From positions 1 through 64,000 of the forward strand of contig CADCXA010000001.1 of assembly GCA_902806565.1 (NCBI GenBank): DNA of 64,000 bases, in the 5' to 3' direction. Position 1 is the first letter of the stretch. Each line of letters opens with the position of its first letter. Position numbers and translations under genes: made by a program. Below, piece by piece: positions 1-64,000 of this stretch. Under the pieces are notes generated by a model. The model was not told the origin of the DNA. It saw only the letters and a list, made by a program, of their open reading frames with translations, and did not search any database. Source of the stretch: Hypoxylon rubiginosum. Lineage: Eukaryota > Ascomycota > Sordariomycetes > Xylariales > Hypoxylaceae.

Positions 1-144
1 CCCTAACCCTAACCCTAACCCTAACCCTAACCCTAACCCTAACCCTAACCCTAACCCTAACCCTAACCCTAACCCTAACCCTAACCCTAACCCTAACCCT
101 AACCCTAACCCTAACCCTAACCCTAACCCTAACCCTAACCCTAA
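1..144. repeat. Telomere, 24 x CCCTAA
   Basis: Twenty-four perfect tandem copies of CCCTAA (TTAGGG on the other strand) start at the first base. This is the standard telomere repeat of filamentous fungi, in the orientation expected for the left chromosome end. It abuts AT-rich DNA directly, with no degenerate telomere repeats between. Confidence 0.98.
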
Positions 145-3100
145 AATGTTTATTTATTTTAATATAATATTTATTTTTTAAATTTTAATTGGTTTTATTT
201 TTAATGTTTTTAAATTTAAAAGATATTTCTTATTATAAATATTAACTAATTTTATAGTATTTTATATTAATAGTTTTTTTAAATATTATTAATTATATAT
301 TATAAAAAAATCTTTTTATTAAATAAAATATTTTAATATAAATTAACTTTTTATTTAATTAATTTGTTTATTAAAAAATTATTTTATTTTATAAGATATT
401 TAATTATTATTATTATTTTAAATAATTATTTAGTTAAATTAAGAAATTTATTTTTTATAAAAATTAGTTTTTTAAAGTATTTAAAATAAATATATTATTA
501 AAATAACTTTATAAATCTTTTAATAAATTAATAAATTTAATTTATATATTAATTTATTTATTTATTATATAATAAATAATAACTTAATATATTATTATAA
601 TTATTTTTTTAATAGTTTATTTAGTAAATTATAATTTTTATATAATTATAAATAAATTAAATTTTTAATATTAAATAATATTAAATTATATTTTATATTA
701 TATTAAGTTTTAATATTTATAGTAATAAAATTTATTATTATTTTAATTTTTTTTTAATATAACTTATAAAAAATATTAAAGTTTATAATAGTTTATAATA
801 TTTTTAATATAAAAATAATATTTTTTAATGAATTAAATATTAAGAAAATATTTAAATATAAAATAAATATAAAAAATAAATAAATGTAGCTTATTTAGTT
901 TTAACTATTTTTTATTAAACAATTATAAAAACTTTTAAAATATTTTATAAAAAAAAAACGTTTAATAAAACTATGTTTTTAATATTATAATCGTATGTTA
1001 ATTATATTGAAAAAAAGGTAAATAATATTTTAAAGAAAATCCTATAAGGATTTTTTTTTAAGTATAAAATATTTATAAAATATTATATGTTATTTTTATA
1101 AAGTAACTAATATTTATAATATTAATTTATTAGTTTAAAATTATATATTATTTTATTAAATAATTTATTTAAAATTAATAATTTTATATTATTATAATTA
1201 TATTATAAAACTAAAAATATATTAATTTAAAACTTTAATAATAAAACTATATAATAATAATAAATTATAATTTTAATATTTTAGTTTTTATATTTTAATT
1301 ATTTATTTATTTAAAAATGTTATATTATTAATATAATAAGTAATATATTTAAATAATTAAAAATTATTTATTAAAATAATAATATAAACTTATTATTATA
1401 ATTTAAAATTACTTTTACTAGTATTTTTTAATTATAAAATTAAAAGGTTTTAAAAATTAAAAATATTTATTTTTTTATTATATAAATTATATTTTTTAAT
1501 ATTAAAATATATTTTTTATTAAATTTATAAATAATAATTATTAATAAGTTAAAATATATATAATTATTAATAACTTAAAATAATTTTTTTAATAATATTT
1601 TTAATAAATTAATAATAAAATTTTAAGTAATTATATAATATAAAATAACTAGGAATTTAATAAATTTTAATTTTTTAAAAAATTTTATATGATTAATTTT
1701 ATTATTTTAATAATTAAAATATTAATTAATATATTTTTAAACTTTTTATAATATATTTTATATAAAAACGTTATTAAAATCCTGGATTATTTTTTTAAAA
1801 CCGAAGTAATATTTATTATTATAAATTACTTTTAATAATTTTTTAACGTAAATAAATAATATATATAAATATTTTTAATTTATATTTATAATATAATATA
1901 TAAAACTATTTTTTAAAATATATTTATATTATTTTTTTATATTTTTATATTAAAGTTTTATTGTTATAAGGATTTTTTTTAAACGGTGTAATTATTTATT
2001 ATAATTATAGTTTTTAATAATTTATTATTTAAACTTATTATTTATTTTTATTTTTATTAAATAATATTTAAAGTTATTTATTATATTTTTTAGTTTAAAT
2101 TTAATAAAATTATTATATTTTATTATATTAATTAAAATATTTTTAGTTAGTAATTATAATAATATATTTGGCATTAAGTTAAGTTAATTTAATATATATT
2201 AAATATTTAATTAAAATTAAAAAAAAAATAAAAGTTATTATAAACTTAATATTTATTTTATTAATATTTATTATATAAAAAATAGTTTAATTAATAATTT
2301 TTTTTATTATTTTATAGTTTATAAAAATTATTATTAGTTTTATATAAAATTATAACTGGATATAATATTAATAATATATTTATATTAAATATATTATTTT
2401 TAATTTAATAGCTTAATATTTTATTTTTATTTTAATAAGTATTTTTAATAAATATATAACTAGTTAAATACTATTAATTAAAATGTTTTATTTATTTTAT
2501 AAATTACTTTTAAAATAAAATATTATTATATTAAACCTTTTTTTTTTTTAATATATTAATTTTAATAAAAATAATTATATTAAAATTTTAATATATAAAA
2601 TAATTAGTTTTAGTTAATTAAGCTTAAAATATTTTAGAAAATTCCTTTTTTATTAAAATTAAAATAAATAATATTTTAAATATATATATTTTATATATTA
2701 TTAATATTAAAAGAATTTTATTTTTTTTATATTTTTTTATTAATAAAATAATCTTTTTATTTTATAAAAATTCGATTTTTTAATTATATTATAATATATA
2801 TTTTTAAAGAAAAATAATTATATTAATATATTTTTCTAAGTTAATTAAACTTATTGGTATTTTTATTTTTTTAAAAGTTTTAATATAGTTTAATATTATA
2901 ATAATACCGTTTTTATTAATTGTAAATTTTAAAAGATAAATTAATAAATATTTAAGAAACGATTTTTTTAATGTTAATATTAATTAAATTTCGATATATA
3001 TTTTAAATATAATTTTAAAATAATAAAAATAATTTTTTTTAATGTTACTAAAAATAATTATATTATTAATATATATTTTTATATATTTATTATAACGTGT

Positions 3101-6100
3101 TAATTATTAATTTATAAATTATTAAATAAAAACTAATGAATTATAAAATTTTATAAAAATAATATTTAATATTTTAAACTTATATAATAATATAATTACT
3201 ATATAATATTTATATTTATTAATAATAAATAATTAATAAAAGAAAACTAATTTATTAATTATAAATATAAATTTTTTATTTTATATACGTTAAATAATCT
3301 TTTTTTATTAAAAAAAAAAATATATATTAACTAATATATTTTTATTAAATACCTGAAAATTAATAACTATTTAACTTTTATATTTATTATTTATAATTTT
3401 TTAAACCACGAAATAAGAATATATAAAAAATATAAACTTATATATTTTTTTAAGCTTATTTTTTTAATATATTTTATTAAATGTTTTATTAAAAAATTCC
3501 TTATTTTTTATATTAAATAAATATACACGGTTTAATTTATATTAATTTTACTAATTATTAATAAGGTTAATTATTATTTTTTTATTTTTAGGTAATAAAA
3601 TAATTTTTTTATTATATTAAATATTTTATTTTTTTATAAAAGCGATTAATTTTTTATTAAATATTATATTAATAATATAATAATACACTTTATTTTTTAT
3701 TATAACCATTAGTATATTTTTTAGTTTAGTTACTTTAAAAAAAAATGATATTATATTTAAATAACTTTTTTTTTTTATATTTAATTTTTTTATATTTTTA
3801 AAAGTTATTAATATTAATTTTAATATTTTTTTAAAATCTAGTAATAAATTAAATTTTATAGTTAAAAACTCGTTTTTATTTTTATAATCTACGTAATTAT
3901 TTATAATAATTACTTATATTATATTAGTTTTTTTTTAAGTTATTTTAAAATATTTATTATTTTTAAATTTACTAATATTTTTTAATTTGGTTTTTTTTAT
4001 ATATAAATATTAATTTATTTAAGTTATTAATAAATATAATAATTTTAATAAAAATTACGTTATAAATATTATATATAACATTTAAAAAAATTAATATAAA
4101 TATAAAATCACGATTAAAAAAAAGTTTAATATAATAAATTAAAATTAATAATATTATATTAAATAAAATTATTAAATTGGTTATTATAATAACTTTTTTT
4201 TTAAAATTATACTTTTTATATATTTATATTAAAATTAACTTATTAATATAAAATTAAATTATTATTTTTATTTTTAAATAATTAATAATAATATTATAAT
4301 TATTATAAAATTCGCTACTAAATAATAAATTTAATTTTAAATTATTTTAATAAATTTAAGTTTTAATTTTAATTTAAATAAATTATTATATTATTCTTTT
4401 TAATTTAATAATTATATTAATATAAAATATTGTTTTTTTTATTATTAAAATACTGTTAAATATATTACTTATTATTATAAACTTATTAAATTAAAATATT
4501 TTATAGTTACTAATAAAATTTTCTAGCCACGTTTAATTTATTATATAATAAAAAGCGTTGTTATTTATATAAATTATTAATATGTTTAAATTATTAAAAA
4601 TATTAACTTTTAATAATAAGTAGTGTTTAAATATATTTTTATATATTTTATATATTAAAATAGTTTTAATAATTTTAACATTTATTATATTAAAAATAAT
4701 AATTATATTTAATAAAATAACGTTTAATATTAAATTATTTAAATTTTAAAATTAAAATTAATTAAAATAAATATTAATTTTATTTTTTATATTAAGTTTC
4801 TTATAATTTAATAAAGATTTTAATACCGTATTAAAGAATTTTAAATACGATTTAAAATATAAACTTATTTTTAAAAAAATTAATAAAATATAATTATTAG
4901 TAAATATATATTATAAATAATTTATTTTATTATTAAAAAGTTTATTATATTTAAAATATATTTTTTTATTAAAGTTTATATTTAATGGTTTTAAGAAATA
5001 ATTAAAATTAAATTTAACATTTAATAAAAAATTAATAAACTTATTTTTCTTAATTATAATATAATTTTTTATTTTAAAAAACTTTTTATAATTTTTTTAT
5101 TTAATTATTTTTATTTTAAAAGTTACTTTTTTATAGTATAATTATTACCACGTTTATTTATATAAATTTATTAATATTAATAATATTAAAAATATTACTT
5201 GTTATTTTAATAGTAATTATTATAAAAATAAAAACCGTTAAAACTTTTATAGTTATTATTATATAATTTTTTATTAAAAAATTTCTTATTATAAAACTTT
5301 TTATTATAATTTTTATTTTTCTTTTTATTTTTTAATTTATTATTTTTCTTATTATTATTTTTTTTATTAAAACGCGGTTTAAAATTATTTTTATTTTTAT
5401 TTTAATTATTTTAATAAGTTATTTTAACGTTATTATTATTATTAATATTATTAAAAGTTATATTAAAAAACTTATTAAAATTAATAATTATTTTTAGTTT
5501 AACTAATATATTTTTAATAAAATAATTATTAAAATTAAAAATAAAAGTTAAGTTTTTATTATTATTAGTAAATAAAAATTAACGCTATATATTTTAATAT
5601 TTAATAATTAATTTAAAATATTTATTAAATATAATATTAATTATTAACGCCGGGATTAATATTTTTAACTTTAAATTAAGTTTATTATAAATTTAAGAAA
5701 TATATTAAATAAAGGAATTTATTTTTATATAATAATAATTATAAATTAGTTTTATTATTTAAATATAAATATTAATATTTTTTAAATAATTTTTTTTATT
5801 ATAATAAGCCTTAATTAAATTCTTTAATATTACTGTTTCTAAGATTTTAAATCGTTTAAATAATTATTAAAAATAATAATTTAAGTTTTGTTTTATTTTT
5901 TTATATTTTACTATTAATAATTATATTATTTATTAAAATAAAACTTATTTTTTATAAAACTTATATAATTAAACTTAAATTTTTTTTACTTTTAATTTAT
6001 TAATAAACGTAATATTATATATTATATTAATAAATAAAACCACGAAGTAATAATTAACTTTTTTATTAATATAAATAATTTTTTTAATATTTATATATAA

Positions 6101-7963
6101 TAAAAAATTTAAATAAAAATAACTAATATTAATTAACTTTTAACTATTAAAATATAACTTATATTTTATATATTTTTATTAAACGGTTTATAATTTTATT
6201 ATTTTTTTAATAAGTTTATTAATTAAAATATTATTTAAATTATTTATAATAATTTTAAAAGTTATTATATATTTATTAATATATTATTATATTAATTTAT
6301 TAAAATAAAAATTACTAATATTTATATTAAAATTATTTTAATTTAAACTATTATTAATTAAACTAGCGCTGGCGGCGTTGTTTTTTTTAAATATAAATAT
6401 ATTAATATTAATTAATTTTAAAATAAATATAAATTTTATTAATAAATCTTTAAAATTAAAGTTTAATTATAAATTTATAAATAAATTAACATTTAAATTT
6501 AATATATAATAACTTTTTATATTAAAAATTAATTTATAAAAAAACTTTATATATTTTTTAATTTTTAATAAAAGTTTATAATTATAAATATTTAATAATA
6601 AACTATATTTTTTATATAATATAATTTTTATATATTACGTAACGTTAAATAATATATTTTGTTTTAATTAAAAAATTAAAAAAACGTTAATTTTAAGTTT
6701 AATTAATTATTTAAAAATATTTAATATAAATTTAATTTTTATATTAATAGCTTATTTTAATTAATTAAGTTTTATATTAATAACTTATTTTAATTAAATA
6801 TTAAATATTAATATTTTATTTATTTAATTAGTTTAATTAAAAGTAATATTATAAATATTATTTAAATTAATTAAATTTTATAAGATATTAAAATAAAATT
6901 AATTTATTTAATATTTTAAAGTTATTAAAGTTTTAAACTTTAAAAAAAACCTTATAAAAATTATTATAATATTTTTAATAAAATCTACGTTAAAAATAGT
7001 TTATATTAAGTTTTAATTTATTAATTATAACTTTTAAACTTTTAAAATTAAATACGATAAATATAAATTAAATAATTAATAATTAAATTAATAAAATTTA
7101 ATCTTTTTAAAAATAAATTTAATACTTTTAAAAAAAAATATATAAATCGTTAAATAAAATTCTTAATTAATATAAATAAAAAGGAATTTAATATTATTTA
7201 AATAAAGGTAAAAAACTAAAAGTATTAAAAAAATAAATAATTTTTTATAGTATTAATAATAAATTAAATTAATTTATTAATTAAAATTAAAACTAATATT
7301 AATAAAAAAATAAAAATATAAAATAAATTAATAAGTAAATTAATATTAAGTTTTTAAAAATATATAAAATAAATTAAAAAACCTAACGTTTTAATTTAAT
7401 TAACAGTTAATAAAAAAAAATATTTAATTATTTAAATTAAAGCTTTTTAAAATTTATAAAAATTAATTATTTATTTTAAGTTTAAAGTAAAAATAGTTTT
7501 TAATAAATTATATATTATTTTTATCGTTATTATAAAAAATAATAATAATTATAATAAATTAATATAATTAATTATTTTTTAAATTTTAATTTTTAAAACT
7601 TTTTATATTACGTTAAAAGTTAAATATTATAATAAAAAATAAGCCACGTAAAAAATATTTTTATTTTTTAATAATATTATTAACTAAAATAATAATAAGT
7701 AATAATAAAAGAAAAAAAAAAAAAATTAATAATAATATTTTTAATATTTTAAATTTTTAATTAACCATTAAAAAAAAAATTTAATTGTTAATATTTAAGT
7801 TAATTAATAATATAATTTTAACTTATTATATTTATAATAAAACTAATAAAAAAATTAATTAATTAAAATTAATTAAATTAATTAAATATTAAATAAATAA
7901 CTTAAAATTTAATAGTAATAAAACTATTAAAATAAAAAACTTTAAAATATATAAAACTTGTAA
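145..7963. other. AT-rich, RIP-degraded subtelomeric DNA, no gene seen
   Basis: About 7.8 kb of extremely AT-rich sequence with stop codons in every frame. CpA and TpG are nearly absent, TpA is abundant, and the few remaining C are mostly in CpG or CpT. That is the product of RIP, which turns CpA into TpA in duplicated DNA. It is presumably old transposon sequence, but no family can be read. A telomere-linked helicase, common at this position in fungi, may once have been here but cannot be recognised. Confidence 0.85.
6736..6799. repeat. Two-copy tandem repeat in AT-rich DNA
   Basis: Two adjacent copies of a 30-34 bp unit starting TTTTATATTAATA (6736-6769 and 6770-6799), differing mainly by G to A and a small deletion. 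A local duplication inside RIP-degraded DNA. Confidence 0.5.
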
Positions 7964-7968
7964 AATTC

Positions 7969-8122
7969 TATTAAATTTAAAAATTAATTAAATTAAGTTT
8001 AAATTTTTTAATTAAAAAACGTGTAATTTTTATATTATTATTATATATAAAATTTTAATTTAAAAACTTATTTAATAAAAGTTTATTTATTTTTAATTAT
8101 TAGTTAATTTTTAGATTTAATA
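7969..8122. repeat. Left LTR of RIP-degraded element
   Basis: 154 bp, colinear with 19545-19698 and differing mostly by transitions, for example ACGTGTAA here against ACATATAA there. It ends AATA where the other copy keeps AACA. Confidence 0.72.
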
Positions 8123-10487
8123 TATTTTTTTAAGTTTATAGTTATTTATATTAAAAGTTTAAATTTAAATATTATTAATATAAAATTAAAATATTTATAT
8201 TTAATATATTTTTTTAAATTTTAATTAAGTTTTTTTAGTTTTTTTTTTTTTTAATTAAATGTTAAATATTTATAATACCTAGTTAATTTAATAAGCTTGG
8301 TTATTTTTAAACTAATAATACCTTAATTAATTTATTTATTTTTATTTTTATTAATAGTATATATTTAATTATAATTAAATTATTTTTAATTTTTTAATAA
8401 AACTAATAATTATAAATATTTATATATTTTAATTTAATTTTAAATTAAACAATTTCTAAGGTTACTAGTTTAATAATTTATATATTATTATATTTTATTT
8501 TGATTTTTTTATAGTTAAACTTAATTTTTAATTTCTTAATTAATTATTTAATATATATTATTTTTTTTATAATTTATATTAATATTAATAATTTAGTTTT
8601 TATAATAAATATAATAATAATATTTTATTTATTTACTTTTTAACTAATTAATTTATTAAATAAAATTATAATATAAATTTATAAACTTTTATAGTTTATT
8701 ATATTATTAATAAAAAAAATATTATTAGTTACCATTAAATTATTTTTATTTTTTATTTATAAAACATGTTATTTTATTTTATATAAATATTATATAACTT
8801 AATTTATTATTTTTTAATAAATATTATTTAAATTTATAAAGAATTAAATTAATTATAAAACTATAAATAATATATTAAGTTTAATAAATATAATTATAAA
8901 TAATATTAAATTAATTTTATATTAATATTAATAGATTTTTTATTTTATAACATGGTTTTTTTATAAAAATAATTCTTATAAAATTATAAATATATTTAAT
9001 AATTTATTAAATAAAATAATTAACTTAATTATTTTCTTAATATATAAGGTTTAAAATAATTAAATCTTTTTTTAAAATTAATTATAAATAATTTTAATTT
9101 TTAAAAACCATTAGATTTTATTTTTTTTAGTTATTTAATATCTTTTTTTTAATTATAAAATTATTTTAATTATTGTTATTTTATTGTTTTTTCGATACGT
9201 TATAATTATATTATTTATATAAAAAAATATTAATATTCTTTTTTTAATATAATAATATAACTTATATAATATATTTTTAAAACTTAATTTTAATAAAGTT
9301 TTTAAAAATCTTTTTTATTAAAATAATAATAAGATTTTTAACCTATAAAAAACCTTATATAATTATAATATTATATTTTTTTTTTAGTATTTTAATAGTA
9401 TATATATAAAGATTTTATTTATTATAATAACATATATAAAAATATTTATTATATTATATTATATTATTTTAAAGTTAAAATAAGTAATTATTATTAGTAA
9501 TATTTTAAATAATTTACTAGTAAAAGTAATAATATATATTTTATTTAACTATAATTTTTTTTATTGGTTTTTTTATATAATAAATTTAGTTTTATATTTT
9601 AAAAAACATTTATATTTATTAAATTTATAGATATATATTTATATATAATTTAAAATTTATTATTTTTTTATAGTTAAATTTATTTTTTTAATTTTTAATT
9701 AAAATTTTATTTAAATATAGTTTTTAAAATAATCTTTTTTTATTTATTTAAAAAAATACCTTATTAAATAATTTATAAATTTTTTATATTAATAAAACGT
9801 TTTTTCGATAAATTTTTAATATAATTTTTATTTTTTTTATAATGCTTTTTTTATACCAGCTTAATTTAAAATTTTTAATTTTACTTTTTATATAAAAAAA
9901 ACTTTAAAACTTATTAAAAATACGATTTTTTACAGTTTAAATTTATAAAGTTTTAAATTTTAAAATAAATTTTATATAAAGTTTATATTTTTATTTTAAA
10001 TTATATAATATAATAAAATAAATAATAAATTTAATAATAATATAAATAATAGTTTAAACTTAGTTATAATATATAAATATTTTATTTTAATATTAATATT
10101 TAGTTTTTTTTTATTTACTATGTTTATTATTTTTAAAATAAATAATATATTATTAATTTCTTTTATTTTTTTAGATTTTTTATTTAAGATATAATTTTTA
10201 GAATTTAATAAAACATATTTTTTAATTAAAACCATTATTTCTTCTATATTAATAATTTTTAAATTATCTTAAAAAATATTTAGATTTTTATTAAATATTT
10301 TATTTTTATTAAAAATAATATTTCTTATATTAATTATTTTATTTAAATAAGGTATTTATATATAATATATATTTAAAAATTAATAGTTAATTAAATATTT
10401 AATTTAAGCTTTTAAATTTAATTTATTTAATTTATTTAAATAAAGCTTTTAATTTTTTATTATAATATATATTTTATATTTATATAT

Positions 10488-10698
10488 TATAACCGGGAGG
10501 TGGTTATCCGGACGCTCGTGGAAAAGATCCTATGATTCGTTGCTACTGCGAAGAAACTTGCTGGGTATCTACCCGATCTAAATACTATGCTGTAGGCACC
10601 AGTGTTACATCTCTGGAATACTCTCCGGTATTCCACCGGCTGCCTTTGTTGCATGCCTTATGTTCCACAGCTGTCTAGGCAACCGCAGGCTGCCAACA
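10488..10698 (-). repeat. 3' LTR of copia element
   Basis: 211 bp, identical on reading to 16621-16831. On the minus strand it starts TGTTGGCAGCC and ends CCCGGTTATA, so the ends are TG...TA rather than TG...CA. It contains a short hairpin: GGAATAC at 10615-10621 pairs with GTATTCC at 10628-10634. Confidence 0.95.
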
Positions 10699-10707
10699 CG
10701 CCCTCTC
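10699..10707 (-). other. Polypurine tract of copia element
   Basis: The minus strand reads GAGAGGGCG directly before the 3' LTR, the position and composition of a plus-strand priming site. Confidence 0.7.
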
Positions 10708-10723
10708 AGCTAGATACATGAGG

Positions 10724-13700
10724 CTATTCGCGATCTTCCAAACCGAGCAACTTTAAGAACCGTTCGTGGTCTTGCTTCTTCAATGGTTTTGTGAATCCAT
10801 CAGCCGGATTCAGCTCGCTCCTCACGTAATCTACCTTGACGTTGCCTTCAGCGACCTCTTGTCTAATGTAGTGATAATCCTTTCTGATATGACGCTTTTG
10901 CTTATTCACAGCAGTCTCTCGTGACCAAGTGATTGCAGCCATGTTGTCATTTATCAGTGGAATTGGTCCTTCAGGCATCAGCTGAAGTTCTTCTAGGAAG
11001 TTGCGTATCCAAGCTGCCTCTGTAGCGGCTGTAGCCAAAGCTATGTACTCTGCCTCAGCAGAGCTGCGTGCTACCACGTTTTGCAATTTAGATAGCCATG
11101 CCACAGGTGCGCCCGCCAAGAAGAAAACGTATCCGGTTGTTGATTTCGCTGTGCTAGCGTCCCCAGCGTAGCTAGCATCGACGGCTCCGTGTAATCCGAT
11201 ATCGTTGAATATCCGGTGCTCATGCTCCTCCGTCAGCTTCCTATATCGGATCATCTTCTTGGTTGACTTCTTCAGGTATCTCATGACACGCTTGATTCCT
11301 TCAGAATGTTCTGGTGAAGGGTTGCTCATATAGCGTGCCCAGGTTGATACAGCGTAGCTTATATCTGGCCTAGTTACGCATGCTGCAAAGTTGGCCTTTC
11401 CTACCAAAGATGCGTATTCGTAGACCTCTCTCTCATTCGCCCTCTCGCCGCGATCTCTAGGGATTGCGTGGTCCAGCTTCTTAGGTTCGAAAGGCGTGCT
11501 CGTGTGCTTGCAATCTTCAAGCCCACTGCTCTTCAATGCCCTCTCAAGATACTGTTGCTGATCAAGGCGGACCTCTCCGTTGTGAGTAGGTCGAATGATT
11601 CGGACTCCCAAGAACCAATCAGCGTCGCCGAGGTCTGTAACAGGGACGTCCTTCTTGATACTTTCTGCCAGGTTCTTCAGTCTTTGAACGTCTGTGCCGA
11701 ATAGCAGGAAGTCGTCAACGTAGGAGGCTATAATATCCCTTGTCTCTTGGTTGAGATAGACAGCATCATCTGCTTCTAAGGGTTTGTAACCTCGTGTCTT
11801 AAGCAGCTTCCTGACCTTGATCTGCCAAGCGTGGCCAGCCTGCTTTAATCCGTAAAGGGGATTCATCAGCTCGATAATCTTGCTCTCGTCGAACTGATAG
11901 ATTCTTCGTTCTTTCGGATAGGCGTCGAAGTACTCCTTCAGCATAGGGAACAGCTTCATAAAGATGCGTTCCTTCAAGTCTCCATTGAGATATGCCGCTA
12001 TGAAGTCTATCTGCAGGATATCCCATCCGTGTGCTGCGGCCAGAGCCATCAGCATGCGCCAGGCCGCGGCTCTTGCAGTTGTAGCCGTGGTCTCGTTGTA
12101 GTCGACTCCCTTTCTCTGCGTGAATCCTCTCGCACAGATACGGGCTTTGAACTTGTCAAGATCTCCGTTGGATAGGTATTTTTTCTTCAAGACCCATTTG
12201 GCGTCGATCAGGTGCCCGTGAATGGCTTCGGAGGAAGGACTAAACTTGAACGTGCCTCTTTCAAGGTTCTCACGGATCTCCTTGAATATGGCCTGTACCC
12301 ACAGCTCTCGTTCTGCTCCGTTCATGGCTTCTTTGAATGGAGGCTCATTCATGTTGGTTTCGAAGAGTCTGAAGGTTTCGGACATTGTATCGAGGAAGTC
12401 TTGCATGGCGTCTTCAGCGCTGTCTTCCTTCTCGATATCAATGAGGTGGCACATCAGAGCTCTGTACATGTCTGAATGTGCTGTGATAGGTGGATCACCA
12501 TCGCCTGCGAAGATGAAATTGTCAAAATCGTCTTCGGACACGCCCTCTGACGGGTAATTCCCGCCCTCTTGGGTACTGTCCATATTCCGTAACGTCTCGT
12601 AGATGACGTCAGGCTCGTCTGGAGCTTCGCAACACTGCACGGTTGGTCGCTTCTTCTTGGGTCTGCCTCTTTTTCTAGGCTTTGACCCTGTGTCACTGTC
12701 TGTGACATCTTCCTCGACAATATTCTTGTCCTTATTCTGTACGCCTACCTCAGTGGTTTTCTTTCGGTGGCGAAGCCTTTTCTGTACGTGCTCAGGTAGG
12801 GACCTGACCACGTCTCTCGGGTCTGGAGCGCCATTGTCATCTCCTGTGAATTCTTGTGTGATGACATGGGGGGTATCGAGGTATCTACCTCCCTCGATAA
12901 GCCATACTCGGTAGTTGTGCTGGCCTCGGTAGCCAAGTAGAATTCCCTTGGCTCCTCGAGCTTCCATCTTCTCCGCTACATCCCTGGATTCCTTGTCAAT
13001 AAGGACGGAGCATCTGCTCCCAATAATCCTTAGATGTGCGTTGTCGGGTTTGTGCGGCTTATGAGGTTCAAGATCGCTCATATACTTCTCATAAGGGGTG
13101 ACGCCTTCTACAGTTGACTGACCCGTGCGGTTAGTCACGTAGGTGGCTGCCTCCATTGTGTCGTTCCAGAAGCACGTGGGTATATTCATAGCGATATGAG
13201 TTACCCGTGCTGAGTCCTGGATGAACCTAATGGACCGCTCAGGGACTCCGTTCTGGTACTGATTCTTTGGTGTGGAAATGATCAGTTCAATTGCCATTTC
13301 CTGGCAAGCCTTCTCGATAAGGCTCATGCCGAATTCTCTTCCGCCGTCAAGGCGTAGTACCAGCGGTCTCCTGCTACTGCCGTCTTCCTTTGCAGGTAGG
13401 CACTGTAAGGCTTCGTACTTGTGACGGAGATACGTTTCCACGATAACTCCTGCTTTGTCTTTCGTAACGTGAGTCTTGAAGTGCCTATATCTGCTACAAT
13501 CGTCGACGATCATCGTGAAGTAGCGGTCCCCGTTTACCGATTGAGGCTTCAATGAGCCCGTATCACACCAAGTGATTTCTCCCGAGTATTCTGCGCGCAA
13601 CTGCGGGTCCTTTGAAGGTATCTTCGTGATCTTGGCTTGATCACACGCATAGCAAGGTAACGGTTCAATAAGAGCTAAGTCTAAATCGATACCTGTGGTC

Positions 13701-13858
13701 ATTTTGATAGACCACTTCATTCTCTCTGTGCTGGGATGGCATAGACGACGGTGCCAAAGTATCAGCTTCTGGATGGCCTCATCTGTGAGCCTAGAAGTTG
13801 ACATGGCTAGAGATTTCTTCAGTATCTCTCTCAGGTCGTTTATCTCTCGTGCCATCAC
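10724..13858 (-). CDS. pol: Copia Pol: integrase, reverse transcriptase, RNase H
   Basis: This frame starts four codons after the Gag stop, in the same register, at a GTG followed by ATG. Integrase comes first: zinc-binding H36, H41, C69, C72, then the catalytic triad D99, D171, E207, with exactly 35 residues between the last two. A linker at 391-405 carries an AT-hook-like core RGRP flanked by lysines. Reverse transcriptase follows at about 510-770, with YGLKQ near 669 and the active site YVDD at 713-716. RNase H has D894 (VDASYAGD) and the SSAEAEY signature near 932-938. All domains look intact. Pol is most likely made as a Gag-Pol fusion by reading through TAG; independent starting at GTG/ATG is the alternative. 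Confidence 0.93.
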   Translation of the reverse strand: MMAREINDLREILKKSLAMSTSRLTDEAIQKLILWHRRLCHPSTERMKWSIKMTTGIDLDLALIEPLPCYACDQAKITKIPSKDPQLRAEYSGEITWCDTGSLKPQSVNGDRYFTMIVDDCSRYRHFKTHVTKDKAGVIVETYLRHKYEALQCLPAKEDGSSRRPLVLRLDGGREFGMSLIEKACQEMAIELIISTPKNQYQNGVPERSIRFIQDSARVTHIAMNIPTCFWNDTMEAATYVTNRTGQSTVEGVTPYEKYMSDLEPHKPHKPDNAHLRIIGSRCSVLIDKESRDVAEKMEARGAKGILLGYRGQHNYRVWLIEGGRYLDTPHVITQEFTGDDNGAPDPRDVVRSLPEHVQKRLRHRKKTTEVGVQNKDKNIVEEDVTDSDTGSKPRKRGRPKKKRPTVQCCEAPDEPDVIYETLRNMDSTQEGGNYPSEGVSEDDFDNFIFAGDGDPPITAHSDMYRALMCHLIDIEKEDSAEDAMQDFLDTMSETFRLFETNMNEPPFKEAMNGAERELWVQAIFKEIRENLERGTFKFSPSSEAIHGHLIDAKWVLKKKYLSNGDLDKFKARICARGFTQRKGVDYNETTATTARAAAWRMLMALAAAHGWDILQIDFIAAYLNGDLKERIFMKLFPMLKEYFDAYPKERRIYQFDESKIIELMNPLYGLKQAGHAWQIKVRKLLKTRGYKPLEADDAVYLNQETRDIIASYVDDFLLFGTDVQRLKNLAESIKKDVPVTDLGDADWFLGVRIIRPTHNGEVRLDQQQYLERALKSSGLEDCKHTSTPFEPKKLDHAIPRDRGERANEREVYEYASLVGKANFAACVTRPDISYAVSTWARYMSNPSPEHSEGIKRVMRYLKKSTKKMIRYRKLTEEHEHRIFNDIGLHGAVDASYAGDASTAKSTTGYVFFLAGAPVAWLSKLQNVVARSSAEAEYIALATAATEAAWIRNFLEELQLMPEGPIPLINDNMAAITWSRETAVNKQKRHIRKDYHYIRQEVAEGNVKVDYVRSELNPADGFTKPLKKQDHERFLKLLGLEDRE

Positions 13859-13861
13859 CAG

Positions 13862-13876
13862 CTCGTGTCCCTATTG
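13862..13876 (-). promoter_or_regulatory. In-frame TAG between gag and pol, candidate readthrough site
   Basis: On the minus strand the junction reads CAA TAG GGA CAC GAG. Gag-PR and Pol share one register with only this stop between them. TAG followed by G resembles the murine leukaemia virus type of programmed readthrough, and Candida Tca2 also separates gag and pol by one stop. A six-base-pair stem (AGAGAT/ATCTCT) can form about 50 nt downstream. A plain CAG-to-TAG mutation, which is also RIP-type, is the alternative. Confidence 0.55.
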
Positions 13877-16534
13877 GTCGTTCGGGTTGCTGGCAGGCGG
13901 CTCTGGGAGCGTGAGCTCCTGCTTTCCAAATAGCGGAAGGAAGAAGCTGTGTTTTAAGACGTCGAGCTTCGTGAGTACCGTATGGTTGGGGTTCCAAACG
14001 TACTCTCCCTTGATTCGTCCGCCTGCCCTGTATAGTAGATCTCCTGAGAAGATCTTGATGGGAAAGCGTTCTACAAAAGCTGTGAAGTTTAGAGTAGCGA
14101 ATTGCCTTTCGCCATCATGTCCCTTCAGAGCAAAACGGGCTGTGCCCATTTTCGTGACCAATACTGATCCACCGCCTGTGTGAACAAGGTATCCCTTGTC
14201 CGAGACATCTATCACGGTCTTTCGGATGAAGTCTCCTTCGTCGTTGGTGATGTGGATGTTAGATCCTGTATCGAGCAGCAGCTGCTGTCTCATTACAGTC
14301 TCGGTGTGGTAACTCGAATCCGTGCTGAAGGTCTGGAAGAATGACCCAGCAGCATTGCAACGTGTGTTCTGTCCCGTCGGCTGTACCGTTGGGGCCACGT
14401 ATCCTGGATTCTCTTGGAGACGACGCCTGTTATATTCGTTAACCAGGTTGTCTGTCGCTCCTCTGCCGTGGAAACTGCCGCCGCCACCTGCCAAGTCTTC
14501 GGAAGTGGAAGTCGACTGTCGTCGCGACTTGCCGCTCTTTATCTGTTTCCTCGTGGTGTTCGAGGACGAGTTTTGTTGCTGTCCCTTCTTTCCTTTCTTG
14601 TTAGATTCGGGGCAACCTCTCTTTGTGTGACCGTACTTTCCGCAATCGTAACACAAGGGGCCTTTGTCTGGGTCGTAGCTTGGCAAGTGCTTAAATTTGG
14701 ACGGTTTCTCAGGCCTCTTTTTGTTCGCCTGAGTGTTGTGAGCGTTGGAGTTGTTCTTGCCATTGTTATTGCTGCTCTGGCGGTTGTCTTTTCCGATCTT
14801 GCCTCGGAATTCGTTGACGAAGTCGTCCATTATCTCCTGCAAAGTGAACTCGTTCTTGCGCAGGAGTGACTGAGTTTGCTTGACCCAGCCGGTTGCTTTG
14901 TCTTTTACACTTGTAGTGAACATCGTAACCAGCTGATCGGTATCAAACTTAAGCCCTGCGTTCATACAGTTACGCAGCGCGAGTTGCCACTTGGAGATAT
15001 AGGTAACGGGATCGCCTCCTTCGTACTTTTTCTGTAGAAGTTCGTCCCAGAGCTCTCGTTGACGGGCCTTGCCTGAGGAGGCATACGTTTTGCTGAAAGT
15101 CTTAAGCATTTCGGAACCCTTCCTCATGCCACTGACCAGGTTCAGTGGTTGTCGCTTGCAGGTGCGTGAAATGGCTGCTGCCAGGTCTAGTTCGTCAATG
15201 ATAGTAAGCTCTCTGTCTTCCCTGTAGCCGATTCTCTCCAAGCTCAGCATGAGGGCTTCTCGATAAACGTCCCAATTGCTGATCCCCATCAGGTGATTTT
15301 CCTTGTCTAACGTGAAGCTGAAGTGCTTCCAATCAAGCTTTGCTCGATTGCTAGAGGACCTGTGCTTCCTATCTTTCTTGGAAGGCTTCTTCCCATGTTT
15401 TCTGTGTCTTCTTCGATAGGAATGGGAGTCAGTCGAATCGGAATCGTACGAGTCTGAGTCGGACGAGTCTGAGCTTGATGGCGAGCTGGAATCCGAGGGA
15501 CTGGGATTCTCGTGTTCTCTCTGGAGCCGCCTCAAGGACTTCTTGGTTAACGGCTCCTTCTTGCCGCGCTTGTCGCTTGACTTCTCGTCGTCCTTACGGC
15601 TCGACTTGCGGGGCTTTCGTGGTTTGCGGGACTTGTGGTCGGACTCGGAATCGGTATCGGAGTCGGATTTGGGAGGACGTTTCGGCGCCTTTGAAGGCTT
15701 TTTCGAAGGCTTTCGGTGTGAGGATCGAGAAGACTTCCTCATGATCACGGTTTCGCCGTCAGGTTCGGAGTCAGAGTCGGATGGTTCCAAAGATAGAACC
15801 TCTGGTTGAGCTTTTGATGGCTCCCGGGTGGGTTCTCGGGTCTTCGACTTCGCCTTGACGGGAAACGGGGTCGATACGGCGGGCGTTTCGTCACGCCCTG
15901 GTTTGTAGAGTCTGTTGGTTGATGATACTTCGCGTGAGTCTACTACCTTGTTCAGTGGGGATTCGGATTCTCTCTTCTCCTTCCCCTTCAATTTCTCCGT
16001 TGTTGCTTGTTCAACGGCTTGTCGAATCTCTTCTTCTCGGCTGTTGTTGGCATTGTCGACTTGTTTCCTCAACTGCTCGATTAGCCATTCTTGTCCTTCA
16101 AGGACTTCCATTATCCGAGAGTAGTCCATGGCCTTGGGTGGTGCTTTGATGGACTGTTCGGTGGGGTCCTCATTGGAATCTAGGTCGATCAGACTTCCAG
16201 TGGGTTTCCTAACGGGTGCTGCAGAGGATTCTGCAGGGGATTCGGGTTCTGCGTTAGATACCGCAGACTTCATCGATACATCTGGTGTAGCGGCTTTCGC
16301 TGGAGCAGCTTTGGCCAGTCGTGACTCCTCAGCCTGCTCAGCTATCTGCTGCTGTACATTTTCCTCATGGAGGCGGGCATTATCCCTAACTTGTGTGAGT
16401 TCACTCATCCTTTCCAGAGCTGACAGAAACTGGATTTGCTCGGTGGTAAAGCGTGCCAACAGCTCGTCCTGTTTCTCGATCTGTTCTTGTAGTCTGCCGA
16501 TTACGACGCGTTGCTTCTGTTCAGTAGAAGTCAT
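13871..16534 (-). CDS. gag: Copia Gag-protease polyprotein
   Basis: The open frame reaches up to 16621, but its first ATG shares a base with the LTR and its codons cover the primer-binding site, so the ATG at 16532-16534 (residue 30 of the longest frame) is the better start. In longest-frame numbering: coiled-coil-like region 35-105; a long Ser/Asp/Lys/Arg-rich stretch 210-430; a Gag capsid-like region about 430-610; a CCHC zinc knuckle (C657, C660, H665, C670) for RNA binding; and an aspartic protease site DTGSN at 784-788. A full copia Gag-PR, unusually long because of the charged, repetitive N-terminal half. It ends in TAG, and the Pol frame follows in the same register. Confidence 0.92.
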   Translation of the reverse strand: MTSTEQKQRVVIGRLQEQIEKQDELLARFTTEQIQFLSALERMSELTQVRDNARLHEENVQQQIAEQAEESRLAKAAPAKAATPDVSMKSAVSNAEPESPAESSAAPVRKPTGSLIDLDSNEDPTEQSIKAPPKAMDYSRIMEVLEGQEWLIEQLRKQVDNANNSREEEIRQAVEQATTEKLKGKEKRESESPLNKVVDSREVSSTNRLYKPGRDETPAVSTPFPVKAKSKTREPTREPSKAQPEVLSLEPSDSDSEPDGETVIMRKSSRSSHRKPSKKPSKAPKRPPKSDSDTDSESDHKSRKPRKPRKSSRKDDEKSSDKRGKKEPLTKKSLRRLQREHENPSPSDSSSPSSSDSSDSDSYDSDSTDSHSYRRRHRKHGKKPSKKDRKHRSSSNRAKLDWKHFSFTLDKENHLMGISNWDVYREALMLSLERIGYREDRELTIIDELDLAAAISRTCKRQPLNLVSGMRKGSEMLKTFSKTYASSGKARQRELWDELLQKKYEGGDPVTYISKWQLALRNCMNAGLKFDTDQLVTMFTTSVKDKATGWVKQTQSLLRKNEFTLQEIMDDFVNEFRGKIGKDNRQSSNNNGKNNSNAHNTQANKKRPEKPSKFKHLPSYDPDKGPLCYDCGKYGHTKRGCPESNKKGKKGQQQNSSSNTTRKQIKSGKSRRQSTSTSEDLAGGGGSFHGRGATDNLVNEYNRRRLQENPGYVAPTVQPTGQNTRCNAAGSFFQTFSTDSSYHTETVMRQQLLLDTGSNIHITNDEGDFIRKTVIDVSDKGYLVHTGGGSVLVTKMGTARFALKGHDGERQFATLNFTAFVERFPIKIFSGDLLYRAGGRIKGEYVWNPNHTVLTKLDVLKHSFFLPLFGKQELTLPEPPASNPNDQ

Positions 16535-16600
16535 ACGTTCCTGATACCTTGATGCAAAAGGACACGCAAACGCCTTGTCTTCTCTCGATAAAAATAACAA

Positions 16601-16620
16601 GAATACGGGTGGAGCTACCA
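16601..16620 (-). other. Primer-binding site of copia element
   Basis: Directly inside the 5' LTR the minus strand reads TGGTAGCTCCACCC. The TGG pairs with a tRNA CCA end, and TGGTAGC is complementary to a tRNA ending GCUACCA, as in fungal initiator methionine tRNA, the usual copia primer. Later bases fit less certainly. Confidence 0.7.
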
Positions 16621-16831
16621 TATAACCGGGAGGTGGTTATCCGGACGCTCGTGGAAAAGATCCTATGATTCGTTGCTACTGCGAAGAAACTTGCTGGGTA
16701 TCTACCCGATCTAAATACTATGCTGTAGGCACCAGTGTTACATCTCTGGAATACTCTCCGGTATTCCACCGGCTGCCTTTGTTGCATGCCTTATGTTCCA
16801 CAGCTGTCTAGGCAACCGCAGGCTGCCAACA
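16621..16831 (-). repeat. 5' LTR of copia element
   Basis: 211-bp partner of 10488-10698. It should carry the element's promoter and the transcript start. No mismatch to the other LTR was found by eye, so insertion is recent on an evolutionary scale. Confidence 0.95.
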
Positions 16832-19544
16832 TATATTTATAAATATATTTAATTTAATTTTTTATTTTTTAATATAAAAAATCTTTACTTTTATTTAACT
16901 ATTTTAAAGAATATATTAAATAAAATCTTTTAATTATTTTTAGCTTTTAATATATAATTATATAAATAAATAATAACTTTAAATATTTTTAATTATAAAT
17001 ATATTAATAATTTTATTTTAATTTATATTACATACGTTTTTATTTTTATTATACTTTTTAAATGTTTAATTTTATTATTTTAAGCTTATATATTTAATAT
17101 TAAAAACTTAACTTTTATTTTATATATTTTTAAGCTTTTTCTAATAGTTAATTTATTAATAGTTATTTTATTATTAGTTTTTATTATTTTTATAATAATT
17201 TTATATTAATATTTTAACTATTTTAAATAATTATTTATTATATTAAAAATTATTTTTATTTTATAATCTTTAAATATATAATCCCAAGCTACTTTTAATA
17301 TTTAATATATAAAAATAAAATATAAGTTTTTTCTAGTAAATATTTTTTTATAATTATAAAGATTAAAAATAATTTATTTTTTTAATATTTAATAATTTAA
17401 TTTAAAAACATATTAAATTTATTATTTTATTTTAAATATATTATAAGTTTTATATTTAACTTTTATTAATTTTTAAATAACCATTTTTTAAAATAAACTT
17501 ATAAGATATTTTAAAATTTAAAATCTTAGATATTTTAATTTATAATATTATATTTAAATATTTTTAATTAAAAAAACTTATTTAATTTATATGTTATATT
17601 TATATTTTTTTATAATAATATTAAACATATTTTTTTTTATTTATATATTAACTTAATAAATTATTATATATTATTTATATATATTTTTAATTTTATTTAT
17701 AAAGGTATTATTTTTTTTTTATATATAAGTTAAATTTATTTTATTATTTTATTAAAACTTTTTACGTTTTAGTTTTTATAGTGAAATTAAAATAATTAAT
17801 AATAAAAAATAATAAGTTATATTTAATAATAATATTAATATGTTTTCAATTAATATATTTATTATTTTATATATTTAAATTAATAAAATCTAGTTTTTTA
17901 ATTAAAAATAATCACTAAGTGATATTTATTTTTAATTAATTAAATAATATATTTAATTTATTATAATAATAATTAATTTATTATTTAAAATAATTAAATA
18001 AATTAAAAAGTATTTATTTATTATTAAAATAAAAAATATAGCTAGTATTTTTTTTATAAATTAACTATATAATTATTTTTATAACTTTTTAAATTTCTTT
18101 TTAAATTAAGAAGTTTTAGATTTTAATTTACTTTTTTTAAGTAATTATATTTATATTTAAAACTTTAAGTTTTTTAAAGTTTTTTTAACTTTAAAAATTA
18201 ATTAATTTTTTAGTTTAAAATTATTATATATTTTTTTTAAAAAAATATAATAATATTTTATAAACTAATAACATTAACTATATATTAAATAACTATTAAT
18301 TAATATAATATTTTAATTTTTTTTTTATAATTTTCTTTTATTTATATTTTTAGTTTTTAATTAGTTAAAAAAAAAATTAATTAATTCTTTTTTATTAAGG
18401 TTTTTTTTATTATAAATAAGTTTAAAAACTTTTTTAAATATTTTTTTTATTTTATATATTATTTTAACTATATAATTATAAAAGTTATTTATAAGGTTTT
18501 TATATTATAAAATATTATTAATAAATTATGATTTTTTAATTATTTTATAAATAATAATTTAATTTTTATAAAAATTTTTTACTATATTTAAAAAATCTTT
18601 TATTTATAAATTTAAGTATTATATTTTAAACATTTTATAAAGTTTAACTTTAAATATAATTATTTTTTATATTTATAACTATTAGTTTATATTTTTAAGA
18701 TTTTTAAAAAATATTATTATTTTTTTATATTTTTTTTAATATTATTTCTTTTATTTAATTTAACTTTATTATATTAAATACTTAGTTTTTAATATTATTT
18801 TTATATTAGTTTTTTAATAATATAATATATAATTTTATAATAATTTATTATAATTTAATATATATAATTATTAAATTTTTTTATTATTATAATTTATTTT
18901 ATATATAATTTTTCACGTCGATTATAATAATTTATATTTATTTTATAATTAATTTTTTTATTTTTTATTAAGTTTAAAATAAATTAATCTCCACTTTTTT
19001 TTTTAATTTAAAATAAATTTAATTTTTTTAATTTTATTATAATAAATTCTATAGATTTATTTAATTTTATAAAAGCGATAATAATATTAATTTTCTTATT
19101 ATATTTTTTTAAAATTATATTAAAAAGCTTTAATAATTTAGCTTTTAATTTAAATTTATTTTTCTAATTATATTAATTTTTTAAATTAATTAAAATTTTA
19201 AAAAAATTACTTTTTTTATTATTTAATTATTATTAAAGTTACTTATAAACCATAGGTTTATAAATATTTTAATTATTTTATAACTAGTTACTTTAAAACT
19301 ATATTTTAAAATTATAACTTTTATAATTTAATTTATAAGGTTATATTATTTATTATAACTTTATAACCATTTTTTTTACCTTAGATTTAATTTTAAAACA
19401 TATTTAATATAATATTTTTATTTAATATTAACCCTTATTTAGTTATAATAAACCGTAATAATTATATAAATATTTTAAGTAAGTAATTTTAATATTTTTT
19501 TTATATATAAATAACGTTAAAAAAATAATAATAAAACTTTTAAT

Positions 19545-19698
19545 TATTAAATTTAAAAGTTAATTAAATTAAATTTAAATCTTTTAATTAAAAAACATAT
19601 AATTTTTATATTATTATTATATATAAAATTTTAATTTAAAAGTTTATTTAATAAAGGTTTATTTATTTTTAACTATTAATTAATTTTTAAATTTAACA
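19545..19698. repeat. Right LTR of RIP-degraded element
   Basis: 154 bp partner of 7969-8122. It keeps the terminal CA that the left copy lost. It is followed by AATTT, matching the AATTC before the left copy apart from one C-to-T change. Confidence 0.72.
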
Positions 19699-22558
19699 AA
19701 TTTTAAACTAGTTACTAAGAATAATTTAAAGTTATATAAATATATAAAAATTTATTAAATAAATAAATTATATTAATTAAAATAAATAAATAAGAAATAT
19801 ATCTTTTATTATAATATTTATTATTATATTAATAAGTTTTTAAAACTTTTTTATTTTTAAATAATATTTTATAAACTAACTTTTTTTTTTTATAAAAAAT
19901 TTATTTATATTTATATAAATAATAATATTATTTTTAATAAAACTATAAAAAAGTATTTATAATATATTATTATAGTTTTTAATTTTTTAAATAAAAAGTA
20001 AGTTTATATAAATCTTTTAAAATTATTTATAACTTAATTATTAATTAAACTATTAAAATATAATATAAATAATAAAAAAGCTTTAAAAATTAATAATTAA
20101 ATTAACGTTTTTAAAAAACTCGAATTTTTATATATTTTAAACTAGTTTAAAACTTATTTTAAAATAATAAAATAATTATAAAAAAAGATTATATAGTTTA
20201 AAATAAAAACTAAACTTTTATAATAAAAACAAATAACGTTATTTATAAAAATAAAAATTAAAAAGATATTATTTATTAAAATATTTAAATAAATATATTA
20301 ATTATAAATATTTAAAGTAACTTTTAAACTTATTATTAAAAAGTTAAAAACTTTTAAATAATTTTAATAATATTTTTATATATAATATATAATATATAAT
20401 ATATTATTATAATATAAATAAACTTTTATTTTTTAAAGTTAATATTTATAATTAAAATAATTATAATTTAATTATAATTTTATTAGTAATATTAATAATT
20501 AAATTTTTATTATATTAAAAATTATAAGTTTAATTTTATTAATTAATCTATTTTAAAATTTAGAATTTAAAAGTTTAAATTTAAAATTTTTAATAATTAT
20601 TTTAATTAATATATTTAATATTAATATTAAATTTAATAATATAATATTTAGTTTTTAATTAATTTAAATACTTTTAATTAATTTATATTTTATAATAAAA
20701 TTTTATTATTATTTATATATAAATAAGTTTAAAAAAATAAATATATTTATTATATTAATATTTATAAAAAATAAATAAAAGTTTAATTAAAATTAAATAA
20801 AAATATATATAATATAAAGTTAATTATTTTTATAGTATTTATATATAAAACAATTAAAAATAAATATAAAAATTATTTAATTTATTTATTTAATTAATTA
20901 ATTTAAATTTTATATAATATAATTATATAAAATTAAATTATAAAAATAATTAATAATTTAATATTATTATTAGTTTTTATTATATTTAAATTAATTTTTT
21001 TTAAAGTTAACTTTTTTTTAATATATATTTTATATATTAAAAAAATATTTAGTTTTTTTAAATAATAATATATTAAATTATTATTAAATAAATAAAAAAT
21101 ATAATAATTTAATTAAAAATAAAAATACTAAAAATATAAAATAATAAAACATAATTAAAAATATATATATAAAAAAAAATTCTTTGTTTTTATATTAATA
21201 AATAAAATAATAAAAGAAAAAAATAAAATTATATAATTAAAATAATAATAAAAATAAAAATAAAAACTAATATTATAAAAAAAATAAAACTTTAATTAAT
21301 TTAAATTATAAATATAATTATATAAAACTTTTATATAGTTTTATAATTATATATAAAATTTAAAACTTTATATATATAATTTTATATAATTATTTTATTT
21401 TTATTATTTTATATTAATTATTTTTTTTTCTTTTTTTATATAATATAATTATTATTTAAAACTTTTATAAATCCTTTATAATTTAATTAATTAATTTAAT
21501 TTAATATTAATAAAAAAAATATTTTATTATATATAAATTAATTTATTAAAATATTATATATAAATTAAATTAATTAAAATTTTAATTTAAAATAAAAGTA
21601 ATTTAATTTAATTTTATAGATTTTTTATACGGTTAAAAGTATAATATAATAAATAAAAATTTTATTTTTATATATATATTTTAATAAAAAATAAATTATT
21701 TAATAAATTTAAAAAAAGTTTTATTAATAAAATTATAAATAACTTTAAAATTATTAACTTAAATTTATTAATTAATATTAAATATAAAAAGTTTTTAAAT
21801 TAATATATTTAAAATATAAAACTATAAATTATATAAAATTTTTAAATTTAAATTTATAAAGTTTAAATATAAAATAATTTTAATATAAAAACTTTAAAAT
21901 AAATTAATTAATAAAATTAAATTTCACGGTTTTAAATATAATAAAAATTAAAAAAAAAAATATTTTATTTAAAATTATAAGTTTAATTTTATTAATTAAT
22001 TTAATTTAAAGTTTTTATATTAAATCTTTTTTAATATTTAAATTTTATATATTTAAATTTAAAAATTATATAATTTTATATTTTATATTTAATATTAATA
22101 AATAAATATAATATAATAATAATATAAAAAAATATATTAAAAATAATTATATATATAAAATCTTTAAATTTATTTTAATTTTATATATATATAATTATTA
22201 TATTATATTTTCATTATTTATAAATTTTATTAAAATTAAAAAATTAAATTTTTATATTAATTTTATAAACGTTTTAATTATAATAATTTTAAAATTTAAT
22301 TTAAAGTTTAAATTTTATTTAAATTAAATAAACTTTTAAATTTTTATTATTAAATTTATAATATTAAAAATTTATATTATAATATTATTTTAAATATATT
22401 ATATAATTTTATTTTATAAATTTTAATTTTTAAATAATAAATATATATTTAATATATTTAATATATTTAATATATTTAATATATTTAATATATTTAATAT
22501 ATTTAATATATTTAATATATTTAATATATTTAATATATATATATTATATTAAAAAAAC
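19699..22558. other. AT-rich, RIP-degraded DNA, no gene seen
   Basis: Strongly AT-rich with stops in every frame and CpA depleted. Around 19703-19740 it resembles, in inverted orientation, sequence near 8440-8475 inside the dead LTR element, so related transposon copies probably lie next to each other. Nothing else could be identified. Confidence 0.75.
22445..22540. repeat. 9-bp tandem repeat (TTTAATATA)n
   Basis: About ten head-to-tail copies of a 9-bp AT unit, immediately before the switch from AT-rich to GC-balanced DNA. Confidence 0.85.
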
Positions 22559-22630
22559 TTGGTGTTTATATTATAATATATATATTAAAGGTCCTTGGTA
22601 TGTATATAAACACCCACCACACCAAGGACC
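22559..22630. repeat. Nested inverted repeats at the AT/GC boundary
   Basis: GGTCCTTGGT (22590-22599) is repeated inverted as ACCAAGGACC (22621-22630). Outside and inside this, GGTGTTTATA near 22561 pairs with TATAAACACC near 22604. Two interleaved stems lie exactly where composition changes. They may be an element end or a chance structure. Confidence 0.5.
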
Positions 22631-22937
22631 CTTAGTATGGTAAATATGGTGCATTACAGCTCTAGAGGTGCTCAAGGAACATGCGCGGTAGTGTTTGCAA
22701 CGGGGTTAATCCTCCACCAAACCCTCTATTCTAATCGACAGCGCTTGCTAAATAAGGCCTGGGGTTTGCGAATGACGGGCCCAGTCGCATTAGGAAATGT
22801 GTCTGTGCTTGCTATCCTAGCTCCGGGAGGTAGCTCAAAAGATATGAATCCGGCCCATCAGGCTACTGATGCTCTCATCATCTAGTCCCGCTCCGACCCT
22901 AGCCTAGCAGCCACCTTGATAGAGGCTGCTGCGCCAG
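22631..22937. other. Unassigned sequence
   Basis: GC-balanced. An 82-codon open frame at 22637-22885 has no supporting feature, so no gene is called. Confidence 0.5.
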
Positions 22938-22942
22938 CCTAG

Positions 22943-23184
22943 TGTCACGAGACCGTTCTAGCAATAAGGGTAACTACAACGTTGTTCCACGAGGAGCTAT
23001 AAACCTAACAGCTACAAGCGTCTTGGTATATACAGGAACAACGGACAAAGAAGCCTATCAGGCCAGGGAGCTCCGCCTCCGATATCCCTGGTGGTGCAAA
23101 CACCCGATATCGCTATTCCAAGGGTCATGATACCTCTTGGATAGTAAGGGCTAAGGTCTGTGTAACAAGACCTAAGTCCTGACA
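22943..23184 (+). mobile_element. Solo LTR, family TGTCACGAG...CCTGACA
   Basis: A 242-bp unit starts TGTCACGAG and ends CCTGACA, so it has TGTCA/TGACA inverted ends. It is flanked by the 5-bp target duplication CCTAG (22938-22942, 23185-23189). It is closely related along its length to 24807-25049. With no internal region beside it, it is a solo LTR left by recombination of a full element, probably Ty3/gypsy-like (an inference from the ends). Confidence 0.88.
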
Positions 23185-23189
23185 CCTAG

Positions 23190-23624
23190 ACCACGAGTAT
23201 TTGTATATACCTAGTTGTATCCAGTGATTTGGGATCTAGTACCAGCTCGAAGTCTAGCATCACTCGAGGACCTAGACCGGGCGCCATTTTGAGAGCAGCT
23301 TGATGGTGTGTTATCATTGATCAATCCGTGTGAAACTGGCCAGCTAAGAGATGTTCTAGGCCCTGCCTAGTCGAGGTAGACCATCGAGAAGTCGCTTGTT
23401 TAGTTTTGCGGGTAGGTAATTTCGCTAACAAAGGCCGGCGACTTTTTTATTTTCCTTAGAGGCGGGAAGAGCCACATTACAAAGATAAAATGAAGATAAA
23501 ATGCGAGCTGTCAATCCTTAGGTATCGCGTAATGCTAGGATGCGGATTGAAAGATAATGATATGACGAAATCACACGAGGATGAGATGAAGCCCCTGAAC
23601 ATCCGGATAAGTCTGTGAGTCTCG
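23190..23624. other. Unassigned sequence
   Basis: GC-balanced sequence between a solo LTR and the next open frame. No open frame, repeat or RNA gene recognised. Confidence 0.5.
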
Positions 23625-24016
23625 ATGACGGACGAGACGACCCCTGGCATCAAAGATGAGGATTGTCTGTTCCATCGACCTATGTCTCGTCATGAAGAGA
23701 TGCAAAAAGAAAAACAGTTAACTACCCACTGTTGCAATGCGATACTTATCTGGAACTATGCGACACCGTCAGATGTTTTCCTGACACGGAGGCGCAGGAG
23801 CTTCTGGAAAAGGTCGAGGAGAAATACCAAGACATACTCAAAGTTATAGACCTATGGGATACCCGCGTAAAACGTCCCATGGCCGTCAATGATAACCAAA
23901 AATATAAAGTGGCTACCGCCCAGAAATACATAGAGTATTTAAGAAATGTTAAGTCCGTCCTTAGCGCCGTCTTGGACCAGACGTCCGAACAGGACCACCA
24001 CTCTGATGATAATTGA
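23625..24016 (+). pseudogene. Small gene relic, hypothetical
   Basis: Two overlapping plus-strand frames look protein-like: 23625 onward, starting MTDETTPGIKDED, and about 23700-24016, containing ELLEKVEEKYQDILKVIDLW and ending in TGA. The second has no proper ATG (only a TTG at 23732) and reads as an amphipathic, possibly coiled-coil segment of about 90 residues. A frameshift or an unplaced intron separates the two, so this is a gene fragment or an intron-containing small gene. I do not recognise the family. About 100 bp downstream begins sequence shared with the 3' flank of the gene at 38560-40191, which suggests it is the tail of a relative of that subtelomeric gene set. Confidence 0.4.
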
Positions 24017-24108
24017 CTTTAAGCTTATCCTATCTATTCTTTCCCTTCTACGTCCTCTCTCATCTCCCCATTCTCTTCTTCATTGTCATCTCTCGTCTAA
24101 CAGGTATA

Positions 24109-24202
24109 TGACCCTAATAGAGATGGCAGGGGAGAAGACCGCGGCATGACTTGTAGAGCATTACTTAATTGTCACAGCTTTTAGGTAGTTTTCGTTCCCC
24201 AA
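24109..24202 (+). repeat. 3'-flank sequence shared with 40357-40461
   Basis: It starts GACCCTAATAGAGATGGCAG and continues with GAGAAGACCGC and GTGACTTGT-like words to TTTTCGTTCCC. The order is the same at 40357-40461 downstream of the 543-residue protein gene. A duplicated gene end. Confidence 0.65.
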
Positions 24203-24441
24203 CTATTCGCAGCCTTATATTAAAAAGGCGCGTACTGTTCCCACCTGCTTGGCGCCCTATATTTCCCTTGTCTTATTCCGCCTTTGAATTTGACTCTTAG
24301 TGGCGTGGAGCCGGGGATAATTTCCTACAGAAGTCGAACACTTGTCTGACTCTGCACACGGCTTCGACTCACTTGACCTGTCAAGACCAACCTTCCAGCT
24401 TTAGCATATAATGGGTTTCGGCGTGTGCTAGACATTTTATA

Positions 24442-24600
24442 TGCGAAAGGTTCGCTGCCAAAAGGATATGTTGCGAAGAGTTCGCATCGCTTTTACCTAA
24501 GACCGCGAATAGTTCGCGTGTAATATTGAATTAGGGTGCCAAACGTTCGCGGCCTATTATTGGGAACCGCTTGATTGGTATAGTTCGCAAAGGTTCACGC
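24442..24600. repeat. Array A of the 15-bp near-palindrome TGCGAANNNTTCGCA
   Basis: Units start at 24442, 24472, 24504 and 24537, with a degenerate unit near 24587; steps are 30, 32, 33 and about 50 bp. The first units keep the GCGAA...TTCGC arms with different centres (AGG, GAG, TAG); the fourth reads TGCCAAACGTTCGCG. Spacers are unrelated to each other. Same motif as arrays B and C. Confidence 0.85.
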
Positions 24601-24801
24601 ACTACTGTTTTGATTCCACCACTGAATATTAGCTCCTGAATTTTCCTTTCTTACTGGTCTACTGCTGCTACCGCCGATGGACAGCCGCTGTCCGAGTGTG
24701 ATATCTATACGATACGCGGCGGCGGCGAGATGGCTTCCCATGCTTGGACGTGTTCAGTTGCGACGGCGGGAGGCAGCCTAAGAACGAGGAGAGGCAGGTC
24801 G
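24601..24801. other. Unassigned sequence between array A and solo LTR
   Basis: Contains a short GGC-rich run near 24718. No gene or element recognised. Confidence 0.4.
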
Positions 24802-24806
24802 AGGTG

Positions 24807-25049
24807 TGTCACGAGACCGTTCAAGCGATATGGGTAACTAAGACGTTGTTCCACGAGGAGCTATAAACCTAACAGCTACGAGCGTCTTGGTATATACAGG
24901 AACGACGGACAAAGAAGCCCATCAGGCCAGAGAGCTCTACCTCCGATATCCCTAGTGGTGTAAACACCTGATATCGCTATTCCAGGGGTCACGATACCTC
25001 CTGGATAGTAAGGGCTAAGGTTTTGTGTAACAAGACCTATGTCCTGACA
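24807..25049 (+). mobile_element. Solo LTR, second copy
   Basis: 243 bp, TGTCACGAG...CCTGACA, flanked by the target duplication AGGTG (24802-24806, 25050-25054). It is closely related to 22943-23184 and differs mainly by transitions. It lies between palindrome arrays A and B, so it may have inserted into a once continuous array. Confidence 0.88.
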
Positions 25050-25171
25050 AGGTGATGTATGAATAAGGGCTGATCCAGGGGCACCAGAGCGAGGACTGGG
25101 GCAAGACATGAAAGGAGAGCTTCTTGTCCGTTTCGCTATCAACGCGAGATATCCTGGTCGATAACGGGGCC

Positions 25172-25575
25172 CGCGAAGAGTTCGCATGCTATTTTTCGGC
25201 CTTGCGAACTCTTCGCAATCTTGCATAAAAGGGGCGCGAAGAGTTCGCAGGGCCGCGAACCTTTCGCAACCGTTTTACTCAAGATTGCGAAAAGCTCGCG
25301 GTCTATTACCAGGGAGTGTTAAATATTTCCACTAGTTAGAAGAGGTTCGCAAATGGAAAAAGGAGTCCGCATCTTAGACTGTTCGGCCCGCAGATCGTCC
25401 GTAGGACATTTACGAGTGCGAACTATTCGCAACATATTTACGAGAGTGCGAACTCCTCGCATGCTATCCTCAAAGACCGCGAAAAGCTCGCAGATTTATT
25501 CCTATGACCTGCGAAGAGTTCGCGATGGCCGCAAAAAGCTCGCACCGTCTCTCTAAAGGGTGCGAACTCTTCGCG
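25172..25575. repeat. Array B of the 15-bp near-palindrome
   Basis: Clear units start at 25172, 25203, 25235, 25254, 25286, 25417, 25447, 25478, 25510, 25530 and 25561, with degenerate ones near 25337 and 25357. Outside the degenerate middle the steps are 31, 32, 19, 32 and then 30, 31, 32, 20, 31 bp. Typical unit: TGCGAAGAGTTCGCG. Several units have CTCGC in the right arm. Open frames that cross the array are by-products of the repeat. Confidence 0.9.
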
Positions 25576-27276
25576 GCCCCATTTCACCTGCCGTTGCAAG
25601 GGGTCATGGTCTATGCCTCGCAGACCTCTCCAGGTGGTAGGGCTACAGCTAAGCTATCTCCTCTGTTGGACAATAAAGAAATCTCGTCTCGGGTATATCC
25701 TAGACATCAAATCGTAAAGGCATACATGATGTTCTGGGGTGCCACATCTGGGCTACCACTGGCCCTTTCTTGTGGCGGTCTGTGTCAATCCTACTGGTGG
25801 ACTAGTGTTCTCGGGAGCCTGGTGTATGGAAAGTTGACAAGAGGAAACATACCCCTGGAGTGACTTTGCTGTTTACTAAGGGTTTTAACCCACTTGTCAA
25901 TATCTTAAGACGTCATTTCCGTGTTCTCATCTCAAGTTGAAGGCGACGATTTCAAAAGAGAATTTGAATTTGCCAAAAGAGTATTCAAAATCGTGGATCA
26001 GGGAACTTGAGTAAAACCTCGAGGTATCTGAAAGGGTGCTGAAAGGGTTTGATGCATGCTCGAACCATGACTCTGAACCTCCGAGTGTTTACTTAGCACT
26101 ACGCCCTGGGCTGTTGAAAGCGTGCGCAAGATCGTCCCTGGGTGTTCCTCTTCTATCAAGGCCTCTTCAAGCTCTTTACTCTCGGCTATCCAGAGAAACT
26201 AAGGTCAAGTTAGATGAATAAGGGTATGAAAATAGGCTTTCTTTGAAGTTATGGTGGAAGTGGAATGGGCCGGATAGTGTGTAGGCGGTAATAGAGGAAT
26301 AACGGATATATATAGACGGGCATATGGCGAACAAATAAAAGGCATTAAGCTTGATGAGCTTTCTTTTTTCCCCTCATCCCATCTAGGTCCAGAGATGAGG
26401 AGCGTTCATAGCTGTGTCCCTAGTGACAGTACCGAAGGCCTGCGGGATATTTTCTAAAAAAACAAGTCAGGCCCCTTAGCTGGTCTTCGACCGCTGTCAA
26501 GATTCTAGCCTTCTGCCATTTAACCCCTGGGACGAGAAGCTTGCAATGATGAGTGTTGGCTATGTCTCGATGATAACCATGCGATACGAGAAACAATTCT
26601 GAACCTGAGGGGCTCTTAAGCTCCAAGTATACAAGAGGCCCGCAAAAAGGGGCTTATCTCCTATGCTACCCCTTCCCGCATAATAGCGAAGTTACTGCGT
26701 CAACGATCTTCGGAGACCTAGGGGCCTGAGGGGACTAGAAATTCCCGAGTATATCACTGCTAGAGGTATTGGGGGGAGCAGTTGGAGTCCATATGTCGGA
26801 CATCGAGATGTCACTTGCTATATGCATAGTTCGGTGCTCGACAAACCGGCTACGCCCGTCGTCGGGCGAGAATGAGGTCTAGCTCACTCGACATGACCTA
26901 CGAGCACCAGCAATCCGTCACTTAATGTCACTTGATGGCTGAGCAATAAACCTGTCGCACTTGGTAGTGGTCGACACGAAAGCTGTGTAAAATCTTGCTA
27001 TTCCATTTTGAGATTGCTTCCCGCACTAATCTCCACCGTTGAAGCCATTCCGATTGAGTGACCTGGTGCTAGAACTGTCCAAAGTTCACTCTCTTCTTAT
27101 ACGGCACGACGCTCGTTTCTTAGGCGCATGTCATAGCAATTCGAGGATCATGGAGACTTCTACATGGTCTAGATAGGACGAGCAAATTGTTACAAGCAGC
27201 TCCGGGAAGTTGACTCTCGCGGCACCCTCCGCCGTTGCCGCAGGTTACAAGAGTGGCTATTAACTTTTCAGAAGAT
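25576..27276. other. Unassigned sequence between arrays B and C
   Basis: About 1.7 kb, GC-balanced. The open frames are short and unsupported (the longest, 25504-25863, begins inside array B). The only recognisable item is a possible LTR remnant near 26560-26660. Confidence 0.5.
26560..26660 (+). mobile_element. Possible degenerate LTR remnant
   Basis: The word order ACCATGCGATA, GAAACAA, GAACCTGAG and AAGTATACAAGAGGC resembles 46504-46620, which in turn resembles the middle of the solo LTRs. The ends cannot be placed and there is no target duplication. Confidence 0.35.
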
Positions 27277-27829
27277 GGTCGAATTTTCGCACTCTGGAAA
27301 AAGGGGTTGCGAGGAGTTCGCACTCTCAAAGATTTATACTGCGAAGAGTTCGCAGCCCCGCGAAGTTTTCGCACTCTTCTAGACAGATGCTGCGAAAGGT
27401 TCGCGGTACTTATCATTGAGTATGCGAATTCTTCGCAGCCTGGGAAAGGAGGCGCGAACATTTCGCGCTGCAAAAAGAGGAGCGCGAACTCTTCGCAACA
27501 AACAAGTTTTCGCATGCCCTGGAAATTCATCATACTGTCAAGATATCAAGGCATGAAAAGTTCGCATCCCTTACAATTGAAGTGCGAACCCTTCGCAGTT
27601 TAGAACAAGAGGCGCGAACTTATCGCGCTTCAAAAGGAAATGCTGCGAATAGTTCGCAGTCCCGTGAGCTTTTCGCACTTACTGCGAGCTATTCAAGCCT
27701 GGTCCAAGTATTCGCGTACCCTAGAAATTAAAGTGCGAACTCTTCGCAGAGGTTGCTAACTTCTCGCAGCTTTCGAAAGTAAGCTGCGAACTCCTCGCTG
27801 TCCAGGAAAGGGAGTGCGAACTTTTCGCA
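27277..27829. repeat. Array C of the 15-bp near-palindrome, about 20 units
   Basis: Units start at 27277, 27308, 27340, 27359, 27391, 27423, 27453, 27483, 27500, 27552, 27583, 27613, 27644, 27663, 27683, 27702, 27734, 27754, 27785 and 27815. Consensus TGCGAANNNTTCGCA; some units (27500, 27552, 27683, 27702) are degenerate in one arm. Steps are 17-20 or 30-32 bp, with a single 52. The centre is free, often GAG or its complement CTC, so units occur in both orientations. Spacer sequences are unrelated. CpG and CpA are kept, so the array is not RIP-mutated. Confidence 0.92.
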
Positions 27830-28194
27830 GTTCCTCAAACCTTTTGCTGCCGAAGAAAATGAAAATAGTAATGCTGAAAAGCAGCATCGTGGTAAAATCA
27901 TATGGCAACACCGCTATAACTTAAGGACCATCACGTATCGCTCACCACTATCAAGAGATTCGAAACGTTTAAATCAAGGTCCGCGTTCAACGGACAAGAC
28001 GTACACAGGACAAGCACAAGCATTACCCACCCAATTGGTCCGATGTCACTTACATCACGCAATAGTCCAGTGGTCCTAGAATGAAGTCAAGAGTCAGACG
28101 TAGTAGTGCGCATCGAAAATCTTTCAAGGCAATGCCAATCTATTCCACTCCCACGAGAAATGAGGAGACAGGAAACCCCCCAAGTAGCTTTATG
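27830..28194. other. Unassigned sequence
   Basis: GC-balanced. No open frame, repeat unit or RNA gene recognised. Confidence 0.45.
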
Positions 28195-28612
28195 TCACAA
28201 CGTCCTGAAGAGAAGCAGCCCCGACAGAGTCAGATCGGCTCTTAGATTCTCCAGCTTGGGAATATATCCAATATGCTGGCAAATATCATCGAGGTTCGTA
28301 GACTGAAGTCGTCTTAGCCCATCAAATCCGGTGTAGACCCTGAAATGTCGGCTTCTCGGTTGAATCGGATCTATCCCCTGAAGGCGATCACGCAGTCCGA
28401 TGCCGGTTTCTTGTCTCACGAGATCTTCAGGAGCTGTGTCCACAGGTCCATTAGTTTATGCACTCCACGAGGCGTGTAAGTGTTGTAGTGTTGCTAGAAT
28501 CGCTGTGCCTTGCGTGATACCTTCTATCGCAGCCATTGAGCCCTCTCGGATGGAGCCAATGATACATGCTGCCAGTTTTTCTTCGTCTATCTTCGTGGTG
28601 TGCTCGCGATCT
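28195..28612 (-). pseudogene. Gene relic with one in-frame stop, hypothetical
   Basis: On the minus strand one register reads as plausible protein from about 28612 to 28195, broken by a single TAA near 28455. The upstream half includes KIDEEKLAACIIGSIREGS. The downstream half starts after the stop and runs 80 residues. Other registers are less protein-like. I do not recognise the family. It could be a C-terminal fragment, because stops precede it. Confidence 0.35.
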
Positions 28613-28614
28613 TC

Positions 28615-28700
28615 GTCCGACGCTAAATCCCAATCCTAATCCTGTTTTAATGCCCCCGCCACCAAACGTCAGAAGCAATAACAAGACCCGGACGCGTATA
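28615..28700 (+). pseudogene. Fragment of the charged-repeat region of the 914-residue protein family
   Basis: The plus strand from about 28617 (GACGCTAAATCCCAATCC ... AAACGTCAGAAGCAA) closely follows 30510-30560 and 30420-30465 in the gene at 30255-32999, which encode its Asp/Ser/Arg-rich repeats. An orphan piece of another paralog, about 1.6 kb upstream of the intact gene. Confidence 0.45.
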
Positions 28701-28765
28701 TCAACTCCAATATTGATCCATACCAAGTCGCTTTTATCTGAGTTCAATCCACCTGCAAATCAAGA

Positions 28766-29080
28766 CCCACGTGGCAAAAGCGCCTGGTTGTATGTGGCCC
28801 ATGTATTGCCGTGCATGGGAACATAAATGGGTTCGAGTCCCATCGTGGTTTAACTATCCGATCCTTGGGGTGGGTTTTTTATCTCCCTTTGAGGCTCGCT
28901 AGGCGTTGGGACTCGGGAGGCTGGTTTTCCTAAAACAAAATGGATCAGCTAAGCTAGCTCTGATTAAAGGCCCCTATATAAAGCAAGCGAAAGGAAGAAA
29001 TACACACGAGCAGGAACAGCGGTGGATTCCACGAATAGCGCGTAACGTGAAGGTTCCAGAGCCTTTGTCTCCCGAACTTC
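28766..29080 (+). mobile_element. tRNA-derived SINE, copy 1 (damaged)
   Basis: Starts CCCACGTGGC and keeps the B-box-like GGGTTCGAGTCCC, then a body shared with 33420-33875: AAATGGATCAGCTA, AAAGGCCCCTATATA, AAAGCAAGCGAA, AGCGGTGGATT. About ten bases of the A box are deleted, so it is probably silent. Similarity fades after about 29080, and the 3' end of the full copy is not found. Confidence 0.7.
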
Positions 29081-29940
29081 ACGCACAATTTCAGACACAA
29101 GCTATCAATCTACATCAGTTCTCCCGCGTTTAACAGCGCAATTCACAGCTTCCCCTGCAACGGAATAACAATCCAATCTAATCAACATAAGAATCTGAAC
29201 TACGTTTCAGAGTGGCCCCTTGCACTCCGTCCGCTAGTTCCATTATAACTCGCCTGTGTACCTGGTGGTGATGTATAGGATCCTATTCCCAGATATTGAC
29301 ACCACGCCCACCACTTCCATAGTTATTTAATAACACTTACTAACATACTTGACTGATTTCAACTGTACCCCAGTACCCTCAACAGGAAAGAAGCTATTAT
29401 AAACCCTACAAGAACGCCACCACCCATCGGAGGTGCAGGACAGTCAGATTAACGAGTTTTACATCAAGCGTACCTTCACCCTCGTCTTCCTAGTAAAAGT
29501 CGTAAGAGTTCCTAAAAGAGAGACTTGTAAATTCATGTCACGGGAGACACTAATAGGCGAGGCGATTATAATTTACAAAGTTACGCCACACGCTGATAGG
29601 ATTACAGACAGATATACGCCAGTCGGGCACCTCCATCAAGTCTAGAGCTTACAGGGCCATGTATAATTTGGTGATAAAATCTGCTCGAAGGCTACCATAG
29701 CGGCAAAATATAATCCCTAACAATGGCTCTCCTCTACGAGAATGATGCCTTGGAAATATCCGAACGGTTTGCATTTAGGGAATAGTTTATTTAATAATAA
29801 TTTTATCTAGGTCAATGGTTGGTTCAAAGGAATGGTCTTATTCAATAATAGGTTTGTCCATAAGAATAGTTGCTCGGGGGAATGGTTTCATCTAATACAG
29901 CCAAATCAGTAGATGAATATCGAGCAATCATATAAACGGT
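29081..29940. other. Unassigned sequence
   Basis: GC-balanced to slightly AT-rich. The longest frames (about 70 codons at 29433-29645) have no support. A run of related GGAATRGTTT words between 29780 and 29900 may be a small decayed tandem repeat. Confidence 0.4.
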
Positions 29941-30254
29941 CACAGGTAAAGCTAGGAGGCTACCTATGCATGTAGGTAGGGTCCTGAAAGATACCTACCT
30001 AGGTAGACCAAGTACCTTGAATTCACTCGTACCTAGGTACCTTAGGCAGGTACGCAGTTTTAGGGTTTAAGCTAGGTGCGCTGTGCACACGGTATCCGCG
30101 CAACGCGTCGCCAACCATCTCGTCGCCCACCACGGCGGGGTTTTCCTTTTGTGTCCTTCTATTTTCCTTCTTTCTTTTCCCTACTATTTTTTCCCTTCAG
30201 AATTTCTTCGCATCTCGCGAAACACACCATACCGCATCATCACATATTGCGACT
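29941..30254 (+). promoter_or_regulatory. Promoter and leader shared with the paralog at 48323
   Basis: The order of words matches 47960-48322: CACAGGTAAAG, GACCAAGTACCT, GAATTCACTCGTACCTA, an ACGCGT, ATCTCGTCGCCCACC, a CT-rich stretch, then TATTGCGACTA just before the start. ACGCGT at 30103-30108 is the core of the G1/S (MBF) box in yeasts, so cell-cycle control is possible but only inferred. ACCTAGGT palindromes recur. Confidence 0.7.
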
Positions 30255-32999
30255 ATGACGAAGTACAAAGGAAAAGGCCGCGACGGCCAGTCTAGATCAT
30301 CGACAACCGCTACGACTTCGCGTAATGCAGCCAATACCTCAGCAACAGCCAGTCGTAAGACAGGTGCCGGCAAACGCGCCCGTAAGAGTGATACCTCAGA
30401 TGTAGATTCTGATGCCAAACTTGACGCTGAATCCCAACCCCGATCCCGCCACAATGCCAAACGTCACAAGAGACAGCAGCAAGACTTGGACTCGGATGTA
30501 GACACCGACACTAGATCCCGACTCCAATCCTACCGCAATGCCTCCGACAAACGTCAGAAGAAGAAGAAGCAGCAAGACTCGGACTCGGATACAGAATCCG
30601 ATGTTAGATACCAATCGCGATCCCGAAAGCCGCTTCCATCCAAGTCCTCCAAGACACGACATGCCTCATACTCAGATACAGAATCTGACATTGTTCCTCG
30701 CCGATCCCGTCACAAGACGAGTTCACCCAAACGTAAGATACGACACGACTCCTCTCATGACGATTCACCTCCATCGGACGACGACTCGCCCCCCTCGTCC
30801 CAATCCTCCTCTGCCGATGAAGGGAGTAGAATAAAAAAGAAGAGTGAGACGGGTCAGGGGAAGGACAAGCATAACAACAATGGCAAGAAGGACGAAAAGG
30901 ATAAGGGAAAAGAGAATGACGAACTCCAGGTCGTGATGAAAGGAATGAGAAAGAAGGAGAATAATCGGATTGCAGTCGCGATGTCTTCGGCCAGAGATTA
31001 CATGAAGAAACACTTTCCGGCCATGACTAAGGAACGCTTCGAGAAGTTAGCCCCCAAGTATCCCCATGGATTTACGCAGGAGGGGTACGAGGTGGCTGAG
31101 GCGAAGTGGATGGTCGATCCCCTCAGACCCCTTCTCTTAGGACAACATCAACGTTTTCGAGAGTCCTTCCTTGCCGTCTACCGTACACTCCTGCGGTATT
31201 ACAACTGCCTTTATGAGGACTTCATAGGACCGAGATTCCAGCTCCAATACGACAATGGCGATAACCCTAAAGTTATTCTACACGGCGACAGGGACGAAGA
31301 CGCTAAGCAGATTATATACGACCCTTTCCCGTCTAAGGCCTTCTTTGACAATCTGAATTGTCTCCTTTTACAACCCGTGTGGTTTGGGAACCTCGAGCGG
31401 CTAGCCACCTGTTTACAGTTTGTGAATATACTACGAACCAACGATACCTGCCCATGGAACTTGGTAGATTGCGACGATGAAAGCTTATTTTTCAAGACCT
31501 GGCAACGCGTGGTCAAGGAGAACTTAGATGCCGAGAAGCCCACAGAAGACCTTTTTGCGCAAGTCAAGGCGAGGTTCGGCAACCAGGGCCTCTACTGTGC
31601 ACTGTTCGACCAGATTATCGATTCTGTGCGAGCCAAGCGCCGGCCATCCGAGGACCACACTTCAAAGCGCAGGAGCAACGGTGATCCTTACTTCATCAAG
31701 GCCGTAGATCTCACTATTCTCATGCACGCCCTTGATAACATTGGTTATTTTGGGATCCCTTTGCTACATACTGCTTGCTTTACAGAGGCCGCCGTAAAGT
31801 TTTCGAGACCAGATCAGGATTACCCGCGCGCCAGCCAATTTACTGAGGCGCGAGACCAAGAGATCATCTACACTAGGATGATGCGTCAAAGAGTCACCAA
31901 TGATATCAGCAAGGACGCCATACAGGGCGACGGTACTCTCAACGACATTCGCGACGATGGCAATAGGCCACCGGAGCCTATCGCCAACGTGTCAGAGCAA
32001 CGAGCAAGGGGCTCCATGACTCTGAGACAGAGAAGCAACTCGTGTGCAGACTCCTCATTCTCTCATCCCAAGGAAGCGAGAAAGGCCGAGGTAGGCCACG
32101 AATTGTCTCCTGTTGAAGACGTATCTACCGAAGGACGAGGCTTACCTACGGCCAACCCACCCCCCCGGCGTGAGATTCCTAGCATGTCCGTTCCATTTAC
32201 GGAACCGGCCGAAAGCATCCTTACTCCGGAGCGCGCATCGACCAACATTCAGTCGCCGAAGGTAAACATAGAAAGGCGGGTGTCGCCGCAGCCAAGTAGC
32301 AAGAACTCATCCCAGAGTACCAAGCCAATGCATCCCCCCACACCTCATTCTAATGCTCCGTTCGACACCAGAGGAATACAGTCTCTAGCCGTTAGTCGCA
32401 ACCCCCCTTCGATTACCACAATGAAGCCTTTGGGACCCAATCGCATCCTTGCAACGGAAGGCCAAAGGGATACTAGAGGAATACAATCTCCTGCCTTTGG
32501 TCGCGACGGTCTTTCGAATACCAGAATGCGGCCTTCTGAACCCGATCGAATCCCTGCCGGGGGACGTCCACACAATGGTGCTCATGATAGTCGGCCGACA
32601 CATCGTAACGACAATCTGTTCGGGACAAGTTCCTTAGCTTCGAGTGCTAGTAGCCTATCTCAGCCGCAAGTCGACTCTGCGCCGGTGAAGAGGTTGGCAA
32701 AAAGGAACGATGAGATATTGCCAGCTGGGAATAGACCAACATCTACGCGCGCAATTGATAATCGACCTTCCTTGTCGGCCGAAGATATTCTCGAAATCGC
32801 TATCAAAGAAGAAGGGGAAGTGGATGAGAACGATGACGAGGAGGATGTTGATAAGACTTTCCCTGATCACTCGAAGGACAGACCAAGTAATGGAGACCAG
32901 AAAAAGAAGTGGAGAGCGAGAGGCAAGCGAGGAAGTGGTATTAATAAGAAACAACGGCTACTATCTGAAAGGCACAATGCAAGCCATTCTCGCTGGTAG
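30255..32999 (+). CDS. Subtelomeric family protein, long paralog (914 aa), unknown function
   Basis: An intron-less frame starting ATG after a CT-rich leader. Residues 1-235 are disordered, with Ser/Asp runs alternating with Arg/Lys, and share RKTGAGK with the paralog at 48323. Residues about 245-550 form the conserved domain: KKHFPAMTKERFEKLAPKYP, DPLRPLLLGQHQ, AVYRTLLRYYNCLYEDFIGP, DPYFIKA and EIIYTRMMR all have near-identical counterparts. The remaining ~360 residues are a disordered tail absent from the paralog, with two ~35-residue repeats starting DTRGIQS (about 703-772), an acidic stretch near 856-875 and a basic, nuclear-signal-like end. No catalytic motif seen. Composition suggests a nuclear protein. 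I do not recognise the domain. Confidence 0.85.
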   Translation: MTKYKGKGRDGQSRSSTTATTSRNAANTSATASRKTGAGKRARKSDTSDVDSDAKLDAESQPRSRHNAKRHKRQQQDLDSDVDTDTRSRLQSYRNASDKRQKKKKQQDSDSDTESDVRYQSRSRKPLPSKSSKTRHASYSDTESDIVPRRSRHKTSSPKRKIRHDSSHDDSPPSDDDSPPSSQSSSADEGSRIKKKSETGQGKDKHNNNGKKDEKDKGKENDELQVVMKGMRKKENNRIAVAMSSARDYMKKHFPAMTKERFEKLAPKYPHGFTQEGYEVAEAKWMVDPLRPLLLGQHQRFRESFLAVYRTLLRYYNCLYEDFIGPRFQLQYDNGDNPKVILHGDRDEDAKQIIYDPFPSKAFFDNLNCLLLQPVWFGNLERLATCLQFVNILRTNDTCPWNLVDCDDESLFFKTWQRVVKENLDAEKPTEDLFAQVKARFGNQGLYCALFDQIIDSVRAKRRPSEDHTSKRRSNGDPYFIKAVDLTILMHALDNIGYFGIPLLHTACFTEAAVKFSRPDQDYPRASQFTEARDQEIIYTRMMRQRVTNDISKDAIQGDGTLNDIRDDGNRPPEPIANVSEQRARGSMTLRQRSNSCADSSFSHPKEARKAEVGHELSPVEDVSTEGRGLPTANPPPRREIPSMSVPFTEPAESILTPERASTNIQSPKVNIERRVSPQPSSKNSSQSTKPMHPPTPHSNAPFDTRGIQSLAVSRNPPSITTMKPLGPNRILATEGQRDTRGIQSPAFGRDGLSNTRMRPSEPDRIPAGGRPHNGAHDSRPTHRNDNLFGTSSLASSASSLSQPQVDSAPVKRLAKRNDEILPAGNRPTSTRAIDNRPSLSAEDILEIAIKEEGEVDENDDEEDVDKTFPDHSKDRPSNGDQKKKWRARGKRGSGINKKQRLLSERHNASHSRW

Positions 33000-33403
33000 C
33001 CTGGGTCGGTACTGGAAGGTAAGGGTTCAAGCCGGCTGACCTTTGAGTTAGTCGGCTAGGCAGAGAAAAAGGTTCCTCGGTGCCTTGCTACCTACCTAAG
33101 GTACCTATGTATGGAAGAACCTATGTAGTCATAGTTTTTCGCAGTCTAGTTTTCGGGCTCCTCGCCCATCAACGTCGTTGTTTTTGCACCTTTTGGTTTT
33201 GCGCCGTGATAATGACTGTCGTCTTGATGACTCTTGTTAGAGCCTTGTAGTAATTATAATCATAGTTCATGATGCTATTTTCTAATTAGGTACCTCTTTT
33301 GAGAAACAGGCCAAAAAGATAGTTCTCTATGGATGACCACTAACTAACTTCTCATACATGATAAATGACATGAGACGCCGTTCTAGGTGCTAGACAATCT
33401 CTC
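33000..33403. other. 3' flank of the 914-residue gene
   Basis: No open frame of note. Contains several GGTACCT words (33090-33110, 33289). No terminator motif can be assigned. Confidence 0.45.
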
Positions 33404-33419
33404 TTAAAGGGGCAAATAA

Positions 33420-33875
33420 CCCACGTGGCGCAGTGGTTAAAAGCGCCTGGCTGTGTGTGGCCCATGCACTGCAATACATAGGGACATAAGTGGGTTCGAA
33501 TCCCGCCGTGGTTTATTTAACCATCCGATTCTCAGGTTTTTTCATCCCACTTTAAAGCTCGCCGGGCGTCGGGAGGGTGGTTTCTAAGACGTTAGAATAG
33601 GCGGGCTCGGAGAAGGGTTTTTCCTGAAGCGAAATGGATCAGCTAGTTAAAGCTGGCGCCCTGGTTAGAAAAAGCCCCTATATCTGTATAAAGCAAGCGA
33701 AGGGGAGGAAATATAAATAAGTAGAAATAGCGGTGGATTTTTATATATTAGGTAAAACTTTAGCTCTGTCTCCTTAAAGGTACTCCAGACATCCTATACG
33801 CCATTATTACACGTCGCTATACCAATAAATATATTATATATCTAGGTAGTTAGCCGGACGTAAACAAATTCATCA
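33420..33875 (+). mobile_element. tRNA-derived SINE, full-length copy 2
   Basis: A 456-bp unit with a tRNA-like head (A box, B box, CCACG...CGTGG ends) and a ~360-bp body. It is flanked by a 16-bp direct repeat, TTAAAGGGGCAAATAA at 33404-33419 and 33876-33891, with one mismatch, which is a target duplication of the long, variable type made by SINEs. The body matches copies at 28766 and 50808, including the 3' end GTAGTTAGCCGGAC(G/A)TAAAC shared with the latter. Not a working tRNA gene: A and B boxes are about 20 bases further apart than usual, and the acceptor stem is bulged. Confidence 0.85.
33426..33503 (+). promoter_or_regulatory. RNA polymerase III A and B boxes of the SINE
   Basis: The A box TGGCGCAGTGG (33426-33436) and B box GGTTCGAATCC (33493-33503) match internal pol III promoter consensus. 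They start 67 bp apart, against roughly 44 in an intron-less tRNA. Confidence 0.75.
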
Positions 33876-33891
33876 TTAAGGGGGCAAATAA

Positions 33892-34218
33892 TTCTAATGG
33901 CCAAAATGGTCACCAAAGTGATTATATAGAGATAGTTGAAGTACAAGATATAACAACGAATAATTTAAGGCTGTGCGCTACAGGATCAAGTTAATTCATC
34001 TCCCGAGTGTTGGCAACTTGACTAGCAACCCTGTCTGAGTCCGGTATGAGATACCAGGCCAAGGCAGGCTTCAGGTTAAACATCACCTAGCCAGGCAAGC
34101 AGAATATAGGCGAGTGCGTGGCCGGAAGTTGTAAGTTCATGGCCCGAATGTCGTGACGAGTCTAACATAGAAAAGGGGAAGCCATCTGCGCCATATTCGA
34201 GTTTTCAAATTTCCTTCG
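33892..34218. other. Unassigned sequence
   Basis: No gene, RNA or repeat recognised. Confidence 0.4.
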
Positions 34219-34420
34219 TGTCACGAGGCCTACCACGCGGTTAGGGGATAACTAGACATCCCGTTGCACAGATAACCATAGTACCAAGGGCTCCACAGTT
34301 CCAGATATATAAGAGGCAAGGCCAAAGGGCCTAGGAATAAAGGTGGACGATCTCTTATTCCATCTCCTTCTCGTACTGACAAACATATAACCTTATGGCG
34401 GTAAGGGTAAGGCCCTGACA
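34219..34420 (+). mobile_element. Solo LTR-like unit, divergent family member
   Basis: 202 bp with the same termini as the other solo LTRs (TGTCACGAG ... CCCTGACA) and an internal TATATAAG. The flanking five bases (CTTCG and AATAA) do not match, so target duplications are lost or one end is wrong. The interior is only loosely similar to the copies at 22943 and 24807. Confidence 0.6.
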
Positions 34421-35230
34421 AATAATACTGGCAGAGGCAAGGAAGGGGGTGATAAGCTTCTTAGTTAGCTATGACAAAGCGTCATGATGTTTGCCGTACT
34501 GTCGGTAAAGCCCTCACGTAGTTTGGCGAACATGGATATCGCTTCGACAAAGTGTACGGTACGCCACAATGGATTTAGGCCTTTTCTAGTCTCTTTTTCA
34601 AAAGAATGCTGGAAAAAGTTGACGCAGTATTTCCGGTCCTAGATGTGTCGGGTCTGTGCTCGGTAAGACTAAAGCAAGCTGGACATGGCTCGGCGAATAG
34701 CTACCTAAATCAGGACGATAGATGAGCTTAGCCAGACTGGCAACATTACTTATCTAGAGAGTAGCTACTATCCAACTGTCAGAGAGCCTTGGGGTCATCT
34801 CCGGTGTCGTTCAGTCTCATTCATCAGGAGATTCAACACCGCAGAGGCTTTGAACTTGTATTTGGCAGGCGAATTTAATTAGCTGCCAAGGTAACTGATA
34901 ACAGCCAGTCAGGAACGTAGCGATTCGTCTGTTTAGCTGCGCTTCTTTGTGATCGGAAATATTGTACATAAGTTTGACACACAACCGACAAATTCTACGC
35001 AAAATTAGGTATACAGGTATCTCCGATCTAGTACAAAATTATTTATAAAGCAATAAAATTCACTTTCTGAAAAGTTCGAAGCTGACGTGAATATGAAGTT
35101 GGTACAACAGACAATTTATGGGATGAGAAGGTTGCTAGTCGTTAGTGAAGATGGCGGAAAAGGAAGGAAATATGCTAGGGTACTATTACTTTCACTTTAA
35201 TGCAATAAAGTTCCTCCGAAGCTTTAATTA
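34421..35230. other. Unassigned sequence
   Basis: No supported gene. A 61-codon minus-strand frame at 34817-35002 has no supporting feature. Confidence 0.4.
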
Positions 35231-35277
35231 CTACCTAGCTACTCTAACCTCGAGGATAGAACCAGGTTTCCACCGTA

Positions 35278-35358
35278 GACGGTAAATCATCGATCTGCGA
35301 GAGAAGGGAAGGACGGAAGACGGTAAATCATCGATCTGTGAGAAAGAAGGACGGTGAA
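35278..35358. repeat. Two-copy 41-bp tandem repeat
   Basis: GACGGTAAATCATCGATCTG starts both copies (35278 and 35319). They differ by a few transitions and one missing base. Confidence 0.85.
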
Positions 35359-36167
35359 CGCCTACATATTTCGGCGCGTCGTTGTCCTCATTCGGTTGAG
35401 ATTGGACTACACGCCGGCGTTCCAAGTCGTCTTATAGACTCGGACCTTGAGCTTAGGCTCGTTGTTAGCGTTGGATTCAGAATCCGTAAAGCCTTGGAGG
35501 CATTCGCTGTGCTTTCCACAGTGACCCGGCGTTGGGTGCTCCAAGGGCGTCCACTGGCCTCTGACGATAATGTCATCAAGACAGTACCAATGGCATTTTT
35601 CGGCTTCACGTAGGAAGCTCCACATGTTGACGACGGTTACCGCTAAACTCTCGGCCTGATCCGACAGGTCGACAAGCCTGATCACCAATTTGCGGAATGT
35701 GAGCTTCTTATCATCCGCTACGTTGGGATTGTCGAAGTGGATGTCGGCGGACTGGAGCAGTGCGATGGAGTCGACTACGGACTTGCGCAATTCAGATTGG
35801 GTAGATCCCGTCGGTTCAGAGGAAGTGGATTGTAGTGCCTCGGGAGGTATCGGAGAACTTGGCAGTGGCATCGTCATCAGAGCACCACGAGGGAACAGAG
35901 GATCTGTATGGGCGACGCGTCCTTGTTGGGCGGCAGACTGCTGTGGAACTGGAGCCAACAGAATACCTGGATCACCGGCAAGTCTTGCTTAGTCGGCAAG
36001 TTTCTCCTCGTATTCGGGAACGAATATACTTGGGCGAGGACTTGGGCCTATTTTGAAACTGTCCTCGAAGTCATCTCTATCCTTAACTATAATATAGTTA
36101 GGCATCTGGGATAATTGATAATCGGACAAAATAGATATAGGAAAAAATGAAAGACTTATAGTTGAGC

Positions 36168-36317
36168 CAGGGTCCAAATCAACCACACTAATACACTGAT
36201 CATAATAGTATTATATGGCTTGGACTTATACTTATGCAAGACTTCCGGCTTATATATGCAATACGGCCATATAACGTCTTAAAGATCAGTGTATTAGTGT
36301 GGTTGATTTGGACCCTG
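36168..36317. mobile_element. hAT-type MITE, 150 bp, complete
   Basis: Perfect 34-bp terminal inverted repeats (36168-36201 and 36284-36317) starting CAGGGTCCAAATC enclose 82 bp of AT-rich sequence. The element is flanked by an exact 8-bp target duplication AGTTGAGC (36160-36167, 36318-36325). Eight-base duplications and CAGGG ends are typical of hAT transposons, so an absent hAT transposase most likely moved it. No coding capacity. Confidence 0.93.
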
Positions 36318-36775
36318 AGTTGAGCGTGTATACCCTGTGGTCAGTATACCAGTTCAGCTGGTGGCGCTGAAGACGGGGCAGACTATGGAGCTTTCTGTCG
36401 ACAAGGAACTTGATCACCTGTTCTTCGGAGACCTTGAAGACATTCATCACTCCTTCGGCTGTGAGTTCATCCCTCTTTGGATGGTGCTTGAATAGCTCGT
36501 CGAAGATGGCAGCGCGTCTCGTGATGCATCCATTGCAGCAGGGAGTCATTTCTCGCTCGAGGAGATCTTTGTGGGTGCCTTTGTTATTGGAGGAATAGCC
36601 AGATTGCTCGACGACTTCATCGCGGTTGCCCATCACGAGGCTGGAGCCTTCCGAAGCCGGTAGGTTAGCACCGCGGTCCATGATCGATGATTTGTTGGTC
36701 TTGGATGAACATAATGCTTCGGTATGGAAGTTTCAACGAGTAGCGAGCGTGAAAGATTGAGATCCTGAAGCGGAT

Positions 36776-36853
36776 GGCAGAGTAAAAGTATTGACCTGGG
36801 TGGTAAAACTGGGCGGCAGAGTAAAAGTGTTGACCTGAATGGTGAAAATTAGG
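36776..36853. repeat. Two-copy 39-bp tandem repeat
   Basis: GGCAGAGTAAAAGTRTTGACCT starts at 36776 and again at 36815. It lies just upstream of the broken minus-strand gene, where its promoter would be. Confidence 0.8.
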
Positions 36854-37812
36854 CGGTGGCGCCTGGCTAAATTTTCAAAGTCGTCTCCCTGCCAATTACT
36901 TTCAGTTCATGGGAAGAAAAGTGCGATATACACTGTGGAGTAAGGTGCTCAAACACCCCCATCACTGGAGGGGTCATCCTGAGCTTTTACAAGCTACAAG
37001 CATCCTTGGAAAATAATTTCTTTTTCTCGTAGTACCTAGGTACATGTAGGCAACCATCTAGGGCGGTAAGGTACTTTGTCCCGCCGTCCAAACTGATATA
37101 GGTACAAGGTATTTCCAGTCGTAGAAGCTCCCTTGAGAACACTTCATTTAATTACTAACAGTCTGATTAAATCTGTAGCTCGGCTTTTGGTTTCTAGAAC
37201 GGCTACAGGGCGCTGCTAGTGTTAAACATTCAATTTACGCATTGCTTGGTGAAGTTGTAAAGATCACGTGAGTAAAGGAGCCTCAATGAATGCCAGCGTC
37301 AACTTTCACAAGTCACTGCCACAATTGCAGCGGCCAATCAGAGCCTCAGGATCGCCTTGCAGCTCGCGACCTTTCCTTTCCTTTACAGTATTATCGCTTT
37401 TCATCTGAATATAATGCAACCAGTGTCAAAAGGTCATGCAAAACGAGCCCTATCGAGCCCTATTAATTATTAATATTTTTAAACGGTGATGGAAGAGATT
37501 CATTAATTATAAGAAAAGTTCGACGGACGTGCGCTGAGGTATGGCTAGCCAATCGGAGCTAAGCTCACCTGTGGCGTAAGGGAAAGAGTTCGCGACGCGA
37601 ACGGGACAGGCCGCTAATTCTATTTTAAGAACAAACATCAATCCATCCACCCACATACAATATACCCAATATCAGTCCAATATAGATGCAACTTGTATCA
37701 TTAGATTTGGTTAACTAACAGCTCTCGATTCATATAGGTTTTGAGCTGGGAGGTGCCGTAGTTTAAAAGTTATTTTGAATAGACAAGTTGGCAGTTTGGG
37801 GCTGCGATCGCT
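36854..37812. other. Intergenic sequence with scattered motifs
   Basis: No gene seen. Contains CACGTGA at 37265-37271, CCAAT words near 37336 and 37553, and a palindrome GTTCGCGACGCGAAC at 37588-37602. Confidence 0.45.
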
Positions 37813-38071
37813 GAGGGGTGGCACGTGATACCCTTTGAAGCCAACACAATATTGCTGCGAAACTATAATATTGCCACGCGAATAATTTTTCAATCAAATA
37901 CTGCAGCACTATGTATCCTAGGTCAATCAATCTGTAGTGGAAAGGCCTTTTGAATGATATAGGTCCCAGCTTAGACCCCTCAAGAATCGACGAGATATTC
38001 ATCAATGAAAGTAACTAGGTAGCTTTTCGACTTGGAATTGAGATGCAACCGCCGAGGGGTATCACGTGATA
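37813..38071. promoter_or_regulatory. Duplicated GAGGGGTRNCACGTGATA element upstream of the 543-residue gene
   Basis: The 18-bp word occurs at 37813-37830 and 38054-38071, 241 bp apart, with a CACGTGA core in each (the E-box type bound by fungal bHLH factors). Weak similarity extends around it, so the promoter segment may be a tandem duplication. The nearest gene starts at 38560. Confidence 0.5.
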
Positions 38072-38399
38072 GCTGTCCCTAGGACGTTTTCGCTGTACAA
38101 ATAACTTTGCATCCAGATATTATAGAACAATGCGACTGAAACCAATCAGCTCGTAATTCAATTACAAATTGATTGATACAGGTTTCCGGTCATAAAGATC
38201 AGTTTTCGTGAAGTTATTCAGGTATGAAACCTGGCCCGGGCCGCCGGCTCCGGGCGCGGGGTGGTGCGGATAAGCCCCGATAGCAAAAAAGGTAGTGCGA
38301 ATAGCAAAACTTATCATTTATGCGTGCATACCCTTGTAAACGTCTTCTCGTAGGCGTCGCCTAGGTAATGAAATCTGGTCACCCAGCGTATTTGAGCAA

Positions 38400-38559
38400 A
38401 CTCCTGCTGTAAATTTCATTCAACAGCACACACTCTCTTCTACACCTTTCTTCCTCCTACACCCTTCCTCCTCCCACACTTATCATCCCCCTACACTTAT
38501 CCTCCTATTCTTCGTCATAATCGATTGAAATACCTACCTAACAAACACATCCAGTAATC
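38400..38559 (+). promoter_or_regulatory. CT-rich leader of the 543-residue gene
   Basis: Repeated CTTCCTCC and CTACAC words run over about 100 bp before ATACCTACCTAACAAACACATCCAG and the ATG, typical of fungal promoters and leaders. CTAAC followed by CAG resembles an intron end, so a leader intron is possible. Confidence 0.5.
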
Positions 38560-40191
38560 ATGGAGTCAAATCTGCGCATCCTGAACCAGACGTACAAAGG
38601 AGCGGAGCTAGCATATAAACTCCAAGCATCCTGGCCGCACAGGTTTGCCCGAACTCCCGCCGAACGTGCCGTCTGCTCCGCCGCTAGCATCATACGCTGG
38701 ATGAAGATCATCATCGAGGAGACTGAGAAAATAGATATGAACCCCGTACCGAGACCAGTGAATGAGGTGCTCGCGCTAGCCCTTGCCGACTTCCCGATCG
38801 ATACCGACTTAGAGGCTGAAAGCGAAATCACCAAGGCCATCGCGAACTGCGCCCACTCGCTTCGAGGAAACGTGTTCGATATCCTCGAGAGTCCCTTGAT
38901 GGCTCAGACGCTCTGGTGCAAGCCCCAATATCTCCTTTTTCGAACGGCGGTACTGGAGAAGCGCAACGGAATGATCGAGAGATACCAGTACCCGGTCGAA
39001 CAGCATGTGAAAGATAGCCTCATACACCTAGAGAACCCTTTCGAACTAGCCGCCGCTGTTCAGGCCAAGCTAGGCCAGAGATACTCTACGGAAAGGATGG
39101 CAGACCAATACTACCTCGCCAACCCCCCCGAATTCATCCGGGTATATTGGAACAACTCATCGTCGGTATCACAGAACGGTAACATGTCGATATTCGACGC
39201 TTTGCAAGCCTTCGAGATGCCATACAAGGAAAAGATCTCTGGAATTGACCGTCTTGTCCTGGTCGATATGAATACCGGTTACCGATTGGTATGCGTGGCG
39301 AGGATTCCTCAGCCCGGAGAAGTGGCCGTCGCAAACCACCTATACCACTGTGACGGATCCAACTTCGTACCAGGCTTTGGCGACGATGGAAGCCAGGAGT
39401 GGTCTTGCCAGGAGCCCGGAAGATACTATATGATGTATCGCAGGTCAAACCAAGCTCGGCGCCGGCAACAAGACGGCCACCCAGCCCCGGAACGCGCAGT
39501 ACCGCTTCCCGCTGGTGCCCTCGCAATGGAGAAAATCCTTGCAGACTGGGTTAGAGATTCAGTGCAGCCTCCCGCGCCTGTTCCCAGCCCACCTAATCCT
39601 CCGAAAGACGCCGGATCAGTACAGCCACCCGCGCCTGGCCCTAATTCCCTCAATCGCCTTAAAGATGTTAGATCAGTGCAGCCCTCTCTGCCTGTTCTCA
39701 ATCCCTTCGATGGTCTCAAAGATGTTAGATCAGTGCAGCCTCTTGCGCCTGTTTGTAACCCCTTTGATGGTCGTCAAATACAACCACCCGCGCCTCGCAA
39801 CCCCTTCGATGGTCAGCCTCTTGTGCCTCACAATCCCTTTGATGGTCGTAAGGACGTTAGATCAGTGCAGCCTCCTGCGCCTGTTCTCAATCCCTTTAAC
39901 CCTCCTCAATCGCTTGTGTCAGTACCGCCTCGTGCAGCTAATTCCAAGAAACGCCCAAACAATGGCACTCAGAATAGTCGGTCGGCGCATCGCGACGGCA
40001 ACCCGTTCGAGAACAGCCCCCTGGCTATGAACACTTCTCACCCATCTCAGCCCCTGCTCAGAAAGCCGCATCAATCAGACTCCCAACTCTCGGTCGATCC
40101 TAGTCCAAGGGCTGGCGGTAATGGCCGAGCCAAAGGGGCAGAGGCAGAGGCAGAGGTAGAGGTTCACGGCACTGGGCAACACCACGTTTAA
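38560..40191 (+). CDS. Subtelomeric protein with six NPF motifs (543 aa), unknown function
   Basis: An intron-less frame. Residues 1-300 look folded and globular and are not recognised. Residues about 335-450 are a Pro-rich repeat region with VRSVQP units. NPF tripeptides begin at residues 381, 400, 414, 425, 444 and 481, four of them as NPFDG. NPF is the ligand of EH domains in endocytic adaptors, so a membrane-traffic partner is conceivable, but this is inference from a short motif. The tail from about 462 (KRPNNGTQNSRSAH) resembles the tail of the 914-residue protein in protein and DNA. The end is rich in Ala/Glu. No signal peptide or membrane segment. Its 3' flank is shared with 24109-24202. 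Confidence 0.82.
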   Translation: MESNLRILNQTYKGAELAYKLQASWPHRFARTPAERAVCSAASIIRWMKIIIEETEKIDMNPVPRPVNEVLALALADFPIDTDLEAESEITKAIANCAHSLRGNVFDILESPLMAQTLWCKPQYLLFRTAVLEKRNGMIERYQYPVEQHVKDSLIHLENPFELAAAVQAKLGQRYSTERMADQYYLANPPEFIRVYWNNSSSVSQNGNMSIFDALQAFEMPYKEKISGIDRLVLVDMNTGYRLVCVARIPQPGEVAVANHLYHCDGSNFVPGFGDDGSQEWSCQEPGRYYMMYRRSNQARRRQQDGHPAPERAVPLPAGALAMEKILADWVRDSVQPPAPVPSPPNPPKDAGSVQPPAPGPNSLNRLKDVRSVQPSLPVLNPFDGLKDVRSVQPLAPVCNPFDGRQIQPPAPRNPFDGQPLVPHNPFDGRKDVRSVQPPAPVLNPFNPPQSLVSVPPRAANSKKRPNNGTQNSRSAHRDGNPFENSPLAMNTSHPSQPLLRKPHQSDSQLSVDPSPRAGGNGRAKGAEAEAEVEVHGTGQHHV

Positions 40192-40356
40192 CTTCGCTAT
40201 ATCGGCCGAGAGGTCGTTAAAGAAAGAGGGAGAGGGAAGGAAGGGGTGAAAGCAGCCGTACAACCCTTTTCAAGGAATGTTACAAGGCCAACCATACTTA
40301 TCCTCCCTTGTCATAACTAACATGTCTACGGTATTACCCGGTTGGCCAAGGCTCAA

Positions 40357-40461
40357 GACCCTTGATAAAGATGGCAGGGAGAAGACCGCTGCGTGACTTG
40401 TGCAGCACACTGCTCCATTGTCTCAGTTATACCTTTGATAATTAGATAGTTTTTCGTTCCC
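40357..40461 (+). repeat. 3'-flank sequence shared with 24109-24202
   Basis: Contains GATGGCAGGGAGAAGACCGC, GTGACTTGTG and TTTTTCGTTCCC in the same order as at 24109-24202. Confidence 0.65.
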
Positions 40462-41041
40462 TTTAATGCATTTCAAATTCGGGATCGAGATTACTCGCTA
40501 CTTATTCTTTGATGTGACATGCTTCTTGGTGATCTGGTAACCTGTAAACGTACGTTGTAGACATGCATCATAGACATACCGTAGACGTACAACGCGCGAT
40601 TAGCTTTCTACCTACTTAAGTAGGCTAGGTAGGTCGGTAGTTCAACTGAACTTCTAACGATGTCGAAATCTTGACTCACTCGGCCTCCTCCGGAGCGAGT
40701 CTCCACTGCGTCCCCTCCGTAGAACTGGGAGCTTCTGGCTAGTCGTCTCCCGAGCTCTGCAGATCGGAAGTTGGCTTAATAGCCGCATGAATCCCCGTCC
40801 CGGGTCCGGCAGCAGGCATAGAGAGACTAGGCCAGACACTAGCGAAGACGTAAGAGAAGGGGTGGGGGTGGGCACTGGCATAGGAGCAACCGAAACTCAT
40901 GCAAAGTATGTGCTAGGATCTTCACAGCTGTTTTGAATTAGAGTCGAGCGAGCTTTGAATATCGAGTCTCCGACAGCCAGCTCGTGACTGTCAGGACAAC
41001 TTGCTTGACACCAAGATACGGCCCCCTTCGACTATCTAGCC
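40462..41041. other. Unassigned sequence
   Basis: Contains CTACCTACTTAAGTAGGCTAGGTAGG near 40606-40633, one of the short palindromic ACCTA/TAGGT clusters. No gene recognised. Confidence 0.4.
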
Positions 41042-41353
41042 TTGGAGACACAGGCACCCAGTAAAGCTACTGGTCAACACACCAAGCCTCGTAGACAACT
41101 AGAGGTTGCCGAACGTGCCACCTACAAGCATGAGAGATACCCATACGAGATCAGTCTCACCAAGGTTCCCAACGCAGAGTCGTTTGAGACAGCAGCCTCC
41201 TTCGTCGTCCTAAGTGTCACGGCGCATTACTCCTTAATGGAGGTCACACGTCTACGTAAGGAGGGCACAATCTCGAACCACTCGACGGCAGGAACAATAG
41301 GACAAGTGACAAGAAGACAGATGACTACCTGCTTAGGGAATCAGAACGGTTAG
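41042..41353 (+). pseudogene. Orphan open frame, possible gene fragment
   Basis: A 103-codon frame that begins at TTG, not ATG. It contains a protein-like stretch (HERYPYEISLTKVPNAESF) and a hydrophobic segment after it. I do not recognise it. Without a start codon it is best seen as a fragment. Confidence 0.3.
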
Positions 41354-41500
41354 TACATAAAAGTCTGATTCAAAGAGTGGCAGGGTTGATCCCCTGGGTA
41401 TTATAGTGTCCATCCAAACAGTGCCGCCGTCCTTAACATCCGTCCAAGCTTTACCAGTTGTATCAACATCCTCTCCAGACAACTCGACCCGCTTCAGCAA

Positions 41501-42073
41501 TTACACGTCGCTGAGTATAACTTCAAGCCTATCCGACATCTTTGTCGCGGTACTCTCCATCCCCTCTGCGGCGCTAAGTACGTTCCGGGTGAGTGGGCGA
41601 ATAGTACTGAGGCCCTTGCACGACGCGTTCAAGTCCCTCTGTGTGCTCTGAAGAATGCCGATTAGTGCCTTGATATCCGCCAGTTTCAAGACATAAATGA
41701 CACTCTTGATTGCCGCAGCCGTGGCCGCCTCACCCATAGCATTGCCGATCTCGGTGGCCAGAGGGCCGAGGAAGCCAAAGTCAGCGAGGAGAGCGCCAGT
41801 CGTCGATGTTTTTGTCGATCTCTTCCAGCTTCGTCTTGATCTGTTCTAGGTTAGCCTGTACCTGCTTAAGGGTGAACGCGTAGTCCGCCGATGACGCTCG
41901 GAACTTGTCTGCCCCGGTGCTTGCGGCCTTCTGGACGAGGCGCGCTGACTGTAGGCTGGACGGCACGAAGATATCGATGCGAAGCTTTCCGTCCTTGACA
42001 TTCCGGGCGTGCGTCTCCGTAGTAACGAGGTAGTGTACAGGTTGAGGACTACAGGGTACTCATTGGACATCAT
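41501..42073 (-). pseudogene. Decayed coding segment: coiled coil plus hydrophobic stretch
   Basis: Minus-strand segments 41966-41781 (FTLKQVQANLEQIKTKLEEI, a coiled coil) and 41737-41501 (helical, Ala/Ser-rich) lie in different registers, joined by a frameshift near 41790. Between them is a hydrophobic Gly/Leu-rich stretch. Together with the next segments this looks like the remains of helical, membrane-active proteins. Family not recognised. Confidence 0.4.
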
Positions 42074-42142
42074 GTCGACGTACTAGCGCCGCAGACGGCT
42101 GACAACGTCGAGGAGGGAAGACTTCTCGATTTGATCAGTGTC

Positions 42143-42736
42143 CTAGTATCCCACAATGCTCGAAAGATACGGCGACTGCAACAATTTCTCCATTTTGGCG
42201 AAGAAGCTTTTCGCCTCGTCTACCTGGCTCGTCATGGTTGTGTCAAGCTTGCCTAGTGCGGCGAGTGCTTCTACTACCCTGGCCTTGACGTCCGAGGTGG
42301 GGGCGATTAGGGATCTCCTTCGCACCACCAGGGCCACGGATCGAGAGTTTGCAGCATATTTAGGAGGGCTGGTGTCTACGCCCCTACTGTCAAGGATTTC
42401 GTTGCTATCCCCCAGCACGCTTGCCCATTCCACACCGAGAGGCGACTCGTACAAGGTAGGATCTTCCATAACCTGTCCTTTAACGGCGCTGAGGATGGTG
42501 TACACCTCCCCTAGGAAGCTGCTGATTGTCTGCACCATCTCTATCCATGTGGCGTTGTGGCCGTCGATGACAACCACGCTCAGTATCAAGTCCTTGAGCT
42601 CGTTGATGGAGTTGCTGATCTCCCGCAGCCGCTTGTTCAGATCGTTCTGTATCTCGCCTTCTTTCGCCGCTATGTATACGAGAACGGCTGCCAAACCGCC
42701 CAGACATACATACCAGGGAATGGAGATGTCATGCAT
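42143..42736 (-). pseudogene. Decayed coding segment with one membrane helix and coiled coils
   Basis: A 197-codon minus-strand frame. Near its N-terminus VCLGGLAAVLVYIAAK is a likely membrane helix, followed by amphipathic helices (LNKRLREISNSINELKDLI). It overlaps in another register the continuation of the segment at 42833-43354, so one frameshift probably separates parts of the same gene. Helical bundles with a membrane segment occur in pore-forming and in structural membrane proteins. I cannot choose between them. Confidence 0.45.
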
Positions 42737-42832
42737 CTCCTCGTCGGCAGAAACCCTAGCCGATTTCTCGCTGGCTTCAAAATAGCCGATCTCTCGCTCG
42801 AGACCTTGCTGATAGTCCGTGGCTGCGTGGGT

Positions 42833-43354
42833 TCACATCGTTGAAAGCGTTGTTGGCCGGGCAGCATACGTTTGGGCTTTGGTGCAGTCGTCAACAATCG
42901 TCTCCAGCAGGGTGTCTTTGGCATTTCCAATCTCCTCTTTGTCCCCGTTGGCCCTTTTGTAGTGGTCCAGGGGGTTGGTCTTGTAGAGCATGCCAACCAG
43001 AATAGGCGCTTCCGTCTTTATGCAGTTCTCAATAACAGTAGGGTCGCTAGATCCGAATATCCCGATCATAGTTCCAATTATGTTGGAAAGAGACGCTCCG
43101 CGTACAGCAGAATTATTAAATAGGGACGCAGCGTTCTTAATGCCCGGGATATCGTACAAAATGCTGGAAAGTATCCGTATCACGAGGCTAAACACATCTT
43201 CCGTGAGGCTTTCGTACTTGTCGATGTTGCCGCGAGAAAGAGCGCATTGGGAAATGTCAATAATGGCGTGAAAGAGAGCGTCTAGATTATCAGCGGTTAG
43301 GATGGAAATAGTCTTGGGCATCTTCATCCGGCAATGGGACTTTGAGACTGTCAT
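42833..43354 (-). pseudogene. Decayed coding segment, N-terminal part, hypothetical
   Basis: A 173-codon minus-strand frame that starts with ATG, is rich in helical residues, and ends just where the next frame (42736 down) takes over in another register. Includes FSLVIRILSSILYDIPGIKN. Family not recognised. It may be the N-terminal half of a protein whose C-terminal half is 42143-42736. Confidence 0.45.
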
Positions 43355-43376
43355 GTGTCGTACATATAAGGCGCTT

Positions 43377-43577
43377 CTACACTTGGCGTAGAAGCGACAT
43401 CGTGGACATCAATGCCTGCTTGTTCAATACATCCAGGTATCTTAGAACAGCCCCGGGAATCTCAACGGCGATGCTCGGCGCAGCACCGATGGAAGAAATG
43501 ACCTCGAAGACTTCCGAGCCTAGAATCGTGGCTGTTGAATCATCCATGTCATATGGGGACTTGGCGTCGTCGACCAT
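43377..43577 (-). pseudogene. Short decayed coding segment
   Basis: A 66-codon minus-strand frame starting MVDDAKSPYDMDDS. It ends 23 bp before the next frame begins. Probably the end of the upstream relic at 43624-45278. Confidence 0.35.
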
Positions 43578-43623
43578 CCCTCCCAGACTATCTAGCTCGG
43601 TATAGTTCGCGATCGCGGAAAAA

Positions 43624-43815
43624 GGTTATGCAATCACTGTGTTGGTGACCTCAATGTGCGATTCCGTCTGAGATATCTGCCCGGCTAACGCTGCCATCTT
43701 GACGGACGAGGCCACCACGGAAAGGAGACCTCCGACAAAAATGACGGCAACAGCCTAGGCACCGCCGATTCCAGTAGCGAACAGCGGCATACCGACGGCC
43801 AACACTAGCAAGTTA
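43624..43815 (-). pseudogene. Decayed coding segment with a hydrophobic hairpin
   Basis: The minus strand encodes two Gly/Ala/Val/Leu-rich stretches (about 20 residues each) broken by one TAG at 43755-43757, followed by a polar helix. The pair looks like a membrane hairpin. The stop could come from TGG or CAG by one RIP-type change. Described only; no function claimed. Confidence 0.4.
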
Positions 43816-44273
43816 AGCTAACAGACATGACAGTGAAGGGAGTTGGCAGCCACCAGAAGTTACGTACCTAGTCCCATGAAAGACGAGCTTGAACTTACTC
43901 AATACCGTTGCTGCCACAGAACCCCGAAATTCAGCTCTAACCTCATTCAATACACCTTCTTAGGCCTAAAGCGTATTCTTCAGAGCCGATAACTTACCCC
44001 TAAGTAGCTACAACTGGGTTTCGAGCTTAGACTTGACGCCGTGGAGCTGAGCAATCATGATGTTGATAGTATTCTCAGTATTCAGGATGGACGTGTTCAA
44101 GACCTTCGATCGTGGCTGACGAAGCTTTTGCCAGACTTGATAACTTGCTCTCATTTATTGTCGTCCGGCGCCGAAGTCCAGTCACCGGCAATCTTCTTGA
44201 GCTGGTCCAGGTAGAGTACTTGGAGATTTAACATCAGGCCTGGCGACGCAGCGCCGAGAAGGGTTACACCGTC

Positions 44274-45278
44274 CTAAAGAACCCGCTTGTACCACTGTAC
44301 CATAGGATCCGAATCGGTTGATGGAGGGTCCTGGAAGTATCTCTTGTACAAGTAGCCGTCGGATCGCACGATGACAGGTCCGAGATTCGTCGCCGTGAAC
44401 TCGGATGTGAATTCAATGGGCGTCTTATCTGCTATGGTATACGTGTCCGCCTCGAAGACGACCTTCAAGCTTCAAGTGTTGTTCTGGTAGTCGAGAGTCA
44501 CAACGCTGTAATTTCAGTAAGCTATCCGAGACCACGTTGGAGGCGTACTCAGAGCGCTTCCTTTTCTCGAATGCGAAATGGTATTCCACGTGTTGGACGC
44601 ATAGATATAATCCTTAGATAGAACCTGAATAGAGCTGTCCAGGTTAAGGATCGAGAGGTTGAAGCCGGTTTTGGTCCTGTCGGCGGAAAGTACGGTAAAA
44701 GGAATCACGTATCAAAAACTATCCGCGGTAAAAGCGCTGTCGCTGATTTTCTCCCAGTCATCCAGATACATCTTAGGCCTGTTACTAACGGACTCTTCAA
44801 GGACGGGGTCATTAAGTAATCGATGTCTCTTCTGCCAAACCGCCCTTCCAGCCGAAAGACACAAGTCACCTTTGTAGGAAAGAAGTGGATGTTGGACTCG
44901 ACCGACACTTTGGCACCGGTGGGGAAGGCCGTAAATATAGGATCTAGCTTGGTATCCAAATATATGATCTGACTATTCCTCAAGCTAATGACAGGGACAG
45001 TGTTTAGCGTAGCAGAGAACTGGTCCAAGTACGGCTTGGTCTGGCGGTTCACTTTAGTCAGCAGAAATTACCCGCCAACGTGATAGGTCTTGACTCACCA
45101 AGACGTCGTCAAAGTTATCGACAATGGACTCGATAGAGGTATCCATGTCATTCAGGCCGTGAAACTGACTACAAAGGCCCAATTCATTATCAGCAGACAT
45201 GATGGTAGTCAGCGCCTGCGCATCTGGCGGAAGGCACCTCGAAGGGCAACCGAAGCCCCGCGGGCTGGAGATTCTCAC
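44274..45278 (-). pseudogene. Decayed coding block, four frames in series, hypothetical
   Basis: Minus-strand frames 45278-45054, 45052-44705, 44708-44514 and 44468-44274 follow one another with little gap. Each ends in a stop and the next continues in the same or another register, and sequence between them also reads as protein. The second frame contains FPTGAKVSVESNIHFFPTKV, suggesting beta strands. With the helical parts downstream, this reads as one or two long proteins broken many times. Unplaced introns cannot be excluded for some breaks. Confidence 0.42.
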
Positions 45279-45725
45279 GACGCTTCTAGGATACGATTGA
45301 AACCTAAAAAGAATCCGGAGGGGGTGCGTTCGGTGCTCGGTTTAAGTCCATTCCGGCTTGAGATAGAGGGTAGCTTAGCTAAGGTGCTATCAACTAGAGA
45401 AACGGTGCCTAGGAAGTAATGTTAACGACTGTTTATATACGAGCGAGCGTTCTTACTTACCGTAGCCTTGGCCTCCGCAGTTTCTTTCGAGTTAACCTTG
45501 TTGTCCATAGCTTTGATCTTAGAACGAATACAATTATTTAGCGAATCTGCCGTAGAAAGGACTTACCCGATAGACTCCACGGCGTTGGACTGTGGAGGGC
45601 AAAGACCAGGTCTTGGAGTGAAAGCAATTACTTGGCATATCGAAGACATGGATAAGTTTTCCTTGGTAGAACCTAGACCCAAAGGCACTCCTTAATTGAG
45701 ATCGATCTAAACGGAATGGATGTAA

Positions 45726-46028
45726 TACCAGGCCGCCACCGACGGCCCATTTGCCGCTCTCAACCCGTCCACCCTCGCCTCAGCCTTCAAACTCGTCGGC
45801 TCACCTGGGCAGAATCTGGCACAGCTTGAGGATTGTACCCAGATGGGTTGCCCTGCACTGTATACGCCGATCACCTGCCGCATACACACAGAAATCACGA
45901 TTGAGAATCGCGCCTGCGCGCCTGAGTTGGATGCCGTGGCTAAACTGAGGGTACCACGGTCCTTGGTGGTGGGCGTCGCGTACCGCCGATCATACCTCCG
46001 CGTCCGCGACACGACGGGCGCGCTCTAA
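45726..46028 (+). pseudogene. Orphan frame related in inverted copy to 46040-46206
   Basis: About 100 codons are open after a TAA at 45723-45725, ending in TAA. It contains NPSTLASAFK and a Cys-containing stretch. The same decapeptide is encoded on the opposite strand at 46125-46176. Lacks a clear start, so probably a fragment. Family not recognised. Confidence 0.4.
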
Positions 46029-46039
46029 TCGAGCGTAGC

Positions 46040-46206
46040 CTAGTTGATCTCGCATGCGACCGCGGATAGCGCCGCCTCTATGGCCTTTGGCATGTCGTAG
46101 CCTTTATCGTCGAGGCTGTCGGACTTGAAGGCTGAGGCGAGGGTTGACGGGTTGCGGGTAGCAAATGGGACGTCGGCAACGTCGATTGCAGTACGGGAGA
46201 GGTAGG
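46040..46206 (-). pseudogene. Second, opposite-strand copy of the NPSTLASAFK fragment
   Basis: A minus-strand frame of about 55 codons ending in TAG. It contains VPFATRNPSTLASAFK, matching the plus-strand fragment at 45740-45790 in protein and DNA, then diverges. Two relatives in tail-to-tail orientation. Confidence 0.4.
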
Positions 46207-46503
46207 GGTAATGGATGGATTTGCGGGAGGATCAGCGAGGTGCTTGATTTACTCTGAGTAGTATCTGTAGTATTAGATCTACCTAGGTAATTATATTCCG
46301 TCTAGATCAATCTCAACCAAGAAGTGCCTTTGGGTCTAGGTTTAACCAAGGAAAACTTCTCATCCATGTCTTCGATATCGTCAGAAGTAAACCCCCCTGC
46401 CCAAGATTAGTGTTCAAACCCAGCTACCTCATCCTCGACTGCTCCCTACTGAGCCTACTCGTCACCTTCACCGGAGTAAAGCCTAGCGCCTTTACGGTAG
46501 TAT

Positions 46504-46620
46504 CATAAAGCCAACCATGCGATAAGGAAACAAATAAGTTGTTGCGCGAAGAGCTACGAACCTAGTGGGCCACCAAGTTCCATGTATATAAATGAGGTCA
46601 GGACAAAGGGACCTATCCCT
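46504..46620 (+). mobile_element. Degenerate LTR remnant
   Basis: GTTGTTGCGCGAAGAGCTACGAACCTAG and the following GTATATAAATGAGG track the middle of the solo LTRs (GTTGTTCCACGAGGAGCTATAAACCTAA and TATATAC). Neither terminus is recognisable. Confidence 0.5.
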
Positions 46621-46656
46621 TCATTCCCATAGGCCTGTAACCCCTATCCAGGACCC

Positions 46657-47540
46657 CTAGCCTCCTATTCCGGCCATGAGGGCTCCGTGACTCCTATCTA
46701 GGCTCCAAGGGTGACCAGCGGGTCCGTAGCCCAGCCCAGGTGTGACGAGGGCCGTGGTCCTAACAGGTAGGCTTTCAAAGAGCCGACACTTTCCTTGTAG
46801 AAGCACTCCCTGACCTTGAGATGGTAGACAAACGGAGTCTTCGACACGAACGCGAGGGCGGACTCTTTCAACGTCCCATTCGATTCTCCGCATCTGACCA
46901 AGACGCTGCTACCGGTAGGCAAGCGTAGCATTACAATCAATAGACCCTATATCTTAATCGACAAATTATGTAGCTATCAGAGGGGGGCTCGATCGATGGG
47001 CTTGCGACCATGAAGATGCGCATCCCGAGCGACCTGCTATTTGGCCTGGTCTGCACCTTGTCCCGGCCCAACGTGTTAGTCTGTGGGTCGACCGTTCGCA
47101 TCTGATCCACGTCCATAGCGGCCAGCAAGTTCTCTGAGCGTGACGAAGAGGTGGCCGAAGTAGGATGATGGTACAGTGTCCGTATGGCCCATATTTTCAT
47201 TGCCGGAACCAGAGTCGCCGTGAAAGGTGTTAGGTCTATGGGTGACATCGTCGCGATCGTGGAGGTTGTCGTGGATCAGTTGGCCGAGGGGATTGTTGCT
47301 GGCAGGGTAGGACAGGCAGTCCGGAGGAACTAGGCCCTGCTATTCATTGTGATCAGCTCTTTGCCCAGGGTGTATGTATGCTCTGAATGCTGGGAACATG
47401 GACATTGATATTGCTAGTATACCTGCACGGTTGATCTCAACTATGCCCTGATGCCCCCGGAGAGAGACGGGAGACATGATGGACGCTACAAGAACGCCAA
47501 CGGCGACGAGGTCATTGACCGAGCGACAGCCCCAATTCAT
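46657..47540 (-). pseudogene. Decayed minus-strand frames, hypothetical
   Basis: Frames 47540-47340, 47248-46937 and 46940-46698 follow in series. Sequence at 47335-47250 also reads as protein in another register. None is recognised. Hydrophobic residues cluster in the first (NDLVAVGVLVASIM). It could be one broken gene or chance open frames. Confidence 0.3.
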
Positions 47541-47959
47541 TGACGGTTTTGAAACGCTTTCGGGATGTCAACGATGGAAGGTTGTTTATCCCCAACATCG
47601 CCACTCCGATAGACGGCTCCGGATGTTCGGGAGAAGATGGGTCACCGCGCCGAAAATGGGGCAATGAGTCGAGCGGGACTTACTTTTCCTACTGACGACT
47701 TCACTATTAGTTAATTTCTTATTTCGTAGCTCTCGTCGAATAACTTGGCTAGACCTTTAGCAATGAGCACGTGTACAGACGAGTAAAGAAAGAGGAGTCC
47801 GCAAGGGGGTGCGAACTTTCAGACTGAGAACCATTCATTAATAGCATAATGATTGAGATAACATGTTGATTTCTATAATTACATAGGTAGATATACATCG
47901 AATAATTACATATAAGACGCTACAAGCCGACAACCAACGGGAAACGTCGCCCTCTAGTC
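47541..47959. other. Unassigned sequence with two palindrome-type units
   Basis: No gene seen. At 47791-47824 AGAGGAGTCCGCA and TGCGAACTTTCAG resemble units of the palindrome arrays (compare 25357-25371), spaced about 20 bp apart. Confidence 0.4.
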
Positions 47960-48322
47960 AGGTAAAGGGGTGGAACACCAGAAGGTCAGAGCCCTAAAGA
48001 TACCTGGATTAAATAGAAAGCTGGAGCCCTGAGCGATACCTACATGTATGTAGACCAAGTACCTCGAATTCACTCGTACCTACGTACCTGCGTGCAAGAC
48101 TTTAGAGTTTAGCTAGCCGCGACGCGTTTGCAGCAGCCGCGCGACGCGTCTCGAATCATCTCGTCGCCCACCGTGGTGGGGTTTATTCCTTCTACTTTAC
48201 TTTATTTTTCTTTTCTCTTTTTCCACAACTCACTCACACGTCTCCAGACATATCATAACGATACCCCAAAACGACCCAATCGCAACCTGATTTTCATTAC
48301 CACGTATTGCGACTAGTCTACA
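47960..48322 (+). promoter_or_regulatory. Promoter and leader shared with the paralog at 30255
   Basis: Same word order as 29941-30254, including GTAGACCAAGTACCT, GAATTCACTCGTACCTA, ATCTCGTCGCCCACC and TATTGCGACTA. ACGCGT occurs twice (48122-48127, 48144-48149) against once in the other copy. Confidence 0.7.
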
Positions 48323-49999
48323 ATGTCTGGAAGGGCGAGAACTAAAGGAGGCGGCCACAATGGCCAGCACAATACTCATCGAACCTCCACCACCTCCACC
48401 ACTTCCACCATTCCACGTGCTGCAGCCAAACCTCCCACAGCATCCAGTCGTAAGACGGGCGCTGGGAAGAAAGGCAAGCGCACACATGAGACCGACGAAT
48501 CGCTTAGTGAAGCTTCAGATGCAGAGTTTGATGCTGATCTTAACGCTGGATCTCGATCTCGACGCCGCCAAGAGGCTCCGCTGGCCAAGCGCCGGAGACT
48601 ACAAGTTCCTTCCGACTCAGAGGACTCGGATGCTGAATCTGATGTCGATCGTAGCAGATCCCGTCGCAAGTCACATTCTTCTAAAAGTCGGAAACAGCAG
48701 GACTCTGACTCGAACTCTGACTCGGACGATTCCTCCTCCTCCTCCTCATCGAAATCTTCGTCATCTTCATCGTCCTCCTCTTCCGATGAAAAGAGTAAGA
48801 GTAAGAGAAAAGGAAAGGGTAAAAAGGCCAAGAAAGACAAGGAGGCCAAGAAGGACAAGAAGGCCAAGAAATCCAAGAAATCCAAGAAGTCTAAGAAGGT
48901 CAAAAAGAATACCACCCAGGCCAGGATGGAAGGACCAAGAGAACAGCTGGACCAGTGGACTACGAATCAGGTAAACTCGGTCAGGAAATTCGTAAAGGAG
49001 CACTTTCCAGCAACGACGAAGGAAGACTTCCGCAAGCTAGCTCCGAAGTATCCCCCCATGTTCACGCGAGAACAGTACGAGGCGACCAAAGCCGAATGGA
49101 TGGCCGACCCTCTCAGACACTTCCTCTTGGGACAACATCAGCAACGTGTTCGAGAGGCATTCCTTACCGTATACCGGACGCTCCTCCGATTCTACAGTTG
49201 TCTGTACGAAGACTTCATGGGACCCAATTTCCGACTCCAGTACGACAACAGCGAGAACTCCGGTGTTCAGATAGTCAAAGACAACGTTACGAAGAATGTG
49301 CTGGATCCTTTCCCGTCCAAGTCTTTCTCTGAATCCCTAAACCGTCTCCTCTCGCACAATATTTGGCGTGGGAAACTTGATCGGGTAGCTACATGCCTGC
49401 AATTCGTCAATATATGGCGCACCAAAGATACCCGTCCGTGGGACTTGGTCGATTGCCATCCCGAGAGCCATTTCTTTCAGACCTGGCAACGCATTGAAAA
49501 GGAAGACTGGAGCACCGGGAGGTCCATAGAGGATCGCTACGAGGAAGTTAAAACGAGGCTAACCGAGCCGGGTGACTACTGCGACCTATTCGACCAGATC
49601 GTTAAGTCTGTTCAGGACAAGAGCCGATTTTACGGCAAGAACGATTCTATGCGTAAGAGCGATGATGATCCTTATTTCATCAAGGTTACCGACATCAAAA
49701 TGCTCATACACGCCGTCGACAACATGAGCGCCTGGGGGTCGTCATTCTGGCATCCATCTTTCTTCATGGAAGCGACCCTCAAATTCGCCAAACCGGACCA
49801 GGGCTACCCGCGCTCTAGCGAGTTTTTCAAAGCCCGAGATCGGGAAATCATCTACACCAGGTTGATGAGGACAACCGCTGGAGCCGTCGAAGAAGACATC
49901 ACCCGCGAAGACGACGTCATCCGCGAAGACCGATACAATGACAATGATGACGATGACGACATGGCATCGAATGCCCCATCGATCGAGTTAGGATCCTAG
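48323..49999 (+). CDS. Subtelomeric family protein, short paralog (558 aa), unknown function
   Basis: An intron-less frame, ATG in the context ACAATGTC. Residues 1-210 are disordered: Thr/Pro-rich, then RKTGAGKKGK, Ser/Asp runs and a Lys-rich stretch (about 155-195) that looks like a nuclear signal. Residues about 215-520 form the domain shared with the gene at 30255: VKEHFPATTKEDFRKLAPKYP, DPLRHFLLGQHQ, VYRTLLRFYSCLYEDFMGP, DPFPSKSF, DPYFIKV, EIIYTRLMR. It ends in a short acidic tail and lacks the long C-terminal tail of its paralog. Conservation of the domain against free drift of the disordered parts suggests both are or were under selection. Not recognised. Confidence 0.86.
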   Translation: MSGRARTKGGGHNGQHNTHRTSTTSTTSTIPRAAAKPPTASSRKTGAGKKGKRTHETDESLSEASDAEFDADLNAGSRSRRRQEAPLAKRRRLQVPSDSEDSDAESDVDRSRSRRKSHSSKSRKQQDSDSNSDSDDSSSSSSSKSSSSSSSSSSDEKSKSKRKGKGKKAKKDKEAKKDKKAKKSKKSKKSKKVKKNTTQARMEGPREQLDQWTTNQVNSVRKFVKEHFPATTKEDFRKLAPKYPPMFTREQYEATKAEWMADPLRHFLLGQHQQRVREAFLTVYRTLLRFYSCLYEDFMGPNFRLQYDNSENSGVQIVKDNVTKNVLDPFPSKSFSESLNRLLSHNIWRGKLDRVATCLQFVNIWRTKDTRPWDLVDCHPESHFFQTWQRIEKEDWSTGRSIEDRYEEVKTRLTEPGDYCDLFDQIVKSVQDKSRFYGKNDSMRKSDDDPYFIKVTDIKMLIHAVDNMSAWGSSFWHPSFFMEATLKFAKPDQGYPRSSEFFKARDREIIYTRLMRTTAGAVEEDITREDDVIREDRYNDNDDDDDMASNAPSIELGS

Positions 50000-50807
50000 T
50001 GCATCCAATATTACCGACTTGCATAGATAGATTAAATTGATCTTCTTCTCTCGTCTATGAACCTAGTGCTCCCCGTTCGCGTGACTATTATTTACCTCAT
50101 GATATAACATTCCCGTAGAAAATACCAACTCCTATTATGTAATGCCTTGTCCCAGTGTAAGCTGATATTTGAACCCAATACTTCTGTCTGAAGTAATATT
50201 GTAGATTTTCTTCTATGGTTATTGCCCTACGCGATACTGGAATTTCGCTTGAATCTTTGACTAGGGCCACCTTTATCACTAGATCCTGCTGTAAGACCTT
50301 CCCCCAAAAGGTCTCGAGGTCGTCGCCTGTCTTCCTTTACTTATTTAGTCAGGATAGCAAGAATTTTTCCATCTCCATTCGCAAAACCGCTTACCTACTG
50401 ACAGGGGTCATGAGTATTCCCAAGGCTCTTCTTGAAATTGAGGGTCAAAACATTGTGTAACTTTTAGTTTTCCAAGCCCTACGCACTTGCAAGCTCTTTC
50501 ATTCTCCCCCTGATTGAACTATAAGCCCATAAACGCGACAGTCACATTTCAAGTCTGCAGTATCATAGACAACATACGAGATCTTCGGAGGATATCATGG
50601 AATGGGTTAATGATGGCCGGCCTGGTGGCGAGGTGCCTATTCGCCGAGAAGAGATTGGGGCGCCCTATGGAACTACCCCAATATTAGGAACCCCTAACTC
50701 GTTGCGATGATGACGATTCAGATGAAGGTGCAGTTTGGAGAATTGACTTGGAGCGCGATGGAAATTCTTGATAAATAAAAGGCGGCACCCCTATTGACTT
50801 GTGATTA
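50000..50807. other. Unassigned sequence
   Basis: 3' flank of the 558-residue gene and intergenic DNA. Short frames at 50097-50279 (minus) and 50215-50460 (plus) have no support. Confidence 0.4.
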
Positions 50808-51180
50808 TAAAACTGTTTATGTCCGGCTAACTACCTCGACATACAATATATCTATGGGAACAACGAAGCACTATGTGATGTATGGAGTACCCCTTGGGGT
50901 AGAGTCAAAGACATAAGAAATCCACCGATATTCCGACATTCCTCCTTGTATGCGTTGATTCTTTTCGCTTTCTCTTAATTAGTGTGCCGGCCTTAGCTAG
51001 CCGATTTATTTCGCTTCACGAAACCCCCTTCTTTGAATTTGCCTTATTCCAAAATCTCAAAACCACCCTCTCGACACCCGGCGAGCCCTAAAGTAGACCA
51101 CAGCGGGATTCGAACCCACCTGTGTCCCCGTGCGGCAATGTACGGGCCATACACAGCCAGGCACTTTAACCACTGTTAAC
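50808..51180 (-). mobile_element. tRNA-derived SINE, copy 3
   Basis: On the minus strand it follows 33420-33875: B box GGTTCGAATCC (51106-51116 on plus as GGATTCGAACC), GGCTCGCCGGGTGTCG, GGTACTCCATACATC and the 3' end GTAGTTAGCCGGACATAAAC. The A box is partly lost (GTTAACAGTGG). No clear target duplication. Confidence 0.78.
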
Positions 51181-51364
51181 TTAGACACATGGAAAGTATC
51201 GTATCTGTGCGCTGGGGTGCTTTTGGCTGGCTTTGACTCTCAGCTTAGAGATTCTTAGAATCGGAGAGTGTACTCTTGCCCACGGGGCAGGCACCGGCAA
51301 CTTCTCAGGCATGGGTACGTCCTAGTGATAGGTGTCTCAACTGCGGTTGCGTTCTCTAGGGGCG

Positions 51365-51524
51365 TGTTATCACATAGCTCGATCCGAGTAGCTTATTTGA
51401 TTAAAGAAACCCATGGTTACAAATCTTAGCAAGTGTGTATCTTATATATTAATATATAAGTTAATTAAGGTTAAATAGATAGAGATAATTTAGATTAAAA
51501 TAATAAGATTAATATATGTTAATT
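51365..51524 (+). repeat. Left LTR of the outer element (at least 160 bp)
   Basis: GC-balanced in its first ~75 bp and AT-rich after that, so the edge of the RIP-affected block falls inside the LTR. It may extend past 51524, because its partner is cut at 64000. Confidence 0.75.
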
Positions 51525-51736
51525 AAGTGTTTAAAATAGTAATAAAATAAAAATTAAATAATAATTTTAAAATATAAATAAAGCTTTAAATTTTTATTTA
51601 AATTAAAAAAAATTAAAAACCTTAAAACTTATAAAAATTATTATATTAAATTAAAGTTATTTTAAATTTTTAATATAAATTTTTATTATAAATAATTTTT
51701 ATTTTTTTTAAAAACTATATTAAATTTAAATAATTA

Positions 51737-51918
51737 TATTAAATAATAAAAAATTATTTTAAAAAATTTATTTAAATTTTATATATAAACTAATAATTAA
51801 AGCTATAATAACCTTATTATAAAATTATTTTAAAAAATTATAAAAACACGTATAATTAAAAGAAATATATTTAATATATATAATTAATTTTTTAATTAAA
51901 TATATATATAATTTAATA
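51737..51918 (+). repeat. 5' LTR of the inner element
   Basis: 182 bp colinear with 57365-57546. The copies differ by transitions, such as CTATAATAACC here against CCGTAATAACT there. Confidence 0.85.
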
Positions 51919-54900
51919 ATTAAAAGTTTTATTTTATTTAAAAATTAAAAAACTATATATAAATAATAATACGTAACTTTTAATTAATTAAAAACTATAA
52001 AATTATAAAATAATTATATTAATAAAATTTTTTATAATTTAAATTTAACTAATAATAAAAAAAATAATATATTAAAAATAATAAAAAAAAAGGTTTTTTA
52101 TAATAGCTTATTTAATTAAAAATAATAAAATAAAAAATTCTAAATAAAAGTTATTAACTTAGAATTTTAAAAATATATTAATTTTATAAAAATATTAAAA
52201 TAATTAAAAAAGCTATTTTAATTAAATATTAATAACTATTTAAAAAAAACTTAATAAATAATATAAAATTTATTAAATAATAGTTTTTAAATTATAATAA
52301 ATAAAAGTTAAAAAAAATAAATTAAAATAAATAAAAGATTTATAAGTTTAATAAAAATAATAAAAAAAAATAAAACCATTTATAAAAAAAATTAAATTTT
52401 TTATAATTATAATTATAAAATTTATTAAATTTATTAATAAGTAGTTAAAAAACTAAAAAATTAAGTTATTAATTTTATATTTTTAAATTATTAAAATATA
52501 TATTTTAATTTAATAAATATTTTATATAAGTGATATAAAAAATTATTTACTATTAGTAAAATATATAATAATTAATTAAAATTATAAACTTAAAAATAAT
52601 ATAAAAAAATAATATAATAATTAATAAAAATATTTAAGAATTTTAAGATATAAATAATTAAATAAAAATTAATTATTATAAATATAAAAGTAAAAAACTT
52701 TATAAATATTACTAATAATTAATTATTAATAAAAAATTTTAAAGTTATATTTAACGGTGTTTTAAATAACTAAGTAATTAATTATAAATTATTAAATATT
52801 AATAAAATTAAAAACAATATATTTAATTATTTAAATATAATAATTATTTTATATAAATATATATTTTTATAATTAACTTTTATACGGCTTTATTTTACGA
52901 AAAAAGTATTTATTATTTAATTTAATAATATAAAATTTAATTATAATAAAAATTTAAATATTAAATTAAAAAAAGAAAAAAACGCTATTTTTAAATTTTT
53001 TAATTAATTAAAATAAAATAAAAATAATAAAAACCACGGTAAATTATATAGTTAAAATAATTTAAATAAATAAACTAAGTTAATTAAAAAAAAAACAAAT
53101 TAATATATTTATTAATTATTTATAAAAAACTAATATTTTATATTTAGTTTATTATAATTATTATAAAATTTTTAACTGTTAATATATTATTAAAAATAAA
53201 ACTTTAAAAAACTAAACTTTAAATTTTATTATAAAAAGAATAATTAAATATAAAATAACTAAAAATAATATATTTATTAAACTAATTAAAAAAATAAAAA
53301 AAAAGTTATTTATATAAAATAAAAATTAATTAGTTTAAATAATTAAAAAAATAAAAGGAATGTTTTTAATTTTATAAATTATATTTAAAGTTAATATTTA
53401 TTTTTTAAAAAACTTAATAATTTTAAATTTAAAAATTATTATTTATATTTTTAATTAATTTAATTGATTTTTATTATACCGAATAATATATATTAAAAAT
53501 GTGATTTTTATAAAAGATTTAATTATATTTATATAAAGATATAAAAAAGTGGATATATATTTAAAAAATCTAAAAAAAATAAAACTTTTATAATTATAAA
53601 ATATAATATATTATAAAAGATTTATATATAATATAATATTATTAAAACTTTTAAAAAAAATAAAATATTAATAAAACTATAAAAATATAAATAACTATTT
53701 ATAAAGAAAAAATAATTTTATTTTATATATTATTATTAATAAATAAAATTAATATATTTTAAAGGATTTTTTTAAGAATTTTATTAATTATTTATTTTAT
53801 ATAAAAAATATTAAGTTTAATAGTTAAATAAAGCGACTTTTAAATATAATAACTAATAAATTATATTATGTATAATTTAGTTACTTAAAATTAGAAACCT
53901 TTAATTATATAACTAGTTATTTTTAAAAAATAAAAATTAAAAAGTTTAATTTAATTAAAAAAACTAATTAAATTATTATAATAAAATATAACATATATAA
54001 CTATAAAAAAGCTAAAAAGTTTAATTATTATAAATGTTATAAATAATTAAATAAATTAAATAAATATTTAACTATTAATTTTTATAACTTAAAAACAGAT
54101 TTTTAAAAATATTAATATATAATATTAATTATTAATAAATATATAAAATAAGTTTAAAATTTTTATTTTAAAAACTATATTTTAAACTTAATTATTAAAA
54201 TTTTAAATTAAATATTTAAAATTATTTAAAAATAACATTAACTTAATATTAAAATTATTAAATATAATAATAAGCTAATAATAAAAAAACACGTTATATA
54301 AAATTATATTTAATAAATATATTATATTAAATTTAAATTTTTAATATTAAATATATAAAATTAAAATAAAAATATTAAATATTTAAAGGATATAATTAAA
54401 TAAAAAGTTTAAATAATAAAAATAAAATTAAAACTTTTAAATTTCTTATAAATAAAAGTTTTTAAAGTTATTACTTATTTTTATAATTATATTTTTAAGT
54501 ATAACTTTAACTAGTAATTTTTATATAAGTATTTTTATATTTATTTAATATTTAAAAATAATATAATCACCGATAAAAAACCATATTAAATTTATTTAAA
54601 AATATATAAATATAAAATGTTTATATTTACTATAAAAATAAAATAAAAATAAAACCAACGTTAATATTTTAATTTAAAAATATAAATAAATTACTTAGTA
54701 AGTTACAGCTTTATAAATATTTATAATATTTAAATTTTTATATTAAAATAAGTTATTAAAATATAAAATATTATATTTAATAAAAACATTATATTTAATA
54801 AAAATATCTTATTTTTAAAAAATAATTTATTATATATAATAAAGAAAAATATTTAAAACTTAGTTAATAAGGTTGTTACTTTATAAAATATAAAAAAAAA

Positions 54901-55131
54901 AATTAATTTAAAATTATTAGTTTTAAAAAAAAATAAAATAAAAATAAAAATACCAATAAAAAATAAAAATAAATAAAACTATAAAATAAATAATAATAAT
55001 AAAAAATATAACAATAAAAAAACTAAAAAACTTAATTATTTTTATATTAAAGTTATATTTATATTATATTTTATTTTTAATACTACTTTTTTATTAATTA
55101 TTTTATTATTTATTATAATAATAAAAAAAAA

Positions 55132-55323
55132 ATTAAACGCTATAAATCACGCTTTTTTAAATATTAATATAAAAGAAAAATTAAACATTATAAATTACAC
55201 TTTTTTAAATATAATTAAAAAACTAAAATTAAATATTATAAATTATATTTTTTATAATAAAATAAAAAAAATAAAATTAAACGTTATAAATTATATTTTT
55301 TAAAATAAAAATATAAAAAACGT
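55132..55323 (+). repeat. 48-bp tandem repeat, four copies, inside the inner element
   Basis: Units start at 55132, 55180, 55228 and 55276 with ATTAAACGCTATAAATC-like sequence, exactly 48 bp apart. Differences are mostly transitions; CpG sites persist in some units. A 48-bp period is 16 codons, so it was probably a repeat in a coding frame before RIP. Confidence 0.85.
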
Positions 55324-57364
55324 TATTTTAATAAATTAAATTATAGCTTTTAACACGCTTTTAAAATAAATTAAAAAAAATTTATTTATTTTTTATTTTA
55401 AAGTTATAGATTATATAATAAATTAAAAAGTTATATTTAATATAAAACATTTAATTTTAATAATAAGATTAATATATAAAAAACTAATAAATAAGGTATA
55501 AATAATATAAATAATATATTATTTATAATATTATTTTATAAACTAAGTAAATTTAAATTTAATACCACACTTAAAATTATATATATTTAAAAAACTATAA
55601 AAACTTTTATAAAAAAAATAAAAAATCTATAAAAAAAATTTATTATTTTTTTTAAAAACTTATAAAAAGTTATAGGATTATATTTTAAAGTAAGGATTTA
55701 AAAAAACTAAAAAATTATATTTAAATAACTATAAAAAAATAAACTTTTAAATTAAATATAAATAATAAACTGTTAATAATAAATAAATTTTAAATTATAT
55801 ATAAATATATATATATAAATTTAATAAATATAAATGGTTTATAAAATATAAAATAAAATTAATAGTTTAAAAAAACTAATAAATTAAAAATAAGTATTTA
55901 AATATTTATATTTTAATATTAATTAAAAAATTATTTTGAACTTTTATTATAATTATAATAAGATTTAACCTTAAATTAATTTAATATAATATAATTAATA
56001 TATTTATAAACGTAAATTTAAATAAGGAAATTTATATAAAAATATCTTTAAAATACTAAAAACGCCAGATTATTTTATATTTATTAAAAACGTTATATAA
56101 ATTAAAAGAATTTTTTTTATTTTAATAAAAAAAACTAATTAAAATATTTATAAAATTAGGTTTTTTAGTTATTTCTTATAAGTTTTATTATTTTTTTTAA
56201 AAATAAAATATTAATTTTTTTTTATATTAATAATATTATTTTTATATATTAAAATTATAAATAATAAACAGTAAATATAATAATATTATAATTATAAAAA
56301 AAATACTAATTTATAAATAAAAACAACTTATAATAGTTTCTTAAAATTAAAATAATTAAAAATTAAAATAAAAAATTAATTTAGTTTTTTTAATTTTTAT
56401 ATATAAATAAATTAAATAAATTATTAATAAATGAGAAATTAAAAATTATTTTTTTAATTTTTATAAGAAATAAAAAACTATTATTTTTATTAAAATTAGT
56501 TTTTTTATAGTTTATTTAATAATATTAATAAAAGATTAAATTAATATTATATATAATAATAATTATATGTTTTAATATTATTTTTATAACTTTTTAACTG
56601 GTTAAATTTAATATAAATTTTAATAATAAATATTATTTTAAAGCTAACTAATTAATTTAATATTTTCTTATTATTTAATACTTATTTTTATAATATAAAT
56701 ATATTAATATATTTAAAATAACTAGTAATATTTTATTTATTAATAATATTTTTAATTAAAAAAATTTATAAATATATATAATAAAACTATTTAAAAAAAT
56801 AATTAAATAACATATGAATAAATAAAATATAATAATTATTTTTATAATAAAAATAAAGTTATTATTTTTTATATAAATTATAAAAAAAACTATATTTATA
56901 TTATATTTAATTATAAAACTTAATATAAATTTAAATAACTTAAAAATTATAATATATTATAATAATAAATAAATAATTAAACTAATATATATAAATATTA
57001 TATTATTTTAAACTAAGTTATAATATATAAATATTTATAATTATTAGTTATAATAAAAAATATTTATAAATTAAATTAAAATTATTTATATTTTTATAAA
57101 AAATATAATAATAAATAATTTTATTAAGGTATTTATTATAAAGAAATTCACCGTATTTATTTAATAATTAAATTTAATAAATATATAAAAAAGAATTAAA
57201 TTTAAATAAATTTATAAGTTTATAAAAAAAGATTTTAATAAAATAAAAAACTTTTTATTTAATAAAAAAAATAATATATATATAATTAATAATTAAAAGA
57301 TATTAAAAAATAAATTTTAATTATTTAAACTTTTTTATTAAAAATAAATAAACTTAGGGAGGTA

Positions 57365-57546
57365 TATTAAATAATAAAAAATTATTTTAAAGGATTTATT
57401 TAAATTTTATATATAGGTTAATAACTAAAACCGTAATAACTTTATTATAAAACTATTTTAAAAAATCGTAAAAACATATATAATTAAAAAAAATATATTT
57501 AATATATATAATTAACCCTTTAATTAAATATATATATAATTTAACA
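57365..57546 (+). repeat. 3' LTR of the inner element
   Basis: 182-bp partner of 51737-51918, ending in the unmutated AACA and followed by the target duplication AATTA. Confidence 0.85.
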
Positions 57547-57551
57547 AATTA

Positions 57552-60500
57552 ATAAAAACTTTTAAAATATTAAATATTTTAAGATTTTTTTACTTTAAGT
57601 TAATTATTTTATGATTTTTTTTAATAATTTAAAACTTTTTTTTTTAGTAAATAATATTTTTTTATTATTATTAAAAAATATTTTTTTTTAAAATAACTAA
57701 TATTATTATTTTAATATAACTTTTTTATAGTTTAATATTATTATTATTTTTATTAATAACTTTATTATACTTTATTTTAAAATTATTAAAATAAAAAAAG
57801 TTTATTTTATTTTTTAAAAAATTTAAATTTAAAATCCTTTTAATTAAAAAAAACTTTTTAATTAATTAACTTTTTATATAAATAATATTAATAAAAATTT
57901 CCTTTATTATTTCCTTGTTAAAAATTTAAAAGATTTTTTATTAAACTTAATATTTCTTTTATTAATTAAGAATTTATTAAAATAAAAATAATATTTTAAT
58001 TTAAAAATTTAACTTTTATATTTTATTGATTTTAAAACTATAAATTAATTATAAAAAATATTTTTAATTTTATTATATTTAATGTTATTATTATTAATCT
58101 TTTAAAATAAATTTTATAATTTTATATTTAAAAATAAAATATTTATAATATTATTTAAACCTTAATTATTTAAATAAATATTACTTATTAAAAAAATTAA
58201 AAAATGTATAAAAACTATAATATTTTTTATATTATTTATAATATTATTATTTAAATATATAATATAAAAATTAAGATATTAATTATTTAAATTATTAGTT
58301 TTAAATATTAAATTAAATAATTTAACCAGGTATTTTTATAATAAGTTTAAAAGATTATTATTAAATTTATAAATAATAATACTATATAATAAATTATAAT
58401 TAATAAACTAATTTAAATTATTTAAAAATAATATTTAGTTTTAAAGTTATTATATATAAATTTTAATATTTATAAAAAAATCTAAAATAAAATTATTAAA
58501 TAAGCTATTATTAAAAATCTATAAATTAATAAATTACTTATTTAAAAATATATTAATTTAATTTAATTAAATTAAACTTTTTAAAAGTAATTATTAAATT
58601 TTTAAGTATATATTAAAGTTATTTTTATTAAATTTATTAAATAATTAGTTATTAATTAATTAATTAATATATAATTAATATTTAAAAATATAAAAAAATA
58701 AGTTATATTTAAATTTAATTTTTAATAATTAATTTAAATTAATATTATTTTTAATATTTACTTTTTATTTATATATTTTAATTTAAAAATAAAAATAAAA
58801 ATTTAATTATTTATTTAAACTTTATAAATTAATTAAATTAAAAAAACTATTATTAATATTTAAGTTTAATTTAATTTTATTTAAACTAGATTTTTTATAT
58901 TTAAAAAAAATAAAAAAAATAATTTATTATTTTTTTTTAATAATCTTAATAATAATTTAAATAACTTTAATAATAAAAAAAATAAATTATTATTAAAACT
59001 TTTATAAAAGTTATTATTTTTTTATATTTTATATATTAAACTAACTTTTTTAATTATATTAAAAAATAAATTAATTTAAATATTTAAATAATTAATTTAT
59101 TTTACTTTTATTATTATTAATTTTATATATTTTAATAAACTTATTATTTATAATAATAAAAAATGTTTTAAATTTTAACTTTAATATTTAAAAATAAAAT
59201 TATATATAAAAATATATATAAAAAACTTTTTAAAGAATTATTATTATATTAATTAAATAAAGTTTTTATTAATAAAAAAAACTTAAATATAATATTAATA
59301 AAAATTATAAATAATAAAATAAATAAAACTTATAGATTTTTAAATAAGTTATAAATTTATTTTAAAAAAATATTTTAAAAACTTTTTAAAAAAATATTAT
59401 AATTTAAAGAAAATATTTAAACTTAAATATTATAAAAATATAATTTAATATTTTATTAAAATATTAAATTTAAATAAATTAATTTAATAATTTAAAATTA
59501 TCTTTTAAAATTATATCGTTAAAATTTTATTAAATAAAATTATTAAATTAATATATTTTTATTAAAAAGGTTTTTTAAATAATAATAAAAAATTTATTAA
59601 TATTATTTAAAAAGCTAAGTAAATTTATAAAAACATATTTATAAATTTTAATATATTAAAAAAAAATAAACTTAATTTAATAACAAAGTAATTAAAATTA
59701 AATTATTAATTTTATAATAAAAATAATCGTTTTAAATTTAATTAAAATTAATTTTTAAAAAAATAAAATTAATAAATAAATAATAATTAATTTAATTTTA
59801 AAAATAAACATTAAATTTTTAATAAAAAAGCTTTATAAAAAATCAACTAAATAAATATTAATTAATATAAAAAAAACAAATACTTATATTAATATTATAA
59901 AAAAAATAACTATAATATTTTATTTTATTTTATAAAAAAAAATATTAATAAAAAAAAGTTATTTATAACTTTAAAAAAATTACTTTTATAAAATAAAAAT
60001 CTAGTAATAATATAACACCAGTTTTTATATTTATAAAAAAAATAAAAATTAATTTAATCTTAATAAAACCTTTTTTTTTAAAAATTATTAAAAAAAAAAA
60101 TTTCAATTTAAATTTTTAAATAGTTATTTTATTATATTAATAAAAAATTAATAACTTAATAATAAATTTATTTTAATTAAAATATAAAAATTATAATAAA
60201 CTTTGTTTATTAAATAACTAAAACTAAAAAAAATATATAAAATTATAAAAAATATTAATAAATTTTTATACTTTTTTTTAATATATTAAATTATAAACTA
60301 TAAAAAATCTTTAACTTTTAATAAATTAACTTTTAAATTATACTTTAAAAACTAACTTATTTATAAAATAATATTTATTTATAATAATAAAAAATATTAA
60401 ATAAAAATACTTATAAATATAAAAAATAATATATTAATTATATTTTTTTTTAAAATATATTAATAAAAAATCTTTATTTATAAATAATAATATTTTTAAT

Positions 60501-63500
60501 TAATAATAAACTTTAACGTTTTAATATTTAAATAAAAAAATAAATTCTATTTAAAAACTTTTATATTATAATATTAAAAAAATCACTTTACTTATTTTAA
60601 TTTTAAATTTATTAATTTAAATAAAAAATATAATATTATTCTTTTTTAATAATAATTTAAATAATATTAATTAACTTATTTTTTTTCCTAAATTTAAAAA
60701 ATCTAATTTATTTTTAAATACTATAAAAAAAACTATATTAATAAAATTTTAATAAATTTATTAACGTTTTTCTTTATTTTAATTATAATTTAAATAAATA
60801 TTTAAAAAATATTTAAAAATATTCCTAAAGAATTCTAAGAATTTTACTTAATTATAATCTAAAAAATAAAATAATAATTTCTTAATTATTAACCTTAAAA
60901 TTATATTATAAATTTTTATAAAAAAAAAGCATTTTTTTAAAAATTTCTTTATATTATAAATAAAAAAAAATTATTTACTTTAAAGTTATAACTAAAAAAA
61001 ATAATTAATATAAAAAAAATTAAAAGATTTATTTTATTATATATTACTTTAATAATATTTATTAAAAAAATAAATTTAAAAAATTTATTATAATTTATTA
61101 TTAATTATTAAAAACTTAATATTATTATTATATTAATTTATTATTTAAATTTTTTAATTATAAAACTTTAAACGCGATTTAAAACTGTTAAATTTTTTAT
61201 TAAAATTAATTTTAAATTTAAATTTAACCTTATATAAATTAAAAAAAAAAACAAATAAAAAATAACCTTTAAATATAAATATAATTTATATAAATATTTA
61301 ATAATACTTTTTAAATTTATTAACACCTTAATAATTTTTTAAATTATAATAAATAATATCTTTTAAAATTTAATTAATATTAATATACTTATTTATTTTA
61401 ATAATATTTTTATTTATAAAAACATTTAAAAAAACATAATATTTTAATAAAAAAAATCTTTAAATAATTAATAAAATATTACTTAATTATATTACCAAGA
61501 AAATGTTTTTAAAAAATTTAAAAAATTAAATTTTTAAAATATATTATTAAAATTAATAATATATTAATAAGTTTAAATAAAATTAAAAATATTTAAAAAT
61601 AAAAAAACCTAATTAACTTTAAAAAATATTAATAATTTATAAAATTTATAAATTTTTATTAACGCTTTATTTATAATTTTTTAATAATAATTAAACTTTT
61701 AATAAATATTAATAAAAAAAATTAAAAAAATTAAAAATAAATAAAACTAATATTAATTATTTTTAAAATATTAAAAAATTAATTTATAACTACTTTAATT
61801 TTTACTTATTTTAATTTAAATTTAATTACTTATATTAAAATAAATGTTTTAAATTTTATAATAAAATTAATTTTATTTTAAAAAAATAAAACTAAAAAGT
61901 TTTATTTTATAGTATTTTACTTTTAAAAATTAAACCTAATTAAAATAAATTATAAAATTTATAATAAAAAATTACTAAATATTATTAACTTTTTTAAAAA
62001 ATAAAAATAATATTTTAAAAAAATATATTATTAAATTAAAATTTATTTTAATTATTAAAACTTTTTTTATTTTATTATTATTAAAATATTAAATTAAAAA
62101 TAAGCTTAATAAGCTTAGTAATTTATTTTATATTAGTTTATTATTAATTATTAACTAGGATATTTAAATAAAAAAACTAATATTTTATTTAAATTATTAT
62201 AATATTATTTTAAAAAAAAAAAAACTAAAAATTAGTTAATTATTTTAATTTTATAAAAAAAATATTTTTCGTATTTATAAGAAATTATATTTACTGTTTT
62301 AACTATTATTTTACTTATATTAAAATAACTTTATAATTTTAAAATATTATAATAATTATTAAAATTTATAAAAAATCTTAAAAAAATTATATTAAAAAAT
62401 CCTGTTTATTTAAAATAAAAAAGTTAATTAAAAAAAAATATAAAAATATAAAATAATTTACTTTATTATAAAAATTATTTATAAATATTAATAGTTTTAT
62501 AATAAAAAATTATAAAATTTAAATATAATATATATATTACTAATTATATAAAAATAAATAAAATTATAAAATTAATAACTTATAATTTTTAATAATTTAA
62601 TTTAAAAAATATAGTTAAAAAATATATTAAAAAATACTTAAAATATTAAAAAAATAAAATTTTAAAATATATATTTTATAGTTTCTTTTAATTTATAAAA
62701 TTTTATTATAAATTTTAATATATTATTATAATAAATTTTATTATAAATTTATTATTATTAAATAAATATAATTTTATATAAATAATAATAAATCTTTTTA
62801 TAAAAATAACTTATTTTATTTTTTTTAAAATAAAAAAAAAATTTAATAATTTTATTAAAATTTTTACTAAAAAATATTAAAAATTATATAATATATTACT
62901 AGATATTATTTTTAATAAAAACTTTAAATTTATAATATATTTATAAAAAAACTTTTTTAAATTAATAAATATTAAATTTTATATAAATATAACTTTTTAT
63001 TTTTAAATTAATAGTTAAATTAAATAATTTAATTAAATTTTTAAAACTTATTTATAATTATTTATTAATTATAAAATAAATAATTAAAAAGATTTATTTT
63101 TTATAGTTAAATTTATTTATAATAATATAATTTTATTCTTTTTTTATAAAATATTTTTTTATATTAATTATAATTATTATTTTATAATATATAATTTTTT
63201 ATTTAAAATACTTAAAAATCTAAAAAACTAATTTTACTTTTATTAAATAACTTAAATTTAAAAAGATATTTAAAAATACTTTAAATAAAACCAATATTAA
63301 ATAAAAATTTAAATAAATATAAAACATATTAAAAATTTTAAATATATTAAAAAATAATTAGTTATATTAAATATTAAAAATATAAAAATAAAAAAACTTA
63401 TAAAAAAATTAAATTAAAAAATATTAAAACTTTTTAAAATTTAAAAAATAATTTCTTTAATTATTATAAAATTTATATTTTTTAAAAATTAAAAAATCTA

Positions 63501-63840
63501 TAACTTATTTTATATTTCTTTTATTAAATTTTATTATATTAATAATTAAATATTATTTAACTTTAATTAAATTTTATAAAAAATAACTTTAATTAAAATA
63601 AAAAATTATTAAATAAAAAAAATAAAAAACTTTATAAAAAACTTAAAAAAAATAAAATATTTAATTAAATAAAAAAAATAACTTATTAAAAAATATTAAA
63701 TTTAAAAACCTTATAATTATTTATTTAATAAAAAAACTAAATATTTTATTAAAAACTTTTATTAATAATAATTAAGAAAATTTATAGATTTTTATATATA
63801 TAAAATAATATTTTAAAATAAAACTTAAAAAAAAAAAAGT
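57552..63840. other. Interior of the outer element, no readable gene
   Basis: AT-rich and RIP-degraded, with stops in all frames. I could identify no protein domain, repeat unit or RNA gene. Confidence 0.7.
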
Positions 63841-64000
63841 TAATATTATACGGCTTAATTTAAATAACTTATTTAATTAAAAAAACTTATAATTATAAAT
63901 TTTAATAAATATATATTTTATATATTAATATATAAGTTAATTAAAATTAAATAAATAAAAATAATTTAAATTAAAATAATAAAACTAATATATATTAATT
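63841..64000 (+). repeat. Right LTR of the outer element, incomplete
   Basis: 160 bp colinear with 51365-51524, more heavily mutated by G-to-A and C-to-T. Cut by the window end. Confidence 0.75.

What the first reader, a model, noticed from the sequence alone, without database searches (positions are those of the whole stretch)
27277..27829. Array of ~20 near-palindromes with spacing limited to about two or three helical turns
Seen: a 15-bp motif TGCGAANNNTTCGCA recurs about 20 times in 553 bp. Steps between unit starts are 31, 32, 19, 32, 32, 30, 30, 17, 52, 31, 30, 31, 19, 20, 19, 32, 20, 31, 30. Arms are conserved while spacers and the three central bases vary. Inference: steps near 20 and 31 bp keep every unit on a similar face of DNA, as expected for cooperative binding of a dimeric protein, or for a tract used in homology or chromatin recognition. 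Neurospora RIP is reported to sense interspersed homology with about one-helical-turn periodicity, so such a tract could matter in that setting, yet this array is itself not mutated. I know of no fungal element described this way.
Basis: partly seen in the sequence, partly recalled or inferred. Interest (0 to 1): 0.88.

Follow-up and report, generated by a model that had tools for sequence, protein, structure and literature searches.

The report
Phased palindrome array in fungal subtelomere

Summary
The array is three clusters in 3.6 kb (24197-27829) with 33 matrix-called sites; all 26 steps under 60 bp are 19, 20 or 30-33 bp. It is the only such array found in a 48.3-Mb genome, probably Hypoxylon rubiginosum or a near relative. 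Tandem Repeats Finder calls no repeat in the clusters. In two duplicated block pairs arms are 45/48 identical, centres plus spacers 19/31. The arms do not co-vary, so a hairpin role is unsupported. Spacers follow a hidden layout, site-N-YYY-(AT-rich)-RRR-N-site, implying a longer operator. Best explanation: a locus-specific operator array bound cooperatively by an unidentified dimeric protein, probably a local cis-control region. The RIP idea is not supported; strict same-face phasing is only approximate. The same dyad at 33- and 21-bp steps inside a phage gene keeps an origin-like rival alive. No binding protein, transcript or second strain was available, so function is inferred.

The parts
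27277..27829 (.).
25172..25575 (.). Cluster 2: 11 matrix-called sites (25172, 25203, 25235, 25254, 25286, 25417, 25447, 25478, 25510, 25530, 25561) and weak units 25317, 25337; bounded by GGGGCCC...GGCCCC
24197..24590 (.). Cluster 1, the most decayed: 6 matrix-called sites 24197, 24229, 24442, 24472, 24504, 24537 and weak unit 24575
27423..27478 (.). Block duplicated inside the array (79% to 27583-27638, 68% to 27785-27840); arms kept, spacers diverged
27583..27638 (.). Second copy of that block
27336..27375 (.). Short-step block (19-bp step), similar to 27640-27679 (85%) and 25231-25270 (73%)
24807..25049 (+). Solo LTR inserted between clusters 1 and 2, with 5-bp target duplication AGGTG; not part of the array
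23696..24016 (+). Gene A (106-aa open frame with coding signal, probably a last exon), ends 180 bp before cluster 1; no relatives found
30255..32999 (+). Gene B, 914-aa protein of a Hypoxylaceae family of unknown function, starts 2.4 kb after cluster 3; nearest strong coding segment downstream

Best explanation
The array is a locus-specific operator tract. Each unit is a 15-bp dyad, YGCGAA-NNN-TTCGCR, inside a longer operator of about 23 bp with purines 5' and pyrimidines 3' (RRRN...NYYY), joined to the next by about 8 bp of A+T-rich linker; in the short (19-20 bp) steps the linker and most of the flanks are missing and the cores nearly abut. The filament most likely works as a local cis-control region (activation, repression or a chromatin state) for this subtelomeric gene island, with gene B (30255) and gene A (ending 24016) as the nearest candidates. 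SHOWN: the sites, spacing, layout, uniqueness among the patterns searched in this genome, arm constraint in duplicated blocks, absence of covariation. INFERRED: the dimeric protein, cooperativity, the regulatory role and its target.
For: All 26 steps under 60 bp fall in {19, 20, 30-33}; 25 in clusters of three or more sites against 4.9 expected, maximum 15 in 20,000 random placements. In two duplicated block pairs arms are 45/48 identical, centre plus spacer 19/31, Fisher P = 7e-4. Clusters 2 and 3 in register: arms 61/72, spacers 21/70, at shuffle level. In 21 long spacers, purine/pyrimidine edges score 106/126 against 63 +/- 5.5, maximum 81 in 5000 shuffles, and the central A+T fraction is 0.74 against 0.60 +/- 0.03. 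The outer CpG position drifts (left: C 14, T 23 of 40) while inner CpGs are mostly kept (28 of 40 left, 37 of 40 right). No excess of Watson-Crick pairing across the dyad: 223 against 227.5 +/- 7.8. No coding segment scored between 24.02 and 29.07 kb in a rough codon scan. A site set confined to one locus fits a dedicated local binder.
Against: No DNA-binding protein was identified: 21 different stop-to-stop frames of the island gave no DNA-binding Pfam family, but many shorter frames were not scanned and genes with introns were seen only in pieces. Gene B's two relatives in the genome have no array, so the array is not needed by that family. The array lies 2.4 kb from the nearest strong gene start. 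Spacers share slightly more identity than shuffles (0.498 against 0.465 +/- 0.008), so part of the conservation may be common descent. The duplicated blocks were chosen by similarity, which mildly biases the arm/spacer test. No second strain, expression or binding data.
Confidence: 0.5

Rival explanations
1. A degenerate minisatellite without function: a palindromic 31-bp unit spread by block duplication and is decaying.
For: Some blocks are clearly duplicated; spacer similarity is slightly above shuffles; there is one locus only, in subtelomeric DNA; cluster 1 is decayed.
Against: TRF at score 30 lists three short rows in 24000-28200, none overlapping a cluster. Arms are conserved while centres and spacers in the same duplicated blocks are not. 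Step lengths stay in two narrow classes although spacers are near saturation. Inner CpGs are mostly kept while the outer position drifts.
Confidence: 0.2
2. An iteron-type replication or maintenance element, such as the remnant of an integrated plasmid or virus: the sites bind a replicon-encoded dimer, as EBNA1 binds oriP or an initiator binds phage iterons.
For: The architecture is like oriP: about 20 imperfect palindromes at about 30-bp steps (recalled for the family of repeats) plus closer pairs (dyad-symmetry sites 21 bp apart centre to centre, passage in PMC3798644). One viral contig (L157) has the dyad TGCGAA-N3-TTCGCA at steps 33, 21 and 21 with unlike spacers, and another (L161) at 21, inside genes that are 47% identical to each other; that such a gene is a replication initiator with an internal origin is my inference. 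One-off integration would fit the single locus.
Against: No replication, partition or viral protein in the island frames scanned against Pfam. The phage gene has no PHROG or Pfam match, and those loci were picked by the motif itself, so the resemblance may be chance. The 558-aa paralogue of gene B gave a low-confidence model (mean pLDDT 55) with no significant fold match.
Confidence: 0.16
3. Subterminal transposase-binding sites of a large DNA transposon.
For: Subterminal arrays of short motifs are known in En/Spm- and hAT-type elements (recalled). Cluster 2 has matching inverted ends, GGGGCCC...GGCCCC.
Against: The 25570-28680 stretch has no second copy, only three matches of 47-76 bp; exact RIP-converted site pairs number 1 against 24 for the control; no transposase in the frames scanned; I saw no target duplication at the cluster 2 ends.
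Confidence: 0.05
4. A transcribed row of hairpins (structured or small-RNA-producing transcript), or cruciforms.
For: Each unit could form a 5-9 bp stem with a 3-nt loop (inspection).
Against: No excess pairing at any of 14 symmetric positions (smallest P 0.22), total over 12 of them 223 Watson-Crick pairs against 227.5 +/- 7.8 for re-paired halves; no Rfam match at gathering score in 10-52 kb.
Confidence: 0.04
5. A tract used for homology recognition by RIP or a related pairing process.
For: The window holds blocks of about 5% GC with a RIP-like dinucleotide index; RIP senses homologous triplets every 11 or 12 bp (PMC4858203, abstract and other passages). The grid count in cluster 3 is one above the best of 20 shuffles (6 against 5).
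Against: Six of about 20 grid points in 220 bp is far from the continuous pattern described, and the best lag, 304, is that of a duplicated block; the array's index (0.97-1.24) is that of the unmutated island (1.06), not of the AT-rich blocks (0.2).
Confidence: 0.03

Closest known systems
EBV oriP (family of repeats plus dyad symmetry), bound by EBNA1
   Same: About 20 imperfect palindromes at about 30-bp steps (recalled) and closer sites about 20 bp apart (21 bp, PMC3798644 passage).
   Different: Different motif (15-bp dyad with NNN centre); chromosomal fungal subtelomere; no replicon proteins found; long and short steps are mixed in one tract; steps are 30-33 and 19-20, not 30 and 21.
Dyads inside a phage gene in IMG/VR contigs L157 and L161 (found here; not a named family)
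   Same: The same outer dyad TGCGAA...TTCGCA at 33-, 21- and 21-bp steps with unlike spacers in L157, and a 21-bp step in L161.
   Different: Two to four adjacent sites only, inside a coding frame of unknown family; A+T centre; here about 33 sites in non-coding DNA.
Operator tracts of dimeric fungal transcription factors (e.g. QA-1F sites, GAL4 UAS; recalled)
   Same: Dyad sites with free central bases, clustered between genes.
   Different: About 33 sites in 3.6 kb at one locus with only two spacings; the motif matches no fungal factor that I can recall; a half-site resemblance to Swi4 boxes (CRCGAAA) is weak and recalled.
Bacterial Fur-type boxes, 7-1-7 inverted repeats (recalled)
   Same: 15-bp dyads; some viral loci found by the motif (L190, L195, L199) carry Fur-like rows at 22-36 bp steps.
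   Different: Fur boxes have T-N-A centres; here centres are mostly GAG/CTC/AAG/CTT.
Minisatellites or tandem repeats
   Same: Successive copies with some block duplication.
   Different: Spacers mostly not alignable; no TRF row in the clusters; arms preferentially kept.

Membership tests
Ordinary tandem repeat / minisatellite | Consecutive units alignable along their whole length | tested here: not met
   TRF, score 30 or more: three short rows in 24000-28200, none in a cluster; clusters 2 and 3 spacers at shuffle level; only some blocks align
Ordinary tandem repeat / minisatellite | Divergence spread evenly over the unit | tested here: not met
   Arms 45/48, centre plus spacer 19/31, P = 7e-4 in two block pairs
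oriP-like iteron element | Many palindromic sites at fixed helical-scale steps | tested here: met
   26 of 26 short steps in {19, 20, 30-33}
oriP-like iteron element | Linked gene for the dimeric site-binding protein | tested here: inconclusive
   No DNA-binding Pfam family in 21 different island frames; spliced genes were not assembled and shorter frames not scanned
oriP-like iteron element | Origin or maintenance activity | not testable with these tools
   needs a plasmid assay
Transcription-factor operator tract | Dyad with conserved half-sites and free centre, no covariation | tested here: met
Transcription-factor operator tract | Known factor binding this motif | not tested
   No motif library on hand; the text search TGCGAA + TTCGCA + palindrom returned 56 papers, of which the 20 listed are not about a fungal factor by title
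Transposon subterminal array | Several copies, terminal repeats, target duplication, transposase | tested here: not met
   only short inverted ends of cluster 2 were seen
Hairpin RNA array | Compensatory changes in stems | tested here: not met
RIP interspersed homology | Homologous triplets every 11-12 bp over hundreds of bp | tested here: not met
   6 of about 20 grid points, cluster 3 only; criterion from passages

The most novel reading that the evidence does not exclude
A chromosomal, oriP-like maintenance or origin module in a filamentous fungus: a dedicated dimeric protein polymerises on a two-distance operator tract at a single subtelomere to control replication, tethering or chromatin state of that chromosome end or of a once-independent replicon.
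Probability: 0.15. Interest if true: 0.85.

Novelty: new variant of a known kind. Interest (0 to 1): 0.55.

Why it matters
If the array is bound, it would be a natural fungal counterpart of the operator arrays that laboratories build by hand, with an unknown, highly specific DNA-binding protein that could be isolated by simple pull-down. It would show how a single subtelomeric island can be placed under its own control element, and how a tract with 30 or more near-identical sites can persist in a genome with RIP-like blocks: its homology is broken into short arms.

Tried and rejected
RIP/homology tract: grid count one above the shuffle maximum, no RIP signature, exact RIP-converted pairs 1 against 24 for the control. 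RNA hairpins: no covariation, no Rfam hit. Transposon ends: no second copy; the repeat between clusters 1 and 2 is an unrelated solo LTR. Left/right asymmetry of arms: visible on my hand-made list of 39 sites but not on the 33 matrix-called ones (11 against 8 mismatches), so dropped. Shared step order of clusters 2 and 3 (31, 32, 19, 32): could arise by chance from the step frequencies (my own arithmetic, no call), so not used. Gene B as the binder: Pfam negative, structure of its paralogue of low confidence, fold search without a significant match. With 10 of 12 matches, 108 have two and the maximum is nine, a 21-bp repeat with near-identical spacers in a Bacteroidales contig. A second viral scan gave 22 loci, 4 of them seen before; over the 31 viral loci the maximum is seven sites of 9 of 12 matches in 500 bp, a Fur-like row. 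Literature: searches showed no description of this array in their listings; only passages of PMC4858203 and PMC3798644 were read, all other papers were seen only as listings.

Full report
WHERE IT IS. The window starts at a telomere (CCCTAA repeats at 1-144) and alternates between AT-rich blocks of about 5% GC and normal islands at about 10.7-16.6 and 22.6-51.2 kb. The array begins about 1.6 kb inside the second island. The genome has 48.27 Mb in 70 contigs. A 4-hydroxyphenylpyruvate dioxygenase frame from contig C27 is 100% identical over 94% of the query to a protein named Hypoxylon rubiginosum, so the organism is that species or a very near one; this is inference from one gene.

OBSERVATION. 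Every unit start and step in the finding is exact. With a symmetric matrix built from the 19 sites YGCGAANNNTTCGCR of the window (all in the array, so partly circular), 33 sites are called in the array and 4 elsewhere in the 28.6-kb island, with 4.8 expected for the island. They form three clusters: 24197-24590, 25172-25575 and 27277-27829. Steps under 60 bp are 32 (8), 31 (6), 30 (6), 33 (1), 19 (3) and 20 (2): 26 of 26 in two classes. Random placement of the same number of sites gives 4.9 on average and never more than 15 in 20,000 trials, against 25 observed in clusters of three or more sites.

ONE LOCUS. The genome holds 53 perfect GCGAANNNTTCGC sites, 20 in this array and 33 elsewhere; the backward control has 26. 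Paired sites: 13 forward and 13 reverse, all here, control 1 and 1. Relaxed pairs: 11 forward, 10 here and one isolated at C24, control 1. An extended form with two purines and two pyrimidines outside: 4, all here, control 0. The 25570-28680 stretch has no second copy, only three matches of 47-76 bp. Exact, fully RIP-converted site pairs: 1, against 24 for the control.

NOT A TANDEM REPEAT, NOT A HAIRPIN. Tandem Repeats Finder at score 30 lists three short rows in 24000-28200, none in a cluster. Some blocks are diverged duplicates: 27423-27478 with 27583-27638 (79%) and 27785-27840 (68%), and 27336-27375 with 27640-27679 (85%) and 25231-25270 (73%). In two such pairs (27423/27583 and 27340/27644) arms are 45/48 identical, centres plus spacers 19/31 (Fisher P = 7e-4); pooled over all six non-independent comparisons, arms 128/144, centres 24/36, spacers 34/57. 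The blocks were found by similarity, so the test is mildly biased. Clusters 2 and 3 in register (lag 2105) have arms 61/72, centres 7/18 and spacers 21/70, the last at shuffle level (17.9 +/- 3.6, P = 0.23). Against full independence, mean identity of 23 hand-listed long spacers is 0.498 with 0.465 +/- 0.008 in shuffles. Symmetric positions do not co-vary (40 hand-listed sites, 223 against 227.5 +/- 7.8), which speaks for duplex recognition and against a folded RNA or hairpin.

HIDDEN LAYOUT. In the 21 long spacers between matrix-called sites, positions 2-4 next to a site are pyrimidine on the 3' side (17, 16, 18 of 21) and purine on the 5' side (18, 16, 21 of 21), and positions 4-8 from a site edge are 64-79% A+T. 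The edge score is 106/126 against 63 +/- 5.5 in shuffles, maximum 81 of 5000; the central A+T fraction is 0.738 against 0.595 +/- 0.027. The pattern holds in each cluster (13/18, 33/42, 54/60 over 20 of the 21 spacers). The operator is therefore nearer 23 bp, with an A+T linker of about 8 bp. The five short spacers (GGGC, ATGGC, GCCC, GTCC, GAGGT) lack the linker. The outer CpG position is C in 14 and T in 23 of 40 sites on the left, while the inner CpG is kept in 28 of 40 (left) and 37 of 40 (right), as expected if the core is held by selection; the 40 include hand-listed weak sites.

SURROUNDINGS. A rough codon-usage scan trained on nine long frames finds no coding segment from 24.02 to 29.07 kb. 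Gene A ends at 24016 and has no detectable relative. Gene B at 30255 (914 aa) has named relatives in Hypoxylon and Daldinia, a paralogue at 48323, and a distant relative on C32 found with that paralogue. No array lies beside the other copies. A solo LTR with duplication AGGTG sits between clusters 1 and 2. Pfam scans covered 27 submissions, that is 23 different frames, 21 of them in the island; this is only a part of all frames of 70 aa or more, and spliced genes were seen only in pieces. They gave the Copia domains, an SR-25 match just above its cut-off in the paralogue (43 against 40 bits), a few matches below cut-off (among them a zinc knuckle in the Copia frame), and no DNA-binding family in the island.

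MECHANISM. I favour cooperative loading of a dimer on a locus-specific operator tract acting as a local cis-control region (0.5). The binding step itself I hold at about 0.75; the regulatory purpose is inferred.

COMPARISON. The nearest architecture that I know is EBV oriP, with about 20 palindromes at about 30-bp steps (recalled) and dyad-symmetry sites 21 bp apart (passage in PMC3798644). Scans for the paired motif in IMG/VR brought one contig (L157) with the same outer dyad at steps 33, 21 and 21 and another (L161) at 21; in both it lies inside a gene, and the two genes are 47% identical, without PHROG or Pfam match. An initiator gene with an internal origin is my inference. The loci were chosen by the motif, so this is a lead, not a test. 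The array works like such tracts on paper; membership is not claimed, because no linked binding protein or replicon function was found. The RIP connection fails its own criterion (passages of PMC4858203). The listings of searches showed no description of this element; the library is open-access only.

Noticed in passing
24807-25049 and 22942-23184: Two solo-LTR-like copies of a family of about 243 bp with some 40 matches in the genome (40 of 81 candidates scored), several 98-99% identical to the copy at 22942; the copy at 24807 has a 5-bp target duplication.
   Followed up: partly
10724-16621: Copia-type retroelement in two long open frames on the minus strand, in a normal-GC island between AT-rich blocks of about 5% GC.
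   Followed up: no
30255-32999 and 48323-49999: Diverged paralogues (50% protein identity) of a Hypoxylaceae protein family without known domains; parts of their upstream 140 bp are also 74-93% alike.
   Followed up: partly
33418-33515, 28776-28859, 51091-51167: A predicted tRNA-His gene with a similar stretch at 28776 and an inverted one near 51.1 kb; parts of the tail beyond the tRNA (33.5-33.9 kb) are also repeated inverted at 50.8-51.1 kb, like a tRNA-headed repeat.
   Followed up: no
45651-46361 and 36168-36317: Inverted repeats with arms 87-88% complementary (67-nt arms 577 nt apart; 52-nt arms 46 nt apart).
   Followed up: no
L048, L050, L068, L079, L089, L101, L105, L112: An actinomycete MAG (JPNG_maxbin.062) has the paired palindrome with the same 30-bp length on eight listed contigs, suggesting a dispersed short palindromic repeat.
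   Followed up: no
L157:1245-2291 and L161:8804-9709: A phage gene of unknown family (47% identity between the two) carries TGCGAA...TTCGCA dyads at 33- and 21-bp steps inside its coding frame, perhaps an internal replication origin.
   Followed up: partly
L190, L195, L199: Viral contigs with rows of Fur-like boxes (TGCGAATGATTCTCA, TGAGAATGATTATCA) at 22-36 bp steps.
   Followed up: no
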